From: Aurantiochytrium sp. KH105
Taxonomy: Eukaryota > Sar > Bigyra > Thraustochytrida > Thraustochytriidae
Assembly: GCA_003116975.1 (NCBI GenBank)
Contig: BGKB01000080.1
Location: 1 to 64,000 of the forward strand
Direction: 5' to 3'
Length of the DNA: 64,000 nt
Position 1 is the stretch's first letter. Each line of letters begins with the position of its first letter. The notes below the pieces were generated by a model that did not search any database, was not told where the DNA came from, and saw only the letters and a list, made by a program, of their open reading frames with translations. A program made the position numbers and the translations under genes. Below are positions 1 to 64,000 of the stretch, piece by piece.

Positions 1-853
1 GGTTCGGATAGTGCGACGGAGAGAGCCTTGTTTGATCTACGGTGATACATTTCCACCTGTTTCTCGCAAGCGAACACCAACTCGGGGAGATGCACAGCCT
101 GCGCACAAAGATTATGCACATGCTTGCCTTCACAATATTCACATGATCCCATGGCCTGAGCAGCTTCACGCTCCCTGAGCACTTTTCCAGAGCACTTGTG
201 ATGGCCAGCTCGCAAAGTCTGTGACCCATGATTCACGAGACACCAACGTCCCAGAGCGCAAGGCAAAGCTTGTGAACCTTCGCCACGCTGTGAGCGCGTT
301 GTCCGCGACATTCTATCACCTCTCGGCGCTTGCACAGGCACGCTTTCCCCGAGCGTCAGGCAATACGGGTCTGCTCCGAGGCGTCCCAACCTAACCTAAC
401 CACCATCCAACCACCATCTAACCACTTTTTCCGTGAAAAGAGTGAAATTTCAAAAAGGCTCATGGTAGGAATTTTTTTTTGAAAAACGGGCCTAATGAAC
501 CTGTAATTGAAACATTTGTAAAATGGGAAAATGGAGCCTCTGATGAGTCAGTCATCTTATACCTCCCAAAACGAGGTTACAACTAGACGCTCCTCTTCCG
601 CCCTGCGCGACGGACCTCGGAGGAGGCTCGCGAGGCTGCAGATCAAGAACGAGGGCGAGGGCGAGGGCGACAGCGCGACAGCGCGAGCGAGCCCAGGCCA
701 ACGCTGGGCCGGAAGCCGCGGGGCCCGCCTGCCGCGGCTCCGGGCAAGCTGGCCTGAGCAGTTTGGGGACTTGCTCTCTTTTCGCGGCCTCGTCTTTCTT
801 TCATCGGGCAAGTCGCCTCGCGCCAGCAGCGACCACTCGCAGCCGCGCTCGTG
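1..853. other. Intergenic stretch at the left edge; no gene recognised
   Basis: No recognisable gene lies here. The + frame starting at base 2 is open to a stop at 176-178 and again from 179 to about 393, and the second stretch reads like protein (helix-like, Ala/Leu/Arg-rich), but there is no start codon and no known domain. It could be a decayed exon or chance. From about 590 the DNA becomes GC-rich and leads into the ceramidase start, so 600-853 is probably its promoter and 5' leader. A 107-codon frame at 531-854 that runs into the ceramidase start is treated as chance. Confidence 0.5.
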
Positions 854-1780
854 ATGGCGCGGACGTTGATCGGCGCCAAGGGCGCGTCGCTGCCGGTCGG
901 CGTGCTGGGAGCCTCAGTGTTCGTGACGACGGCGATGTGCTTCGCGCTCCTCGCGCTCGCGGACGGCTCGTGGGAAAACTGGCAGCAGGCCACGTGCTTG
1001 CAGACACAGTGCTTTTGCGAGCGCCCTCGAGACGGTCTGCTGCGGCAGCCTGCGAACACATGGTCGAACCTCGCGTTCTCCGTGACGGGCGTCCTGGCAC
1101 TCTGCGAGAGCATTGAACAAAAGCTGCACAGCCGGACTCTCAAGGAGACGCCGCTGCAAAAGCTCGGACTGAACTTTGTGGCCCTATTTGGTATGTCCAA
1201 CATTTTGCTCGGCTTTGGCTCCGGATGGTATCACGCCTCGCTCACGCTCTACGGGCAATTTATCGACAACGCCGGCATGTACTTGGTGTGCTCTGCGCCA
1301 GCTCTCTATGCTCTTGCCTGTATGCGTCTGCGGCGCGCTGGTCCCAAGGCCTCTTCGGCCGTTCAGAACGCTATTGTCCATCGCTTCCTCGTCGAATTTC
1401 TCATGGTCAATGCGGGTTTGGGCTGGCTCTGCCTTGCATACCCCATAACGCGTCGGTATATCTTCTTTAGCCTCGTCGCTTTCGCCGCTGCCTGCGAAAT
1501 ACGGGCCAGGCATGAATGTGGCCCGGAACGGGCGCAACGTGCGGAGGGCCGCGTCTTCTTTGCTGGTCTTGCGACGTTTTTGCTGGCCTTTGCAATTTGG
1601 ATCGCCGACATTCGCGGCTGGATCTGTGATCCAGACAGCCTTTTCCAAGGCCACGCCGTCTGGCATCTGCTCTGCGGCTTGGCCTCGTGGCTCATCTTTC
1701 TCTATTTTCATCGCATTATCTTTGGTGTACAACATTTGAAAGCAGGCGCTGTAAATGCAGGTGACTGCTCCATTGTCTGA
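854..1780 (+). CDS. Alkaline ceramidase (CREST superfamily membrane hydrolase)
   Basis: A 308-residue multi-pass membrane protein of the alkaline ceramidase family. These enzymes hydrolyse ceramide to sphingosine and fatty acid in ER/Golgi membranes. Family signatures are visible in order: QPANTWSNLAF near the N-terminal side, then GFGSGWYHASL with the putative zinc ligand His127, FIDNAGM with the conserved Asp shortly after, and near the C-terminus GHAVWHLL with His267 and His271. This matches the Ser/His/Asp/His-x3-His arrangement of human ACER3. About seven hydrophobic segments are spaced along the chain, and the length is typical of the family (about 265-310). The ATG at 854 is chosen; the codon just upstream is GTG, not a eukaryotic start. 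It is convergent with the RING-H2 gene, with 271 bp between stop codons. Substrate chain-length preference cannot be read from the sequence. Confidence 0.88.
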   Translation: MARTLIGAKGASLPVGVLGASVFVTTAMCFALLALADGSWENWQQATCLQTQCFCERPRDGLLRQPANTWSNLAFSVTGVLALCESIEQKLHSRTLKETPLQKLGLNFVALFGMSNILLGFGSGWYHASLTLYGQFIDNAGMYLVCSAPALYALACMRLRRAGPKASSAVQNAIVHRFLVEFLMVNAGLGWLCLAYPITRRYIFFSLVAFAAACEIRARHECGPERAQRAEGRVFFAGLATFLLAFAIWIADIRGWICDPDSLFQGHAVWHLLCGLASWLIFLYFHRIIFGVQHLKAGAVNAGDCSIV

Positions 1781-2051
1781 GTCTCTGACGAACTGAACGA
1801 CAAAATTCTTCTCGCAAGCTCATTTCTGTGTCTAGAATCTATAAACCTATACATGTCGCAGACACTCATCTTCGTTCTCCATCGCCAATTCTCTCCCGTG
1901 CTTTCTTTCTATCTTATCTTGTTCCTCTCGACGTTCGGCATTGATATAAGTTGCCATTCGCATCACAGGTGAGGCCGAGGCGTTGACGGCCAGAGATGCG
2001 AGCTGTTTTTTATTTTCCCAAATGACTTTTTCACACACGCTGAGAGAGAAA

Positions 2052-5000
2052 TTAATCTTCATGACCGTGGGAGAAATCGTGCGCGTCCCGTTGACAAATC
2101 GGGCACTTGGGATTGTCGATGAGCCAGCGAACAATACAGTCCGAATGAAAGCGACTACAGATTGCGATGCGCCATTGGTTGTTTTAGCAATTGTATATGA
2201 ACACAACGAGATCAAACAGAGCAGCGCGTGTCGAGTCAGCAACAGCAACCTATTATCATTCCTTTTCGCCGTCCCACCCCCTCTTAACAAAACTTTCGTC
2301 CTCCTCCCCCCCCTCCCCTAATTTTTCAATCCTTTCCGTTCCTCACTCTCTGTATCAAGAAACTTACTGAAAACATGGCAACGTTCGCAAACGATCGCCA
2401 TCTGAATAGTCTCCCAGGCAAATGAGACAATTTGATTGGTCGCCCGAAAAGCTGCTCGAAGTAAATTCGTGCTCGGGAAGACGCAAGATGTCGTTCTCGC
2501 TCATACCTGTCCCTCGACGGCGATGCGCGGCAAGAACGAGATCCGCTCTGCGCCTAGAAGAAATCACCGATCCCAACATATGGTCCCAGATCGACGGCCC
2601 GTTCTCCCACGGTTCAGGCAATAAGACGACGCGCGGTGCGTTTGAACGTTGCGGCCCACGGTCGCTATACACGTTGCGCAGGGCATGTCGGGCTAGAGCA
2701 GATCCGTCTTCGTCTCGAAGGCTGCCCCCGCCCGAGGGAAGGTTGAAACGGACCTGACTATCGTCGTCGTCATCTCTCGCCCCCAAATTAAAGCGAACGC
2801 TACGCCGCATCGATCTGCGGCCCCAAAGCGAGTCATTCGACGGCGACTCAAGACTCTGGGTGACAAAGTTCTGCACAGCGGCCTCTGCTTCAGATTCAGA
2901 GTGGCAAAATTCGAGCGTAAAATGCAACCTCTGCTCAATTTCTCTGCGCTCGTTTGGTCGCACGGCACCAAGAATTTCGCACACTGTCTCACGTCTCGCT
3001 TCAAATGCAGCCTCTACATCAAATGCTCCCGTTCGGCGCTGCACTTCGGTGGCGCGAGCCGATGCTTGCCCTGACTCCGTCTGACCATCATTGTCTTCGT
3101 CCGGATCAGCTGCAGCTGCAGATGCACCGCCAGCTGCACCAGCACCAGTAGCACCAGCACTTGTAGCATCAGCACTAGTAACATCAGCATCAGCACTACC
3201 AGCTGCATTCGTTGAACCTTCAATTTGAGTCTCTTCGTCTGCACTTGTTGTGATATCTTCTTCTGATCTTGCCACTGTCGCCAATGCAGAAGCTGATTCG
3301 GAAACAACCGCGGGCGCAGGCGCGGACGGTGGCGCGGCGTCACTCCCACGTGCTAAACTCTCTCCATCCGCCCGTGCCTCGATCTGCGGACTTTGATCGT
3401 CTTCAAGAGGGGGGGTAGAAGCGCTCCGAGCTGCAAGCAGCGGCTCCGCCTCACTTGTGTGCGAAGCAACTTCCGTGTCTACATCGGACTCGGAATGGCC
3501 ATGCAACGAGACGCGGGCCATCTCGCGAATCAACTTTTTCACGGCCGGAGGCACGCGAACGTTTTTGCAGCAGGCCGTGCAAGTGAGCGATTTCGCGAGC
3601 GCGAGATCCGTCGCGCGCATTTGTGAGTCAGATGAGGCCAAAGAAGGCGACGATGATAGGGAAGCGTCAGGCGCTGCGGCGGCAGCTTGCGTATGATGAA
3701 TGTACTGCATACGTCCACACGTCACTGTGCCGCACTTGAATTGCAAAGGCGGAAGTGGCGTCGACAAATCGAGGCTCGCAACTGTAGCAGAGTCATCAGC
3801 ATGACCGTACCCCGTCAGACCTTGCTCTGATGGAAACGTGCGCGGACCCTGCAGGGCCATGGCGCGGTCATCCGGCATCATTCCAAAGATGCAGGTTAGC
3901 TGAAAGTTAGCATCAAGGGTATTTCCTAGACTTTGAACGTCAAGGGAAGTCTTGGGAATGGATACCATGACGAGTTGCTCGCCCTCCGGAAATTCTTCCG
4001 CAACTGAAGCGTCTTCGAAAGGTTCCGCGCTAGCCACGTTTACGTGAGTCTGTATGATAACGCGCCCAGGCTGCCCGGGTTCCAAGTGATACACCTTGAG
4101 AACAACGTCGCGCTCGACCCGACGATTAATGTCAAAGGCGACATCCGTGTTTGGCAAATATCTTGCCTCGCGAATTCCCTGCACCATCGTTGAGTGCAGA
4201 AAGTCAGTCTGATCGCCGTTCATGACCATGACGTACGGTCGACAGCCTTGCGGGGCCGCGCGATCCTCCGAGCTGATGCGCGGCGCGTGGGAAAGAACAA
4301 CCTTGCGAAGAACCATTCGCCGCCAATACATTGGCTCGGACTCGGCCGGCAGAGCCGGACGAACATATCCCAATGCACCCACGACACGCCGCGCACAAGC
4401 ACGAGCGTCGGGTCCATCAGGGTCCCCAAAGGTCGGCCTTCTCGAGCTTGACGAACTATTCCGACATCCCCAAAGTGCGCGGCCGTTCACACGAGCCCAC
4501 AGGTTGGTGCGTTTGTACGAGGCGGAAAACGTCCGTAAGCGAGGCGAGGTTGGGATCGGCGGCACATTGGTTGACTGCGCAGAGATTGTCGACCCGCCAT
4601 TGCTAAGCTCTAGGCCTGAGAGACCCGTTTCTCGAACGTGTTGAAAAAGAGTCATGGCCTCGGCAACATCGGTCGCGCGCCCTTGTGAAGCGGCGCTCAA
4701 GAGCACGCAAGTGATGGCCAGGTACTGCAAGTGTTGTTCTGAGGAAGCAATGACAAATGCAACGCGATGCCCATCCGCGCGAGTCCATTGCAGGATGCGA
4801 CGTACATCATCAATGCACGAGCATGGGGCCACAATACCCGTGCGGGCAGGGTCGCCCGATGAGACATGGACCATGCCAGAGGCAAAGACCGAGGTCACGT
4901 CGCATGAGGTGTCCGTCAAGCCAAAGGAAAAGACCTCAAAGCGTCGTCGACTTCGCTCGAGACCAGCGGCGGCACGTCTTAATACCGAGGTCCCTCGATG

Positions 5001-5258
5001 CACGAGGGTTGATGAAGGTGTTGCGCGCGTCTCTGCTTCCTTGCGAACCGCCTCATAAATATGCGCTGCGTGCTTTTCGTGAAGCATGACGACCTGCGGT
5101 GTCACAGCGACCAGGCCATACTGTGGCCAGTATTGTGTTGCGAGTCGATCAAATTTCCTCGCACGAGCCAACTTGCGTAGCTTGGCCCAAACTCCACGGC
5201 GCACACTCTGCGCAGATTGCGACGATGAAGACGAAATCTGGTCGCGTTGGCTCGCCAT
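2052..5258 (-). CDS. PTEN-like pseudophosphatase / PTEN-C2 / RING-H2 protein (two exons)
   Basis: Spliced as complement(join(2052..2154, 2368..5258)), 997 residues. Residues about 40-215 follow the PTEN/auxilin/plant-formin phosphatase-like fold, but the P-loop position (about 168-177) reads FVIASSEQHL, with no Cys or Arg of the active HCxxGxxR loop, so it should be catalytically dead. Residues about 312-450 resemble the PTEN-type C2 domain (VVLSHAPR, GCRPYVMVMNG, DVVLKVYH), a membrane-binding module. A long Ser/Ala/Glu-rich disordered region follows. The last 45 residues form a C3H2C3 RING-H2 finger (CLIC, LPCFHRFHSDC, CPIC), the E2-binding module of E3 ubiquitin ligases. The intron falls inside the RING, and splicing restores the FHRFHSDC stretch. 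A membrane-recruited E3 is inferred. The pseudophosphatase and C2 calls rest on pattern recognition; the RING is secure. Confidence 0.82.
2155..2367 (-). other. Spliceosomal intron, 213 bp, interrupting the RING-H2 finger
   Basis: On the minus strand the donor reads CA|GTAAGT (exon 1 ends at 2368) and the acceptor reads CTGTAG|TCGC (exon 2 starts at 2154). The junction is phase 2 and restores the third cysteine and both histidines of the RING in frame. Without splicing, the reading frame stops within the GTAAGT donor. This is the only intron in the window I can document from protein continuity. Confidence 0.9.
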
Positions 5259-6011
5259 TTTCCCACAACAAAGGCCACCTTCGGGAAACGACTCGTATCC
5301 GTGATGCGAGCCCGAAGAAGGCTGGCCGAAAGCAAGTCGTCCTTTGTAGCCTTCGCCTTCTTCTCAAACGAACTCGAGGTACGAAGGGGGAATCGTCTTT
5401 GGAGCGACTCGGTCAACGCGTGTCGTAGTCTTTGAGAAAATGCCGAGCCTGTACCAGAGTATACCAATCCCCCCCCCCGCGGTCCTAGCCCGAAGCAGGT
5501 CGCGCGCGCACGCACGAGGCTTCGAGCGGGCTTCCTTCCCTCGATGACCGACGTTTTCCGCGGCACGCACACCGGCCCACCGAGCGGGCCGCCGAGGACC
5601 CGGGCTCCAGAGACGCGCGTGGGCGGCGAGCGCGGTCTGCGCTGCGCGGAGGAGCCTTCCTCCCGCGTCCGCGCGCGCGAGCCCCCCGGCGTCGCGAGTC
5701 TGGTCGCAGGCGAGCAAGCGGGCGGGCGGGCTCGATCCGATCCAACCTGATCCGATCCAGCCCGATCCGCGCCCCGGGTCCGTCTCTCGCCCGGTCTGTC
5801 TGTCGGCCGGCCGGCCCGTCCTCGGCGCGGCGCCGGGACTCGCCGCGGACGCTGCGCGGGGCAGGCGGGGCGGCGCGGAGCGGGGGGCGGAGGGGCCGCG
5901 GCGAGCGTCGCCGGCCGCGAGCTTCGATTCGCGCTTGCCTCGCGAGAGCTCCGAGGAGAACTGGCAGAATTCAAACTTTCTTTCTTCTTCTCCGACTGTC
6001 ATCCGACCGAG

Positions 6012-6132
6012 GAATGAGTGAACTCGAATGAATTCAAATGAATGAATGAATGAATGAATGAATGAACTCGAATACATGAATGAATGAATTCGAATTCATG
6101 CATGAATGAATGAATGAAAGAATGAATGAAGG
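6012..6132. repeat. AATG tetranucleotide microsatellite, imperfect
   Basis: Runs of GAATGAATG interrupted by AATTCGAATTC-type variants across about 120 bp. It is a simple repeat by eye; copy number likely varies between strains. Confidence 0.9.
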
Positions 6133-7033
6133 AACGTCTTGCAAAACTGCAAACAAAGTCGCTTTCCCCCGTCGCTGGGAGCGGCCCGGGATGCTCCTTT
6201 CGTTTGAGAAAACGGAAGCCTGCCTGCGAAGTCGACGGGATCGAAGTCGAGTCGGCAGCGACGGTGAAAGCTGTGCAGGTGATGGCGGCGACGATAGTGA
6301 CGGTGCTGAAAGGAGTGACATCAATGACGACGACGAAGATAGGGGAGATAGCGACGGCTGGCCTATTACCAAATGAGAAGAGGATTGAAGATGTTATTTT
6401 GTTTCAAGTCGCGCTCGGTGGACTGCTTGTTTGTTGTCATGTTCTCAAACTGGAATTTTTAAAAATACGCTTTCGTGCCCTGCAGCTGCTGGCAGAAGCT
6501 AAAAAGTTCATACGCGCGTTCGCTTTGGGGGGAATCACGAACTTCGCACAGGAACATGTTCTCATTCGAGAAATTTTTCGAGAAACAGCTTGAAGAAAAG
6601 CTTGCATTGTTTGTAAACGTATGCTACTTGCAAAGGAGGCGAGGGTCACGTTGTGTGCGAAGCTGAAAACCCACGTCATGGAATTTAGAATGCAAAAGAA
6701 CCTGGATACAGAGCCAAGTGTCTAACTGATAGAATTTGCAAGGTGCAAGCATGTGCAAGTTTGATACAGATATTAAGTGTTACGAGAAGGCCTTAGGTTC
6801 CAAAAAGCATGCTCGACAAGCTTGTAGGACGCAATCGTTTTGTTTGGAACATGACAGCAATTTTGAAAGCGCTGTTGCGCGAGGATTTAACCGCCTTGAC
6901 ATACTGTCCAGGTATCATATGCCATTCCTTGAAACTCATGTATCGTTGCCATCTTCGTGATCAGTCGAGCGCAACGCTCTTTCAAATTTCCCAACCCACG
7001 CGAAAAGCTCGGCAATGCCACTGACGTCACCCA

Positions 7034-7053
7034 CCCCCCCCCCCCCCCCCCCC
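7034..7053. repeat. C20 homopolymer
   Basis: Twenty consecutive C residues. Assembly error in the count is possible at such a run. Confidence 0.9.
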
Positions 7054-7953
7054 ATATCCGGCGCAACTCAACAAACTCAATTTTATCTGAATCACGATCG
7101 AGAGCTCAAGAAAGGAAAGATGACGGCCACCATTTTTCAACTTGCGAAAATCTGGCTCCTTGACGAAATGTATTTGTTTCCTCCAGAAAATTGATCAAGT
7201 CGCGAGCTTCGACGAGAAATAGCCTCTCTCAATAACCATGAGGCTTGAGGTGAATAAGAACAAGCACTCCATGTGAACGCAAGTAGTGACGCGATGCGAT
7301 CTGGCCATGGTCCGACGCGACGCGCACTGCTTACGATGTGCAGGGCTGCGATGCGTTATGGTGCGGAAAGAAGCGAAAAGGAAGCATGAGCCAACAAAAA
7401 AAATCTTTCCGTCAGCAACAAACACCCTCGTCACCGTGTGATACGAGAGCAAAACCAAACACGAGCAGACCTCGGCCAAAGCGCGCGGAGGCTGACGAGG
7501 CCGAGCCGGCGCGGGACGGCAGTGGGGCGGCGTGCCCCGCCGGTCGCCTCGCGAGCAGCAGCTCGCAGTGCCGACAGGTGAGCCGGCGCGGCGAGGCTGA
7601 GCGCAGCAGGTGCATGTGGTTCAGGCCCTCTGTCTCTCTATCTCTCTCCCCACGGACCCACGTCGCGGGCTCAAGCCGCCGGCAAAGGCGACCACGAGCG
7701 AGCAAGCCTCGGGAGGCAGCTTTGCACGTCGAGACTAACGCAGGAAACCTCAGTGCGTGGACACCGCCAGAGCCGGCGTTCATATCTCCGCGATAGACGA
7801 CCGTGGAACCGTTTACTCGCAGCAGCAAGGCGCAAAGACATTCTCATTTCTCCTTCTGCTCGGCGCTGCCGCCACTGTCGAGCAACCCGGTGCGCATAGG
7901 ACTGGCGTCCCCGCTGAGGACGCGTAGGACGTGTGTTTACTAGCACGACAAGT

Positions 7954-10900
7954 ATGCGATCCTTTCTCAATCGTTTCCGAGCGACAAGCCGACCCGATGT
8001 GCGCACGGAAGGCAACAACAAAGGTGCGAAAAAGGCCGCCAATGGCAAGGCAGATACCACGCGCGAACGGCGGCAAAAGGGCAAACTCAACCGCAAGGGG
8101 AGCTCTGCCGCGCGAAGATCTCATCGCACTTTGGTTGCATACTTTGCGGATCCCGAACATGAGAAAAATATGACGCCAGAGAGCATTCGCGAGAATCTGC
8201 GCCTTGCCGAAGATGTCCTCCCAGGCCTCGTGGCAGACGCCCTCCACCAGAGCACTAACGACCTAGTCGAGGTCATGGACATCTTAAGCGGGCATATTCG
8301 TATCAACATTGGCGCCGGTCGATCCACGGTTGTCACCCTGCAAAAGGCTTCTGTGGCGCGGCAAGGGCTCTGCTTCCAGACGTTGGACGTTCTGGAGCAG
8401 GTCTCATGCGCTCTAGAGGATGGCGCAGATGCCTGCGCAGCGGTCGGTCTACCCGCCCAACTACTTTACGCCCTCTCGCTCTACTTTGGCATCGTGGTCG
8501 CCGATGATCATGCTTCATTCATCCTTCGGGCCGAGCAAGACGCTGATGCAGACCGCTTCAGGCTCGATTCCCTTGAAGAGGGCTTCATTACTGAGGGCGA
8601 AACTGATGAAGACGATACAGACGGTGAGAGCGCCAGCGGGAGTGGCCGCAGGCGGGGCGGCTTCATGGGCGTAGAGTCACCGATCGAGGTGTATCAAGGC
8701 GCAGGGGGAACCCAGGTAAACTTACCGCGCAATGACGTGCAACCCGCAGAGCCTGGGGGCAAGATTCTTCGATCACAAAACGTCATGCAGAGGCTCGTTG
8801 CTATGCTCTGCCATCTGCTACCGAATGAAGGGGTCCTCCTCAGCCTTTTGCGCGAGCCCGACCACGGTTTGCGCTATCTATTCTTTATTGTCGAGGCCAC
8901 TCGTGCTCGTGACGAAGCGACTTCTCTCGTCAAGGCTGTCTCGGAGAGTCTCATGCCCGGTGCCGTTGTTGATCATATCGTTGAGGACCGTCTCCTCGAG
9001 CGCTGGATGGGGGCTATCCGCGCGCGCGCTTTTGACATCTCAAGCGTTGGGGTATTAACCTGCATCGTGCAGCTCCTCGTCGCCTCGTGCCGCTCAAGCC
9101 AACGTCTCCTTGACGACTTTCAAGAGTGCGGCGGCTATGTCTTGTACTACGACGTCCTTTGCGCCGTGCCGAGCATGACAGAGGTGTCGCTAACAAATCT
9201 CCGACAGCTCGTCTACCTCGGCCCGGGCTTTGCCGAGGCTGAAGAAGACGCCGAGCATCTTGGCGTCGTTCACTCTGTCTTTTTGGCACGGAATGAACCT
9301 GCTTTTGCGGTGGTTGCTGGCATGCTTTGCCATCTCGAGTACTCAATTTGTGTTCAGAATCGCCAGGCTCAAGAGACAATCTGGCGAAATCACATGTTTG
9401 CCTGGCGGTACATGGCCATGAGTGAGAACGAAACTGATGCAGAGCTTGCACGCTATCGCATGCCGATTTCCGGGGCCGACATGCTCCGTTTGCCATTGCT
9501 TCATTGCGTGCTCACCATATACTCCTCCAACCCAGTCAATTTTGGGATGCTCGACGAAAAGTTTGGGGTGATGAGCACGCTGCTAGTAAGTCTCGGGGCG
9601 AGTCTCGAAATTCACGAAGAGTTTCTTTTTATGGTCGCCAAGCTCTTGGAACTGATTTCCATGGGCATGGACTATCGCCCGGCCTCCTTGCTGGAAACAA
9701 TATGCAAACGCACGCTCCCAACCTTGGTCATCAATCGCCGCGTGGAGCTCCTGCACAAGGACTCTGACAAGCCGAATGCCCTCGAGCAGCTCGAGAGGGA
9801 CGCCCAGGCCACTGCAGCAGCTGAATTCCCTGCTCTTCTGGAAGAACACCCGCCCATGAATCCATTGGCAGACTCTCTCGCGGCCCTTGCAGAGCCGTCT
9901 TCAAGTCTAGATGCCGAATCTTCGCCATCCAATTTGGGCATCTCCAGCGCCACGTCGCGTACGACAGACGATACGAGCGACACAGGGCAGGCCAGCGGCC
10001 CCACGATCACCGACGCTTCGGGACAACAAACACATGTTGCGCCAGGGACGTTTATCATGCATGTGTTATGTCAGACGCTCATCAAGATGATTCGCAGCGA
10101 CGAAGGGTACCGCGTCGAGCTGCGCGAGGCAGGTCTCCTTTCGCAGGCCATCTTTCCATTTCTTGTCCTCGCCGCTGACGCCCCGTCGCGGAGCGCGGAC
10201 CCGGAGCTTTTCCAAATGCTCAACAGCTGGTGCGCCCTCCTCTGCGACATGCTGGACGGCGACCCCATCAACGAGCAGCTTTTGCGCGAGTCTAATGCAC
10301 ATCATTCTCTCTATCGACTAGTCCTTCGTAAGCCTACGGCACCTCTGCTGGTGCTGTTGCAGTTGGCGCGCGGCGACAGCCCATTCTTGGAGCAGGATGT
10401 AGGTGCCTTGCTCGAGATACTTCAACAATCGCGTCGCGACTGGTCCCGCAAATATGAAATTCTTGGCACGCTCGTGGAAATGATGCGCAAAAATCACAAT
10501 GCCAAGGATCTCATGCGCCAGCTTAATGGCTTCGAAACAATGCTCTACGTTCTCGAAAGCTTGCAGGGCAAGTTCTCGGATGACGTTCCCGATGACGAAC
10601 GCAACGAGGCCGTCTCCGTCCTAGAACGCGTCTTTCAAGTCTTTACCGTCGCCATGACGGGCAACCACATCGTCAATCGCGCCTACATCAAGGAGGAAAT
10701 TCGTTACGAGTCCATGTCATCCACGTGCCAGTCCATTGGCATCTTTGGCACGGCGCACGACCGTGTCCTCGTGGACATGGTCATTGACTGCATTACCGAG
10801 GTGATCGAAATCCGCCTTTGTCGCAACCGCGCCAGCATACACAACGCCAGTGAGCTCGTCGATGCCGATACCTTGCGAATACGCAATGTTGATCCGCTGC

Positions 10901-13900
10901 AGATCCTAACGATTCGACTCTCGCTGCTCAGCGAAGAAGGCCTGGGCCAGCTTCTCACGCGCCTCACCAGTATGGTGCATGGCGATCATAGCGAGCAGGC
11001 CGCCAATTGCGAGATCCTTTGCGAGACCTGGCTTCCGAAGATTCTCATGGACGAACTCTTTGAAAAGATTCTCTGCGATGCGGGCCATCCCCAACACGAG
11101 ACAGCAATCCTCCTGCTTGGAAGCCTCGAACGCCATCGGTCAACGACGCAGTCCGTAGAGCGTCTTCTTTCTGCCATTTTTAATGTTTACAACCGAAAGA
11201 GCACTCTCAGCGCAGACCACTCGACTGTAGTGGCGTTGCTTAAAGTGCTCAATCTCGCCGCAAACCCGGGCAATGACGATGCATTCTTTTGCCCGTATGT
11301 GCAAATGTCCGGCCCGAGCGATGTCTTTCTGCTTGCCGACGAGACCGCCCCTGGTCGTAAAGCAGTTGATTCTTCTGGCAATAACAGCAGCAGCGGCCCG
11401 CGCAAGGTGGCGAAGCAAGCAAGCCATCGATCCTCTGTTCAGGACAACGCTCCAGGAAATCTGCACATTGCAGGGCTTGGGAAGCGTCCATGGCCGCCAG
11501 CAATGGGATATACGCTCTCCTTTTGGGTCTGGCTTGGCAAAGAGGTCGGCGAGCCCATCGTGCTGGCCTCGATTCGGAACAAAGATGGACACCAGCTTCT
11601 TCGCGTGACCATTGAGGACGGTGGTCTCGTGCGGTGCCGCACGTGCGGCCCACAGGCCGGACAATATAGCCCGAACGCCTCTCGCTCGAGCCCGCCCCCG
11701 ATTGGGACTCACGCATCCCAACTGGGCACGGGGGCGACCTCGTATGCATCAGACGCACGCACAGGCGGCGGTCGTCTCAGTCCTCCCGTGGGGAGCGGCC
11801 CAGGAGGGGGACTTGTTGACGACCAGGCTTCTGGACCTATTCCTGAGCTCACGCGCGCCGCGCTTGCTGCCGTGACGGCTTCTGCAGAGGCGAGTGCCGC
11901 GGTGTCAACGCTCTTGGGCATTCCACGAAACGTCGGAAGTCCCTTGGCCGGGGCCTCCCCGACAACACCTGCCTCCCCGCTCCAGGCGCCACCCAAGGCC
12001 AGCGCGTCCCCGCGCGAGCGCTTCCTGCGCGACTTGGCCCCGTACGAGATTGTTTTCCCGAACCTGAACCTCAGACCTGGGCATTGGCACCATATCGTGC
12101 TCGTTCATAAGGCCTTGAGTAATATTGGGCTGATCATCGACAAGTCTTTAAATGGCCGAATGACGCTCTACTGCGATGGTGTCGAGGCCGCAACCTCGAA
12201 GTTCCCATATCCGACATCGATGCCCAACGGCGGCCTTAAGACGTCGGTTTTCATGGGCGTCGACCCAGTTCTTTCGGCTACGAGGAGGCCCAGCGATGCC
12301 GTTCGTTTCTGGCGTCTCGGTCCTATGCTCATGCTCGACATCCCGAAAACAGATTCTTTTGCAAGAGATGCCTATCTGCTGGGCGTAAACTACAATGGCA
12401 CGCTTAGTCGCAGCTGCGCCACAATGCGCGACGCGCGTTCGTTCACCACCGTCTTGCTGGAAAAAGTATTTGCGTATGAGCGAGGCAGCGAGGAGGTCGA
12501 CGCCGGCTCTGTGACGAGCCATCTTGATCGTCTCGGACTACCGAGCGCCTCTTGGCAAGACCTGCTGCAGCGCAACACGGAGTTTTTGCACCAATCCGGC
12601 CACGTGGATCTCGAGAACGTGATTTGCTCCTTTTATGCGGGCCGACGCACCACATTGGAAGGCTTCAAGTCTATCGACACCAAGTCATTGGTCGAGAAAA
12701 AAATTCGGGAGATTGACGTCCCACGGACCGTCCTTGTCAACAGCGCAACGACTGCGGCTCCTGGCGCGGGTCAGCAGCAGATTCTCGCTGTGCTCGGAGG
12801 AGGCGCATTCGCGGTGACACCACTTCCGTTGTGTGACACGGTCCGAAGCGTTGGCGGCGTCACTGTTGTTCTGCGCCTGCTTGAGCTAAGTCCGGACCCC
12901 GAAGTGACCGTCTTGACTTTGCGTCTACTGCGCAATATCGTTGGCGGTCACGAGTACAATCGCTTTGCGTTTCGTCAATCCAATGGGCCTCGCGTGCTGG
13001 CATGGGTCCTCTTTGGCATTGCCCAGCGGACCAAGGAAATATTCACCCCGCAGGTCTTTGAGAACATGCTCAACCTTGCCGTTCTTGGGGAAGGCGAGGA
13101 TGCTCTGATTGTCGACCCCGAGATGCTGCATCAACTCGTGTTGAACCATCAGGTATGGCGCGGCTCGCAGCACTCGGGCCATCACCGGTGGGGGTTCGTT
13201 GTGATCATCTTGCAGTGGCTGAGCAATCTCGTCGACAAGGACAATCTCAATGTCCGACTCAATCTGGACGCTCTGCTCCGACTGAATATCATCGACTGGG
13301 TGCTCGAAATTGTCCTCACTCTCGCCATTGACATTCCTCCGGAAGAGGATACGATTTCCGATGTACTTGCCGCAGCGCTGCATTTTCTGCACAACTTCAT
13401 CAAGCAACGTCTTGAGCATCGTTCACTCTTTGAGCTCTTCAAGCATATTCTCGTGTCACTCCCAAGTGACGAGGAAGTTGACGAAGTCTTGGTGAGCAAG
13501 TCACCTGAAGACGCAAGTCTCACGCGCTCTGTATCAGCGCCACCGTCTTCAGAGCCGGCCGGAGAAAGTAAGAACGAGAAAGAGGGTGAGAACGAGAGCG
13601 AAAACGACGTGCAATCGTCTCAAGAGACTACACTCCCCGACCCCCCACCTGTACGTCAGGAGCAAACGTACTCGACCTCCACGGTTGAGACCACGAACGA
13701 CACAGACGATGATACGACGAATGCGAAGTCAACAAACCCTGCACAGGACGAGATAAACAGCAGCACAATCATGCCGCAGATTGCGTCAGGGGGCGCGCCC
13801 CCGCCACGACGACGAAGACGACGACGCACGGTGACAGATCTTGTTAAGAGCAAGGCTGTCAAGTCTGGGCGTCGCCTAGCCCTGCCCTCGGACGACGACC

Positions 13901-16900
13901 TTTCGGAGGCTGGCGAAGCAATTCTGCGCAAGATTCGTTGCATGCTTTTTGAGCTACTTCTCGAGATTCCTGAGCAAGTGCCGGCGGAGTCGACGCGGAC
14001 CCTGGCGGAGCATCGGACAGCCACCTTTGCCGTTTTCTCTGATATTCTCTCCGTGCACTGGTTCACCTGTCTCATTCGTCCTGATAGCGACTCGGAGACC
14101 TTTTTATTGGCCGTGCGCTTGCTCGTGGAGATTCTCCAGGAGAGTCCCGAATTTGCACGTCACTTTATCGCCCATGGTGGATTTGCAATGCTCGCAGAGG
14201 CGGGCAAAACGCACCGCGAGCTGGAGAGTCTCTCGTTCTCTCTCCTAATTCTGATCTGTGGCATTCCTGCGCATCTGCTCGGGTCCCCAATCTCCTTGCG
14301 AAATCGGCAACGCGCGCGTTTGAGTAGCAACGAAAGCAGGAGTAGCAACATGAGCAGTGGAAGTTACACTCACCCCATGCATGATCGCGCATCGTTTGGT
14401 CTGGGTACTTCTGATGTGCCCGACGAGCGCATCAGTAGTTTCGTGAGCCCAGGTGTGAAGCAGCGTCTCCTGAATCGCCGATCGACAGTTGAAGCGGGAG
14501 CAAATGTCGAAATGCTCCACGCTAGCCTTGTTGACCAATTCCGGGTCTTGCTACTTCGAACAGCACGATTTTCCCCGCCGCGATGGTATCTCGATGCGCA
14601 CGAAGCGCTGATGCAAGTGCTATGCGGCGTACTCGACGCCGTCAATGAGAATGACTTGGTACAGGCGACACCGCTGAGCCCTGTCGCGACGGGAAAGCCA
14701 ACCTTTGAGTGGACGCGCAATAAAGTCGAAGCTCTTTGCGGGAACGTTTGTTCGGTTCTGGTCATCACCGTGCAGCGTTTTCCTAGTGCTGTGGGCTTTT
14801 TTGAGACGAGCGCCTTTGTTGACATGTGCACGGAGCTTCTTTTCGTCGACGCGCGCGGTCACTTGAAGGAACAAGCGTCTATAGACGGGTCCGAGGACAA
14901 GGAAGACCTCAAGGGTTTTCATGTGTCAGGGACAACGAGTCAGGGCTTCACTGGCCCAATTGCAATGAGCATGATGATTTTGTACAGCGAGCTCTTATGC
15001 GACGCCGTAGCTGAGGATGACTCGAGTGGTAACAGTGGCGCCTCCACGGGCGGAGTCAAAAATGGAGACGTAACGGCCCCGTCGGCTGCCGTAGCAGCAA
15101 TGGAACATCCTCCGCTTCGGCCCAAAGATGGAAGAAAGCTGCTCGAGACCTTGATGCAGTCTTTTCCTACAACAGCACCCGCTGAGGAAGCACTTGGCTT
15201 CCAGACGGCACTGATTCAAGCGTTTATGCCTCGTCTTACTCTCATGCTCGACGATCGCACTTGGGAGGCACGCATGAGCGCTGGATCTCGCATGAAGCTT
15301 CCTCATAACGCCGATCCGAACAAGGTCGGGGCGTTGGTGTGCTTTTTGGCGGGACGCGCCTCTTTTGGCTGGATTCCGAACTCGGAGCACACTATTCTAG
15401 AACTAACCTTGCAGGCCGAAAGCCGCGTCGACACACTCGAGTTCAAAGAACGCATTCTGCGTTGCGCTCGAGGACTGATTCTCTGGTCGCTAGACGTGTC
15501 TCTGCTGAACAAGACGACGGACTCGCTTGGCCAGTTGCTGCAGGCCGTGCGACGCAACTACCGTCGCCTACGAACGAACGAAATGATCAGCAACGTGCTT
15601 CGAATGCTGGGGCAGAACAGCTCGTCGAACCCCATGAGTGACGGCAGCAACAAAGAGCCCTACGTGGTAGCTGAGATGATCCCCGATGAGCTTCGTGCCG
15701 AGTTCAACATGTACGATGAAAGTACGCTTTTTGTCACTTGTTTCATTGGCATGAGTTTGCGTCATCTCGCTTTGGCTTTCAAGTCAGGAGACGCGGAAAT
15801 GCAAAACCTCTTGGTCAAGGATCTGGCCAAGGCGGCGGCGAGCCGACCGGCGCTCTTTCTCAAGGAGCCCACGCTTGGCGCAGGCTTCCGCGGTCTTGTT
15901 CTGGGCGACGAAAATGCCGAAGTGGACTCAGCGGTGCCCATTGATGTTGATGTAAATCCCAACGCGGTCCCGGACTTTCTCGCATGGGCAAAGGAGCGGC
16001 ACGAGGAGGGCAAGCTGCGGCCAGATTGGCTCCGTCGAATTTGGCTGCGTGTCAAGCAGATTGAGCTGTTCGGAAGCCAGGTCCAGTGCGGTCTGACTCC
16101 ACCAGAGACGCTGCGCGACATGGCGCCGACCTTTGACGGAGTTGAGTTCCCCGAGCATCGACGCTTCTTGCACATTGAGGTGGAGTACATGAAGCGTCAG
16201 AGCAACAAGCGCAGAGTTAGCACCAGTGGCACCGCGCAGCGAACCCACCCGTCACCAGACAAGGTACTCCAGGCTGCAAAGACACTGATGACGACTACGC
16301 AGGAAGAGGCCGCTGAACGACATCGTCAATGGCAACGCGTCGGTCTGGAGCATCTGCTCCGTGGCAAGCGTTGTTGGAAGAAGGAGACGGATCTCTTTCG
16401 TCGTGGTGTGCACAGCTCGTTCTTTCTACCGTCTGCAACGGCAAAGGAAGTGGAGGAAAATCGTCTCGATGAGGACAAACGGTTTCTCTTGGATTGCAGC
16501 GACGGACAGGACCGCATGCGCCGGCGCGTTATGCTCCATCTGAAATTCACGAATCGATTCCGCTTCGTCGGGTATCTTCCAGATCCAGAACCTTCTCCTT
16601 TTGTGGAGAAGAGCGACATGGCGGATGCGGGCGCACCCATGTCGGGAGACAGTCTTTCCACTTCTCGATCAGGCTTGGAAAGGTCGCCAGTCGTGGCGCT
16701 CCAGGCGAGCTTGCGGAAGGCATCCGTGGGCGGTCTCGGGGACGCTGAGCTTGGTGACGAAGGGTCGAGTGAGCTCGGCGAATTCGAGCAGGAGGAGGAC
16801 GAGCTGAACAAGGTATTGTACTCGCTTCGCGGGCCTCGATCTGACCGACGATCCACTCGTCTCAGATCGCTTACGGACGATGCCTTTGACGACGCATTTG

Positions 16901-19900
16901 ACGAAGGCGACTTGATGGGCGACGACGACGATGACGACAACGACAACGACGACGCTGATGATGTTGATGTTGATGTTGATGAAGATGGCAACGAAGACGG
17001 CCAGATCGGACACGGTCGGAGAGCAAGTAGTATCAATCAGGCGGAAGCAAGTGCCGGCGAGAACGAGTCGTCACCTCCACCGGCAAGCGATGGGTCTGAC
17101 ATGGACAAAGAAGGAATGTCTTCTCAGCGAAGCATCTCACCGGAGATGGATCCTGATGCTCTTGAAGATTTCCGTCTCGCCCCTGGGCTGACGTCATCGA
17201 GAAAGCGCAACCCTTTGCAAAAACGGCAATCTCTCCGACTCGAGGATTCGGAGGACTTTGAGCAAGCTGCAGAACTCGAAGGCGCTCAAAGCGCTGATTC
17301 GCACGAAGAAGAGCGAAATTTCGGCGCCTCCAAACACGATGGTGCCTCTGCGAGAAAGAACTCCATTACCAAAGAGGCTGGCGGCGCGTCGTCAGTCCAT
17401 GCCGCCGGTGACACCAGCGCGGGCGCTTCAACAGTACCTCTGGTAGCCGACGCAACGAGTGGGCCCAACGAGCCTTTGCAAGATCCCGACCTGCTCATTC
17501 CCGAAGACAAGGTATCCGGCTCTGGTCTCCCAGACAAGACTGCGACCTCGACTCCAAACGATGGGCTGTCGCCTCCCAGATCGAATCGCGGCGAAAGCGA
17601 AGAGTCTTTTGATGATGCTGCCAGTTCGCAAGCGACTGAAAAAATAGCTGCAAAGCAAGGGCCTGTTTCGATTGAAGAGGAAATGACTGCGCTTGGATGG
17701 GAGGACGAGGAACGAATTTGGTCGGAATTGGACATTCTGGATCGCAAACGCAAGCCTGAGCGTATTGTGGAGTGCGCCGAGGTTAGTGGTATGGAAGCCA
17801 ATCGCGGTATCGCAATTCTGTGCGAGAAGTCCTTGTACTTTGTATCGAACTATAGGATTGTCGACAGTCACTTTGAACAACTACCCCAGTCGGAGCGATG
17901 CGTGTCGCACGTGTACGATGTGACGATGCGGGGCGACTACGTTCACATTTTGGCACCTGGCGAGTCGTACGGAGATACTGTATACACGCGACAGGGCATG
18001 TCGCGATCCGTGTCTGCGCTGACGAGCACATCGCAATCGATTGGATACGACTCCGGTCCGGAGATGTCCTTGCCCGCGCCGAGCCTGCGCAAGCTACGTT
18101 TCGATCAGATTCGCGAGATGTACAGACGCAGGTACATGTTCAGCGAGGTCGGCATTGAGTTTTTCGCTGTCGATGGCGGTAACTTTCTGCTCGTCTTTGA
18201 CTCACAAGAAGACCGCGACTGGATGTTTACCAAGGTGCTGGCCAAGGAGATGCCGCACTTGATTATCTCAAAGTCAAGCACAATGCAAGGTTTGGCGCAG
18301 TCAAGTTTGATGAATCCGGAGGGACTCTCTCTGGGCGCGCTCATGGCACCATTTCGCCGTTTCAGGGCGTCTGTGACGAGACAGTGGCTGGATGGCGAAA
18401 TCTCCAACTTTTCGTACCTGATGCATCTTAACATGCTCGCCGGAAGGTCGCACAACGATTTGACGCAGTACCCTGTGTTCCCGTGGATTCTGCAACAGTA
18501 CACAAAGGAGCACCTTGATTTGGAAGACCCGGCATCGTATCGAGATCTTTCCAAGCCGATGGGAGCGCTCAATCCAGAGCGCGCCAAGCAGTTTTCGGAA
18601 CGCTACTCACTCCTTGCATCGACAGCTGCAGAGACGCAAATGCAGCCCTTTCATTACGGAACACACTATTCGTGCTCTGCGTACGTGTTGCAGTTCCTGA
18701 TCCGTTTAGAGCCGTACACTTGCATGGCGCTCGAATTGCAGGGCGGCCAGTTTGATCGTGCCGACCGTCTTTTTCATTCCTTCATATCGAGCTGGCGGAG
18801 CGTGTCCGGAGAAGACTTTAATGTGCAAGACGTGCGGGAACTGATCCCCGAATTCTTTTACCTCCCTGAATTCCTGCACAATCGCAACAAGTTTGACTTT
18901 GGAACCACGCAGCGCGGCATTCGCGTGGATGATGTGGAGCTACCCACGTGGAGCCAGAACGACCCGTTTTACTTTGTGCGTATGCACCGACGCGCACTGG
19001 AGTCACGCTACGTGTCAGAGCACCTTCATGAATGGATCGACTTGATCTTTGGGTACAAGCAGCGCGGTCGTGCGGCGATCGAATCACAGAACGTTTTTCA
19101 TCCGCTGACCTATGAAGGAGAAGTGAATCCAGACGAGATCGACGATCCTGTCTTGAAGAAGGCAACCCTTGCGCAGATTCACAATTTCGGTCAGACGCCG
19201 CGCAAGCTTTTTTCCAAGCCGCACCCCAAACGTGTCGTGCCGCGTGTCAACCTGTCGAGACCAATTACGGAAGTGGAAGCGTCTGCCGTGGCCTGGCACC
19301 ATCGTCTGGCGCCGCCTTTGGTAATTCCTGGCGCCTATGCGCGTCCTGCCATTGAGCGTCCCGGTGAGAATGGCACAGCCCAGCTCCCTGGACAATGTTC
19401 CTTGGCATCCATCGACTCAGGTTTTGCTCTACGTTTCATCGGCACTCCAGGCGCCGTCCAGGAACTATCCGTCACACCCGAGAAGGTGGTCGTGCTGTCG
19501 GGCAGCGCCACCATGATTCAGCCCTTCACGGGTTTGTATCTGAGCTGGGGGTCGGAGAATGGCTCGTTGCGTTTGCACAGCGTTGCACCAAGCCTGAACT
19601 ACTCGCTGGCCCCGGGCAAGGTTGTGGCCGTCTTTGAAGCTTTGCACACGGGCGCGATCACAGCCTGCAGCGTGAGTGAGGATGGAGCGCACATTTGGAC
19701 GGGTGGTGCAGATGCTCTTGTTACAGCTTGGCACTTGCGCAAGGCGAAGGAGCGCAATGGCGCCTGGGTGCTGGACCAGATTCAGGTTCTGTCTTCTCAC
19801 ACAGCGGCGATCACCTCGCTGGCCACGTCGCAGAAGCAGGGCATCGCCGTGTCCGGATCTCGTGACTGCACAGCGGTACTCTGGGATTTGGAGAAGAAGT

Positions 19901-20346
19901 GTTTTATTCGCCAGCTCGGGCGTCAAACTGGTCCGGTGACACATGTATCCATCAACGATGCGAACGGGAACATTCTGACATTGTCTGGCTCGGACTTGAG
20001 CTACTGGCATATCAACGGCGAGCTGCTGGCGACAATGCACATGACCCCAGTTCTGCACGGAGCGCGGCTAGACTATCCGAAGTCGTGCCTTGCGACAATG
20101 TGCGACGACTTCCAGGATGGAATCGTTGCGGTGACTGGCCACGAGAGCGGCGCAATCGCGCTTTGGGATCTCCCGGAGGAGTCCGGCAGGCGCCATTTCG
20201 CGCTGCGTGTTGTGCTGGACTTTGGGCACAACATGGCCGTGACAGCGATTGCTGTGGACAAGGCGCAACGCCGGCTTGCGTGCGGCAACGCATCGGGCAA
20301 GCTGCGTCTCTGGGCCTCTTCGGAGCTTTCGTCTTTCAAGGGATAA
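7954..20346 (+). CDS. Giant BEACH-WD40 protein (WDFY3/ALFY, plant SPIRRIG type)
   Basis: A 4130-residue uninterrupted gene. BEACH-domain proteins act as scaffolds in vesicle traffic, lysosome/vacuole identity and selective autophagy. In order: a long helical, armadillo-like N-terminal half; a ConA/LamG-like module at about 1175-1530 (YTLSFWVW, then RPGHWHHIVLVH at about 1373), interrupted by a low-complexity insert; more helical repeats; acidic disordered stretches at about 2960-3260; a PH-BEACH module from about 3268 (ERIVECAEVSG); the BEACH domain at about 3455-3760 (ISNFSYLMHLNMLAGRS, YPVFPWIL, LSKPMGALNPERA, HYGTHYS, IPEFFYLPEF, WIDLIFGYKQRG); and C-terminal WD40 repeats from about 3840. 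No FYVE finger is seen, which is closer to plant SPIRRIG than to animal ALFY. The first ATG in the open frame is 7954; an upstream in-frame GTG at 7933 is not a likely start. Confidence 0.95.
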   Translation: MRSFLNRFRATSRPDVRTEGNNKGAKKAANGKADTTRERRQKGKLNRKGSSAARRSHRTLVAYFADPEHEKNMTPESIRENLRLAEDVLPGLVADALHQSTNDLVEVMDILSGHIRINIGAGRSTVVTLQKASVARQGLCFQTLDVLEQVSCALEDGADACAAVGLPAQLLYALSLYFGIVVADDHASFILRAEQDADADRFRLDSLEEGFITEGETDEDDTDGESASGSGRRRGGFMGVESPIEVYQGAGGTQVNLPRNDVQPAEPGGKILRSQNVMQRLVAMLCHLLPNEGVLLSLLREPDHGLRYLFFIVEATRARDEATSLVKAVSESLMPGAVVDHIVEDRLLERWMGAIRARAFDISSVGVLTCIVQLLVASCRSSQRLLDDFQECGGYVLYYDVLCAVPSMTEVSLTNLRQLVYLGPGFAEAEEDAEHLGVVHSVFLARNEPAFAVVAGMLCHLEYSICVQNRQAQETIWRNHMFAWRYMAMSENETDAELARYRMPISGADMLRLPLLHCVLTIYSSNPVNFGMLDEKFGVMSTLLVSLGASLEIHEEFLFMVAKLLELISMGMDYRPASLLETICKRTLPTLVINRRVELLHKDSDKPNALEQLERDAQATAAAEFPALLEEHPPMNPLADSLAALAEPSSSLDAESSPSNLGISSATSRTTDDTSDTGQASGPTITDASGQQTHVAPGTFIMHVLCQTLIKMIRSDEGYRVELREAGLLSQAIFPFLVLAADAPSRSADPELFQMLNSWCALLCDMLDGDPINEQLLRESNAHHSLYRLVLRKPTAPLLVLLQLARGDSPFLEQDVGALLEILQQSRRDWSRKYEILGTLVEMMRKNHNAKDLMRQLNGFETMLYVLESLQGKFSDDVPDDERNEAVSVLERVFQVFTVAMTGNHIVNRAYIKEEIRYESMSSTCQSIGIFGTAHDRVLVDMVIDCITEVIEIRLCRNRASIHNASELVDADTLRIRNVDPLQILTIRLSLLSEEGLGQLLTRLTSMVHGDHSEQAANCEILCETWLPKILMDELFEKILCDAGHPQHETAILLLGSLERHRSTTQSVERLLSAIFNVYNRKSTLSADHSTVVALLKVLNLAANPGNDDAFFCPYVQMSGPSDVFLLADETAPGRKAVDSSGNNSSSGPRKVAKQASHRSSVQDNAPGNLHIAGLGKRPWPPAMGYTLSFWVWLGKEVGEPIVLASIRNKDGHQLLRVTIEDGGLVRCRTCGPQAGQYSPNASRSSPPPIGTHASQLGTGATSYASDARTGGGRLSPPVGSGPGGGLVDDQASGPIPELTRAALAAVTASAEASAAVSTLLGIPRNVGSPLAGASPTTPASPLQAPPKASASPRERFLRDLAPYEIVFPNLNLRPGHWHHIVLVHKALSNIGLIIDKSLNGRMTLYCDGVEAATSKFPYPTSMPNGGLKTSVFMGVDPVLSATRRPSDAVRFWRLGPMLMLDIPKTDSFARDAYLLGVNYNGTLSRSCATMRDARSFTTVLLEKVFAYERGSEEVDAGSVTSHLDRLGLPSASWQDLLQRNTEFLHQSGHVDLENVICSFYAGRRTTLEGFKSIDTKSLVEKKIREIDVPRTVLVNSATTAAPGAGQQQILAVLGGGAFAVTPLPLCDTVRSVGGVTVVLRLLELSPDPEVTVLTLRLLRNIVGGHEYNRFAFRQSNGPRVLAWVLFGIAQRTKEIFTPQVFENMLNLAVLGEGEDALIVDPEMLHQLVLNHQVWRGSQHSGHHRWGFVVIILQWLSNLVDKDNLNVRLNLDALLRLNIIDWVLEIVLTLAIDIPPEEDTISDVLAAALHFLHNFIKQRLEHRSLFELFKHILVSLPSDEEVDEVLVSKSPEDASLTRSVSAPPSSEPAGESKNEKEGENESENDVQSSQETTLPDPPPVRQEQTYSTSTVETTNDTDDDTTNAKSTNPAQDEINSSTIMPQIASGGAPPPRRRRRRRTVTDLVKSKAVKSGRRLALPSDDDLSEAGEAILRKIRCMLFELLLEIPEQVPAESTRTLAEHRTATFAVFSDILSVHWFTCLIRPDSDSETFLLAVRLLVEILQESPEFARHFIAHGGFAMLAEAGKTHRELESLSFSLLILICGIPAHLLGSPISLRNRQRARLSSNESRSSNMSSGSYTHPMHDRASFGLGTSDVPDERISSFVSPGVKQRLLNRRSTVEAGANVEMLHASLVDQFRVLLLRTARFSPPRWYLDAHEALMQVLCGVLDAVNENDLVQATPLSPVATGKPTFEWTRNKVEALCGNVCSVLVITVQRFPSAVGFFETSAFVDMCTELLFVDARGHLKEQASIDGSEDKEDLKGFHVSGTTSQGFTGPIAMSMMILYSELLCDAVAEDDSSGNSGASTGGVKNGDVTAPSAAVAAMEHPPLRPKDGRKLLETLMQSFPTTAPAEEALGFQTALIQAFMPRLTLMLDDRTWEARMSAGSRMKLPHNADPNKVGALVCFLAGRASFGWIPNSEHTILELTLQAESRVDTLEFKERILRCARGLILWSLDVSLLNKTTDSLGQLLQAVRRNYRRLRTNEMISNVLRMLGQNSSSNPMSDGSNKEPYVVAEMIPDELRAEFNMYDESTLFVTCFIGMSLRHLALAFKSGDAEMQNLLVKDLAKAAASRPALFLKEPTLGAGFRGLVLGDENAEVDSAVPIDVDVNPNAVPDFLAWAKERHEEGKLRPDWLRRIWLRVKQIELFGSQVQCGLTPPETLRDMAPTFDGVEFPEHRRFLHIEVEYMKRQSNKRRVSTSGTAQRTHPSPDKVLQAAKTLMTTTQEEAAERHRQWQRVGLEHLLRGKRCWKKETDLFRRGVHSSFFLPSATAKEVEENRLDEDKRFLLDCSDGQDRMRRRVMLHLKFTNRFRFVGYLPDPEPSPFVEKSDMADAGAPMSGDSLSTSRSGLERSPVVALQASLRKASVGGLGDAELGDEGSSELGEFEQEEDELNKVLYSLRGPRSDRRSTRLRSLTDDAFDDAFDEGDLMGDDDDDDNDNDDADDVDVDVDEDGNEDGQIGHGRRASSINQAEASAGENESSPPPASDGSDMDKEGMSSQRSISPEMDPDALEDFRLAPGLTSSRKRNPLQKRQSLRLEDSEDFEQAAELEGAQSADSHEEERNFGASKHDGASARKNSITKEAGGASSVHAAGDTSAGASTVPLVADATSGPNEPLQDPDLLIPEDKVSGSGLPDKTATSTPNDGLSPPRSNRGESEESFDDAASSQATEKIAAKQGPVSIEEEMTALGWEDEERIWSELDILDRKRKPERIVECAEVSGMEANRGIAILCEKSLYFVSNYRIVDSHFEQLPQSERCVSHVYDVTMRGDYVHILAPGESYGDTVYTRQGMSRSVSALTSTSQSIGYDSGPEMSLPAPSLRKLRFDQIREMYRRRYMFSEVGIEFFAVDGGNFLLVFDSQEDRDWMFTKVLAKEMPHLIISKSSTMQGLAQSSLMNPEGLSLGALMAPFRRFRASVTRQWLDGEISNFSYLMHLNMLAGRSHNDLTQYPVFPWILQQYTKEHLDLEDPASYRDLSKPMGALNPERAKQFSERYSLLASTAAETQMQPFHYGTHYSCSAYVLQFLIRLEPYTCMALELQGGQFDRADRLFHSFISSWRSVSGEDFNVQDVRELIPEFFYLPEFLHNRNKFDFGTTQRGIRVDDVELPTWSQNDPFYFVRMHRRALESRYVSEHLHEWIDLIFGYKQRGRAAIESQNVFHPLTYEGEVNPDEIDDPVLKKATLAQIHNFGQTPRKLFSKPHPKRVVPRVNLSRPITEVEASAVAWHHRLAPPLVIPGAYARPAIERPGENGTAQLPGQCSLASIDSGFALRFIGTPGAVQELSVTPEKVVVLSGSATMIQPFTGLYLSWGSENGSLRLHSVAPSLNYSLAPGKVVAVFEALHTGAITACSVSEDGAHIWTGGADALVTAWHLRKAKERNGAWVLDQIQVLSSHTAAITSLATSQKQGIAVSGSRDCTAVLWDLEKKCFIRQLGRQTGPVTHVSINDANGNILTLSGSDLSYWHINGELLATMHMTPVLHGARLDYPKSCLATMCDDFQDGIVAVTGHESGAIALWDLPEESGRRHFALRVVLDFGHNMAVTAIAVDKAQRRLACGNASGKLRLWASSELSSFKG

Positions 20347-20449
20347 TGGCTCACCGATTGCTAAATTGACTGATCGATTGACTGACTGATTGACTTTCTT
20401 GCCGGGACACATTATCATTCATGTCTTTTTAGTTTCTGCGAATTTGATT

Positions 20450-21010
20450 TTAATTTGAATTTGGATTTTCTGCTGCTTCTGTCGTTGGTGCGTTTGATGC
20501 AGCTGTATCTGGGACTGTCTCTGATGATGCCTTCGATGCCACTGCTACTTGGTCTTGCCCTGGCGCCGGTGGCATAGCCGGGGCTTTGGCGGCATCTCCG
20601 CCTCCAGCAAGCTTGTCAAATAGCGCAAGAGCGTGCCGAATTTTGGCCTCCGAGGCGTCCGCATCCTCGTCAGAAAGGCGGAGTGAACTCATAAGGAGCA
20701 GAGGTTTCTGTGCAAGCTTATATGTGCGCTCGACCAATTGACGAGCAAGAACACGAACCCACATGTCTTCACGATCCCCGAGTTTCACTTCAACGCTGTA
20801 GCCGCCCTTGGTTTGGTCGCGAGGATGATCTTTGCGTGCCTCTACCACCGTCCCGATGCGGCCCACCTCGGAGACGAAGACCACCCACTGGTTGTGGTAC
20901 TCGCACGAGACCATTTCCATCGCGCCGTCGCGCGCCTGCGCGGTCTCCGGAAAGCCTTCGCTGCTCTCGTGCGTCCACATCTCGAGACCTTGTTCTGTCA
21001 TGGCGCTCAT
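20450..21010 (-). CDS. Proteasome assembly chaperone 3 (PAC3/PSMG3/PBAC3-like)
   Basis: A 186-residue protein. PAC3 pairs with PAC4 to guide formation of the 20S proteasome alpha ring in the cytosol. The core (about residues 30-125) fits PAC3: a beta-rich MVSCEYHNQWVVFVSEVG, the family-like RIGTVVEARKDHP, a YSVEVKLGDRED segment, VRVLARQLVERTY and LLLMSSLRLSD, aligning well with the plant PBAC3 pattern (IGTMGTILHARKE, ARQLIEHIS, LSLGLKD) as I recall it. A low-complexity Ala/Pro tail of about 50 residues is additional to the usual core of about 120. The only ATGs in the frame are at 21010 and three codons later; the frame stays open upstream to 21238 without a Met. Stop codons of this gene and the BEACH gene are only 103 bp apart. 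Confidence 0.78.
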   Translation of the reverse strand: MSAMTEQGLEMWTHESSEGFPETAQARDGAMEMVSCEYHNQWVVFVSEVGRIGTVVEARKDHPRDQTKGGYSVEVKLGDREDMWVRVLARQLVERTYKLAQKPLLLMSSLRLSDEDADASEAKIRHALALFDKLAGGGDAAKAPAMPPAPGQDQVAVASKASSETVPDTAASNAPTTEAAENPNSN

Positions 21011-22049
21011 GCTGCTGCACGAAGCTCGGCGCTGCGATAACCAAACGACGTGCGGCTTGCAGCGGAGCCCGGTGCTGATCCCGGTGCTTATCCCGGTGCT
21101 GGGCTCGGAGCCGCGCTCGGAGCCGTGCTCTGCGCCAATCGGACCTGCTGCCGTCGCTCGCGCCACGTGCGATTTTGTTTGAGAGGTATCTATGTATGTA
21201 TACCAGAAGATTGTAGGAGGATAAGACGAGCCCAACAAAGCTTGATGACGACCATGGAAGAACTTGCCCTGCTGCTCATGAGGATAAGGGGCCTGAGTGC
21301 TTTGAGCTAGGGGTCTATCTCGTTCGGTCTTTCAGAGAGTCTCTCATGAGGGACATGCCTACGTGATTCTGGACCTTGTTTGATGGTTCGAAGACGGAAT
21401 TACTTGCGATAGGTTCGACGTAGAACGTCATGCGATGCCTTCATGACATGATTGACGCAAGTTTCTTGCTTTTGCTGCTTTCTTGCCATGGTTGCATGAA
21501 TTTGAGAGTGAAGTGCAGAGCACAATTTGCCCATGGCGATCTTCGATATCTGCCACAGGAAAGCCCACTTACATTTCCGCTTCCACACAATTGTATAGTT
21601 GCATCCAGGTCTATGTTGTAAAGGAATCACATTGCCATTTCTGCGTGCGTGTGTGCGCGCCTGCGCGCCTGCATGGCGTGCTTGGCGTGGTATGTGGCGC
21701 GCTGTTTCGTCTGAAATCGAGGCTGGCTTGACTTGCTTTTCCTGTAAAATGCAAAAGTCCTCGATCGATTTTTTTCCCTCGACTCAAACACAAGCGCCAA
21801 ACAAACTTATCGGCCTCGAGGCTTGTGCGCGGGGGCCCGCAAAGACGCGCTGGCGCCGGGCGCCGCGGCGACCTTGGGCTCGTCGGCCGGGGCCGCAACG
21901 ACGCTTCGTCAGTCTCCTTGGAGGCGGACTTGAGAGCTAGAGACAATCGACAAGGACGACGGCACGCTTGGCACATCGACACGAGGGCCGACAGAGCCAA
22001 ACTCGAGAAGAAGTGACACAGCATAGCACAGCAGCTGTCTGCAAAGAGA
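21011..22049. other. Divergent intergenic region between the PAC3 and piggyBac-derived genes
   Basis: About 1 kb with no recognised gene. Short GC-rich tandem units (ATCCCGGTGCTT-like and CTCGGAGCCG-like) lie at 21060-21130 just upstream of the PAC3 start. The middle is of mixed composition. I saw no clear terminal inverted repeat or TTAA-flanked end that would mark the left boundary of a piggyBac element. Confidence 0.45.
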
Positions 22050-25000
22050 ATGGTGACGAAGGAGCACACGAAACCTGGAGATGAAGTTTTCGTCGTTGTC
22101 CGAACAGCGTTCTCGCCCAAAGAAGCAAAAACTCTTTTTGGCCCCGGGTGGCGCCACAAAGTGGTTCGTGGGGTCATTTCCGATGTGGTGCGAAAGGCCA
22201 GAGCACGAATGGTGCGGCTCGAGGGACTTCCTGAAGCCCGGAGTATTGCCAGCCGAAACTTATGGTCCTCGCGTAAGCTAGCCGAGCTCAATCTCGCGGA
22301 GCTGGAACGCAAGCGTCAAGGTGGCGACTGGCACGCAAGCCACGAGGGTGGTCACGCGCCAGATTTGGTGGTCGACCACAATGGCGATTCAGAGACCGAG
22401 AGACAACAACTCGTTGAAAATGAAGACGCTGTGCACACCTTTCCCATGGTTACGTCGTCGAGCCATCGGCGTTTAGCTGACGAAGAAGGAGAAGCTGAGC
22501 ATCGACGAGCTGTCAACGCAGAGTGTGGCGTCGAGAATGATACCGCCAGCAAAATTCACGAAGGCGCATCAAGATCGTCAGCAATTCCTGCTTCTTCTTC
22601 TTCTTCTTCTTCTTCTTCTTCTTCTTCTTCTTCTTCTGTTGCTGCTGCTACTGCTGCTACTTCGATGGAAAATGACTCTATCGACGCCGCAAGGCCAGAT
22701 CGTGACGGACGTCCTGAGCCGGAAGGCGTCGCCGCGAAACGGAGGAAACGCACTCATCTAGCAGTTGATTTGCCCGTCAGTCAGGATGGCAGCGAAGGCT
22801 CTGTTCACTTGTCAGACGTGCATGATCATCACAGCGAGCATGAATTGACTCAATCGACAAACTTGACCTCGGCAACAAATGAGAACGCAGACGTGCCGAC
22901 TTCGGCGAGACGCGGTCCAGAGCAGCTCACCGAAGAGGACTTACACAGTCAAGGAATGAACGTAAACGACGAGGAGGGCGTGCGATGGGAGTTGCAAGAT
23001 GGTAGCGCGAGCGATGGGGAGGCCAGGCCTGATTCGCAGCCCCGGTCTGTCGAGACTACTCTGTCCCGGACGGAGGGTGGATCTACCAATGCAGTTGAAA
23101 GTCAAGAATCTCATCAAAGATTACAGAGCAGAAATAGAGATGTAGAAACGTGCTCGGATCATCAAAGCGAGGCAAGCCGCAACGATACTGAAGCGCGCGA
23201 AAAGCTAGCAGGGCAAGAGGAGCTGGGAATACCCCCATCCTCGGTGCTCCCGCCTCTTTCGACAGGTCACAATGCGCGTCCCCAGAAACCGGGTGTCTCC
23301 ACGAGACTTTTGTGGGATGATCGGCAGGAATCGAACGATCGCTCTGCGCTCGCATACTTTAAGGCGTTTTTCATCCAGGGAAGGTTTTTGAAGAAGCTTG
23401 TGGCATGCACGAGCACCAATTTAAATCGTGTTGGAGAGGAACCTCTTCGCGGCGAAGCCGAGTTCTTTCAATATTGCGGTCTTCTTCTCAACATGACCTT
23501 GTACAATGGCGTTGAGCCCGCAGATTGCTGGAGCGGTTCGAGTCTCGGTTTTATAGCGTATCCTGATTTTTCTCGCGTCATGCCTGCGCGAAGATTCCGA
23601 GCCATCACAACAGCGATAGCTTTTTCTGATGAGGATATGCCTGTAATGGATGAGGTATCGTCGGGAGATAACGAAGTTTCCGATCGCGGCCCATTGTATC
23701 ATCGGAACAGTTTGCAGCAGATTATGGACGGCTTCAATTCCGCTCGCCAAGTCTTCGTTCGTGCTGGCGGCGCGCTTTCGTGCGGTGTAATTGATGAGGA
23801 GTGCGCGGGATCAGACCCAAATCTGCCGGGAGAGTCGGGCGACTTTGCAAGTCCCGGGAGTAAAGGTTTTCCTTTAGCACACGTGCCGCGAGCAGTGAGT
23901 CAGGATCGAGACTTTCTTGGGTCCGAATTGCACGGACTCTTTTGCGCGCAGACAGGAATTTTGCTGCGCCTGGAAGCTGTCGATAACGAATGGTCGCCAG
24001 GTCGGCTTGGAAGTGACCCTGATAATATGCTTGGCTATACCGTGTGTCAACGTCTACTCGGGCCGCTGCTGCAAGGTTCCCGCGAAAATGTGCACGCGGA
24101 AGAGGCGGATTCCAAGGCTCGTGTCTTGTATTGCGAGCCTCGGTACGCGGGCCTTAAAACGGCGGCAGGGATGAAGAACGTTCATGATGTGGACTTTGTT
24201 GGCGAACTTTCCGGCTCGGCTCTGGCTTTAATGCCACCAGCGCGGGACTTGCGCGGAAAGACATGTCGCTTTTCGTACAAGACGGTGGTAGACAACGTCA
24301 GCCTCTACGTCTATGAGCCAGTGGATGTGCGACCTTTTATGCTGCTTTCCACAATAGGGGAGAGACCTTCTCTCGCTGCCCGCGGTGCTTTGGAGGTACC
24401 AAGATTTTACAAGGAATTTCGAAGTAGGCATTTGCAGGTGAGTGAGCTCAACATTGGTCGGCGCTGGCAAGTTGGCTTGCTTGCCTCGATGTTGTCGATT
24501 TGCGTCACGGATGCATTTTTCGCTTCAAGATTCTTTTGCCCCCAAGCCTCTGTACACTACACGGTGGGAATTGACGCATTCCGACAAGCGCTCATTTCGC
24601 AATTACGGGGTGATGCGACACTGCGTCTTGCCGAGGAGGATCAGGGCACGAGCATGCGTGACTCCGAGACAGCCTCGGCGGCGGAACAAGGGACGCATCC
24701 TCAGTCTCTGGGGATTGGGGTCAGAGGTCGGGACAGCTCTGGTGCAGGCGCCGGATTGGATCCCAGTCTGTCGAACACAGCTCCCTCGGATCTACGAGCG
24801 ACCGCGATTGTGGCAAAAATATGGAAACCAAAGATGATCCTCGAGCAGCTTTCTTTGCTCAACAAGGAGCACCATTTATGGCGTGATCCATATCCGAATC
24901 CGCGCTGTAAGGACTGCATGCACTTTAACAAGTCGCCCGTTCGGCGCGGAAGCAAGCATTGCATTCTTTGCAGCAATCAGGCCAAGATAAATGCAGGCGC

Positions 25001-25091
25001 TAGCACGCTGATTGGTCGTCACGTGCACGCTATCTGTAAAGAATGTGAGCAGGACCATGTTGCGATGCATCGTCAGCTGCGCGAGGTCTGA
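22050..25091 (+). CDS. PiggyBac-derived transposase-like protein, probably domesticated
   Basis: A 1013-residue intact reading frame from an ATG at 22050. Residues about 430-850 follow the piggyBac (DDE_Tnp_1_7) fold: LAYFKAFF and a GLLLNMTLYNG block, then GVIDEECAG with Asp582 at the first catalytic position. At the second catalytic position, where active enzymes have a CDN-type motif, this protein reads LYCEPRY (Glu696), and the GVDxxDQ motif of the third Asp is replaced by LQVSELNIG before the RRWQVGLL block. The C-terminus (about 953-1002) is a Cys/His-rich zinc module (CKDC, CILC, CKEC), as in piggyBac transposases. The N-terminal 400 residues are low-complexity, including an in-frame Ser run coded by a TTC repeat. 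Loss of two of three acidic residues with an uninterrupted frame suggests host use as a DNA-binding protein rather than active transposition. Codon use is less biased than in its neighbours. Confidence 0.82.
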   Translation: MVTKEHTKPGDEVFVVVRTAFSPKEAKTLFGPGWRHKVVRGVISDVVRKARARMVRLEGLPEARSIASRNLWSSRKLAELNLAELERKRQGGDWHASHEGGHAPDLVVDHNGDSETERQQLVENEDAVHTFPMVTSSSHRRLADEEGEAEHRRAVNAECGVENDTASKIHEGASRSSAIPASSSSSSSSSSSSSSSVAAATAATSMENDSIDAARPDRDGRPEPEGVAAKRRKRTHLAVDLPVSQDGSEGSVHLSDVHDHHSEHELTQSTNLTSATNENADVPTSARRGPEQLTEEDLHSQGMNVNDEEGVRWELQDGSASDGEARPDSQPRSVETTLSRTEGGSTNAVESQESHQRLQSRNRDVETCSDHQSEASRNDTEAREKLAGQEELGIPPSSVLPPLSTGHNARPQKPGVSTRLLWDDRQESNDRSALAYFKAFFIQGRFLKKLVACTSTNLNRVGEEPLRGEAEFFQYCGLLLNMTLYNGVEPADCWSGSSLGFIAYPDFSRVMPARRFRAITTAIAFSDEDMPVMDEVSSGDNEVSDRGPLYHRNSLQQIMDGFNSARQVFVRAGGALSCGVIDEECAGSDPNLPGESGDFASPGSKGFPLAHVPRAVSQDRDFLGSELHGLFCAQTGILLRLEAVDNEWSPGRLGSDPDNMLGYTVCQRLLGPLLQGSRENVHAEEADSKARVLYCEPRYAGLKTAAGMKNVHDVDFVGELSGSALALMPPARDLRGKTCRFSYKTVVDNVSLYVYEPVDVRPFMLLSTIGERPSLAARGALEVPRFYKEFRSRHLQVSELNIGRRWQVGLLASMLSICVTDAFFASRFFCPQASVHYTVGIDAFRQALISQLRGDATLRLAEEDQGTSMRDSETASAAEQGTHPQSLGIGVRGRDSSGAGAGLDPSLSNTAPSDLRATAIVAKIWKPKMILEQLSLLNKEHHLWRDPYPNPRCKDCMHFNKSPVRRGSKHCILCSNQAKINAGASTLIGRHVHAICKECEQDHVAMHRQLREV
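22590..22636 (+). repeat. TTC trinucleotide repeat coding poly-Ser
   Basis: About 15 uninterrupted TTC/TCT-type triplets inside the piggyBac-derived gene give a serine run of about 15 residues, followed by GCTGCT coding Ala. Repeat length can change without a frameshift. Confidence 0.9.
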
Positions 25092-25527
25092 GCTAGGCCT
25101 AGTCTTGCGCGAGCTTTGTGGTTGCGCGTTTGCTGCCTGTTCGTCAAAGGCCGCCACGGGGACCATCGAGATGTTTTGATAGTAATGAAAGATAGTTGCG
25201 GTTGTGCATTGCGACAGTGTCACGGAACGATTCCGAGGCGTCCACAGCATCGAGAGCTCGTCGTCCTGGTTCGATTCGCACGCTCTTTTTTTCGTTCTCC
25301 AGCCTGAGCTAGCACGTTGCCGGCGGACTTAGCCGCGTCGCTTCGGTTCTCTCGGCCAGCGGCTGTGGCTGTTCTCGAAGGCGGCACTCTCTTTTTTGCG
25401 CTCTCTCTCTCTCTCGCGCCTGCGAGTCCCGGCACGTCTTGCAGAAACCAAACGCGACGAAGGCCGGGCCGCGAGGAGAGGCGCACGCACGGCGCGGGCC
25501 CGCCGAGCCTCTCCCGGGAGAGGGAGA
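25092..25527. other. Intergenic leader of the RPAP2-like gene
   Basis: 436 bp between two same-strand genes. Nothing gene-like is seen; it contains a short CT-rich tract (about 25400-25415). The RPAP2 frame is open upstream to 25396 but without an ATG, so this part is read as promoter and 5' leader. Confidence 0.5.
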
Positions 25528-27198
25528 ATGGAGGAAGGCGCGCTCGGGGCGCGCGGGTCGCGGCCCGAGCTCTCGGAGGAGGATGTGAACGTGCTCAAGG
25601 ACCACTTGCGGCGGCAAAAGGCCGTCTTCAAGCAGCAGGTCTCGCTGCTGGACCAGGGGCGCGTCTCGGTGGAGAGGGTGCGGGCGGCCGTGCGCAGGTT
25701 CCAGCCCTCGGACCTAGACGACCTGGCCGAGGAGCGCAAGCTCATCGGTCTGTGCGGATATCCGCTATGCGGCAAGGCGCCGACGACCAAGGTCCCCAAT
25801 GTCAGGGTCGTGGACGTCACGCGGAGGCGCATTGTGGACGCCGAGCAAGCGCGACGCTTCTGTAGCATGGACTGTCTGCATCGCCTAGAGCTCATCAAAG
25901 TACAGGTCCCCGCAAACTCTCCAGACAGTCGCATCGAAATCCCACTCATGGATGGTTCGTCAGACAAGGAGGTCGCAACGGAAGAGGCGAATGCGCAAGC
26001 AACACAGCAATCTGCACAGGCTGTGGCCTCGGTGGTTTCGAGCAATGCGCCCATCGTCGAGCGCCAGGTAGATCCCAATGCACAGTCGGAGTCTTTCCCA
26101 GCAGCTGGTTCACGAGTATCTACTCATGCGGTCGAAGGCTATCGGTCGGTACCTGAGGACAAGGCGGCACGCGCAGCACTCGCGGAAAAAATCAAAGCCA
26201 AGAAAGAGGCGGGATCGTCCGCTGTGGATGCGTCGACGCCGGCGTCTTCTGCGACACCTTGCGCCGACCAAACGGCGGCGCAAATTGTCGAGCAACTTCG
26301 TGAGCTCGGAATTCATGAAGATGACGACTTTGCAAGTGCTGCCCGCGTAGCCACGAAGGCCGCCCCCTCGAGGGGGGGGATGGAGAGCGGACCCAGCGAG
26401 TCCAGGGAGTCCAGGGAGTCCGAAAAGCCTGTGGTCGTGGAGGAGCAGCAGAATGAGGAGGACAAGGACGAGAGTGAAATCGAGGAGTCTATCAACAGGA
26501 TGAACGAGATGAATGAGAGTGAGGATGAGGATGTTGACGAGGAAGAAGCCAAGGGCGAAGTCGAATCGGGATCGAAGAATGTCTCTGGCGAAGACGCCGC
26601 TGATGACGAGGTTGATTTTGCGCCGGGCATGGATCTCTTTGATGTTTCAACTCTCTCGGAAGATATTGCAGGATTCGAGTTCACGCCTCTTATGCGATAC
26701 ACGGACGTGTTTAACGCGTGGACAAGTCCGCGCGCAGCGTCGTTGGACGTTGGTACTGATGAGCCAGACCCAATCACACAGAGTCGCGCGCAAGTGCTGC
26801 ACACGAATTTGTCCAAGGCATGCGGTGTCATTGCAAATGCGGTTCCTTCCGGCAAATATTACAGGTCTGCGTGTCAGCAGGCTCTCGTAGCGAGAAGTGC
26901 CACATTTAATTTGGCGCGGCCTGTAGAGGCATTCTCTTCCAGCGAATGGCAGGTACTGGCGGCAACAATGCTACACGCGCTGGTCCCAACTGCGGAGGGT
27001 TTGGATCCCAAATTGTTGACGCCGCTTCGCACGTTTGCAACAGGCGCGGAGCGCGGCAAGGCAGCCCTCGATGGTGCTGAGTTCGACAGCTTTGCAAGTT
27101 ATGTTCGCATGGGTTTTGCCGAGATCTCTGCGGCGCTTGCGATGGCACCTCCTCAACCTCCTAGCGGCCCGCTGACAACGATATCAGAGTCGGCATAG
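25528..27198 (+). CDS. RPAP2/Rtr1-type RNA polymerase II CTD Ser5 phosphatase
   Basis: A 556-residue protein. RPAP2/Rtr1 proteins bind RNA polymerase II, help its nuclear import and remove Ser5 phosphate from the CTD. The N-terminal 120 residues carry the family zinc site: CGYPLC (Cys76 and Cys81), then FCSMDC (Cys112 and Cys116) after a beta-rich stretch. The spacing matches yeast Rtr1 (Cys, Cys, Cys, His), except that the fourth ligand is Cys, as commonly seen elsewhere in the family. A helical segment with VNVLKDHLRRQKAVFKQQVSLL precedes it. The remainder is acidic and Ser-rich (about 180-390), with a helical C-terminal region of about 150 residues that I do not recognise. The ATG at 25528 begins MEEGALGARG; upstream in-frame codons to 25396 have no ATG. 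It is convergent with the NAGK-AGPR gene. Confidence 0.85.
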   Translation: MEEGALGARGSRPELSEEDVNVLKDHLRRQKAVFKQQVSLLDQGRVSVERVRAAVRRFQPSDLDDLAEERKLIGLCGYPLCGKAPTTKVPNVRVVDVTRRRIVDAEQARRFCSMDCLHRLELIKVQVPANSPDSRIEIPLMDGSSDKEVATEEANAQATQQSAQAVASVVSSNAPIVERQVDPNAQSESFPAAGSRVSTHAVEGYRSVPEDKAARAALAEKIKAKKEAGSSAVDASTPASSATPCADQTAAQIVEQLRELGIHEDDDFASAARVATKAAPSRGGMESGPSESRESRESEKPVVVEEQQNEEDKDESEIEESINRMNEMNESEDEDVDEEEAKGEVESGSKNVSGEDAADDEVDFAPGMDLFDVSTLSEDIAGFEFTPLMRYTDVFNAWTSPRAASLDVGTDEPDPITQSRAQVLHTNLSKACGVIANAVPSGKYYRSACQQALVARSATFNLARPVEAFSSSEWQVLAATMLHALVPTAEGLDPKLLTPLRTFATGAERGKAALDGAEFDSFASYVRMGFAEISAALAMAPPQPPSGPLTTISESA

Positions 27199-27772
27199 AG
27201 TATTTTAAGTTTTGCGCTGCTTGATCATCTCTGTTTCCCCCTCTCCCTCTCCCCTTCTTATTATTGTCCAACCCGTGCTAATGAAGATGCATTGATCCCA
27301 TCCTCTTGAAATTTCAAGTTTCGACAACACAGCACAAGTTTTTGTCACAGTTGCAAGAAGGTGAAAGTCTGCGTATGGTTAGATACCACAGTATAGGTAA
27401 AAATTGAAAAAGATCAAATTCACAGGGTTTGACTTTTGGGTCGTCATGTTTGACTCACCGATCAGAGACGCTTGTATAAAGGGTCGATCAATCGGTCGGT
27501 GAAATCAGGAGAAAGAAAAAAATTGAAGAAACGCACGCACTTGGGATTGGTTTGTACGTCACCACCTCGCCCATAAAAGAGGTTTGGTGTCATCTTGAAT
27601 GGGCGAGAAATGTGTGCCAGAGGGATGAATACCACAAGGTCGACTTTGTCGTCAGTTGACTTGTGCAGGTATCTGTGAGCGAGGCACGGTTTTTTGGAAA
27701 AGGTAAAGGGGGAGAATGGAAGGAAAGAAGGAAGGAAGGAAGAAATGGGGAATGTCGGGTCGGGATTTGCGT
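27199..27772. other. Convergent 3' intergenic region, RPAP2 / NAGK-AGPR
   Basis: 574 bp, more AT-rich than the flanking coding DNA, with no gene seen. It contains the perfect 14-bp palindrome CTTGAAATTTCAAG (27305-27318), about 110 bp after the RPAP2 stop, and an AGGAAGG run near 27720. The 3' UTRs of both genes must end here. Confidence 0.5.
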
Positions 27773-30358
27773 TTAGTCGAGGTCAATACCGGCGAGCTCA
27801 TCAAAGCCAAAGGCAATGTTGAGGTTCTGCGTGCAGTGGGTGGCAGCACCGAGGTTGAGGTTGTCAACGGTGGAGACGACAACGAGACGGCCAGTCTCCT
27901 GGTCGAGCGTGAAGCCGCCAACAGCACCGTGGTGGCGGAACATGTTGTCGCGAACGGTAGGCGCCTCCTTGGTCACCTTGACGAGGGGCTCGTCCTTGTA
28001 GTACTCCTGGAACTCGGCGCGGATCTCATCCGTGGAGGGGTAGTTGCCACCCTGGGTAGGCTCAATGTGGACGGTGGAGGTCATGTGAATGCCCTGAAAC
28101 CACGAGGCGACATGGGGCATAAAGGCAACCTGGGAGCCGAGGTGCTTGGTGCACTCGCGCTCGTGCATGTGGGAGACCAGCGAGTAAGGGATGATGTTGT
28201 CCTTGAGAACCTGGGGATCGTTCTTGTCGCTGGGGTTGGTGCCGGCGCCAGAGTAGCCCGAGACACCAAAGGAGCTAGGCACAGTGCCGCTCTGGAGCTT
28301 GAGAAGGCCGCCAGACATGGGCTGAATGATGGGCATAAGGGCAAGCTGAAGGGCAGAGGCGTAGCAGCCGGGGTTGGAGATGCGCTTGGCGCCCTTGAGG
28401 GCCTCGCGCGCGCCTGGTCGCTCGGGAAGACCGTAGACCCAGGAGTCGTCAAAGCGGTAGTCAGCGCCGAGGTCGATCATGGTCGAATCCGGAGCGAACT
28501 TTTCGAGGGCGTCGACAAACTTGGGGGCAAGGCCGTTGGGAAGTGCCAGAACCCAAATGTCGACCTCCCGCGCGGCGTCGTCCTCCGCGAGGTCCTCGGG
28601 CTCGAGCGCGTTGAAGCGCAGAGTGTCGGCGACACCACGGACGGCGGCGGTCTTATCGAGGCCGAAGCAGTCGATGACGCGCTGGCCAGAGAGCGCGCGG
28701 GAGCTGGCAACGGTGAGCTCCATGTTGGGGTGGTCGGTGAGAAGCTTGACGAACTCGCGGCCGACATATCCGCGGGCACCGAGAAGACCGACCTTGACAG
28801 GGTTGGCGTTCGGGGTGTACTCGTGGGCGTACTTGACGGCCTTGGTCTCAGGCGGGTCAATGACCAGGCGCGGGGCCTTCTCGGCGGACCAGCCCTTGAG
28901 GGGGTGGCCGCGGTTGTACCAAGCGACGTTGGAGTCGCTGGCCCAGTGGCAGAGGGTGCCATCGGCGGCGGAGGATCCGGCCTTGAGGGAGCCCTGCTTT
29001 GCCTCCTCGACGGTCCAGGTCCAGGCGAGACTGGGGAAGTCGCGCTGCATGCACTTCCAGAGCACATGCTCGTAGCCGTTGCCGTGGTGCTGGGGAGAGA
29101 GCACAATCTCGTTGAGGACGGGGGGTAGATCGGCACCGAGCTTGGGGAGACGGACGATGCGGCCCGCGCAGTACGGCTTGTCGGCAGAGGGGCCGTAGAT
29201 GTAGGTGGCCTCGACGACGGCATCGCCCTTGGGGAGCGGGGAGAGGAGCGGGGTGGACGCGTCGCCCTCAATGCGCTGCACGGGGATACCAGTGGTGAAG
29301 AGAGTGCCCGCACCAGCGTGAGTGAAGAGTTCGCGGACCATAGTGTCGGCGCCGGTGATGGCGACAGCGGTGGAGCTGGGGACGCCGTCGAGGATGCGCT
29401 TGATCTCGTTGAGCTTGAGGAGCGTGCCTTGGCGGCCCTCGTAGTCCTTGGAAGCGAGCATCTCGTACTCGTTGGCCATGTCAATAATGTTGACGACCTT
29501 GCCAGTGTCGTCGTCGAGCCAGCCGCCCTTGGAGCTGGCGAACATGACGCGCATGGGCTGGAGGGTGTGGACAAGGTCGCGAGCGGCGACGTCGGCGTTG
29601 ATGTTGAGAACCTGGCCGTCACCGGAGGTGCCGAGGGAGGTGAGAACGGGGACAACGTTCTCCTCGAGGGCCTGCTTGATATCGCCGTCGTTGACGCCCT
29701 TGACGGCGCCGACGAATCCGAGCTCGGGCTTGTCGACCTCGGCGCGGAAGACGCCAGTGGGGAAGGCCTTGGCGTTGATGCCGGCCTGCTGCATGCGCTT
29801 GACAACGCGCTCGTTGAGCTCGGTGAAGATGCGCTGGGCAACCTCGAGGGTGGCCTCGTCGGTGACGCGGCTGCCGTTGATGTACTGGGGCTCGACGCCC
29901 TTGCGGGCGAGTTCATCGTTCATCTGGGGGCCGCCGCCATGGATGACGACGGGCTTGAGGCCGGCCTTGTAGAGAATGGAGCAGGTCTGGACGAGGGTGT
30001 CGAGCTCGTACTCGACGACGTCGCCGCCGACCTTGATGACGGCAAAGGCGGAGCCCTCGAAGTCGCTAAACCTGTCGAGGTAGTACTCGACCTCTTCCGT
30101 GTTGGAGACTGCGCGGAGGATCTCGGGGATGACCTCCTTCTTGACGGCGCGCGAGGCGAAGCCGCGCTTGGCCATGGCTTGTGCGCCCGAGGCGCGGAGC
30201 CGCTGCTGGAGCCGCTGCAGCTGGTTCTCCTTGCGCGTGGCGGGGCGGAGGCTCCTTGCCACGAGCGTGCGCCGCTGCATCTGCACCTGTGCGGCCGTGG
30301 GCGTCGCCGCCGCGCGCCGCGCCGCCGCGCTCGCGCCGCGTCTCAGCATGGTCTTCAT
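27773..30358 (-). CDS. Mitochondrial N-acetylglutamate kinase / N-acetyl-gamma-glutamyl-phosphate reductase fusion (ARG5,6 type)
   Basis: An 861-residue precursor carrying the second and third steps of arginine synthesis: phosphorylation of N-acetylglutamate, then NADPH-dependent reduction to the semialdehyde. Residues 1 to about 70 are Arg/Ala-rich without acidic residues, typical of a mitochondrial presequence. The kinase domain begins near 75 (VIKVGGDVV, VIHGGGPQMN). A GNAT-like (DUF619/NAT) domain follows at about 360-490 (VLNEIVLSPQHHGNGYEHVLW, WYNRGHPLKGW). The reductase begins near 518 (VGLLGARGYVGREF), with the catalytic cysteine at about 665 in SNPGCYA. In fungi the precursor is cut into two enzymes; whether it is here is unknown. 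TTA, CTA and TCA codons are almost absent, indicating strong codon bias. The ATG is at 30358. It pairs functionally with the carbamoyl-phosphate synthase 14 kb away. Confidence 0.95.
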   Translation of the reverse strand: MKTMLRRGASAAARRAAATPTAAQVQMQRRTLVARSLRPATRKENQLQRLQQRLRASGAQAMAKRGFASRAVKKEVIPEILRAVSNTEEVEYYLDRFSDFEGSAFAVIKVGGDVVEYELDTLVQTCSILYKAGLKPVVIHGGGPQMNDELARKGVEPQYINGSRVTDEATLEVAQRIFTELNERVVKRMQQAGINAKAFPTGVFRAEVDKPELGFVGAVKGVNDGDIKQALEENVVPVLTSLGTSGDGQVLNINADVAARDLVHTLQPMRVMFASSKGGWLDDDTGKVVNIIDMANEYEMLASKDYEGRQGTLLKLNEIKRILDGVPSSTAVAITGADTMVRELFTHAGAGTLFTTGIPVQRIEGDASTPLLSPLPKGDAVVEATYIYGPSADKPYCAGRIVRLPKLGADLPPVLNEIVLSPQHHGNGYEHVLWKCMQRDFPSLAWTWTVEEAKQGSLKAGSSAADGTLCHWASDSNVAWYNRGHPLKGWSAEKAPRLVIDPPETKAVKYAHEYTPNANPVKVGLLGARGYVGREFVKLLTDHPNMELTVASSRALSGQRVIDCFGLDKTAAVRGVADTLRFNALEPEDLAEDDAAREVDIWVLALPNGLAPKFVDALEKFAPDSTMIDLGADYRFDDSWVYGLPERPGAREALKGAKRISNPGCYASALQLALMPIIQPMSGGLLKLQSGTVPSSFGVSGYSGAGTNPSDKNDPQVLKDNIIPYSLVSHMHERECTKHLGSQVAFMPHVASWFQGIHMTSTVHIEPTQGGNYPSTDEIRAEFQEYYKDEPLVKVTKEAPTVRDNMFRHHGAVGGFTLDQETGRLVVVSTVDNLNLGAATHCTQNLNIAFGFDELAGIDLD

Positions 30359-30426
30359 TATCCTCTTGGCTCCTGAGCTTCTCTTTCTCCTCCTCCTCGA
30401 GCCCGCGCGCGACGCACGAGCTAGCT

Positions 30427-30480
30427 AGCGAGCGAGCGAGCGTGTGTGAGCGAGCGAGCTAGCGAGCGAGCGAGCGAGTG
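30427..30480. repeat. CGAG tetranucleotide repeat upstream of the NAGK-AGPR start
   Basis: Imperfect GCGAGCGAGC runs, 70-120 bp upstream of the ATG on the minus strand. Similar runs lie upstream of other minus-strand genes in this window. Confidence 0.85.
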
Positions 30481-30844
30481 GGCCTGGCGACGAGCACGCA
30501 CGCACGCACGAGCAAGCAAGCGGCCGCGACGGGGTCGGTCGGCCTCGGCTTTGTTTGCAAGCTGGCGGTCGGCTGTTTGGAGTTTGGGTTTTGCCTGCCC
30601 GCCTGCCTGCGCGCCGCTCGCTGCTCTGCTCTGCTCTGCTCTGCTTTGGCTGGCCGCTCCTCTCAGCGTCTCTGGGTGCAGGCAGGCAGGCAAGCAGGTA
30701 GGGGGCGGGAGAGAGAGAGGTTGGGAGACACGGCGCAGGCAAAGGTGCGGAAGCCGCCAGCACCGGCGGTGCAGGGCGCGACGCTGCAGGCACCAGCAAA
30801 CGAACGAAACTTGGAAAGAGGAGCAGCAGATCATACCAACAGGG

Positions 30845-30908
30845 AGAGGAAGAAAGAAAAAAAGAAAGAAGGAAAAGAAAGAAAGAGGGAAAAGAAAGAA
30901 AGAGGGAA

Positions 30909-30960
<52 letters not shown>

Positions 30961-30962
30961 GG
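30845..30962. repeat. GAAA tetranucleotide microsatellite
   Basis: About 115 bp of GAAA units interrupted by GGGAAAA; the 3' part is uninterrupted GAAA for about 50 bp. It is a strong purine/pyrimidine strand asymmetry. Confidence 0.92.
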
Positions 30963-31729
30963 GGAAGAGGCAAAGGCAGTGGAGGCCGCGGCGCGTTGGA
31001 TCCGCGACGCTCTGAGCGTCGCCGCCCCTGCCATGCATGCATGCAATCCGCACCGCGCGAGGGAGGGCGAGGCCAGGGAAAGAAAGCTACAGCGACCGCG
31101 GCGCGAACGGCCGCGGACTCGCCGCACCTTGCTGCCAGCCAGCAGCACCCGCCGCACCTTGCTGCCAGAGGCCAGCCAGCCAGCCAGCACCTCGCTGCCA
31201 GCACCTTTGCAGCGCAGCTAGCTTCTTCTAGGTTGCCTGTTTCCTTCTCCCGGGGCTTCCGCTCGGAATTCTGCTCGAGCTCGCCGCTGCCGACGTCGTT
31301 GTCATCGCGCCGGGAAGACAAGCCCGTCCTCCGCGGCTCCGTTCAAATCGCCGCGCTCCGAATTCAAATAAGCCTGATCGGCGGTCGCTCCTCTCCACCA
31401 AGCTCGACGCTGGAGCGAACGAACGATGATGATCCATCCTCGCAGCCAAGCTCGTGCAGATCGATCGCGGAGCACAGGAAGCCCGCCGTCCACCCGTCCA
31501 TCCGCGCATCCAGGGCAGGCACTGGCCATACGAGCCGCGCGGATGCTATCTTTCCTTCTTCGCTCGGCCTAACGTCCCGAGCTCGCCGCCGCAGCCCGCG
31601 CTGCGTACGCACGCACGCGTGTGGAGCTGCGCCTCGGCGCCAGGCCGCGCCCCGTTTGGCTCTTGCGGCGGCCGCGCTCGGCGCGAGGCGAGGAAATCGT
31701 CCCCTTCATTCATTCATCCATCCGTCATC

Positions 31730-31915
31730 CTCTTCAAGTTGCATTCTTTCGGATTTTCAAATCAATTTTCATGAAAAATCAATTTTTCCAAATTTGAAAA
31801 TCGGTTTTTGAAAATTTGTTTGAAAATTTGTTTGAAATTTTGAAAGTTTCTCCAAGTTTGGCGGCTGATGATCCCAGTTTCAAATTTCGGAGGGTTTCGA
31901 ATTTTCAAGTTTGTC
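31730..31915. other. AT-rich island with repeated TTTGAAAATTTG-like words
   Basis: About 185 bp of AT-rich DNA inside a GC-rich region, made of overlapping GAAAATTTG and CAAATTT words in both orientations. It has no coding potential. Its function is unknown; a scaffold-attachment, replication-start or simple-decay origin are all possible. Confidence 0.5.
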
Positions 31916-32006
31916 CTTCCTCAGAGGCATGTGGCGGGCTGTATGTAGTAGACTTGGGATGGACGGCGAGGATCTCGGGTGGCTTGCGTTGATTGGTTGC
32001 TTTGTG

Positions 32007-32035
32007 GCTTGCTTGCTTGCTTGCTTGCTTGCTTG
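32007..32035. repeat. GCTT tetranucleotide microsatellite
   Basis: About seven uninterrupted GCTT units. The same motif recurs at 38341-38383. Confidence 0.9.
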
Positions 32036-32349
32036 GAAGGATGAGGGCTGCGGCGAGACGGTCGCCTTGGCCCGTGCCCGTCTTCTGCCAAGCAGCAAGC
32101 CCTTTAAAACCAGCCAGCCACCGCTGGCATGACCATGCACGGCTAGGAAAACAAAATCACCACCATCATCCGCCCGCCGGCACTGGCCGAAGAAAACAAA
32201 CAACCATCCATACAGCCAGAGCACGGTGATGATCATGAGGAGGAGGAGAACTTCCTGCTGGCCGGTCTTCGACTCCGATAGTCTCGGCACGCGACGTCGC
32301 TTCCGTGCCTGGCCGGAAAGGCTCCTTGCCCGCCGGAAGCCGTCAGCCA

Positions 32350-32387
32350 GAACAAAACAAAACAAAACAAAACAAAGCAAAACAAAG
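32350..32387. repeat. AAAAC pentanucleotide microsatellite
   Basis: Seven or so AAAAC units, the last ones degenerating to AAAGC. Confidence 0.9.
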
Positions 32388-34044
32388 AGCACACCACCCC
32401 ACCCCACCCCAAACAATCCCTCCAAACCCGCGCGAACCAAGACCGGCCCCAGACGCATTCCTTCCCGGTCGTTCCCTCCGCCTTCCGCCGCCTCGCCTTG
32501 GCGCGTCTTGGCCTCATCCGTCCAGCCCATGCAGATGCAAATGCAACGCAAACGCAGCGCTGTGACCAGCCAGGTGGATCAATTCTTTGGGGCTGGCGGA
32601 TCCTGGCGCCTCACCGGTGCGGCCACATCTCCCGCCTCATTCTTCTCCAGCCTGGGTATGCGTTGATACTGAACACGGAAGGAAGACCTCTCTCTGCCCG
32701 GTAGCCGTGCCATATGGCGGATGGTAGAATCGACCCCACTTCGCGGCGCGCATTCCCGACTTGCGGCCCGCCATGCCCGACTTGCGCGCCGCGCCCTGTC
32801 CCAGGAAGCGCAGCGGATCTTTCCGCCTGTTCCGGGCTCGCAGAGCCACCCATTCCTCCGGGTCCCGTGCCGCGCGCCGCCCCGCACCCGCCTTACTCCA
32901 CGCCCCTTTCCTGCAAATACAGCTTACCACGCTCGTAGTGGAACATCTAGCTTGCGTCCGACCGAGCATGGGCCTTTTAAGGGTAGCTGCGGGGATATTT
33001 ATTAAGGCGGCGCGAAAACCTCGTATTGCGCCGCGGATAACGGCGCGGCGACCGCCCCCACAGCGCTCGAACGCCAAGCTGGACTGCGGGCAATGCGCGA
33101 ACGTTCCGGCGGTTCCGCCAGGCCGCGCGGACGAGCCGGTCCAAGGCAGCCACTGCCCCTCGAGCCGGTCCACGGCGGAACTTATAAAAAAAAGGAAAGA
33201 ATCAATAAATGCCTCACCTGGAGCAGCGCAGGCGCATGAGCGCGCGCCCTTTTGCGGCACGCACATGAGGCGCGCGCGCAACACGGCGCGGGCTTGTGCT
33301 CGACGAGCCAGGAGTTCTTGGTTTTCAGTGGTCGCTCGGGAGAATGCCTGCAGCGCCTGCTAGCCTGGCTGGCGAAGGAGCAGCTGCAGCAGCCAGGTGA
33401 GACGATGCGCTGAAGATTAAAAAAAAATTGGGACGCGCGCAGTGGGACTCTCTCTCTCTCTCTCCAAAGATGGAGGGCCGAGCTGTTGTGAGCTAAAAGA
33501 AAAAGTCTCTGTGCTCTTGATTGCGAACTGGCTGGCCAATCAAATTCCTCCGTGTTGCGTTGTGCTGCGCTGTACTGCGCTCCGCTGCCGCTGTGCCGAT
33601 CACCGCTGGCGATGAATGACCAAGCGCGAGCTGCAGCTGCAGCTGCTACTGAGCGAAGATCGGCCATCTGAAAGGCCTCAACAGCGACATGCGATCAGCA
33701 AGTCTCTTCAAGTCATGACGGATCACAGGCGGGGCTCACAGGTTTTTCTTTTCAACAGAGCTTCACTTCATGAGAGACGAAAATGCCGTATCGTCAGTGG
33801 CAATGGCAAGTGGCAGTGGCTGGACGGCAGCAACCATTTCATTAGAAAAAAGGAGGAGAAATAGTTTCATCTTTTATTCCTTTTTCAAAAGTCCCACGCT
33901 GAGATCACAGTAGCATGGACCATGAGAAAGTTCAAGTGAAAAAAAATATCCCGCAATGACTCCGGGAGACCCTGAGAAAGAAGTGGGGAACAACAGCTCC
34001 TCCTCCTCCTCCTCTAGGAGCGTCCTCTGTAGCCCCGACTAGGC

Positions 34045-36753
34045 CTAGTTCTCGACCTCCTGCGCAACATCCACAGCTTCGGACGCCGAGGCCTGCTCTC
34101 GCGCAGCCTCTGCTCTAGCCTTGTTGTCGGCCTCAACTCGGGCCTCGCTCTCGGCCTGATCCTCCACGAACGGGTCACGGTCGAGATCGTAGATGAGCTG
34201 CGCGCTCGAAACGAGCGTCGGGCCACCACCATAACGCGCGTGCAAATAATCCCAGATGCCGCGATTAATGATGATGTAGTGCACGTCGCGCCGCAAGTCC
34301 GGCTTCGGCTCTCGCGTGACGCCCCCTGCAGAGCCATCAGCAGCAGTAGCAGCAGCGTCCACACCCTTGGGAAGCGGTTGCAAAAGAGGCTCGTTGTCAA
34401 TAGGCCCCGGCGCAGTCACGCCATCAAAGGTGCCACGTCCCATCTGAGGCGAGTTTCGAACAAAGCGCTGCCAGGACTTGGCCCAGGTGTTGCTGAGGAT
34501 GTAGCTCGCGGGACCAGCACCCTCGAGCTCGCGGATCTTGGCCTTCTCCTCTTCGCGACGCTCCATGTTGGAGACCCTCTCCTCAACACAGGTGCTGCAT
34601 TCGCGTACTTCCTGGAGCGTCGAAGCTGCGCCGTACAGGCGGTCAATCGTGTTGTACACTTGAGGCGTCACCCGGAAGATGCGCGAATCAATCGAAGGCG
34701 ACACGAGCGGAAGCAGACGGCCGTGGGGACACGTCGAGTCAAAGGTGCCGCACACGCCGGGCCGGCCGAGCGTCGCCCACTTGAGCGTCCAATACTGCGA
34801 GATGAAGCGCGCCTCTTCCCCCTCGAGACACTCTTCGGCAGACTGTGCCAGCGCTTCGTGCAGCTCCTTGAAGCTCTCGCGCGAGGCGGCTGACCGGTGT
34901 TTGCGGTAAAACAAAAGGTAAGCCTCGTTGCTCTGCACGTTTGCCTCTGATACCACGCGCACCTGGTCGTCGTCGTACTCGTACCACTTGTCGTTTACAG
35001 GGTTTCTGCACACGGATGTATAGTGACCACCGTTCATGCCGCCCGAGTGCCGCACGACTGCCACCAAGTCATACATACATTCGGACGGATCCGCCTGCGC
35101 ATCCGCACGGCGAGACTGCTGCGCCGGGTCCACGGCGGCCGCGTGTCCGCTGTTCTTGTCAAAGTAAAAGTCGGAGAGGTCCAAGTCGTTCACAGGATAC
35201 ACGACCGGCGTCTGGTTCTTTGTACTGTTGAGCGTCCACGCAATTGAAGTACGATTAAAGCGCTTGAGGTTCAAGCAGAGCACCTCGGGAAGGTGCGCAA
35301 AGGCATGCGACTTCACCGCGTCCTGTTTGGCCCTGCATTTCTCGCAATAATACTGCTCATCTCCAGTCAGCTGCTCTGGCGCAAAGAACGCCTGCATACA
35401 TTCGCGCAAGGAGAGCATTTGCGACTCGTAGCCGACCATGGACTTGAGCGTCTTCATGACGCCCCAAAGCCCTCCGTTTGAGCTGTTGTTTGACGTGCCC
35501 GACGAGGTCGACATACTCCGACCTCGAGCGGCAATCTCCTGCTCTTCGGCCTCTTCGCGCCGTCGCAAGTCCTTGACAAGTGCTTTCGAAGGCAGTGCCA
35601 GCGACAGTTCCAGATACTCTTCTAATGACATGGAAGTGTATCCACACTGCTTGCACGTGACGCGCTGCACGAGAAGCGTCAAAAAGGTGTCGCTAATAAT
35701 GCTCTGCGAGTACTCCTTCTCGAGCTGCAGAAACGTTGATTTGTCGCCCTCGCCGTCCGTATCCTCGTCGTCGTTCTCCGCGCGCGGCGACGCAATCGAC
35801 GAGCTCGCGTCTTCATCGTCATCCACAGCACCGCCGTTAGCACCCACAGAAGATGCCTCGCTCACCGGACTTGGTGCTACGGGGGGAAGCGCTGCATGGG
35901 CTGCGCCGTTGGCGCCATTGGCGTCCGAGCGACCGCGCGTCCGTCGACGGAAGGAAGGTTTGAATTTACGCCGACGCCCGCTGGTGCTCCCGCCCGCCCC
36001 TGAGGCGGTGTCCGTTGCCCGGCTTGCGTTCGATCGGTGCGATCGCTTCGAGGCCTTTTGCTCGCTGTCCAGCAGCTGCATGGCCTTGCGCGCAGGGTGA
36101 AACCTGGAGTCGATGCGGACCGCAAGCTCCTCGTGCAAGTCGTTCATAATGTAGTTCAGGGCCTCCTGGGCGTCCTGCTGACCATTCTCGCGGAACTCGG
36201 GCACGGCACGGATCACGCCGCGCACGAGATCGCGCGGCGTGAGGAACTTCTTGAGGTGGTGCTCCTCGTTGTCGCGGCCTTCAGCCCACATAGCCCGAAC
36301 GAGGTCTGCGAAATGGTTCACGAACTCGGAACGGTTTGGCTTCTGGTAATAGAGCATGGCGCCTGCGTCTGGCCACTTGTGGCAAAAGAACGCCACCACG
36401 GGTGGGCAGTGCACGAGGGCTTCCAGGATCGAGTTCAAGTAGCACGTGTTTCCTAGGTTGGCGAGGCCCACGGCCACCGACGGTTTCCACTGGATGGGTT
36501 CATCCCAATACAGCACATCCGGCTGGTGTCCTGCGCCGCCGTTGGCCACGCCGCCTGCGCCGCCGTTGGCCTCTACCGCGGCATCCTTGTCGCGTTCAGC
36601 GTCGTCAGCGGCGCTCTCCGCAATATCCTGCTCCTCCTCTTCGTCGTGGTCCGTCTCCGCCTCCACCTCGGGGACCTGCGCGGCGCCGGCGGCCGCTGCT
36701 TCTGCCACAGCAGCAGCACCAGCAGCAGCCCCTGCGTCCACCTCCGTGGCCAT
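34045..36753 (-). CDS. Ubiquitin-specific protease with C-terminal DUSP-like region (USP20/33-like)
   Basis: A 902-residue cysteine deubiquitinase, cleaving ubiquitin from proteins. The Cys box is VGLANLGNTCYLNS (Cys104 nucleophile); the His box is GGMNGGHYTS (His577) followed by WYEYDDDQV. Between them lie the FRENGQQDAQE block, a CxxC pair (CKQCGYTS), a second pair (CEKCRAKQDA) and long disordered Ser/Arg/Asp inserts (about 215-330). After the catalytic domain come DUSP-like signatures: WAKSWQRFVRNSP, PGPIDNEPLL and GIWDYLHARYGGGP. A DUSP C-terminal to the catalytic core is the USP20/USP33 order, but their N-terminal ZnF-UBP is absent; the N-terminus is instead an Ala/Glu-rich tail. The ATG at 36753 (MATEVDAG) is the first Met of the frame, which stays open upstream without ATG. 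It is divergent from the bS6m gene. Confidence 0.9.
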   Translation of the reverse strand: MATEVDAGAAAGAAAVAEAAAAGAAQVPEVEAETDHDEEEEQDIAESAADDAERDKDAAVEANGGAGGVANGGAGHQPDVLYWDEPIQWKPSVAVGLANLGNTCYLNSILEALVHCPPVVAFFCHKWPDAGAMLYYQKPNRSEFVNHFADLVRAMWAEGRDNEEHHLKKFLTPRDLVRGVIRAVPEFRENGQQDAQEALNYIMNDLHEELAVRIDSRFHPARKAMQLLDSEQKASKRSHRSNASRATDTASGAGGSTSGRRRKFKPSFRRRTRGRSDANGANGAAHAALPPVAPSPVSEASSVGANGGAVDDDEDASSSIASPRAENDDEDTDGEGDKSTFLQLEKEYSQSIISDTFLTLLVQRVTCKQCGYTSMSLEEYLELSLALPSKALVKDLRRREEAEEQEIAARGRSMSTSSGTSNNSSNGGLWGVMKTLKSMVGYESQMLSLRECMQAFFAPEQLTGDEQYYCEKCRAKQDAVKSHAFAHLPEVLCLNLKRFNRTSIAWTLNSTKNQTPVVYPVNDLDLSDFYFDKNSGHAAAVDPAQQSRRADAQADPSECMYDLVAVVRHSGGMNGGHYTSVCRNPVNDKWYEYDDDQVRVVSEANVQSNEAYLLFYRKHRSAASRESFKELHEALAQSAEECLEGEEARFISQYWTLKWATLGRPGVCGTFDSTCPHGRLLPLVSPSIDSRIFRVTPQVYNTIDRLYGAASTLQEVRECSTCVEERVSNMERREEEKAKIRELEGAGPASYILSNTWAKSWQRFVRNSPQMGRGTFDGVTAPGPIDNEPLLQPLPKGVDAAATAADGSAGGVTREPKPDLRRDVHYIIINRGIWDYLHARYGGGPTLVSSAQLIYDLDRDPFVEDQAESEARVEADNKARAEAAREQASASEAVDVAQEVEN

Positions 36754-37764
36754 GTCCGCGACGGCGTTCTTGCTACGTCCGCTCGGGCGCTGCTCGGGGT
36801 CGTCGGCGGCTTTCGGGCGCCGTGCGAGGCGCGTGCGCGGGGTGGGTGGGTTCCTCGCCCGGCAGCCAGGGTCCTTCTTGTTCTTCTTGGCTCGCCGCGA
36901 AAGCAGATCTCGCGCAAGCTTCTCGTCAGGCGCTCCGCGGCGCCGCCAGCATCCCTGCGCGCGAGTCGAGCGCCTTCCCGCGCGCCTTCTCCACGTCGCT
37001 CTCCGCGCCCTTGGAGCGCGGCAGCAACGCGCGAATGAGAGAGAGAGAGAGAGAGACAAGGAGAGAAAAGAGGGAGAGGTTCAAACCCGGGCTCGAGCCT
37101 CCTCCCCTGCCCTGCCCTGCCCTTCTCTCCCTCGCTCCCTCGCTCGGTCGCGGTACCACGCCGCGCGCAGCTCCTCCGCGCTGCTCCCCGCCGCTCCGCT
37201 CGCCCTCCCGCGCGCCGTGCCGGTCCTCGCGCGGCGGCTTCGGGCTCGAGGTTTTTGGAGTCTGGCTGAAAGAAAAAAATTATGAATGCGCAGAAGATGC
37301 CGAGGCAGCTTTAGGACCGCAGTTTATGCCCCCTTAACTGCGCGCCGTTCCCGCCCTTGCGCCCCACGAAAGCAGACTTGCGCGTCGGCGGTTTCGACTT
37401 GTGGCGGTGCGCGAAAATGCGACTTGGGAGAGGCGTTTAAGGCGGTATGTCAAAAGTGCCGCCTTAAGGCGGGGAGACGCAAGTGGAGAATGGGGCGGGC
37501 GCAAGTGGAGAAAATGGCGCGGCAAGTGCAGAATGGAGGCGCGGTTAAGGCGGTGCGGAGGAGGCGCCACCGCGGCCGCGGGCGCAGAGCCACTGCGTCC
37601 ATACCGGGAGCGAGGAGAGCGCGCGGGCGTCTGAGCGAGCGAGAGCGAGGAGGCCGCGGGCCGCGGAGCCGGGCGAGCGAGCGCCGCGCAGCTTCCCTTC
37701 GTTCCTTCCCTCCTCCCATCTCTCGTTTCGCTGGCCACCTGCTGGCTTTCGGACGGAAGCGAGG
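36754..37764. promoter_or_regulatory. Divergent promoter region, USP / mitochondrial bS6
   Basis: About 1 kb between two divergent starts. It contains a GA-dinucleotide tract (37037-37055) and, nearer bS6, a dense set of recurring words: TTAAGGCGG at 37437-37445 and 37545-37553, the perfect palindrome CCGCCTTAAGGCGG at 37459-37472, and several GCAAGTG/GACTTGCG words. The promoter role is inferred from position only. Confidence 0.5.
37459..37472. promoter_or_regulatory. 14-bp palindrome CCGCCTTAAGGCGG upstream of bS6m
   Basis: A perfect inverted repeat, about 295 bp upstream of the bS6m ATG, flanked by two direct TTAAGGCGG half-copies. It could bind a dimeric transcription factor; no factor is known to me for this word. 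Confidence 0.35.
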
Positions 37765-38112
37765 ATGGCGCCCGTGTATGTGCTCATGTGCTCGCTGCGG
37801 CCGAACGTCGGCGCGGCGGGGCTCAAGCGCGTCGTGAAGGACTGCGTGGAGCTCGTGCTGGAGAACAACGCAATAGTGCGGAACGTGCGGAATAACGGCA
37901 TTCGCAAGATGGGATACAAGCTTGACGGAAAGGGAGAGGCCGAGCGCCATTCGCGCACCCACATGTTTTCCATGGAATTTATTGCCCCTCCGGCGCTCGT
38001 GCCTGAGATTCACAAGCGCCTGGCTATTGACGACGATGTGATTCGCTCCACGACTTTGCGGGCTGACGAAACTTTGCCGCGGTTTGCACCCTTACTAAAA
38101 AAGTATGAATGA
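37765..38112 (+). CDS. Mitochondrial small-subunit ribosomal protein bS6 (MRPS6)
   Basis: A 115-residue protein with the full bS6 fold: an N-terminal beta strand PVYVLMCSLRP, a helix VVKDCVELVLENNAIV, the family-typical RNVRNNGIRKMGYKL, a strand THMFSMEFIAPP, a second helix and the C-terminal VIRSTTLRADE segment, where the family often has VLRxxxV. bS6 lies in the platform of the small ribosomal subunit next to bS18. Length matches bacterial S6 and human MRPS6 (about 110-135). No separate presequence is seen, as is usual for MRPS6. The ATG at 37765 is in a clear context (GGATGGCG). An AATAAA lies 26 bp after the stop codon (38138-38143). Confidence 0.88.
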   Translation: MAPVYVLMCSLRPNVGAAGLKRVVKDCVELVLENNAIVRNVRNNGIRKMGYKLDGKGEAERHSRTHMFSMEFIAPPALVPEIHKRLAIDDDVIRSTTLRADETLPRFAPLLKKYE

Positions 38113-38243
38113 TCATGATAATTTTCTTTTTTTCCGGAATAAAGCCCGTGGGCCAGACCGGGCCAGGCCAGGCCAGGCAAGACCAAACCAAACGGGTCAG
38201 ATCAAACCAGACCATCGAAAGGCAATGCTAGTATTATTTTCTT

Positions 38244-38272
38244 GCCAAGCCAAGCCAAGCCAAGCCAAGCCA
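38244..38272. repeat. CCAAG pentanucleotide microsatellite
   Basis: Five to six uninterrupted GCCAA/CCAAG units. Confidence 0.9.
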
Positions 38273-38339
38273 TTGCCAGCTTCTCTCTATCTTTTTCCAA
38301 AATAAAAGGGACCCCTCCCTTTCTAAAGCGTGACAAGGC

Positions 38340-38340
<1 letters not shown>

Positions 38341-38382
<42 letters not shown>

Positions 38383-38383
38383 T
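38341..38383. repeat. GCTT tetranucleotide microsatellite
   Basis: Ten uninterrupted GCTT units, the longest perfect tetranucleotide run of this type here. Confidence 0.92.
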
Positions 38384-38551
38384 AGAGCCTCGATACATAA
38401 GCGTTTACCTCGCTGGCCGTCTCGGATGCGAGCTTGACAACAAAGCAAAACCTTGGCACTCTGCTCTTTACTTTTGGTTGATTCTTCGTGCTCCCCGGTC
38501 ATCGTCACGGACTGCACCCTTCCCCTTGCAACATGCATGTCGAACGTCAAA

Positions 38552-39826
38552 TCAAACAACGTGCTGACCGCGAGACCCACGCGAAGAGAGGAGGCTTTCC
38601 GCATTGGACTGGATTTGCTTCGCACGCTGGATTTGCTTGCGCGCATTCTGATCAGAGTAAAAGTTCCCATACGCTTGAGACATGCGCCTCCGCGCTGCTG
38701 CCGGCGAGTTCGCCTGTGATTGACTCCCTCGAGAACTATGCGCCAGCTGTTGTCGGCTCCTCTGCGGAGACGCGCGACCCGAATTCACGGGGAGCGTCTT
38801 GGCTGACATTGGTGTAAGAGCTCGACGCACCGCGGCGCGGACGTCTGCGTCCACGCCGTCATCTCTCCGCTGCCCTTGGATATCTCGGGCCGTCGGCGTT
38901 CGCGCGCGTCTCCTCTGTGTCCCTGCATGTGTGCTAGATCTTGCCTTAGGGGACGCTCGGGCTGGACTGGAAGGCCTTGATTTGCGAAGCTGCTGTTCCC
39001 AGGCTTTGTCACGCTCAAACACTCCGCTCGACGATCGTCCCTGGCGCGAACCGGGCCCTGAACCAGCCGACGACGACGCGATTGAAGACTGTAAAATTCT
39101 CGAACGAACAAATCGCCGTGCTTTAGACTTGGACCCGTCACGCGGATTCGTCAGGGTGGCCGCAGATTGCTCGAATTCCAGGGGAGGTCGCGGCTCAATA
39201 TACAGCGCGGGCGGAGCCGCGTGCTTCATTTTGCCGTATGAACCATTTAAACCAGAAGTTGCTGTCCCACTTTTGCTAAATTTCGATTCATCATTGGCGA
39301 CATCTGCAAAGATCTCCGGTGCGTTTTCGAGAGCCTCGGACAGCTCGCAGGAGACCTTGACAATATTTTCGTCCGTTACGTAGATCTCATTGGCGTGTGC
39401 GACGCCGGCATCGGCGCGTTTGCTCATCCATTGCGCGCCAAGCTGCAGCAGTTGACATCGTACCCTTGCAAGACCAAGACGCAGCACCAGCCCAATCATG
39501 ATCCGTACTGCCAAGCTCTGCATCCGAATTTGCAAGACGCGATCAAGTCCAGCAGGTCTAAGTCCTCGTGCGCGACGATCTGCGATTGAAGTCGGCGAGG
39601 TCGCCGCGTACTCTTTTTCCACGTTGTTGCCGTGCACCTCGTTCTCATCCGCGGTGGTCTCGGCGACCTCGTCCACGTCTTCATCATCGTCAATGTGAAC
39701 CGAGTACCTGCCGGTGCGAGGGTCTGCTTTCGCGATGCCGCTCTCGGCAATGAGCGCACGCTCGAGCTTTTCGCGCGCGACCAGCAGCGCGGCCAGGTCC
39801 ACGGCGCCAAAGGGCACCGCGAACAT
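38552..39826 (-). CDS. Unrecognised basic, largely disordered protein
   Basis: A 424-residue reading frame from an ATG at 39826 (MFAVPFGAVDLAALLVAREK). I do not recognise the family. The N-terminal third looks folded: a helical AALLVAREKLERALIAES, an acidic DDDEDVDEV patch, then hydrophobic helices around IMIGLVLRLGLARVRCQLL and a segment HANEIYVTDENIVKVSCELSEALENAPEIF. From about residue 200 it is Ser/Arg/Gln-rich, strongly basic and probably disordered, with several SPARAS/SPKARS-type Ser-Pro sites that could be phosphorylated. Long frame, ATG start and the same orientation as the next two genes support a real gene, but no domain does. It might be a microtubule- or RNA-associated protein by composition, which is only a guess. 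Confidence 0.6.
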   Translation of the reverse strand: MFAVPFGAVDLAALLVAREKLERALIAESGIAKADPRTGRYSVHIDDDEDVDEVAETTADENEVHGNNVEKEYAATSPTSIADRRARGLRPAGLDRVLQIRMQSLAVRIMIGLVLRLGLARVRCQLLQLGAQWMSKRADAGVAHANEIYVTDENIVKVSCELSEALENAPEIFADVANDESKFSKSGTATSGLNGSYGKMKHAAPPALYIEPRPPLEFEQSAATLTNPRDGSKSKARRFVRSRILQSSIASSSAGSGPGSRQGRSSSGVFERDKAWEQQLRKSRPSSPARASPKARSSTHAGTQRRRARTPTARDIQGQRRDDGVDADVRAAVRRALTPMSAKTLPVNSGRASPQRSRQQLAHSSRGSQSQANSPAAARRRMSQAYGNFYSDQNARKQIQRAKQIQSNAESLLSSRGSRGQHVV

Positions 39827-40586
39827 GGTCCTCGGGCTCCCGTTTCTTTGCCTGGCTCCCGAGCCGGTTCCTGACTCCAGGCCGGACGCCGCGCTCGGCG
39901 CCGCCGCCGGTCCCGGGCCTCCTCGCGCGGCCGCGCGCCGCGTCTCGCCCCGGCAGAAGGAAGCGGTGCGCGGGAAAGTAGAACTGCGTACACGTCTGCC
40001 GCGGCAGGCAAGCAGGCCAGCAAGCAGGGAGTGAGCGACCTAGCGAGAGCTTTTGCGCCGGCATGAAACGTTCACCACCTACCTAGACAGGAACTTGGAG
40101 CCCGGGTCCGAGTCCGCGAACCTGGGCTCTGCCAGCATCCCGCGTCCCGGAGAAAAACCTGAGCCCGGCCCGAGCAGATCGATCTCCTTGACGTCGTGAA
40201 GCTAGCTAGCTAGCTAGCTCTGGCGTGCCAAGGTTGCCGAAGAAGCGAGCAGAGTGGAGATGACGCAGAAACTGGGGCGATAACGTGCAAATGGGAACCG
40301 GGATGGAGAAGGGTTGAGTTAGTTCTTGTTGTCCACCCCCGCCCGCCCGCCCGCCCGCCGGCCGGCCCACCCGGACGGAGCAAGCGCTCTTCTTTGCTCC
40401 GTGAGGTCAATCAGGGCCCGTGCTCTGCCGTGTGGTTGTTCGTGACGAAGAATCTGGTCCCGTGGGTCAAGCGTAGGCGGCAGAGTAGGATAAAGGATGC
40501 AGAAAAGAATTGCATGCTCCATGAAAACTCACTTCGTTCAAGAGATGAGCAAGAGAAGAATGAAAATGGACAACCTTGCCTTGAAC

Positions 40587-40618
<32 letters not shown>

Positions 40619-40766
40619 CAAAGAGAGATAAAATGAGATAAAATGATAAAAGGTGCCTAATAGAAATCTCAGGACGGCGCCAAGCAAGTTTTTCTCTGAC
40701 CTGTCGCAACCCGATTCTAATTTTATGGTCGATTCGTCAATTCCTTTGAGCACTCAGAGAAGCGAG
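39827..40766. other. Intergenic region with GCTA and GA microsatellites
   Basis: 940 bp without a recognised gene. It contains a GCTA run (about 40200-40219), a GC-rich CCCGCC run (about 40335-40365) and a GA/GAGC tract (about 40587-40627). Confidence 0.55.
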
Positions 40767-43394
40767 TCAAGCCCTTTGGTTCCTCTGCTCGGTGACGAGT
40801 TTGGCTTGAGGCTTGGAAATGTCAAAGCCGGACAGATGCTCGGACGCTTTGCGAAGACCACTTCCGACATTGGAAACCCAGGACCGCAGCGAGTTCAGCG
40901 AGACGGTCGTCATGGCGAGATCGCGCGGAAGACGTGACCAACGCTGCGCAGCAATGCTCTCGGCAACACGTTTCCATCGGGGCGCCATGCGACGCCACAG
41001 TGAGTCTTCTGGGGCGCGCTGACCAGAAAGTTCAATTTCGCGTGCAACGCGAAGAAACTGTTGCTTCCACATGGCCTGAAAGTCCTTGCCGCGCTTGCGC
41101 ACAATGCGCAGCACATTGAGAAGTGCCTGAATCTGACTTCCCACAGGGTTGAGGGCCTCGGAGATGGACTTTCCACCGCCCTTGCCACCCAAGAGGGCCG
41201 TTTTGAGACGGCTCAGATGCTCGCGCACGTGGCTGGGGCGAGTCTTTGCGGTCGTGAGAATGGCCTTGAGTGCGACAATGAGCACACGCAAGATCGAAGG
41301 CTCAGTAGCGCTCTCCTTGGTCAGCAAGAGACGCAAGACGGAAATACCTGTGTCCTCTTCCCCAAGAAGCAAGAGACGCATGATGGAAATTCCGTGAGAG
41401 CCGTCTTCCTCTCCGGCCAAAAGGGTCTGCATAAGCGACACGCCGTCCTGATTACCTGCGCCAAGAGCCGCGCCCAGGCGAATGTACCCACCGGAGAAGT
41501 CGACGCTCGTGCCGAGCATGAGACGCGCGAGTGAGTCTTCGCCGCCGAGCTCGCCTTCGAAAAAGAGATCTGAAATGGAAGGAGTTCCCGCAGTGAGTAG
41601 ATCAATGAGCGAACGTGGCGGCGCCTTGCCACGGCGGAGCTCTCGGTGAGTCGGTGCAGGGTCCAGCTCGCCGCGCTGCGCTGCCTTGACAAAGTACGCC
41701 GTAACGGCTGCAGCATCAGCGTCGCCTTCGCGACTTCCTTGCGAGTCGTCCTCGTCGTCCTCGTCTTCCTCCTCGCCTTCGTCGTCGTCATCATCAATAA
41801 AGTCCTCTGTAGCCTCGTCCGCGACAATCGCATCGTCACTGAGGACTTCTTCGATCTCTTCAAGGTCTTCGCCTGGATATGGCGTCTGCGAGGACTTGGT
41901 GCTGCCCTTGCGACGGAAAAGTCGCCGACGACGCTTACGCGGCTGGGTCTTGAGAAAGAGGAGGCGCATGATGGACGGACGCTGGGAGCTTCTTTCAGCA
42001 GCGAGCATCAGACGCAGAATGGAGCCCTGCGATCCGGACTCGCTTCCGAAAATGTACGTCGAGAGTGCTGTGCGATGGCCCTTGTGGTTCTCGAAGCTCG
42101 TCATAATCATTCGCGAGATGGAAATGCCAGTGCCCGTTCGGTCGGCAACCATGCGCCGCAAGATGGACACGCGACCTTCCCGTTCGCCCTCGAGCATGTA
42201 GTCAAAGATGGATGGTTTGCCCTGGAGCATAAGACGCAGCAGAGACATGGGCGCATTCGCCGCCTCGTTGGCATTTCTTTGCAAGTCCTCGAATTGCAAG
42301 GCGGACTCGAGCACGCTCGGATACTCGACCCCATCAAAGGAATCGCGAAGCGTGAGAAGATGCGTCAGTGAAGGGTAGCCATTGACCTGGTCGCCTTCAA
42401 AGAGCATGCGGGCCAACGGAGTGTGAGGCGAGGCCTTTGTTCCGATAAATTGTCTCGTCACGGAGGGGTTGCCCAAGAGGAGAAGCTGCGCAATGCTGCG
42501 CGATGAACGTATCGAGCGGTCACGGGAGAGCATGAGCTGCATGATGGAAAGGCCTCCCTCGGGCGGAGGCGTGCAAAGTCGTCGCATGAGCGAAGCCGGC
42601 TCGGCGTTCTGCTCACCGTCGAGCATGAGCCGGATGAGGCTGGGTTGGCCTCGCAAAAGTAGACGAAACATGAGCATGCGCTTGCGCATCAAGAGCCACA
42701 GCAAGGATGGACGTCCTTGGCGCATCTGCTTGAAGACTGAAAGCTGGCCTTCGTCGTGTCCGAAAATGAGCTTGCGCGCATGTGGATGGAGCATGAGACG
42801 GAAAATGCCGATTTTGCGCGGATGCGCAGGCGCCATGTGTAGGCGCAGTTTCCAAAGGCAGGGACAAAAGCCGTCGGCCATGTCAAGACCAATGATCATC
42901 GTACCAGCGTCGGCGGTGCTGGCAAAGGGTTTTCCGCCGCTACCTCCGTACCAGCGACTCGTACGGCCGAGATTGGAGACGAACTGGATTCCATCGAGGT
43001 AGCTCCCTTGGCGTCCCTTGATTTGCACAATGTATTCGCGCTCGGGAATATGCAAGACAAAGTCTTCTTGTTGTTCTCCGCCAGCGACATTGCCATACGT
43101 CTTCACAAAGCCATCCTGGAACTCGAACTCAATCGCGTCGACGTGTCTGCCCGAGCGTACGCGTACGACGGCGAGGCGTCCATGGTCTTCGTCGCCACTG
43201 ATGCTGGCGTTGTCGAAGACGTCGGCCTCCTCCTCCTCCTCCTCCTCCTCGTTCTCCCCGATGTCGTGGAAGTGGTCGAGCGTCTCGGCGTTCTGGTCCT
43301 CGTGGCCCATCGCGGCCCTTCGCAGCTCCTGCTCGGCCGCGGCCCAGTCGCCCTGCGCGCAGCTCCGCACCGCCTTGCCCAGGGCCGTGCTCAT
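40767..43394 (-). CDS. Jacalin-like lectin domain plus about 27 short SIxRLLLxG repeats
   Basis: An 875-residue protein. Residues about 72-188 resemble a jacalin-like (beta-prism) lectin domain: VRSGRHVDAIEFEFQDG, then FVLHIPEREYIVQIKGRQG, YLDGIQFVSNLGRTSRWYGG and GTMIIGLDMADG. From about 196 to 482, and again from about 612 to 725, short units recur with the consensus P/x-S-I/L-x-x-L/M-L/M-L-x-G: for example PSLIRLMLDG, MSLLRLMLQG, PSIMRLLFLK, VSLMQTLLAG, ISIMRLLLLG, ISVLRLLLTK. I count about 27, spaced 9-25 residues. The two blocks are separated by a basic stretch (about 486-500) and an acidic stretch (about 508-570). The C-terminal 150 residues are helical and Arg-rich. I know no family with this repeat. 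The ATG at 43394 is clear, and no signal peptide is seen, so a cytosolic or nuclear role is more likely than secretion. Confidence 0.75.
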   Translation of the reverse strand: MSTALGKAVRSCAQGDWAAAEQELRRAAMGHEDQNAETLDHFHDIGENEEEEEEEEADVFDNASISGDEDHGRLAVVRVRSGRHVDAIEFEFQDGFVKTYGNVAGGEQQEDFVLHIPEREYIVQIKGRQGSYLDGIQFVSNLGRTSRWYGGSGGKPFASTADAGTMIIGLDMADGFCPCLWKLRLHMAPAHPRKIGIFRLMLHPHARKLIFGHDEGQLSVFKQMRQGRPSLLWLLMRKRMLMFRLLLRGQPSLIRLMLDGEQNAEPASLMRRLCTPPPEGGLSIMQLMLSRDRSIRSSRSIAQLLLLGNPSVTRQFIGTKASPHTPLARMLFEGDQVNGYPSLTHLLTLRDSFDGVEYPSVLESALQFEDLQRNANEAANAPMSLLRLMLQGKPSIFDYMLEGEREGRVSILRRMVADRTGTGISISRMIMTSFENHKGHRTALSTYIFGSESGSQGSILRLMLAAERSSQRPSIMRLLFLKTQPRKRRRRLFRRKGSTKSSQTPYPGEDLEEIEEVLSDDAIVADEATEDFIDDDDDEGEEEDEDDEDDSQGSREGDADAAAVTAYFVKAAQRGELDPAPTHRELRRGKAPPRSLIDLLTAGTPSISDLFFEGELGGEDSLARLMLGTSVDFSGGYIRLGAALGAGNQDGVSLMQTLLAGEEDGSHGISIMRLLLLGEEDTGISVLRLLLTKESATEPSILRVLIVALKAILTTAKTRPSHVREHLSRLKTALLGGKGGGKSISEALNPVGSQIQALLNVLRIVRKRGKDFQAMWKQQFLRVAREIELSGQRAPEDSLWRRMAPRWKRVAESIAAQRWSRLPRDLAMTTVSLNSLRSWVSNVGSGLRKASEHLSGFDISKPQAKLVTEQRNQRA

Positions 43395-44486
43395 CCCGCC
43401 GCCGCTCCGCCCCGCGCGCTCGGGTTCTGCCGATCGTCAGGTACCGCGAGGGCGCCGTGGCGCGTGCCGCGCAGCACGTGCACGCCTCGGGGCAAGAGTG
43501 ACCAGGGCGCGACTCCCTTTCGAGGTCTGCTTCGCTTGCCTCGTCGTCGCGCGCGAGCCGGCGTGTACCTGCGTGCGAGCGAGCGAGCGAGCGTGCACGC
43601 GTGCGAGGGTTCAAGCGCGAGGCGAGCGTGGCGGCGCCGTTGCGCGGCAGACGGTATGCATTTGCGGCCGTAATTTACAAGCAGCAAAGAGGAAAGCGAC
43701 CCGTGTAACGCACGAACGCAAGCAATCGCGCGCTGGTGTTTAGGACTCTGGCGGCGAAGAAGGTAGGTATCGGATGATGGAAATGATGGGGAGGGAAGAG
43801 CTTGTTGGAGGGTTATGGGGGAGGGGTAGGGGGCGCAGCCAAATCGTAGAGATGGTCGCCACCAAGGAAGGCTTTTGTCGTACGCCAAATGGCTTTCATG
43901 ACAAAAGGCATTCATTGCTTGCAAGAGAGTGATTATTGTTTTTTTTCCCCATGTGAATCAATCCGTCGTTGGGCAGTTCCAGCAAAGATTTAGAAAGGGT
44001 GATGCCACGAGCGACAAGATCGTTGAATACTCTGACGTAAGTGCAACAAGATGCAGAGGTCTTTGCAATCGTGGTGAACCATGACTCAAGTGATTGATTG
44101 AACCATGTCATGGGCGACAAAACTCACATGTGATTGCATCGTTTGGGCGTTGCAGTATGATTTCGAGGTCTTCTCGTTCATAGTGGACGGCGAGCAAAGG
44201 ACCACTCGATTTTTAACATGATTCCAACGGAGCATTCTGATGTGAATGCCATGTTAGAAGTGCAACGAGATTTAAAGGTGTTACGCAGTCGTGGTAAATG
44301 ACGATGGAAGGACCAAGTGATCGAATGCTCAACGGCGACAAGATCGTCGAAATTGGAGAGGTGTTTGTAAAATGATGTGGATCGAAAAATAGTAATGACT
44401 CTTCTATGAATTGAGAGTGAGTGAGTGAGTGAGATGTTCAAGCGTTCTTTGTTTTTTCAGGATATGAATAGAACTGGGGGTAAAAT
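43395..44486. other. Intergenic region between the jacalin-repeat and carbamoyl-phosphate synthase genes
   Basis: About 1.1 kb without a recognised gene. The part near the jacalin gene start is GC-rich, with a short CGAG run (about 43576-43593). The rest is mixed or AT-rich, with a GAGT run at about 44407-44432 close to the synthase stop. Confidence 0.55.
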
Positions 44487-47400
44487 TTAAAGACCACGGG
44501 CCTGGGCCTCGGCCTCGTAGTACTCCTTGAGCGTAAGGGGCTCCATGTTCAGCTCGCCCTTCTCAATCTTGAGGTAGCACTCGGAGAGCATGGCGGCAAC
44601 CTGGGCGTTGGTGACGAGCTGGGTGCCGTAGTCAATTGCCAGACGGCGGACCTTGTAGTTGGTCTCCGTGCGGAGCGACTCGTTGTTGGAGAACATCCAG
44701 ACCTGGTCGACCTCGCCCTCCTGGACAAAGGTGTCGAGGCAGGGGACCTGGCCGCTCTCCTCCCAGTGGAGCTCGGTGACGGGAATGTCGTTGGCCTCGC
44801 AGAAGCGCGCGGTCTTCTCAGTGGCAAAGATGGTGTAGCCGGCCTCGACGAGGTTGCGGAGGCTGGGCTTGAAGTCCTCCTGGAGGCGGTCCTGGATGGA
44901 GACGAGGATGTTCTTGCGCTCCGGCAGGGTGTACGCAAGGGTGGAAAGGGTAGACTTGAGGAAGGCCTCGTGCACGTCCTTGCCGTAGCAAGCGACCTCA
45001 CCGGTGGAAGCCATCTCGACGCCGAGCTTGGGGTCAGCGCCAGCGAGACGCTTAAAGGAGAACTGCGGGACCTTGGTGCCCACGTAGGTGGTCGGGGTGG
45101 CGCCCTTGCCGCCGAGACCAAGGTCCTTGCTGGCGAGCCAGTCGGGCTCACCGGCGCCGACCATGGCGGTGGTGGCAATCTCGATAAAGTCAGCGCCGAC
45201 AGTCTTGGACGAGAACGGGAAGGAGCGCGAGGCACGGATGTTGGCTTCGATGATCTTCACCGAGCCGTCAGGGCTGGCGATAAGCTGCTGGTTGAAGGGG
45301 CCAGTGATGTTGAAGGCCTTGGCGATGCGGCGCGTGGTCTCGCGGCACTTCTCGAGGACCTCCTCGCTGAGGGTCTGGGGCGGGAGCATGAGGTGGGCGT
45401 CACCGGAGTGCACACCGGCGTTCTCAACGTGCTCCGAGATGGCGTGGGCAATGACCTCACCGTCGCGAGCGACGGCGTCGACATCGATCTCGCGGGCGTT
45501 CTCAATAAAGGCGGTGAGCACAACGGGGTGGTCGCGGCTGACCTCGCCAGCGCGCTGGAGGTTCTTCGAGAGCTCGGCAGCGTTGTAGGCGACGCTCATG
45601 GCGGCGCCAGAAAGCACGTAGCTGGGGCGCACGAGCACGGGGTAGCCAACCTTGTCGGCAAAGTCAAAGGCATCCTCCGGGGTGGTGAGGCGGGACCACG
45701 AGGGCTGGTCAATTTCGAACTTGTCGCAGACGCTCGAGAACTTGTCGCGATCCTCGGCGGAGTCAATCATGAGCGGCGAAGTACCAGCGATCTTGGTGCC
45801 GTAGTTGTGCATCTGGAGGGCAATGTTGTTGGGCAGCTGACCACCGACGGAGACAATGGCCTGCTCGCAGCCCTCGAGCTCGTAAATGTCGAGGACGCGC
45901 TCGAGCGAGAGCTCCTCAAAGTAGAGCTTGTCGCACTCATCAAAGTCAGTCGAGACGGTTTCGGGGTTGTAGTTGACCATGACGCTCTTCTTGCCAAGCT
46001 TGCGCAGGGTGCGGATAGCCGACACGGAGCACCAATCGAACTCGACACTGGAGCCAATGCGGTAGACACCAGAGCCGAGAACCATGGTGCCGTGGTCGTC
46101 AAAGCTAACGTCGGACTCGTCACCGTTGTAGGTGGTGTAGAGGTAGTTGGTGGCAGCGGGGGCCTCGCCGGCAACAGTATCGATCTGCTTCACAACGGGG
46201 ACAATGCCAAACATCTTGCGGCGGTCGCGGACGAGGAGCTCCTCAGAGTTGATGCGCTCGGCGATCTGGCGATCCGAGAAACCGGACTTCTTGGCCTGGA
46301 GGAGGAGGGTGGAGTTGAGGCGGTCGAGCGAGCCGGCCTCGGTCATGAGCTGGTCGAGCTGGCACAGGCGCTGAAGCTTGTGGAGGAACCAGGTGTCAAT
46401 GGCGGTGTGCTGGTTGACACGGTCGACGGACCAGCCGCGGTCCATCATGGCGTGGGCAATGGCGTAGGGGCGGACATCCGAAGGCTGCTCGAGCTCCTCA
46501 ATGAGCTCGGCCTCCGAAGAGGGCGGCAGGTACATGTGCTTGTGCGGCTGGAAGCCCTCGATGGAGGGGTCGACCATGCGCATAGCCTTCTGGAGGGACT
46601 CCTCCCAGGAGCGGCCAATACCCATGACCTCACCGACGGACTTCATGGCAGAGCCGATCTTGCGCGAGACAAGGTCGAACTTGGTCATATCCCAGCGGGG
46701 GATCTTGGTGACGACGTAATCGAGGGAAGGCTCAAAGCAGGCAGTGGTGCGCTTGGTGACCTGGTTGGTGATGTCCGGAAGCTGGATGCCGAGCGAGAGC
46801 TTGGCAGCCACAAAGGCGAGCGGGTAACCGGTGGCCTTGCTGGCAAGAGCCGAGGAGCGCGAGAGACGGGGGTTAACTTCGATAATGGCGTAGTCGTCGC
46901 TGTGGGGGTCGAGAGCGTACTGGATGTTGCACTCACCGATGATGCCGAGGTGCTTGACCGTCTTGATGGCGGTGTCGCGGAGCATCTGGTAGTCGTGGTT
47001 GGAGAGCGTCTGCGAGGGGGCAACGACGATCGAGTCACCGGTGTGAATACCGAGGGGATCAAAGTTCTCCATGTTACACACGGTGATGCAGTTATCAGCG
47101 GCATCGCGCACGACCTCGTACTCGACCTCCTTCCAGCCGAGCATCGACTTCTCGACGAGGATCTGGGGCGAGGTGGAGAAGGCCTTGCGGGCCATCTCGC
47201 GAAGGTGGGTCTCGTCCTTGCAGATGCCGGAGCCAAGACCACCAAGGGCAAAGGCACTGCGGATCATGCAGGGGAAGCCGACCTTGTGGGCAGCGACGAC
47301 AGCATCGTCGATGGTGTTGACGGCAAAGGACGGGGCGAGCTTCTCGTTGATCTCGTTGAGCTTGTCCGAGAAGATGCCGCGATCCTCGGTGGCGATGATG

Positions 47401-49067
47401 GACTCGACCGAGGTACCCATGACCTTGACGTCGTATTTGGAGAGAATACCCTTCTCGTAGAGCTCAACACCAACGTTGAGGGCGGTCTGGCCACCCATGG
47501 AGAGAATGAGGCCGTCGGGCTTTTCGCGGGCGATGACCTCCTCGACAAAGTCCATGGTGACGGGCAAGAAGTAGACGGTGTCGGCTTGGTTGGCGCCCTC
47601 GAGGTTGGTCTGCACCGAGGCAATGTTAGGGTTCATAAGGACCGTCTCGATGCCCTCCTCCTTGAGGGACTTGATGGCCTGGTTGCCAGAGTAATCGAAC
47701 TCGCCGGCCTGGCCGATGGAAAGACCACCGGAGCCGAGAAGGAGAACCTTCTTGGCCTCAACGCGGGTGTCGGGGACCTTGCGCGCGTCAAAGACGGCGC
47801 CAACGGAGGACTTGCCGTCGCGGACCATGTTGACAAAGTCGTCAAAGAGGAATTCCGTGTCGGTGGGACCACCCTTGGCCTCCGGGTGGAACTGGGCCGT
47901 AAAGTAGGGCTTGGTCTTGTGCATGATACCCTCGTTGGTGCCGTCGTTGCGGTTGACAAAGAGGGGTTCCCAGTCCTCCGAGAGGGTCTCGGTGCGGATG
48001 GCGTAGCCGTGGTTCTGGGGCGTGATGAAGCACTGGCCAGTGCGCAGGTTGAGCACAGGCTGGTTGACACCACGGTTACCAAAGCTCATCTTGTAGGTCT
48101 CAGCGCCAGCGGCGAGAGCGGTGAGCTGGTTACCCATGCAGATACCAAAGATGGGCTTGTCGAAGCCGCTCTCGAGGACCTTGCGGAGGTTGGCGACGGC
48201 CTCGGTGGCCATGATGGGATCACCGGGGCCGTTACTGAGGAAGAGACCGTCGAACTCGTGCACGTGCTCGGCAAAGGGAAAGTCATGCGGGACGCGGTGG
48301 AGCTCGACGCCGCGGCGGACGAGGTTGCGGATGATGTTGTTCTTGATACCGCAGTCAAGGGCGAGGAGCTTGACGGGGTTGCCGGCACCGTACACGATGC
48401 GGTCAGTGCAGGAGACCTCCTGGATGAGGTTGCGCGCGTTGACGTCGACGAACTCGATCTCGCTGTGGCCAGGGGGCTTGTAGGCAGGCTCGAACTCAAT
48501 CTTACCCTTCATGCTGCCGTGCTCGCGGATCTTCTTGGTGAGGAGACGGGTATCGATACCGTAGAGGCCGGGGACCTTTTCCTCACGGAGCCAGGAGCTG
48601 AGGCTGCGGCCGGACTCCCAGTTGCTAAAGTGGTGCGAGTAGTCGCTGACGAGGAAGCCGCCGGCGTGGATCTGGTCGCTCTCAAAGTGCTTGGGGAGGC
48701 CGAACTCGTCGACGACGCCCTTGTCGGGAACACCGTAGTTACCGACGAGGGGGTAGGTGCTGACGAGGATCTGGCCGCGGTACGAGGGATCGGTGAGAGC
48801 CTCGGGGTAGCCGACCATGGCGGTGTTGAAGACGACCTCGCCGGCAACGCTTTCCTCGTGGCCAAAGGACATGGCGGTGAAGCGGGAGCCATCCTCGAGC
48901 GCGAGGGTGGCGGTGCGGACGCCGCCGCTGCCCATGCTGGAGCCTACAAAGCCGCGGGCGGCAGCAGGCTTGCTGAGGTCAGAGGTGCCCTTGCTCGCGG
49001 ACGAGGAGAGCTGCCTGACGGCGGCCTTGGAGGCCGCCACGCTGCGGGCGCTCTTGACGCTCCACAT
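44487..49067 (-). CDS. Glutamine-dependent carbamoyl-phosphate synthase, mitochondrial single-chain type (CPS III-like)
   Basis: A 1526-residue single-chain enzyme making carbamoyl phosphate from glutamine, bicarbonate and two ATP for arginine (and possibly pyrimidines). Residues 1 to about 45 are Ser/Ala/Lys/Arg-rich without acidic residues until about 30, suggesting a mitochondrial presequence. The glutaminase part (about 50-420) has the catalytic Cys310 in FGICMGNQ and the FHPEAKGGP His/Glu pair, so it uses glutamine, unlike mammalian CPS1, which lacks this Cys. Two ATP-grasp synthetase halves follow (VLLLGSGGLSIGQAGEFDYSG; VMVNYNPETVSTDFDECDKLYFE), then a C-terminal MGS-like regulatory domain (about 1370-1526). 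No aspartate transcarbamylase or dihydroorotase is fused. The codon-aligned antisense strand stays open over about 1430 codons, showing near-total avoidance of TTA, CTA and TCA. The ATG is at 49067. Confidence 0.96.
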   Translation of the reverse strand: MWSVKSARSVAASKAAVRQLSSSASKGTSDLSKPAAARGFVGSSMGSGGVRTATLALEDGSRFTAMSFGHEESVAGEVVFNTAMVGYPEALTDPSYRGQILVSTYPLVGNYGVPDKGVVDEFGLPKHFESDQIHAGGFLVSDYSHHFSNWESGRSLSSWLREEKVPGLYGIDTRLLTKKIREHGSMKGKIEFEPAYKPPGHSEIEFVDVNARNLIQEVSCTDRIVYGAGNPVKLLALDCGIKNNIIRNLVRRGVELHRVPHDFPFAEHVHEFDGLFLSNGPGDPIMATEAVANLRKVLESGFDKPIFGICMGNQLTALAAGAETYKMSFGNRGVNQPVLNLRTGQCFITPQNHGYAIRTETLSEDWEPLFVNRNDGTNEGIMHKTKPYFTAQFHPEAKGGPTDTEFLFDDFVNMVRDGKSSVGAVFDARKVPDTRVEAKKVLLLGSGGLSIGQAGEFDYSGNQAIKSLKEEGIETVLMNPNIASVQTNLEGANQADTVYFLPVTMDFVEEVIAREKPDGLILSMGGQTALNVGVELYEKGILSKYDVKVMGTSVESIIATEDRGIFSDKLNEINEKLAPSFAVNTIDDAVVAAHKVGFPCMIRSAFALGGLGSGICKDETHLREMARKAFSTSPQILVEKSMLGWKEVEYEVVRDAADNCITVCNMENFDPLGIHTGDSIVVAPSQTLSNHDYQMLRDTAIKTVKHLGIIGECNIQYALDPHSDDYAIIEVNPRLSRSSALASKATGYPLAFVAAKLSLGIQLPDITNQVTKRTTACFEPSLDYVVTKIPRWDMTKFDLVSRKIGSAMKSVGEVMGIGRSWEESLQKAMRMVDPSIEGFQPHKHMYLPPSSEAELIEELEQPSDVRPYAIAHAMMDRGWSVDRVNQHTAIDTWFLHKLQRLCQLDQLMTEAGSLDRLNSTLLLQAKKSGFSDRQIAERINSEELLVRDRRKMFGIVPVVKQIDTVAGEAPAATNYLYTTYNGDESDVSFDDHGTMVLGSGVYRIGSSVEFDWCSVSAIRTLRKLGKKSVMVNYNPETVSTDFDECDKLYFEELSLERVLDIYELEGCEQAIVSVGGQLPNNIALQMHNYGTKIAGTSPLMIDSAEDRDKFSSVCDKFEIDQPSWSRLTTPEDAFDFADKVGYPVLVRPSYVLSGAAMSVAYNAAELSKNLQRAGEVSRDHPVVLTAFIENAREIDVDAVARDGEVIAHAISEHVENAGVHSGDAHLMLPPQTLSEEVLEKCRETTRRIAKAFNITGPFNQQLIASPDGSVKIIEANIRASRSFPFSSKTVGADFIEIATTAMVGAGEPDWLASKDLGLGGKGATPTTYVGTKVPQFSFKRLAGADPKLGVEMASTGEVACYGKDVHEAFLKSTLSTLAYTLPERKNILVSIQDRLQEDFKPSLRNLVEAGYTIFATEKTARFCEANDIPVTELHWEESGQVPCLDTFVQEGEVDQVWMFSNNESLRTETNYKVRRLAIDYGTQLVTNAQVAAMLSECYLKIEKGELNMEPLTLKEYYEAEAQARGL

Positions 49068-50615
49068 CTTGTCGCGCTGCGCTCGCTGCTGCTGCGCTCG
49101 CTGCTAGCTAGTCGCGGGTTCGCTTGCGGGTTTGCTGCGCGCGGCCTGGTGGCTGGCCGCGGCGGCTGCTGCTGCTGCTGCTGCTGCGCTGCAGGAAGCT
49201 AGGCGCAGCGGCTGGCTGCACCTGGCTGCTTGGGGTTTTGCTGTTTGCTGTGCAAGCGCCAGGCTGCCTGCCTGCCTGCCTGTCCACGCAGCCAGACAGA
49301 CAGACAGTCAGACCCACTGAGACACGGAGGGAGAGAGACAGACAGACGGACGGGTACGAGCGGAGGAAGCAGGAGGACGCCGGGGCCCGCGCGCGGACGC
49401 GGTCCGCGCGCTCGCTCGCTCGCTCGCGTGCTCGCCGCGGCGCGGCGGCTGGCGGGCGTGCAGGCGGGCGGGCGTGCGGGCGGGCGGGGCTGCGGACGGG
49501 CGCGCGGACGGGAGGTCCTGGTTTTGAATTTGAAATGCCGCCTCGAAAATTTGGATTTTTGAAGCGTCGCCGCGTTTCCTTTGTTTTCTTTTTCTTATTT
49601 CTTTCTTTTATCTTTTACATTCTTTCCCGTCGGGTCTCGCTGTGGGTGTGCATTGGGGTTCCTCCTCCCCTCTGCTCCTCACTGCGCACCCCTGCCTGCA
49701 CTCGCACCAATGCTGCTCAGTGGCGCCGCCTCTGCACCGCGCCATAGCCCACTTGCAGCGCGCATTCTGCACTTTGGAGATGCGCCGTACGTACTGCGCA
49801 GGCGAGCAGAAGAAAGTGAGATGAGACAGGGTGCTAAGGAGGGAAAAGCGGAAAGTGCGGCCCAGTGGAAGCCCAGAGGAAAGCGCGCGCGCGCCAGAGG
49901 AGACGCGGACAGGGAGACCCCCGACTTGCCTTGCTCCTTGATTGTTTTCTCGTTTTCTTTCACTCCCACAGCCACCATCTTGCACACCTGCGCGAGCGAC
50001 GCGAGCGCTCGCAGCCAATCAAGACAACCTGGTTGTTTGCAAGTGCGCGATTGGCGCCACCGTAAATCGCCTATCCGTCTCCCACAAGTGGAACAAACCG
50101 CCCCGCGCCGCCGCAAGTGCGGAATGCGCCGCGTCAGCGGCTCCAGGAAGACTCCGCGCCGCCGCCACTCCTTGCCCGCAGCGCGCGTGACTGCGGGGCT
50201 AGGCGTTTGCCCACATGCGCGCAAGTGCGGGCTTAGGTGCGGGCTGTGCGGCGTTTGCCCGCAGCGAGGTCGCTGCGGGGTACGGTGGGGGCGAGCGAGC
50301 CTGGGCTCGTCGCGTCCAACCACCGGCGTCTTTGGCCAGGGAGTTGCTGCTGTATTCTTCTGCTAGAATGCTATACATCAATGGAGCGAGCGAGACCAGC
50401 GCAGCTGCAGCTGCTGCGCCTTCGTTCCCTCAACCTCTTTACTTACCCTTCGCAGTCTGAGAGTCGGTGGCCGATTCCATACCGGCAGCAGCAGCGCAGC
50501 CAGCCAGGATGGAAGCGTGCAAGGATCGATCGAGGGAAGGAAGTATTCGCTCGCTCGCTCGCTCGCTTGCTCGCTCGCGCCGTGGCCACACGGGTTGTTT
50601 TGATTTGTTTTCGTT

Positions 50616-50670
50616 AGCCAGCCAGCCGTCCAGCCAGCCAGCCAGCCAGCCAGCCAACCAGCCAGCCATC
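50616..50670. repeat. CAGC tetranucleotide microsatellite
   Basis: GCCAGCCAGC units for about 55 bp with a few substitutions. Confidence 0.9.
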
Positions 50671-50770
50671 CATTCATTCCAGCCATCAAGAATTCGTGCT
50701 CTCGATCCCGTCATTTCTATGAGCTCACAATGGAACCCACTTGGGATGGATACCGGACGATTGCGCCACC

Positions 50771-50815
50771 AGACAAGCCACAAGACAAGACAAGACAAGA
50801 CAACACAAGGCAAGG
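50771..50815. repeat. AAGAC pentanucleotide microsatellite
   Basis: Imperfect ACAAG/AAGAC units, with uninterrupted copies in the middle. Confidence 0.88.
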
Positions 50816-51182
50816 TAGGATAACCACAGGAGACGACGAAGCGAGATCATGGCAAAGACTCACGGCACGCCACGTTTTCTTTCCTGCGCCTGCGATGCGA
50901 CTCGAAGTCAGCTCGCCAGGCTCACCGTGCGCGGCGCGAAAAGATAGCGACGCAAACTTGGACGACTTCGAGACGCTCTGGCCGGGAAGCCTTTCGCTTC
51001 ATGGCGCAGCGTATTCACTCATCACTTACTCATTCATTCCTTCATGCATTCCTTCGTTCTCGCGCCGACGCCGCTGACGATTTTCGCGCAAGATTCTCGC
51101 GTCGCGACGTCAGATTCCTTGTGGCAAGCGAGACCGCGCCACGACCGCTGCCGAGATCGCGCGCGAGTTTCGAAGCACGATG

Positions 51183-51232
51183 CACTCCACTCCACTCCAC
51201 TCCACTCCACTCCACTCCACTCCACTCCACTC
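51183..51232. repeat. CACTC pentanucleotide microsatellite
   Basis: About ten uninterrupted CACTC (TCCAC) units, the longest perfect pentamer array in the window. Shorter related CACTC and CATTC runs lie at 51365-51420. Confidence 0.93.
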
Positions 51233-51596
51233 TATCCTGGGCGAAGCCGCGCGCCGTTTCCCGATCGTCGACGAGTTGTTTGCAGGGCCCGAGTTGTTTG
51301 CAAGACGGTGACGAGTTGTTTGCAGCCGCGCTCAGCTCAACCCAGCCCAGCTCAGCGTCCATCCCACTCCACTCCACTCCATCCCATACACATCATTCCA
51401 TTCCATCCATTCCATTCCTGCGGCAGCTGCGTCACCGAGGCAACCATGGCAACCAACTGCGAAGCTCGTGCTGCAGAAGGAGCGCGTGCGTTCAGAGCCA
51501 GACGAGTTGTTTGCGCGGCGCACGAGTTGTTGTTGCGGCCGTCTTCCTGAGCACCGCGCTGACTGTCCGAGGGAGGAGCAAGAGCACAGGCCTCGG

Positions 51597-51633
51597 AAAG
51601 CAAAGCAAAGCAAAGCAAAAGCAAAACAAAGCA
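51597..51633. repeat. AAAGC pentanucleotide microsatellite
   Basis: Six or seven AAAGC/AAAAC units in a row. Confidence 0.9.
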
Positions 51634-52627
51634 AGTGCAGGCGATCCATCAAGGGAACGTATTTTGCGCGTGGCCGATGGTGGATGAATGGATGGTGGAC
51701 GGGCAGATGATGCGGTGGATGAGTGAGTGACTCGGAGCGAGCGAGCGGCTGCGGATGGTGGATGGATGGTGGATAGATACGATGGCGACAGAGCGTTCGA
51801 AAAAGAGAATGAATCATGGACGGATGGATGGAAAGAAAAGGAAAATGTAAATTAGGAGGCTTTTCGCTTCGCATCTTCAGGCGCCGCGGAAGATACATTG
51901 CTGCGCGAAGAAAGTCGAAAAGCGACCGCGGGAAACCGGCTCATTAGCCGTCTGTGTCGGCTGAGCTGCAAGCACACCGGCGCCAAGACCTCGCTGGCTC
52001 ACGATCTTCAAAATGCACAGCCAACCACCGTATAACTATGGTGGATCGTCAAGGAAAGAAAATCCTCAAAAACAATCCAAGAAAAAACCGCGCAAATCCG
52101 CGGGAAACAACCGGGCGCGCGCGGCAGCGGAGCAGGACGAGGCCCGTTCTCGGAAGGCAGACTCGTGGCGCAGGAGCGGCTTCTGCGGTCACAAGGGCGG
52201 CTTTTGCGGCAGCAGGAGCGGCGCCTCGCAGGCCCGATCGCAAGTATACTAACTTACGACTAGGCAGGCCTGGAGCGGCGCCGCGAGAGCCACCCATCGC
52301 CGCCCGCCCCGCACGTGCCCGCACCTCTTCCCGCATCCCGCCGTCGTGCGGGGCTCTGCTCTCCGGCGCCCACTGGCTCGGGCCGCGGCGCCAGAGGGAC
52401 CGCGCAGGCTGGTCCCCCATGACGTCCACTGGGCGCGCCGTGCCCGCAGCCGATAGCTGCGGGAGGGGCGTTTGCCCGCAGATGCGCGGCGCCGTTTCCG
52501 GTAGCGGGGCGGTAGGGCAGGCGTAGCGGGGTGCGGTTTCGCCTAGGCGCGGCGGTGTGCACGGCAGGCTCGACAGCTCGGGTGAAATGGCTGACAGAGT
52601 TCGCGCGGCGCAGCCACTCATTCCCGC

Positions 52628-52680
52628 TTTCCCTTCCCTCCCTTCCCTTCCCTTCCCTTCCTTTCCTTGCCCTTCCCTCC
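52628..52680. repeat. CCCTT pentanucleotide microsatellite
   Basis: CTTCC/CCCTT units over about 50 bp, with some CTTTC variants. Confidence 0.88.
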
Positions 52681-52835
52681 GCGCCAAGCTTTTCTATCCT
52701 TCGCGTCCGTCCTCAGCAGCAGCAGCGGCCCTCATTCGTTTCCTTCGACCCGTCCATTCGAGCACGCATCGCTGCCATCTCCATCCCGGCCTGCGTTTGT
52801 TTGCTGGTTCGTGAACGCATCCGGTTGCAGGAGGG

Positions 52836-52882
52836 TCGATGGATCGATGGATCGACGGATGCGATGCGATGCGATGCGATGC
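52836..52882. repeat. GATCGATG and GCGAT microsatellite
   Basis: GGATCGAT units pass into five uninterrupted GCGAT units. Confidence 0.88.
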
Positions 52883-53055
52883 AGGTTGTGTCGATCGACA
52901 GTGAGGAGAGCGAGAGCGGAGTAAGATGGCAGAGCGGTGCGCGCTGTGCACACGCGAGGACTGGCGGGCGAGGCGCGCGCAGGAGTGTGAGCTTGCGTGG
53001 GTGAGTGGGCAGCACAAAGAGTGTTTTTATGGGAAGAGGTGCATGGCTTGGCTCT

Positions 53056-53132
53056 GCATCGCATTGCATTGCGATGAATTGCATTGCATTGCATTGCATT
53101 GCGATGAGTTGCATTGCATGGCATGGCATGGC
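53056..53132. repeat. GCATT pentanucleotide microsatellite
   Basis: GCATT units with GCGAT and GCATG variants at regular 5-bp phase, which suggests that one array mutated into the next. Confidence 0.9.
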
Positions 53133-53194
53133 GTTACGGCGCGGTCCGGGGGACTGGTCTCCGCAGCCAACGACTCGGAACGGGTGGTCGACCA

Positions 53195-53310
53195 GCATCG
53201 CATCGCATCGCATCGCATCGGATCGGATCGGATTGCTCCGAACTGCATCGGATCGGATCGGATTGCTCCTAACTTGTAATGCAATGCCATGCCATGCAAT
53301 GGAATGCCAT
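53195..53310. repeat. CATCG / GATCG / CCATG pentanucleotide array
   Basis: CATCG units are followed by GATCG units, then a duplicated block of about 30 bp (ATCGGATCGGATTGCTCC occurs twice), then CCATG-type units. Confidence 0.88.
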
Positions 53311-53402
53311 ACCGATGATGCTCAGAAGAAACTTGTGCACGTGCGAAAGTCGCCGCGCATGTTCGTTCGTCCACCCTGCGTCCCAAAGTCGAGCATTTTT
53401 AG

Positions 53403-53434
53403 TCGGTCGCGGTCGCGGTCGGTCGGTCGGTCGG
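53403..53434. repeat. GGTC tetranucleotide microsatellite
   Basis: GGTCGCGGTC followed by uninterrupted GGTC units. Confidence 0.85.
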
Positions 53435-54035
53435 CGCGGCCGGCCCGGCGTCTGCGGCCAGGGAGGAAGAGGAGAGGCTCGTCATCGATCGATCGATCGG
53501 CCGATCGACTGCGATGAGCCATGTGGTTTGTGCGTATAGATAGGTAGTAGTCTCGTTGGGTGGCCAGGGTGGCGTGGCCGCGCCGCGTGTGCAAGCAGCG
53601 CAGGCTCGTGAGACGCTCCGTCCGAGCGAGCGAGCGAGCGAGCAAGTGCACAAAGTGCGCGGCCCCTTCTCCGAGCACCGTCGCGTGTCAGTGGGGTCCA
53701 GGAGGGAGCCTGAGAAGGAGAATGCGTCGGTGCATTGCACGCTGCTGCTGCTCTGCACTGCACTGCTTTCGGTGATGGTGGGTTACCGAAAAGGCGAACG
53801 GACAGAAGCCAGGAACTGGTATTGAATGCCTGTTGAATGTATGAATGTATGTATATGTATGTATGTAATGTCTGTATTTGTATGAATGTTGCATGCAGTG
53901 AAGACCTTGTGTATGGCCGTCCGTCTTCGCGGCGCCTTTCGTCTTTCATCCCCAATGGGTGCTATCCATGAATGATTGTGAGGAAAGAAAACTTGAAGCA
54001 AAGAAAAGGAAAGGAAAGGAAAAGAAAAAGAAGAA

Positions 54036-57000
54036 TCAGTCGGTCTCCGGCTTAGCAGCCTGCTCGCGATGCTTCTGGAGAATCTCGTCGACCTTTTGCG
54101 AATGAAGCTGACGCGCATGCACACGCTCGTGCAAAATGGCGTCCCGCTGGTTCTGCACGGCAGTCTCCTTCTCGCGAATCTGCTCGGCAGACTTGGGCGA
54201 AGAACGCTTGTCAAGCTTGCTCTGCAGCGAGGCCGGCAGCGATGGCGACTCGTCCCGATCATCAGGTGCAAAGGATACCTGGTTCGCGACGAACTCCTGC
54301 TTGAGCGCCTTGACCTGCAAAACGTACTCCTGGTGCGAGTGCGCAGATTTTGCTTTTGCCGCCAACTTGCTCTGGCGGCGCTGCTGGGCACGTGCCTCCT
54401 TGTTGCGAATGACATCGCCCGTGGGACTACGATACGTCTTGAGACGCTCCTTGAGTCGCTTCGGCAACGGCGCGCTCGAGATATCCTCCTCTGCGAAACG
54501 AGGCTTGGTCTTGCGCAACGTCCAGACCTCGCGCACCTTGGCAGCGTGCGCAGCGAGCTTATCGCAGCGCGCAGCGAGCAGCTCGTGACGCCGCGCCCCA
54601 GCGGCGGCTTCCTTGGCCAAGAGAGCAGACGGAGACTTCTTGGCCGCCTCCAGCGAAGCAAGACGCGCTCGGAGGCGCTTCGGGAGCGCCACGGCAACCG
54701 TCTCGCCCTTGGTCAGAAGCTGCATCGAGTCCCGGTACGTGTCACGCACCTGGCGCACCTTGGCAGCGTGCGCCAGGTGCATGCTGGCCGCATGAGCCTT
54801 GGCCTCGCGAGCAAGCTGGGCCCGCTTCGCCGCCAGCTCGAGCTTGCGCAGCACGGCAGCGTCCGTGGGCTTGCGCAGAGCCGCCAGCCGTGCTGCCAGC
54901 GCCGCCGGCAGCTCCACGCCGGCAGGCGCTCCCTCGGGAAACCTCGCCTCGGTCTCCTTGGCCTGCCGCCGTGCCATGGCCCGACGCACGTGCGTGCGCG
55001 CCGCAGTCCGCCGCGCGCGCAGAAGCGCCTCGCGCCGCGACGCAGCGGCCTCTTCGCGCCGCAGCGACGCCTCGCCGCCGCGCGCCTGGGCCTGCGATGC
55101 CAAGCTCTCGGCACGTGCAGCGAGTCTCTTTGGGAGCTTCAACGGCTCTGGGGACCCGCGCACAATCCAGACCTGGTTCTGCTCGAGGTCCGCGTGCAGC
55201 GCGCGCGCGCGCTCGCGGGCAGGGGCGGCCTCGCGCGCGCGGTGGCGCAGCGACTCCAGCCGGATCTCGCGACGCTGCGAGGCCGCGGCCAGCTTGCGGC
55301 GAATCGCCTCGGGACGCGGTCGCGTCAGCGAGGCCAGACGCGAGCGAAGGTGCTCGGGCAGCTCTGCGGCCGCGGCCTCTGCCGCAAAACGGGGCTCGCG
55401 GGCCTTGGCAGCCGCGCGCGAGGCCGCAAGACGGTTGTGCTTGCGAGCCTTGGCAGCCTTGGCCGCCAGCGACGCACGCAGGGTATCGCCCGCGGCGGCC
55501 TCCTTGCTTACGAGGCCCTCAGGCGTCCAGCGAGGCGCGAGCTTGGCGGCGCGCCGCGCCAGAGCGCGCGGGAGGGGCGTGGCCGTCGCCACCTGCCCAC
55601 TAGCGAGCTCCATGCCGGTCTCAGCCATGCTGTGCTTGAGAGCCACAGCGGCACGGGCAGCCTCACCTCGCTGATGCGCAATGTGCGCACGCGCGGCGAG
55701 GGCGACGGAGCGCCGTACGCTGGCGATCTCGTTCTTGCGCAAAATGGCCTCTGGCGTGCGCCGACGAGCACCTTCGAGGCGGGTGCGCAGATTTTCCGGA
55801 AGACCAGCGGGGATCTTGTTGTTGCCGAAGCGCGGCTCGAGCTTCTTATTGGCGCTCAGCTTAGCGACCTTGGCGCTGTGCTCGGCAGCACCTGCCATCA
55901 CACCCTCGAGCATATCACGACGACGCTGCTCGGCAGCGGCCTCCTTGGCGAGCTGGGCCTCCGAGGTCCAGGCCGGTTTACCTGCTCGCAGCATGACAAG
56001 CCTCTTGGTGAGTCGCTTTGGAAGCGCGACAGGCGTGGCAAGCTTGGTGTCAGCGCTCGTGGCCAAGAGGATGTTGTTGCTCTCGAGACTTTCCTTGAGA
56101 GCGCGTGCGCGCGGTACGGCCACTTCATTGTGGACACGGGCCGCCTGGGCCTTGGCGGCTGTGTGCAGCTCTGCGCGCTTAGCGGCGAGAGCCTCCTTGC
56201 GCAGCAAGGCCTCCTTGGTCGGCCTGGTCAAGGCGGCCAGCCGCGCACGAAGCCGCTCGGGCAGCTGCACCGAGGCAGCGTCGACCCCCGCCGCCGCCGC
56301 CGCCGGTTCCGCTGCGCTGCTGGCTTCGTTGAATTCTGGAAAGCGCGCCTCGGTGGTTTTCGCCTCGCGCAGCTTGGACACCTGGGTCAGGTGGGCGCGG
56401 GCTTTCGCCATCTTCATCTCCATCAGCTCGCGCTGACGCGCCGCGGCACCTTCATGCGAGGCAACGACCGAGTCCGGGGTCCACTTGGGAGCCAGACGCT
56501 CAGCGCGAAGAGCAAGACGCTTGGGAAGCTTGACACCCACAGCGGGAGCGCCAGGATTTGCGGACCCAAAGTCGACCTCATTTGCAACAAAGGCCTTCTT
56601 TGCTGCCCGGGCCTGCTCAACAACGACCATGTGGTCGCTGGCACGCTTGGCCTTGGCCTCGAGCACAAGGCGATGCTTGGCTTCTGCCAATGCTTCTTTG
56701 CGCAGAATCGCTTCCTTGGTCGGGCGTCGGAGACTTTCAAGTCTTGCCTTAAGGTTGGCGGGCAAAAAGTCTGGCGCGGAGGCCGTCTCGAATCTTGCTT
56801 CGGTGGCCTTGGCCTCCTTGCGCGCAGCGACGGTCGCGAGATGCGCGGCTTGCTTGTCCGCGACGGCGCGAAGTCTAGCTTCGCGGCGTGCGGCGGTCTG
56901 GGCCTCCTTTTCGAGCACCGGCTTGGCTCGGGCCGCAGACGCCGCCTTGAGGTTACGCAGGCGCTTTTGCAGCCGGCCCGGTAGCTTGACGGGAGCGGGG

Positions 57001-57438
57001 GGCGCGCTGGGCTGGGCTGCCCCGGCGCTGGCGCCGCAGCAGCCCAAAATGTTCCTGTTGAACTCATCTTTGCGCGCGCGCACTTCTTGGACCTTGGCCC
57101 CGAATTGTGCTGCGCCCATGACTTTGGCCTTGAGCATTTCCTCGCGCTTCATCTCGACCTGCTCTTCCTTTTGTCGGATTTGTTCTGCGCTTGGTCGCCC
57201 TGGCAGCGAGGCCAGCCGCTTCTGAAGGCGTTCTGGGAGCTGCGGTTTGCCCGCACCGTTCATGCTCTTGACCATGAGAGGACCTTCTGCGATCTGGTTG
57301 CACGCCTGCGTCTTGTTTTCTTCGCCAGCGTCGATGGAGCAGTTGTTGTTTCCACGCGCCTTGGTCGGCGTGCCGGGCTTGCGCTCTGTGAGCGGGTTGG
57401 CAGGCTCGTTCATCTTCATTGACGCGAGCCGCTGCTTG

Positions 57439-57472
<34 letters not shown>

Positions 57473-57509
57473 CGCCCAGGTCCACAAAGTACGCCGTCGA
57501 TCGCATCAT
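54036..57509 (-). CDS. Seven-fold tandem stathmin-like repeat protein (14 alternating A/B units)
   Basis: A 1157-residue protein. After a short N-terminus with a Q10 run (about 14-23), residues 91-1157 are 14 units averaging 76 residues, alternating strictly between two types. A units read LPxRLxxRLxxLxRPTxEAILRKExLA, then an Ala/Lys-rich helix with a His, ending in an Asn-rich motif such as SNNIL or NEVDF. B units read LPKRLxxRAxxLAxxWTPE, then KEAAAxxRR and a His-x3-Val helix, ending EARFPE or EPRFA. Aligned by eye, A matches stathmin's first tubulin-binding repeat (EEIQKKLEAAEERR, REHEKEV, EENNNF) and B its second (ANKENREAQ, KDKHIEEVR). Stathmin sequesters two alpha/beta-tubulin dimers along such a helix, so seven A+B pairs could bind many dimers. 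The homology is a hypothesis. The start is the first ATG of the frame (MMRSTAY) at 57509. Confidence 0.8.
57443..57478 (-). repeat. CAG/CAA repeat coding poly-Gln in the stathmin-like protein
   Basis: Ten glutamine codons, mixed CAG and CAA, near the N-terminus of the 14-unit protein. The mixture of codons suggests an older or stabilised tract. Confidence 0.85.
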
Positions 57510-59081
57510 GGCTGATGTACTTGTGCTCGTACTTGAGTTTCTTGTCCTTTTGCTTGAACGAACGCGTTCTCGCCCTCGTGCTCGGGGGCTGTTGCTCTCA
57601 CGCACGCGCGCACGCACGCACGCACGAGGGTTGTCGTTTGTCTTTCGAACTGGGTTCTCACGCTCGCGAGAACCAAAGTTTTCCTTCTTCTCCTTCTCCA
57701 AAATTCTTCTTTCCGCGGCGAAAGACGTCGACGAGCTGGACAACGTGTCGCACGCAACCCCGTCGCGCCGCGACTCGCCTCACCGCGACTCGCCCCGCGC
57801 GTCGCGCTCGCGTCCTGTCTGGTCTCCTGTCGCGGGACCTCGGTTTGTTGCGGCTTCTTGGCCGCCCTGGGACCGCATTCCAGTGGACCCTGGAGACGTT
57901 CCTCTCTGAGGCCCAGAACCGCTCCCTGCCCACCTTGCCGCGCAATCGTCCACCCAGTGGAGCTCTCCACCTGCTTCTCTGCAGCCGCGCTCTCTTATCC
58001 GGCCAACGTTCGCCTGCCTCCCGCGCGACTACGTAGCGAAGCCTACGAAGAATTCTAGACCCCTCGAAGGAAAATTGGGCCAGGTAACGGTAACACGAAC
58101 GTCAAGTCCAGTGTCGGTCAAATTAGTACATGCACCCAGCAGCGCTAGCTACGGTATTTGTGGGTAATGCCAGGATGATGCTGGGTGGATAAACATTGAA
58201 ATTGGGACGGGTTCCATGTGCTCGGGCTCAGTGGAGTTGTGAGAGGCAGGGTGCTGGTCATTCATCTCGGTAAATTCCTCGGCTACTATTTTCCCGTGTT
58301 GAGGGGATGCCCAGTGGCGGTAGAACCTAATCTCATCGTTTGCGTTGCGCAGGCTGATGCTGAGGGGGGGAAAAAGCGTTGCGTAGGTGTTGGAAAAAAA
58401 AAGAAAAAAAAGTCGGTCCAGCGAGGATGGCATGGGTGGAGAGGAGAGGGATGGCTGGCTACTGAGATCCCGTGATGCGACTGCGGCGCGCGGAGCGGCC
58501 ACCTACCTAGGCAGAGGTTCTGGCTGGCTGGGTGCCGGCGACGACTCTGCGCTCGCGATGAGGAGGTCGGCGCTCGCTCGGACCATGGCTGAGGCAGCCG
58601 CATGCTGCAGCTGCAGCTGCGTGCGTTGGCGTTCGTCCAAGTTTGGTTACTTCGCTTGGCCGGCAGTTGAAAGTGCCGGGATCGACAAGTGAGCACTCAC
58701 ACACGCACTCTATACGTAGTATCTACTGTAGTGGCTATCGAGGGAGCACGTACTAACAAGTAAGTGCAAAGGGGGAACGAGGCGCGCGCAAGGGGCCGGT
58801 CCGAGGGGGCCTAGGCGGAGCGGTAGGAAGCGGCTAGCGCTCGGGGTGCGCCATGATCACGTGCAGAAGGAAGTGCCTGAAAAAAGGAAGAGAGGTTTGA
58901 ACGAATCCAAGATGGCGACCGGCGTCCATCGCGGCGCTCTTCGAGGAGCGCCGCGCGAGGAGGAGCGCGAGGAGGAGGACAAGGACGCGGACGAGGAAAA
59001 TCGCGATGCAGAGAGGACGAGGTTGGCGAGAAATGCCAAATGGGCCGGTCGAAGTTAGACGGCTGGTTTTATCGGTCAACT

Positions 59082-59082
59082 T

Positions 59083-59115
<33 letters not shown>
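59082..59115. repeat. CAG trinucleotide microsatellite
   Basis: About eleven CAG units in non-coding DNA. A second CAG/AGC array lies at 59832-59878. Confidence 0.9.
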
Positions 59116-59117
<2 letters not shown>

Positions 59118-59831
59118 TGCAGCTATGCAAGATGGCGGACGAGGAAATGACTGACCGGCAGGGCGCGTGCATGATGTACGGTATCGTGCGTCATGAACTG
59201 GATTCGTGAGCAACAGCACGGACACCGCCCGGGCCGGGAGATCGGCCTCCACGCGACCACCAAGCACCGCGGCAATTGCAACTGCAGCGCAGCCGTGCTG
59301 TGCTAGGTTTATGTTTTGCTTTGCTATCAAGCATATTCTTGGCACGCGAAAGAAGCCATGACGCCTGCGAGTCAACGGGGACCGGATTCATCATGGATGA
59401 TGCCAAGCACGCTCCGCCGTCTTCTCGCGCCAACTCCGCCCGCGCTGCTGCTGGCCGCGATAAAGCGCGCGATAAAGCGCGAGACGAAGGGAGTATTCCC
59501 CGCCCAAGGCCCGTGCATCCATCCGGACACAGGCGACGCGCAGCAACTCCGCCCGGCTCAGCGCGCTTAGGTCGCAAGAGCGTGGCGAGCGAGCGGCGGC
59601 TGCTGCTGCTGGAGGAGACGATGGGTGGGCGCGACACAACTGCCGCTTGGCAGCAAGCAAATACGCTTTTCCTGCGTGGCCAGTAGTGTTTTTTCCGGTC
59701 GCTGACCGGGAGGAAGCGACTCGCCTGACGCGCACGGGCGGCGGCCAGACCCCGGATTCTAGGCACGCCGCGGCACCCTCGACCCGGCACGCCGCGCCCC
59801 CGCCCGCGCGAGGCAGCGTCGCGCGGCGGCA

Positions 59832-59878
59832 GCAGCAGCAGCAGCAGCAGCGGCGGAGTAGCAGCAGCAGCAGCAGCG
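59832..59878. repeat. CAG trinucleotide microsatellite, interrupted
   Basis: Two CAG/AGC runs separated by GGCGGAGT, together about 45 bp. Confidence 0.9.
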
Positions 59879-60316
59879 GGCGAGCGGAAGGGCGCGCAGC
59901 GAGGGATCGGCGCGAAGCATCGGCGATTGATTGGGCGCCGGAGACCGACTCCCGCCCGCGCCCCCAAGGCCAACGCGCCCCGCCGTGCGACGCGGCGCGA
60001 CGCAGCGAGGAGGAGAGACCAGCGCGGAGGAGGAAAGCGTGCGCGGTAGGCGGCCGCCGACGCGGAGCTGGCGCGAGCGCGAGCGCGAGCGCGGAGTCGA
60101 AGCCGCGATCGTTGCCGCGGCGCGGCACGTGACGCCTAGCTAGCAATAGCAAGGGCTAGCTAGCTGGCCTAGCTGGCCTAGCCTAGCTGAGAAAGACAAC
60201 ACCCGACGCAGACGAGCCTGGCCCGCGTGAGGCGGAGGAGGCCAGCGTCCTGACGACGGCGCCCGGGCCCGCGCGCAAATCGCAAACGACAAGGGCGAGG
60301 GGACACGAACGAAGAG

Positions 60317-63166
60317 ATGCAGCTGCGGCGCCAAACGCAGTGGCGGGCACCCAAGATGGCGGCCCTCATGATGGCGCTCGTGGCGAGCGCCATCTTGGCT
60401 TCCCCGGCGTATGCGAGCAGCGACAAGCTCAACACGCTCCTCATCATTATCGACGACTTCCGACCCGAAATTGCCACCTACGGGTCCTCCGAGGTCGAAA
60501 CGCCAAACATGGATGCCTTCGCCGAAGAAGCAGTCGTCTTTGAACGCGTATACCCACAGCAGGCCCTCTGCGGCCCGTCGCGCCTCTCCATGCTGACCGG
60601 ACGCAGCACAAACACGCTCGGATACTTTCAACATCTCGATCGAGAGACCGAGCTGGACCTCCTCGAAGAGAATAGCGACTTTGTTTCGTACTTTGGCGAC
60701 AACGGATTCTACACACAGGGCACCAGTAAGGTCACCCACTTCATCACCAACAACCAGTACATCTTTGACGGCTATCGACAACAAGCTACAGAGCTCGATG
60801 AGGAAAGCTGCGGAACCCAAGCCATCTGCCCGGTTGACAAAGAATCAGACCTCACAGATTACTACGGAGCGACCTTCGCCATCGACCGCATCAAGCGATT
60901 TACAAAGCAAAAGAAGCAATGGTTCTTTGTACTCGGCATCCGACGCCCGCACCTTACCTGGCGCATGCCCACGTCGATTTATGAAAAACACTCAGCCTCA
61001 CAGACGTCCATCGTGAGCTCGTCACTGAAATCAAAACCCCAGGATGCGCCCTGGCAAGCCCACGCGCTCATGTGCTACGATCTCTTGGACTCCGACGAGG
61101 TCGCCGCCGAGGACTTCGTTGACGAGAATGATAATGTCATCTCCAACGACCTTGCTCGCACGATTCGCGCGGGATACTTTGGCTCCGTCGAGTGGGTCGA
61201 CGACCTTGTTGGTCGCGTGCTTGACGTTGTCGACTACAACAACACACTCATCATCATCACCTCGGATCACGGCTGGAGTCTGGGCGAACATGGCGCCTGG
61301 TGCAAGAGCTCGCTCTACGATATTGCCCTCCGCGTGCCGCTTATGATTCGCGACCCAAGATCCACCCGCACACCTGGCACACGCGAGATGCGCATCGTCA
61401 GCCATCTCGACTTTTTCCCCACCTTTGCAGAGCTTGCGGACATTCCCGTGTCCAAGGCTCAAACCGACAAGTTCGAACTCGAAGGCAACAGCTTTGCCGA
61501 TGCCCTCCGTCCCAACGTCATCACCCCGGATGATGTAGCAGAGGTCATCGAGCGCGTCGACTCTCGTGCTGGACGCGACTGGTCGTACCCGCTGCACTCT
61601 GCCTTTTCGGCAAACCCGGTCTGTGCAGACGAATACCAGCTCTCGGCGCGCGGCATCACCGAGACGCAGCAGGGTAGCCTGCCCTGTCGCATCTGTGTCT
61701 GGAAGAGCTCGGGCGAAGAGGTTGGATGTGGGAGGTGCGCCGCTGACGAGAGCAAGTGTTCAATATCGCTTCGCGAAATTCATTTTATGGGCTACTCCAT
61801 GCGCATCAAGGGGTACAGGTACACCGAGTGGCGCTACTTTGACAATGATAGCATCATTGGAGATTGGACTGACGCAGGCCTCGATGCCACCGAGCTGTAC
61901 GAGCATGACGACTCCCAAGGCGGCTCTCTCGGCGACGAGACAGACAACCTCGCTGTCTCCGCTTCGAGCAAGTATGCCTCGGACATTGCCGACTATTCCG
62001 CAATGTTGCGAGCCTACTTTCTCCGATGTGATGCTTCCTCCTCGCTCACTGCAATTGGTCTTGCAGACTCGGACATGGACGCCGAGTCTTGCGCAGCAAT
62101 TGGCGATCACTGCATTTACATTGGGGACGCTTGCCGCAGCCGCAGTTTCTGCGACTTTTCCGGCAGCGACGCCGAAGAACTTTGTCTCGAGCGCCAGAAC
62201 GACGATGATGCAGCTTGCACCTGGGACGAAGAGAGCTCGGAGTGCCTCATTGCTGAAGACGCGCGCACTCGAACGATCAACGTGCCAACCATGGCCCCGA
62301 CAGGTTTTCCCACGAAAAGCCCCACGCTGACACCGACGGGAGCACCGACTGAACGCCCAACAAGATTCCCCACGAAGAGTCCGACAACGCCCATTCCGAC
62401 AGAGGCGCCCACTATGGCCCCAACATTCGGGCCAACGTCGTACTCGAGCTTTTGCAACATGGTGCACTTGACGAACTGGTGGGAAGAGCATGACTCTGCC
62501 TCTTCGTGCATCGAGTCGCAAATTGCAAAGACAGCTGCTGCTTCGGCACTCGAGGCAGCCTGCGCCGCCGTGAGCCCAGACCTCGACGAGGACCCGGTTC
62601 CCAAGAACACCAAAAAGTATTGGCGTTGGAAGAAAAAGTACGGCCGTCAATGTCTTGCTATCGCCGGCTGCCAGTACTTTGAACCGCTGCAAAAATGTGT
62701 CATGAACACGTGCCACAACCGTAATGACAAGTCGTGCAACATTCAAGACACGGGCGGTCGATGTGTGTGGTACAAGAGAAAGAACAAGGTTCGCGGTGGC
62801 GACTCCAACTACATGGTTGGGTGTTTCATGAATCCGTGCCTCCTCATGTCTGATCTCGGTGCCGAAGATCAGTGCACCGATGCTTCGGATAAAAAGTACA
62901 CGTGCACCGCCTGCGAGCGCTTTGAGACCTGCCAGATCGAGGACACATTTAAGACGTCCTCGGATTGCCTGCCGTGCACAGACACAGCCGAGTGCTACGC
63001 GGATAACGACACTGCGCAAACGTGTTTTTCCTCGCTTTCCGATCCGGCCTCGTGCGGATGGAGAAAGAGAAGCGGAAAGTACTGGGCGTGCAACAAGTGC
63101 GAGCTCAAGTCTTGCCCCAATGCGAACAACGTGCTGTCCAAGGTGACAAAGTGCGACACGTCTTGA
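60317..63166 (+). CDS. Secreted sulfatase (iduronate-2-sulfatase-like) with PT linker and Cys-rich tail
   Basis: A 949-residue secreted enzyme of the alkaline-phosphatase/sulfatase superfamily, hydrolysing sulfate esters, probably of a sulfated polysaccharide. A hydrophobic signal peptide spans about 14-33 (likely cut after ASPAYA). Metal-binding Asp46-Asp47 lie in IIIDDFRP. The formylglycine site is CGPSRLSMLTGR, with Cys85 as the residue to be oxidised. A SDHGWSLGEHG block follows, with the Lys-containing segment after it, as in iduronate-2-sulfatase. From about 655 to 712 comes a Pro-Thr linker of repeated PTxAPTxxPTKSPT, then about 235 residues rich in cysteine without a recognised domain, perhaps cell-wall or glycan binding. 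The ATG at 60317 is followed by a second at codon 14, directly at the hydrophobic core; either could be used. It converges with the fragment at the right edge. Confidence 0.93.
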   Translation: MQLRRQTQWRAPKMAALMMALVASAILASPAYASSDKLNTLLIIIDDFRPEIATYGSSEVETPNMDAFAEEAVVFERVYPQQALCGPSRLSMLTGRSTNTLGYFQHLDRETELDLLEENSDFVSYFGDNGFYTQGTSKVTHFITNNQYIFDGYRQQATELDEESCGTQAICPVDKESDLTDYYGATFAIDRIKRFTKQKKQWFFVLGIRRPHLTWRMPTSIYEKHSASQTSIVSSSLKSKPQDAPWQAHALMCYDLLDSDEVAAEDFVDENDNVISNDLARTIRAGYFGSVEWVDDLVGRVLDVVDYNNTLIIITSDHGWSLGEHGAWCKSSLYDIALRVPLMIRDPRSTRTPGTREMRIVSHLDFFPTFAELADIPVSKAQTDKFELEGNSFADALRPNVITPDDVAEVIERVDSRAGRDWSYPLHSAFSANPVCADEYQLSARGITETQQGSLPCRICVWKSSGEEVGCGRCAADESKCSISLREIHFMGYSMRIKGYRYTEWRYFDNDSIIGDWTDAGLDATELYEHDDSQGGSLGDETDNLAVSASSKYASDIADYSAMLRAYFLRCDASSSLTAIGLADSDMDAESCAAIGDHCIYIGDACRSRSFCDFSGSDAEELCLERQNDDDAACTWDEESSECLIAEDARTRTINVPTMAPTGFPTKSPTLTPTGAPTERPTRFPTKSPTTPIPTEAPTMAPTFGPTSYSSFCNMVHLTNWWEEHDSASSCIESQIAKTAAASALEAACAAVSPDLDEDPVPKNTKKYWRWKKKYGRQCLAIAGCQYFEPLQKCVMNTCHNRNDKSCNIQDTGGRCVWYKRKNKVRGGDSNYMVGCFMNPCLLMSDLGAEDQCTDASDKKYTCTACERFETCQIEDTFKTSSDCLPCTDTAECYADNDTAQTCFSSLSDPASCGWRKRSGKYWACNKCELKSCPNANNVLSKVTKCDTS
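60353..60401 (+). other. 11-bp inverted repeat in the signal-peptide coding region of the sulfatase
   Basis: CCAAGATGGCG and its exact complement CGCCATCTTGG are separated by about 26 bases, spanning the second ATG (codon 14). In mRNA this could form a hairpin around that start. It might also be chance, as Met-Ala and Ala-Ile-Leu codons supply the words. Confidence 0.4.
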
Positions 63167-63875
63167 CAAAACGCAACAAAGGTGTCATCCAATACTGCAC
63201 GGCCTCGACTGTGCCTGCCCGCAGTGCCCGCACTTGCCGGGGCCTTGCTCTTTGGGAGAGCGGGGCCTTGCGCGTGGTGAGGAAGAATGCAGGTTTGTTA
63301 GGGTTAGCAGAGAACGTGCAGAAAGAGACGGTGGCTTTTTTCGCTTTCGGGTCAAACAAGCGAAACGAACTTATTGTGAAGAAAAAAGAAAGTGTTTTGA
63401 ATTTTCCAAGAATCTTCCTTCTTGCTCGGGTCAAAAAAATCGAAGGCAACACAGAAAAGAGTCAAGGCTTACGGATGAGCACAAGCAAGGCCCCCAACCA
63501 ATCGTCACAAAGCAGCGTCCGTCGTCACGAGCACAGCCTCCTGTCTTTCCTGCTTCTTTCAAGAGAATAGCTTGCCAGAAACTTTCTTGGTGCAAAAGCC
63601 AAGATCTTTTCTCTTTGCAAGAGAATCTGTATTGACTCAACTTCTTCAAAAGACCATTGTCTTCCTCATGTGAAAGAGATGTTGTTTTTTCTTTTTCGTT
63701 CGTTGCATATACTCAGAATTGACACAAACTCAATGATGAATTAAAGAAAGGCCCTGGGCTCTTAGCGCTTTGACGGAGCGCTTTGCATTTGATACAGCCA
63801 TAGACAGAATGGTGCTTTTGAACGAACGGCTCGCGTGAGCCCGAGGCCCCAAGTTCTGTTTGCACGTACGTAACA
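63167..63875. other. Convergent 3' region, sulfatase / right-edge gene
   Basis: 709 bp, more AT-rich after 63330; no gene is recognised. Frames up to 182 codons occur on the + strand but overlap the end of the sulfatase gene and have no domain. Confidence 0.5.
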
Positions 63876-64000
63876 TTACTCCTCAGGCTCCCAATCAAAA
63901 TGAAGAAAGAGAATGGCGCCAGGAACCGGCTTGTGATCGAGATCGAAAATCTGCACGCGGCGATATCCTGTCTGCAACCCCCAGAGAGGAATAGATGCCC
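63876..64000 (-). CDS. 3' end of a probable phosphoinositide-specific phospholipase C (partial)
   Basis: Only the last 40 codons and the stop are inside the window; the gene continues past the right edge. The fragment reads IPLWGLQTGYRRVQIFD, then PVPGAILFLHFDWEPEE and stop. This fits the end of the C-terminal C2 domain of PI-PLC enzymes (typical pattern: IPxxxLxxGYRHVxLxxxxGxxxxxATLFVxI). Such enzymes cleave PIP2 to IP3 and diacylglycerol at membranes. With so little sequence another C2-domain protein is possible. Confidence 0.55.
   Translation of the reverse strand, partial: ASIPLWGLQTGYRRVQIFDLDHKPVPGAILFLHFDWEPEE

Follow-up and report, generated by a model that had tools for sequence, protein, structure and literature searches.

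Fourteen alternating units, about half of them stathmin R1-like, in a predicted protein of the thraustochytrid Aurantiochytrium sp. KH105

We describe a gene of Aurantiochytrium sp. KH105 whose protein product, 1157 amino acids long, carries 14 units of two alternating types, A and B. The A units, taken together with unit 14, bear a specific likeness to stathmin repeat R1 that survives our profile and shuffle controls, to the extent that sequence comparison can speak to it. Our favored reading is that the gene encodes a multivalent, putative tubulin-binding protein built from stathmin-R1-like helices, and we consider the case for this reading to be evenly balanced. Stathmin is known mainly as a small animal protein that holds two tubulin dimers, with one continuous helix running through its successive repeats.

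The gene lies on the minus strand at positions 54036 to 57509 of the window, by which we mean the whole 64,000-nucleotide stretch of contig BGKB01000080.1 that was analyzed. An open reading frame check found a single unbroken frame, with its start ATG at 57509 and its stop at 54036, and the encoded protein has a pI of 10.94 and contains 21% alanine and 12% arginine. Residues 1 to 90 (57240 to 57509) precede unit 1 and hold a poly-Gln run; a search for a family match to this region found none. The opposite strand of the gene is also open, for 971 codons, and codon usage scores the same on both strands (0.107), as would be expected if GC-rich DNA had stayed open by chance and specified no real protein. 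What separates the strands is a second copy of the gene, 98% identical and located on another contig, in which the frame is kept. The two copies differ at 68 bases, which fall on first, second, and third codon positions as 10, 0, and 58 (58 of 68 at third positions of the 1157-residue frame, p = 2.5e-20). Counted by codon, these are 54 synonymous and 13 nonsynonymous changes with one gap codon, for a dN/dS of 0.082. Within the frame the copies diverge by 2%, whereas in the two 1500-base flanks the aligned positions differ by about 7 and 9% (102 and 123 positions) and a further 126 and 176 columns are gaps. Because the differences concentrate at third positions and dN/dS is 0.082, the gene is real and under constraint. 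The comparison with the second copy rules out a chance or noncoding frame, a reading to which we give next to no credence, and the long antisense frame is a by-product of composition.

The second copy is probably the other haplotype, since the tubulin-family matches in this 76-Mb assembly, 23 in number, are also largely equal-score sets on different contigs, a pattern suggesting that both haplotypes were assembled separately. Apart from the gene itself and its second copy, a DNA search of the genome with the gene returned 51 short matches, every one of them within bases 32 to 92 of the query, the region that encodes the poly-Gln run. Elsewhere in the window, a glutamine amidotransferase fused to carbamoyl-phosphate synthase (44487 to 49067, minus strand) lies antisense to a similarly long plus-strand frame (44766 to 49202); the latter has no Pfam match, which indicates that long antisense frames occur in the GC-rich DNA here. 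Four further frames with recognizable domains lie in the window. A single plus-strand frame of 4137 codons (7933 to 20346) with BEACH, PH-BEACH, armadillo-like, and WD40 domains encodes a neurobeachin-type protein, and a plus-strand frame of 1013 codons (22050 to 25091) carries a DDE_Tnp_1_7 (Transposase IS4) domain (E = 4.6e-11) that we take to be of piggyBac type. On the minus strand, one frame (27773 to 30358) joins amino-acid kinase, N-acetyltransferase, and semialdehyde dehydrogenase domains and is probably a fused arginine-synthesis enzyme, and another, of 875 codons (40767 to 43394), has one jacalin-like lectin domain at residues 71 to 170.

The initial annotation counted 14 units of about 76 residues, a count and length that our alignment confirms: the units begin at residues 91, 176, 249, 328, 416, 496, 570, 646, 717, 792, 867, 942, 1015, and 1091, are spaced 71 to 88 residues start to start (mean, 76.9), and open with an LP pair in 14 of 14 cases. 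All are encoded on the minus strand. The units of type A are unit 1 (56985 to 57239; placed in this type by position and best pairwise match) and, from the unit alignment, units 3 (56529 to 56765), 5 (56025 to 56264), 7 (55575 to 55802), 9 (55137 to 55361), 11 (54687 to 54911), and 13 (54240 to 54467). The alignment likewise gives the units of type B as units 2 (56766 to 56984), 4 (56265 to 56528), 6 (55803 to 56024), 8 (55362 to 55574), 10 (54912 to 55136), and 12 (54468 to 54686), together with unit 14 (54039 to 54239), which is B by position and closest in sequence to unit 1 by both alignment and tree.

Mean local alignment scores are 94.8 between A units (21 pairs), 81.4 between B units (21 pairs), and 60.9 between A and B units (49 pairs), against a baseline of 31.4 for shuffled pairs (n = 300). 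When all 3432 equal labelings (7 of 14) were tried, the observed contrast was reached only by the alternating one and its mirror. The alternation described in the initial annotation is thus the best of the equal splits, but it is not strict, as unit 14 breaks it: the best pairwise match falls within a unit's own type for 13 of the 14 units, and the exception, unit 14, is nearest to the A-type unit 1 and does not have the ending typical of B. The unit tree joins units 1 and 14 with support of 93/91; the placement of this pair on the B side and the grouping of the other six A units are both weakly supported (68/90), and 8 of the 11 internal branches stay open. Copying of A-B pairs probably enlarged the array, and its two ends carry related units. 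The type-specific motifs are looser than was first described, with PTxEAILRKE exact in a single one of the seven A units, WTP or WTS in three of the seven B units, and an EARF or EPRF ending in five of those seven.

Codon comparisons bear on the age of the array. Between units, codons agree at positions 1 and 2 at rates of 0.468 and 0.468 and at position 3 at 0.334, and units that share a residue use the same codon at a rate of 0.379, where usage predicts 0.393. This saturation of synonymous sites between units leads us to regard the repeats as old. Tandem Repeats Finder, at a score of 150, found no array within the gene, and together with the saturated synonymous sites this rules out a recent tandem duplication at the DNA level.

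Profile searches against the Protein Data Bank (PDB; 177635 distinct sequences, matches up to E = 10) connect these units to stathmin. A profile of all 14 units matched two chains, both of them stathmin constructs (9f07_C, E = 0.00079; 4f6r_C, E = 0.01). The same two returned with the pair profile (E = 0.0061 and 0.038) and with the A-unit profile (E = 0.017 and 0.019), the latter also matching one unrelated chain at E = 2.2. Unit 14 was joined to the A set for its pairing with unit 1, after its z of 2.1 had been seen, and the resulting profile gave 22 matches with a best E of 0.0015; 21 of these are stathmins, which are near-copies of a few genes and hence not 21 independent matches, and the sole non-stathmin is a spectrin chain at E = 2.6. 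Native-order chains were among them, stathmin-4 at E = 0.23 to 4.3 and stathmin at E = 2.0. A comparison of the sequences revealed that in 9f07_C and 4f6r_C alike the first part of R1 runs into the last part of R2, a fusion that probably explains why they outscore the native-order chains. Three column-shuffled profiles, two of which kept the heptad phase, had 0 PDB matches each. The B-unit profile matched no stathmin in the PDB, only betaine-homocysteine methyltransferase at E = 0.16 to 0.19. All of the stathmin matches rest on one short helical family. As for coiled-coil or spectrin-type repeats, no known long-helix family was matched, the spectrin chain having appeared in one search and not with the 14-unit profile.

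The alignment of the profile of A units and unit 14 with the best native-order chain is ungapped over 64 residues and reaches into the Asn-rich end. This register, shared with R1 of native-order chains of the stathmin or stathmin-like domain (PF00836; RB3/stathmin-4, 1sa0_E; one-repeat 4f6r_C), takes in P-[ST], E, I, K, A, the basic pair, and the Asn-rich end, with the spacing P-[ST]-x-E-x-I-x2-K-x3-A-x2-[RK] in step with native R1. The register first proposed accordingly stands for the A units at the basic pair and the Asn-rich end and falls at His-x3-Val, as the His of the units lies three residues before the stathmin His in the HMMER alignment.

Shuffle controls sharpen the distinction between the two unit types. 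In the HMM control, the all-unit profile scored 19.9 bits against chimeric R1, a value reached by 0 of 1000 column shuffles; shuffles did as well in 5 of 1000 cases against native R1 and in 10 of 1000 against R2. When the profile of A units and unit 14 was set against native R1, shuffles equaled it in 1 of 1000 free and 0 of 1000 phase-keeping trials, so that the initial assignment of the A units to an R1-like type finds support in this control and in the PDB matches. The proposal that B resembles R2 is not supported: shuffles scored R2 at least as well as the B units did in 84 (free) and 187 (phase-keeping) of 1000 trials each, and in 55 of 1000 with shorter fragments. The B units fared better against R1 (12 free and 14 phase-keeping shuffles of 1000 as good; 5 of 1000 with the shorter fragments) and against the chimera (2 and 2 of 1000; 2 of 1000 with the shorter fragments), and both unit types are nearer to R1 than to R2. 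We reject a scheme with A as R1 and B as R2, the B units being no clearly closer to R2 than are shuffled profiles. Scores from hhalign were 25.1 for all units (shuffle maximum 15.8, 0 of 300), 26.5 for A, and 17.6 for B, each above all 300 of its own shuffles, with hhalign probabilities of 62%, 70%, and 8%, respectively; pairwise hhalign for A units and unit 14 gave a P of 2.9e-5. A rotation control was uninformative, since local alignment tolerates rotation.

Scored singly against chimeric R1, the units have mean Smith-Waterman z values of 3.23 for A and 0.97 for B, over a range of -0.8 to 5.2. Units 1 and 9 (z of 5.2 each) and unit 13 (3.9) are stathmin-R1-like by this score, and units 4 and 8, both of type B, fall below zero. 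Set against 1445 pieces of the window, unit 9 tops every piece with 6.2 bits; three of the ten best pieces come from the gene's own frame, including the top piece (5.0), and the best foreign piece scores 4.2. Of these pieces, 6% score at least as high as the median unit, with the gene's own pieces counted. Searches in the reverse direction returned little: when an HMM built from five closely related RB3-derived fragments was run on the 586 open stretches of the window, our frame was not among its eight best, and a genome search with a 47-residue piece of stathmin, without a working positive control, returned nothing, this gene included.

These failed reciprocal searches are what one would expect of a long helical scaffold or spacer that has no role with tubulin, such as a nucleic-acid or membrane-skeleton protein, in which the helix starts look stathmin-like by chance. 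The composition, strongly basic and high in Ala and Arg, suits such a protein, and P-[ST]-x-E is a common helix start. Long helices are very numerous in the PDB, yet stathmins alone emerged from it as specific matches and shuffled profiles matched nothing; we consider the scaffold or spacer reading unlikely and continue with stathmin-R1-like helices as the better account.

A likeness to R1 is a narrower matter than membership in a family. PF00836, the Pfam Stathmin model against which the initial annotation proposed to check the protein, matched neither the whole protein nor any of the 14 units or 7 pairs up to E = 10, and genome-wide it again found no match, the positive controls of that search being equally silent. 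Nothing in Pfam or NCBIfam (E up to 10) or in PHROGs (E up to 1) matched the whole protein. Where a single unit or pair did match a Pfam family (best E = 0.011), we rejected the match, each coming from one member and being inconsistent with the others, and none of 600 pattern stretches in viral contigs proved to be a relative. Repeat-level similarity to stathmin is present in the A units and unit 14. The seven R1-R2 domains originally proposed are not supported, as the order R1-R2 is not found and the B units have no clear likeness to R2; nor do we find the spacing of 51 residues along a continuous helix, given the 71- to 88-residue spacing and the LP openings. Because a Pfam match, the R1-R2 order, and continuous-helix spacing are all lacking, the protein is not placed in the stathmin family. 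Among the matches listed in the open-license PMC literature, none described stathmin repeats arrayed in tandem in a protist.

Several known systems offer points of comparison. In vertebrates, a stathmin-like domain holds two tubulins (PMC6408325) and uses an N-terminal peptide to cap alpha-tubulin (PMC13224075). The protein described here has 14 units where stathmin has 2 repeats, falls below Pfam detection, and is strongly basic (net charge per unit, +2 to +10), whereas the R1 and R2 fragments of stathmin have net charges of -1 and 0. Tandem stathmin repeats in one chain also occur in the four-repeat 'Stathmin-like domain R4' (4f61_I), which we take to be an engineered construct, probably from Mignot 2012. 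There the later repeats follow one another at 51 residues, a distance that as helix would span about 77 Angstrom; our protein is natural and longer, with repeats about 77 residues apart and proline-rich linkers between units. Drosophila stathmins, which are natural, reportedly bind tubulin with high and variable stoichiometry (Lachkar 2010); they are animal proteins and are not known to have more than a few repeats.

Prolines number 2 among the 546 residues of the helix cores and 54 among the other 521 unit residues (54 of 56 outside the core), a distribution that fits a model in which the units would be helices of about 40 to 45 residues, roughly 60 to 68 Angstrom long, parted by breaks; a hydrophobic-periodicity scan of the units gave no clear peak. 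The tubulin dimer is 80 Angstrom long, close to the length of a 51-residue helix, and one unit per dimer is therefore possible, though not forced. In the mechanism that we propose, each unit would be such a proline-bounded helix, with the seven A units and unit 14 built like R1 and the B units serving as diverged or specialized partners of the same fold. The helices, end to end, would each lie along one alpha/beta-tubulin dimer, such that several dimers may be held in a protofilament-like row, up to 14 of them if the B units also bind. In keeping with such a reading, tubulin-family genes are present in the genome. Tubulin binding, its stoichiometry, the lining up of dimers, and the helical structure itself are all predictions from sequence. 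The strong positive charge leads us to lean toward a scaffold or coat, rather than a sequesterer, as the more likely role.

That same charge and the high pI would equally suit a basic helical-repeat microtubule-associated protein (MAP) that binds the assembled lattice, as do TPX2, MAP7, and MAP9, and that resembles stathmin by convergence. Such a protein would coat or bundle microtubules, and free dimers would not be held. MAP7 is a further example of a lattice-binding MAP. TPX2 has tandem, mostly helical C-terminal repeats that are needed for microtubule nucleation, at about 50 residues each in place of the 77 here (PMC5080731), and cryo-electron microscopy places MAP9 on the tubulin dimers of microtubules (PMC12667982). 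Neither TPX2 nor any other MAP family appeared among our Pfam or PDB profile matches, and we judge a lattice-binding MAP to be possible but doubtful. A more specific reading, rather unlikely in our estimation, would make the protein a natural tubulin ruler in which 14 stathmin-like helices, one dimer each, template a protofilament whose length is fixed. With 8 nm for each dimer, this would come to about 110 nm, and the A and B units would mark a two-dimer repeat.

If a stathmin-like array of this kind is natural to a protist, it would point to a tubulin-binding helix that predates animals and could be multiplied into a scaffold that sets the number of dimers held. Fragments with differing numbers of units may then be possible tools for holding tubulin in rows of fixed length.
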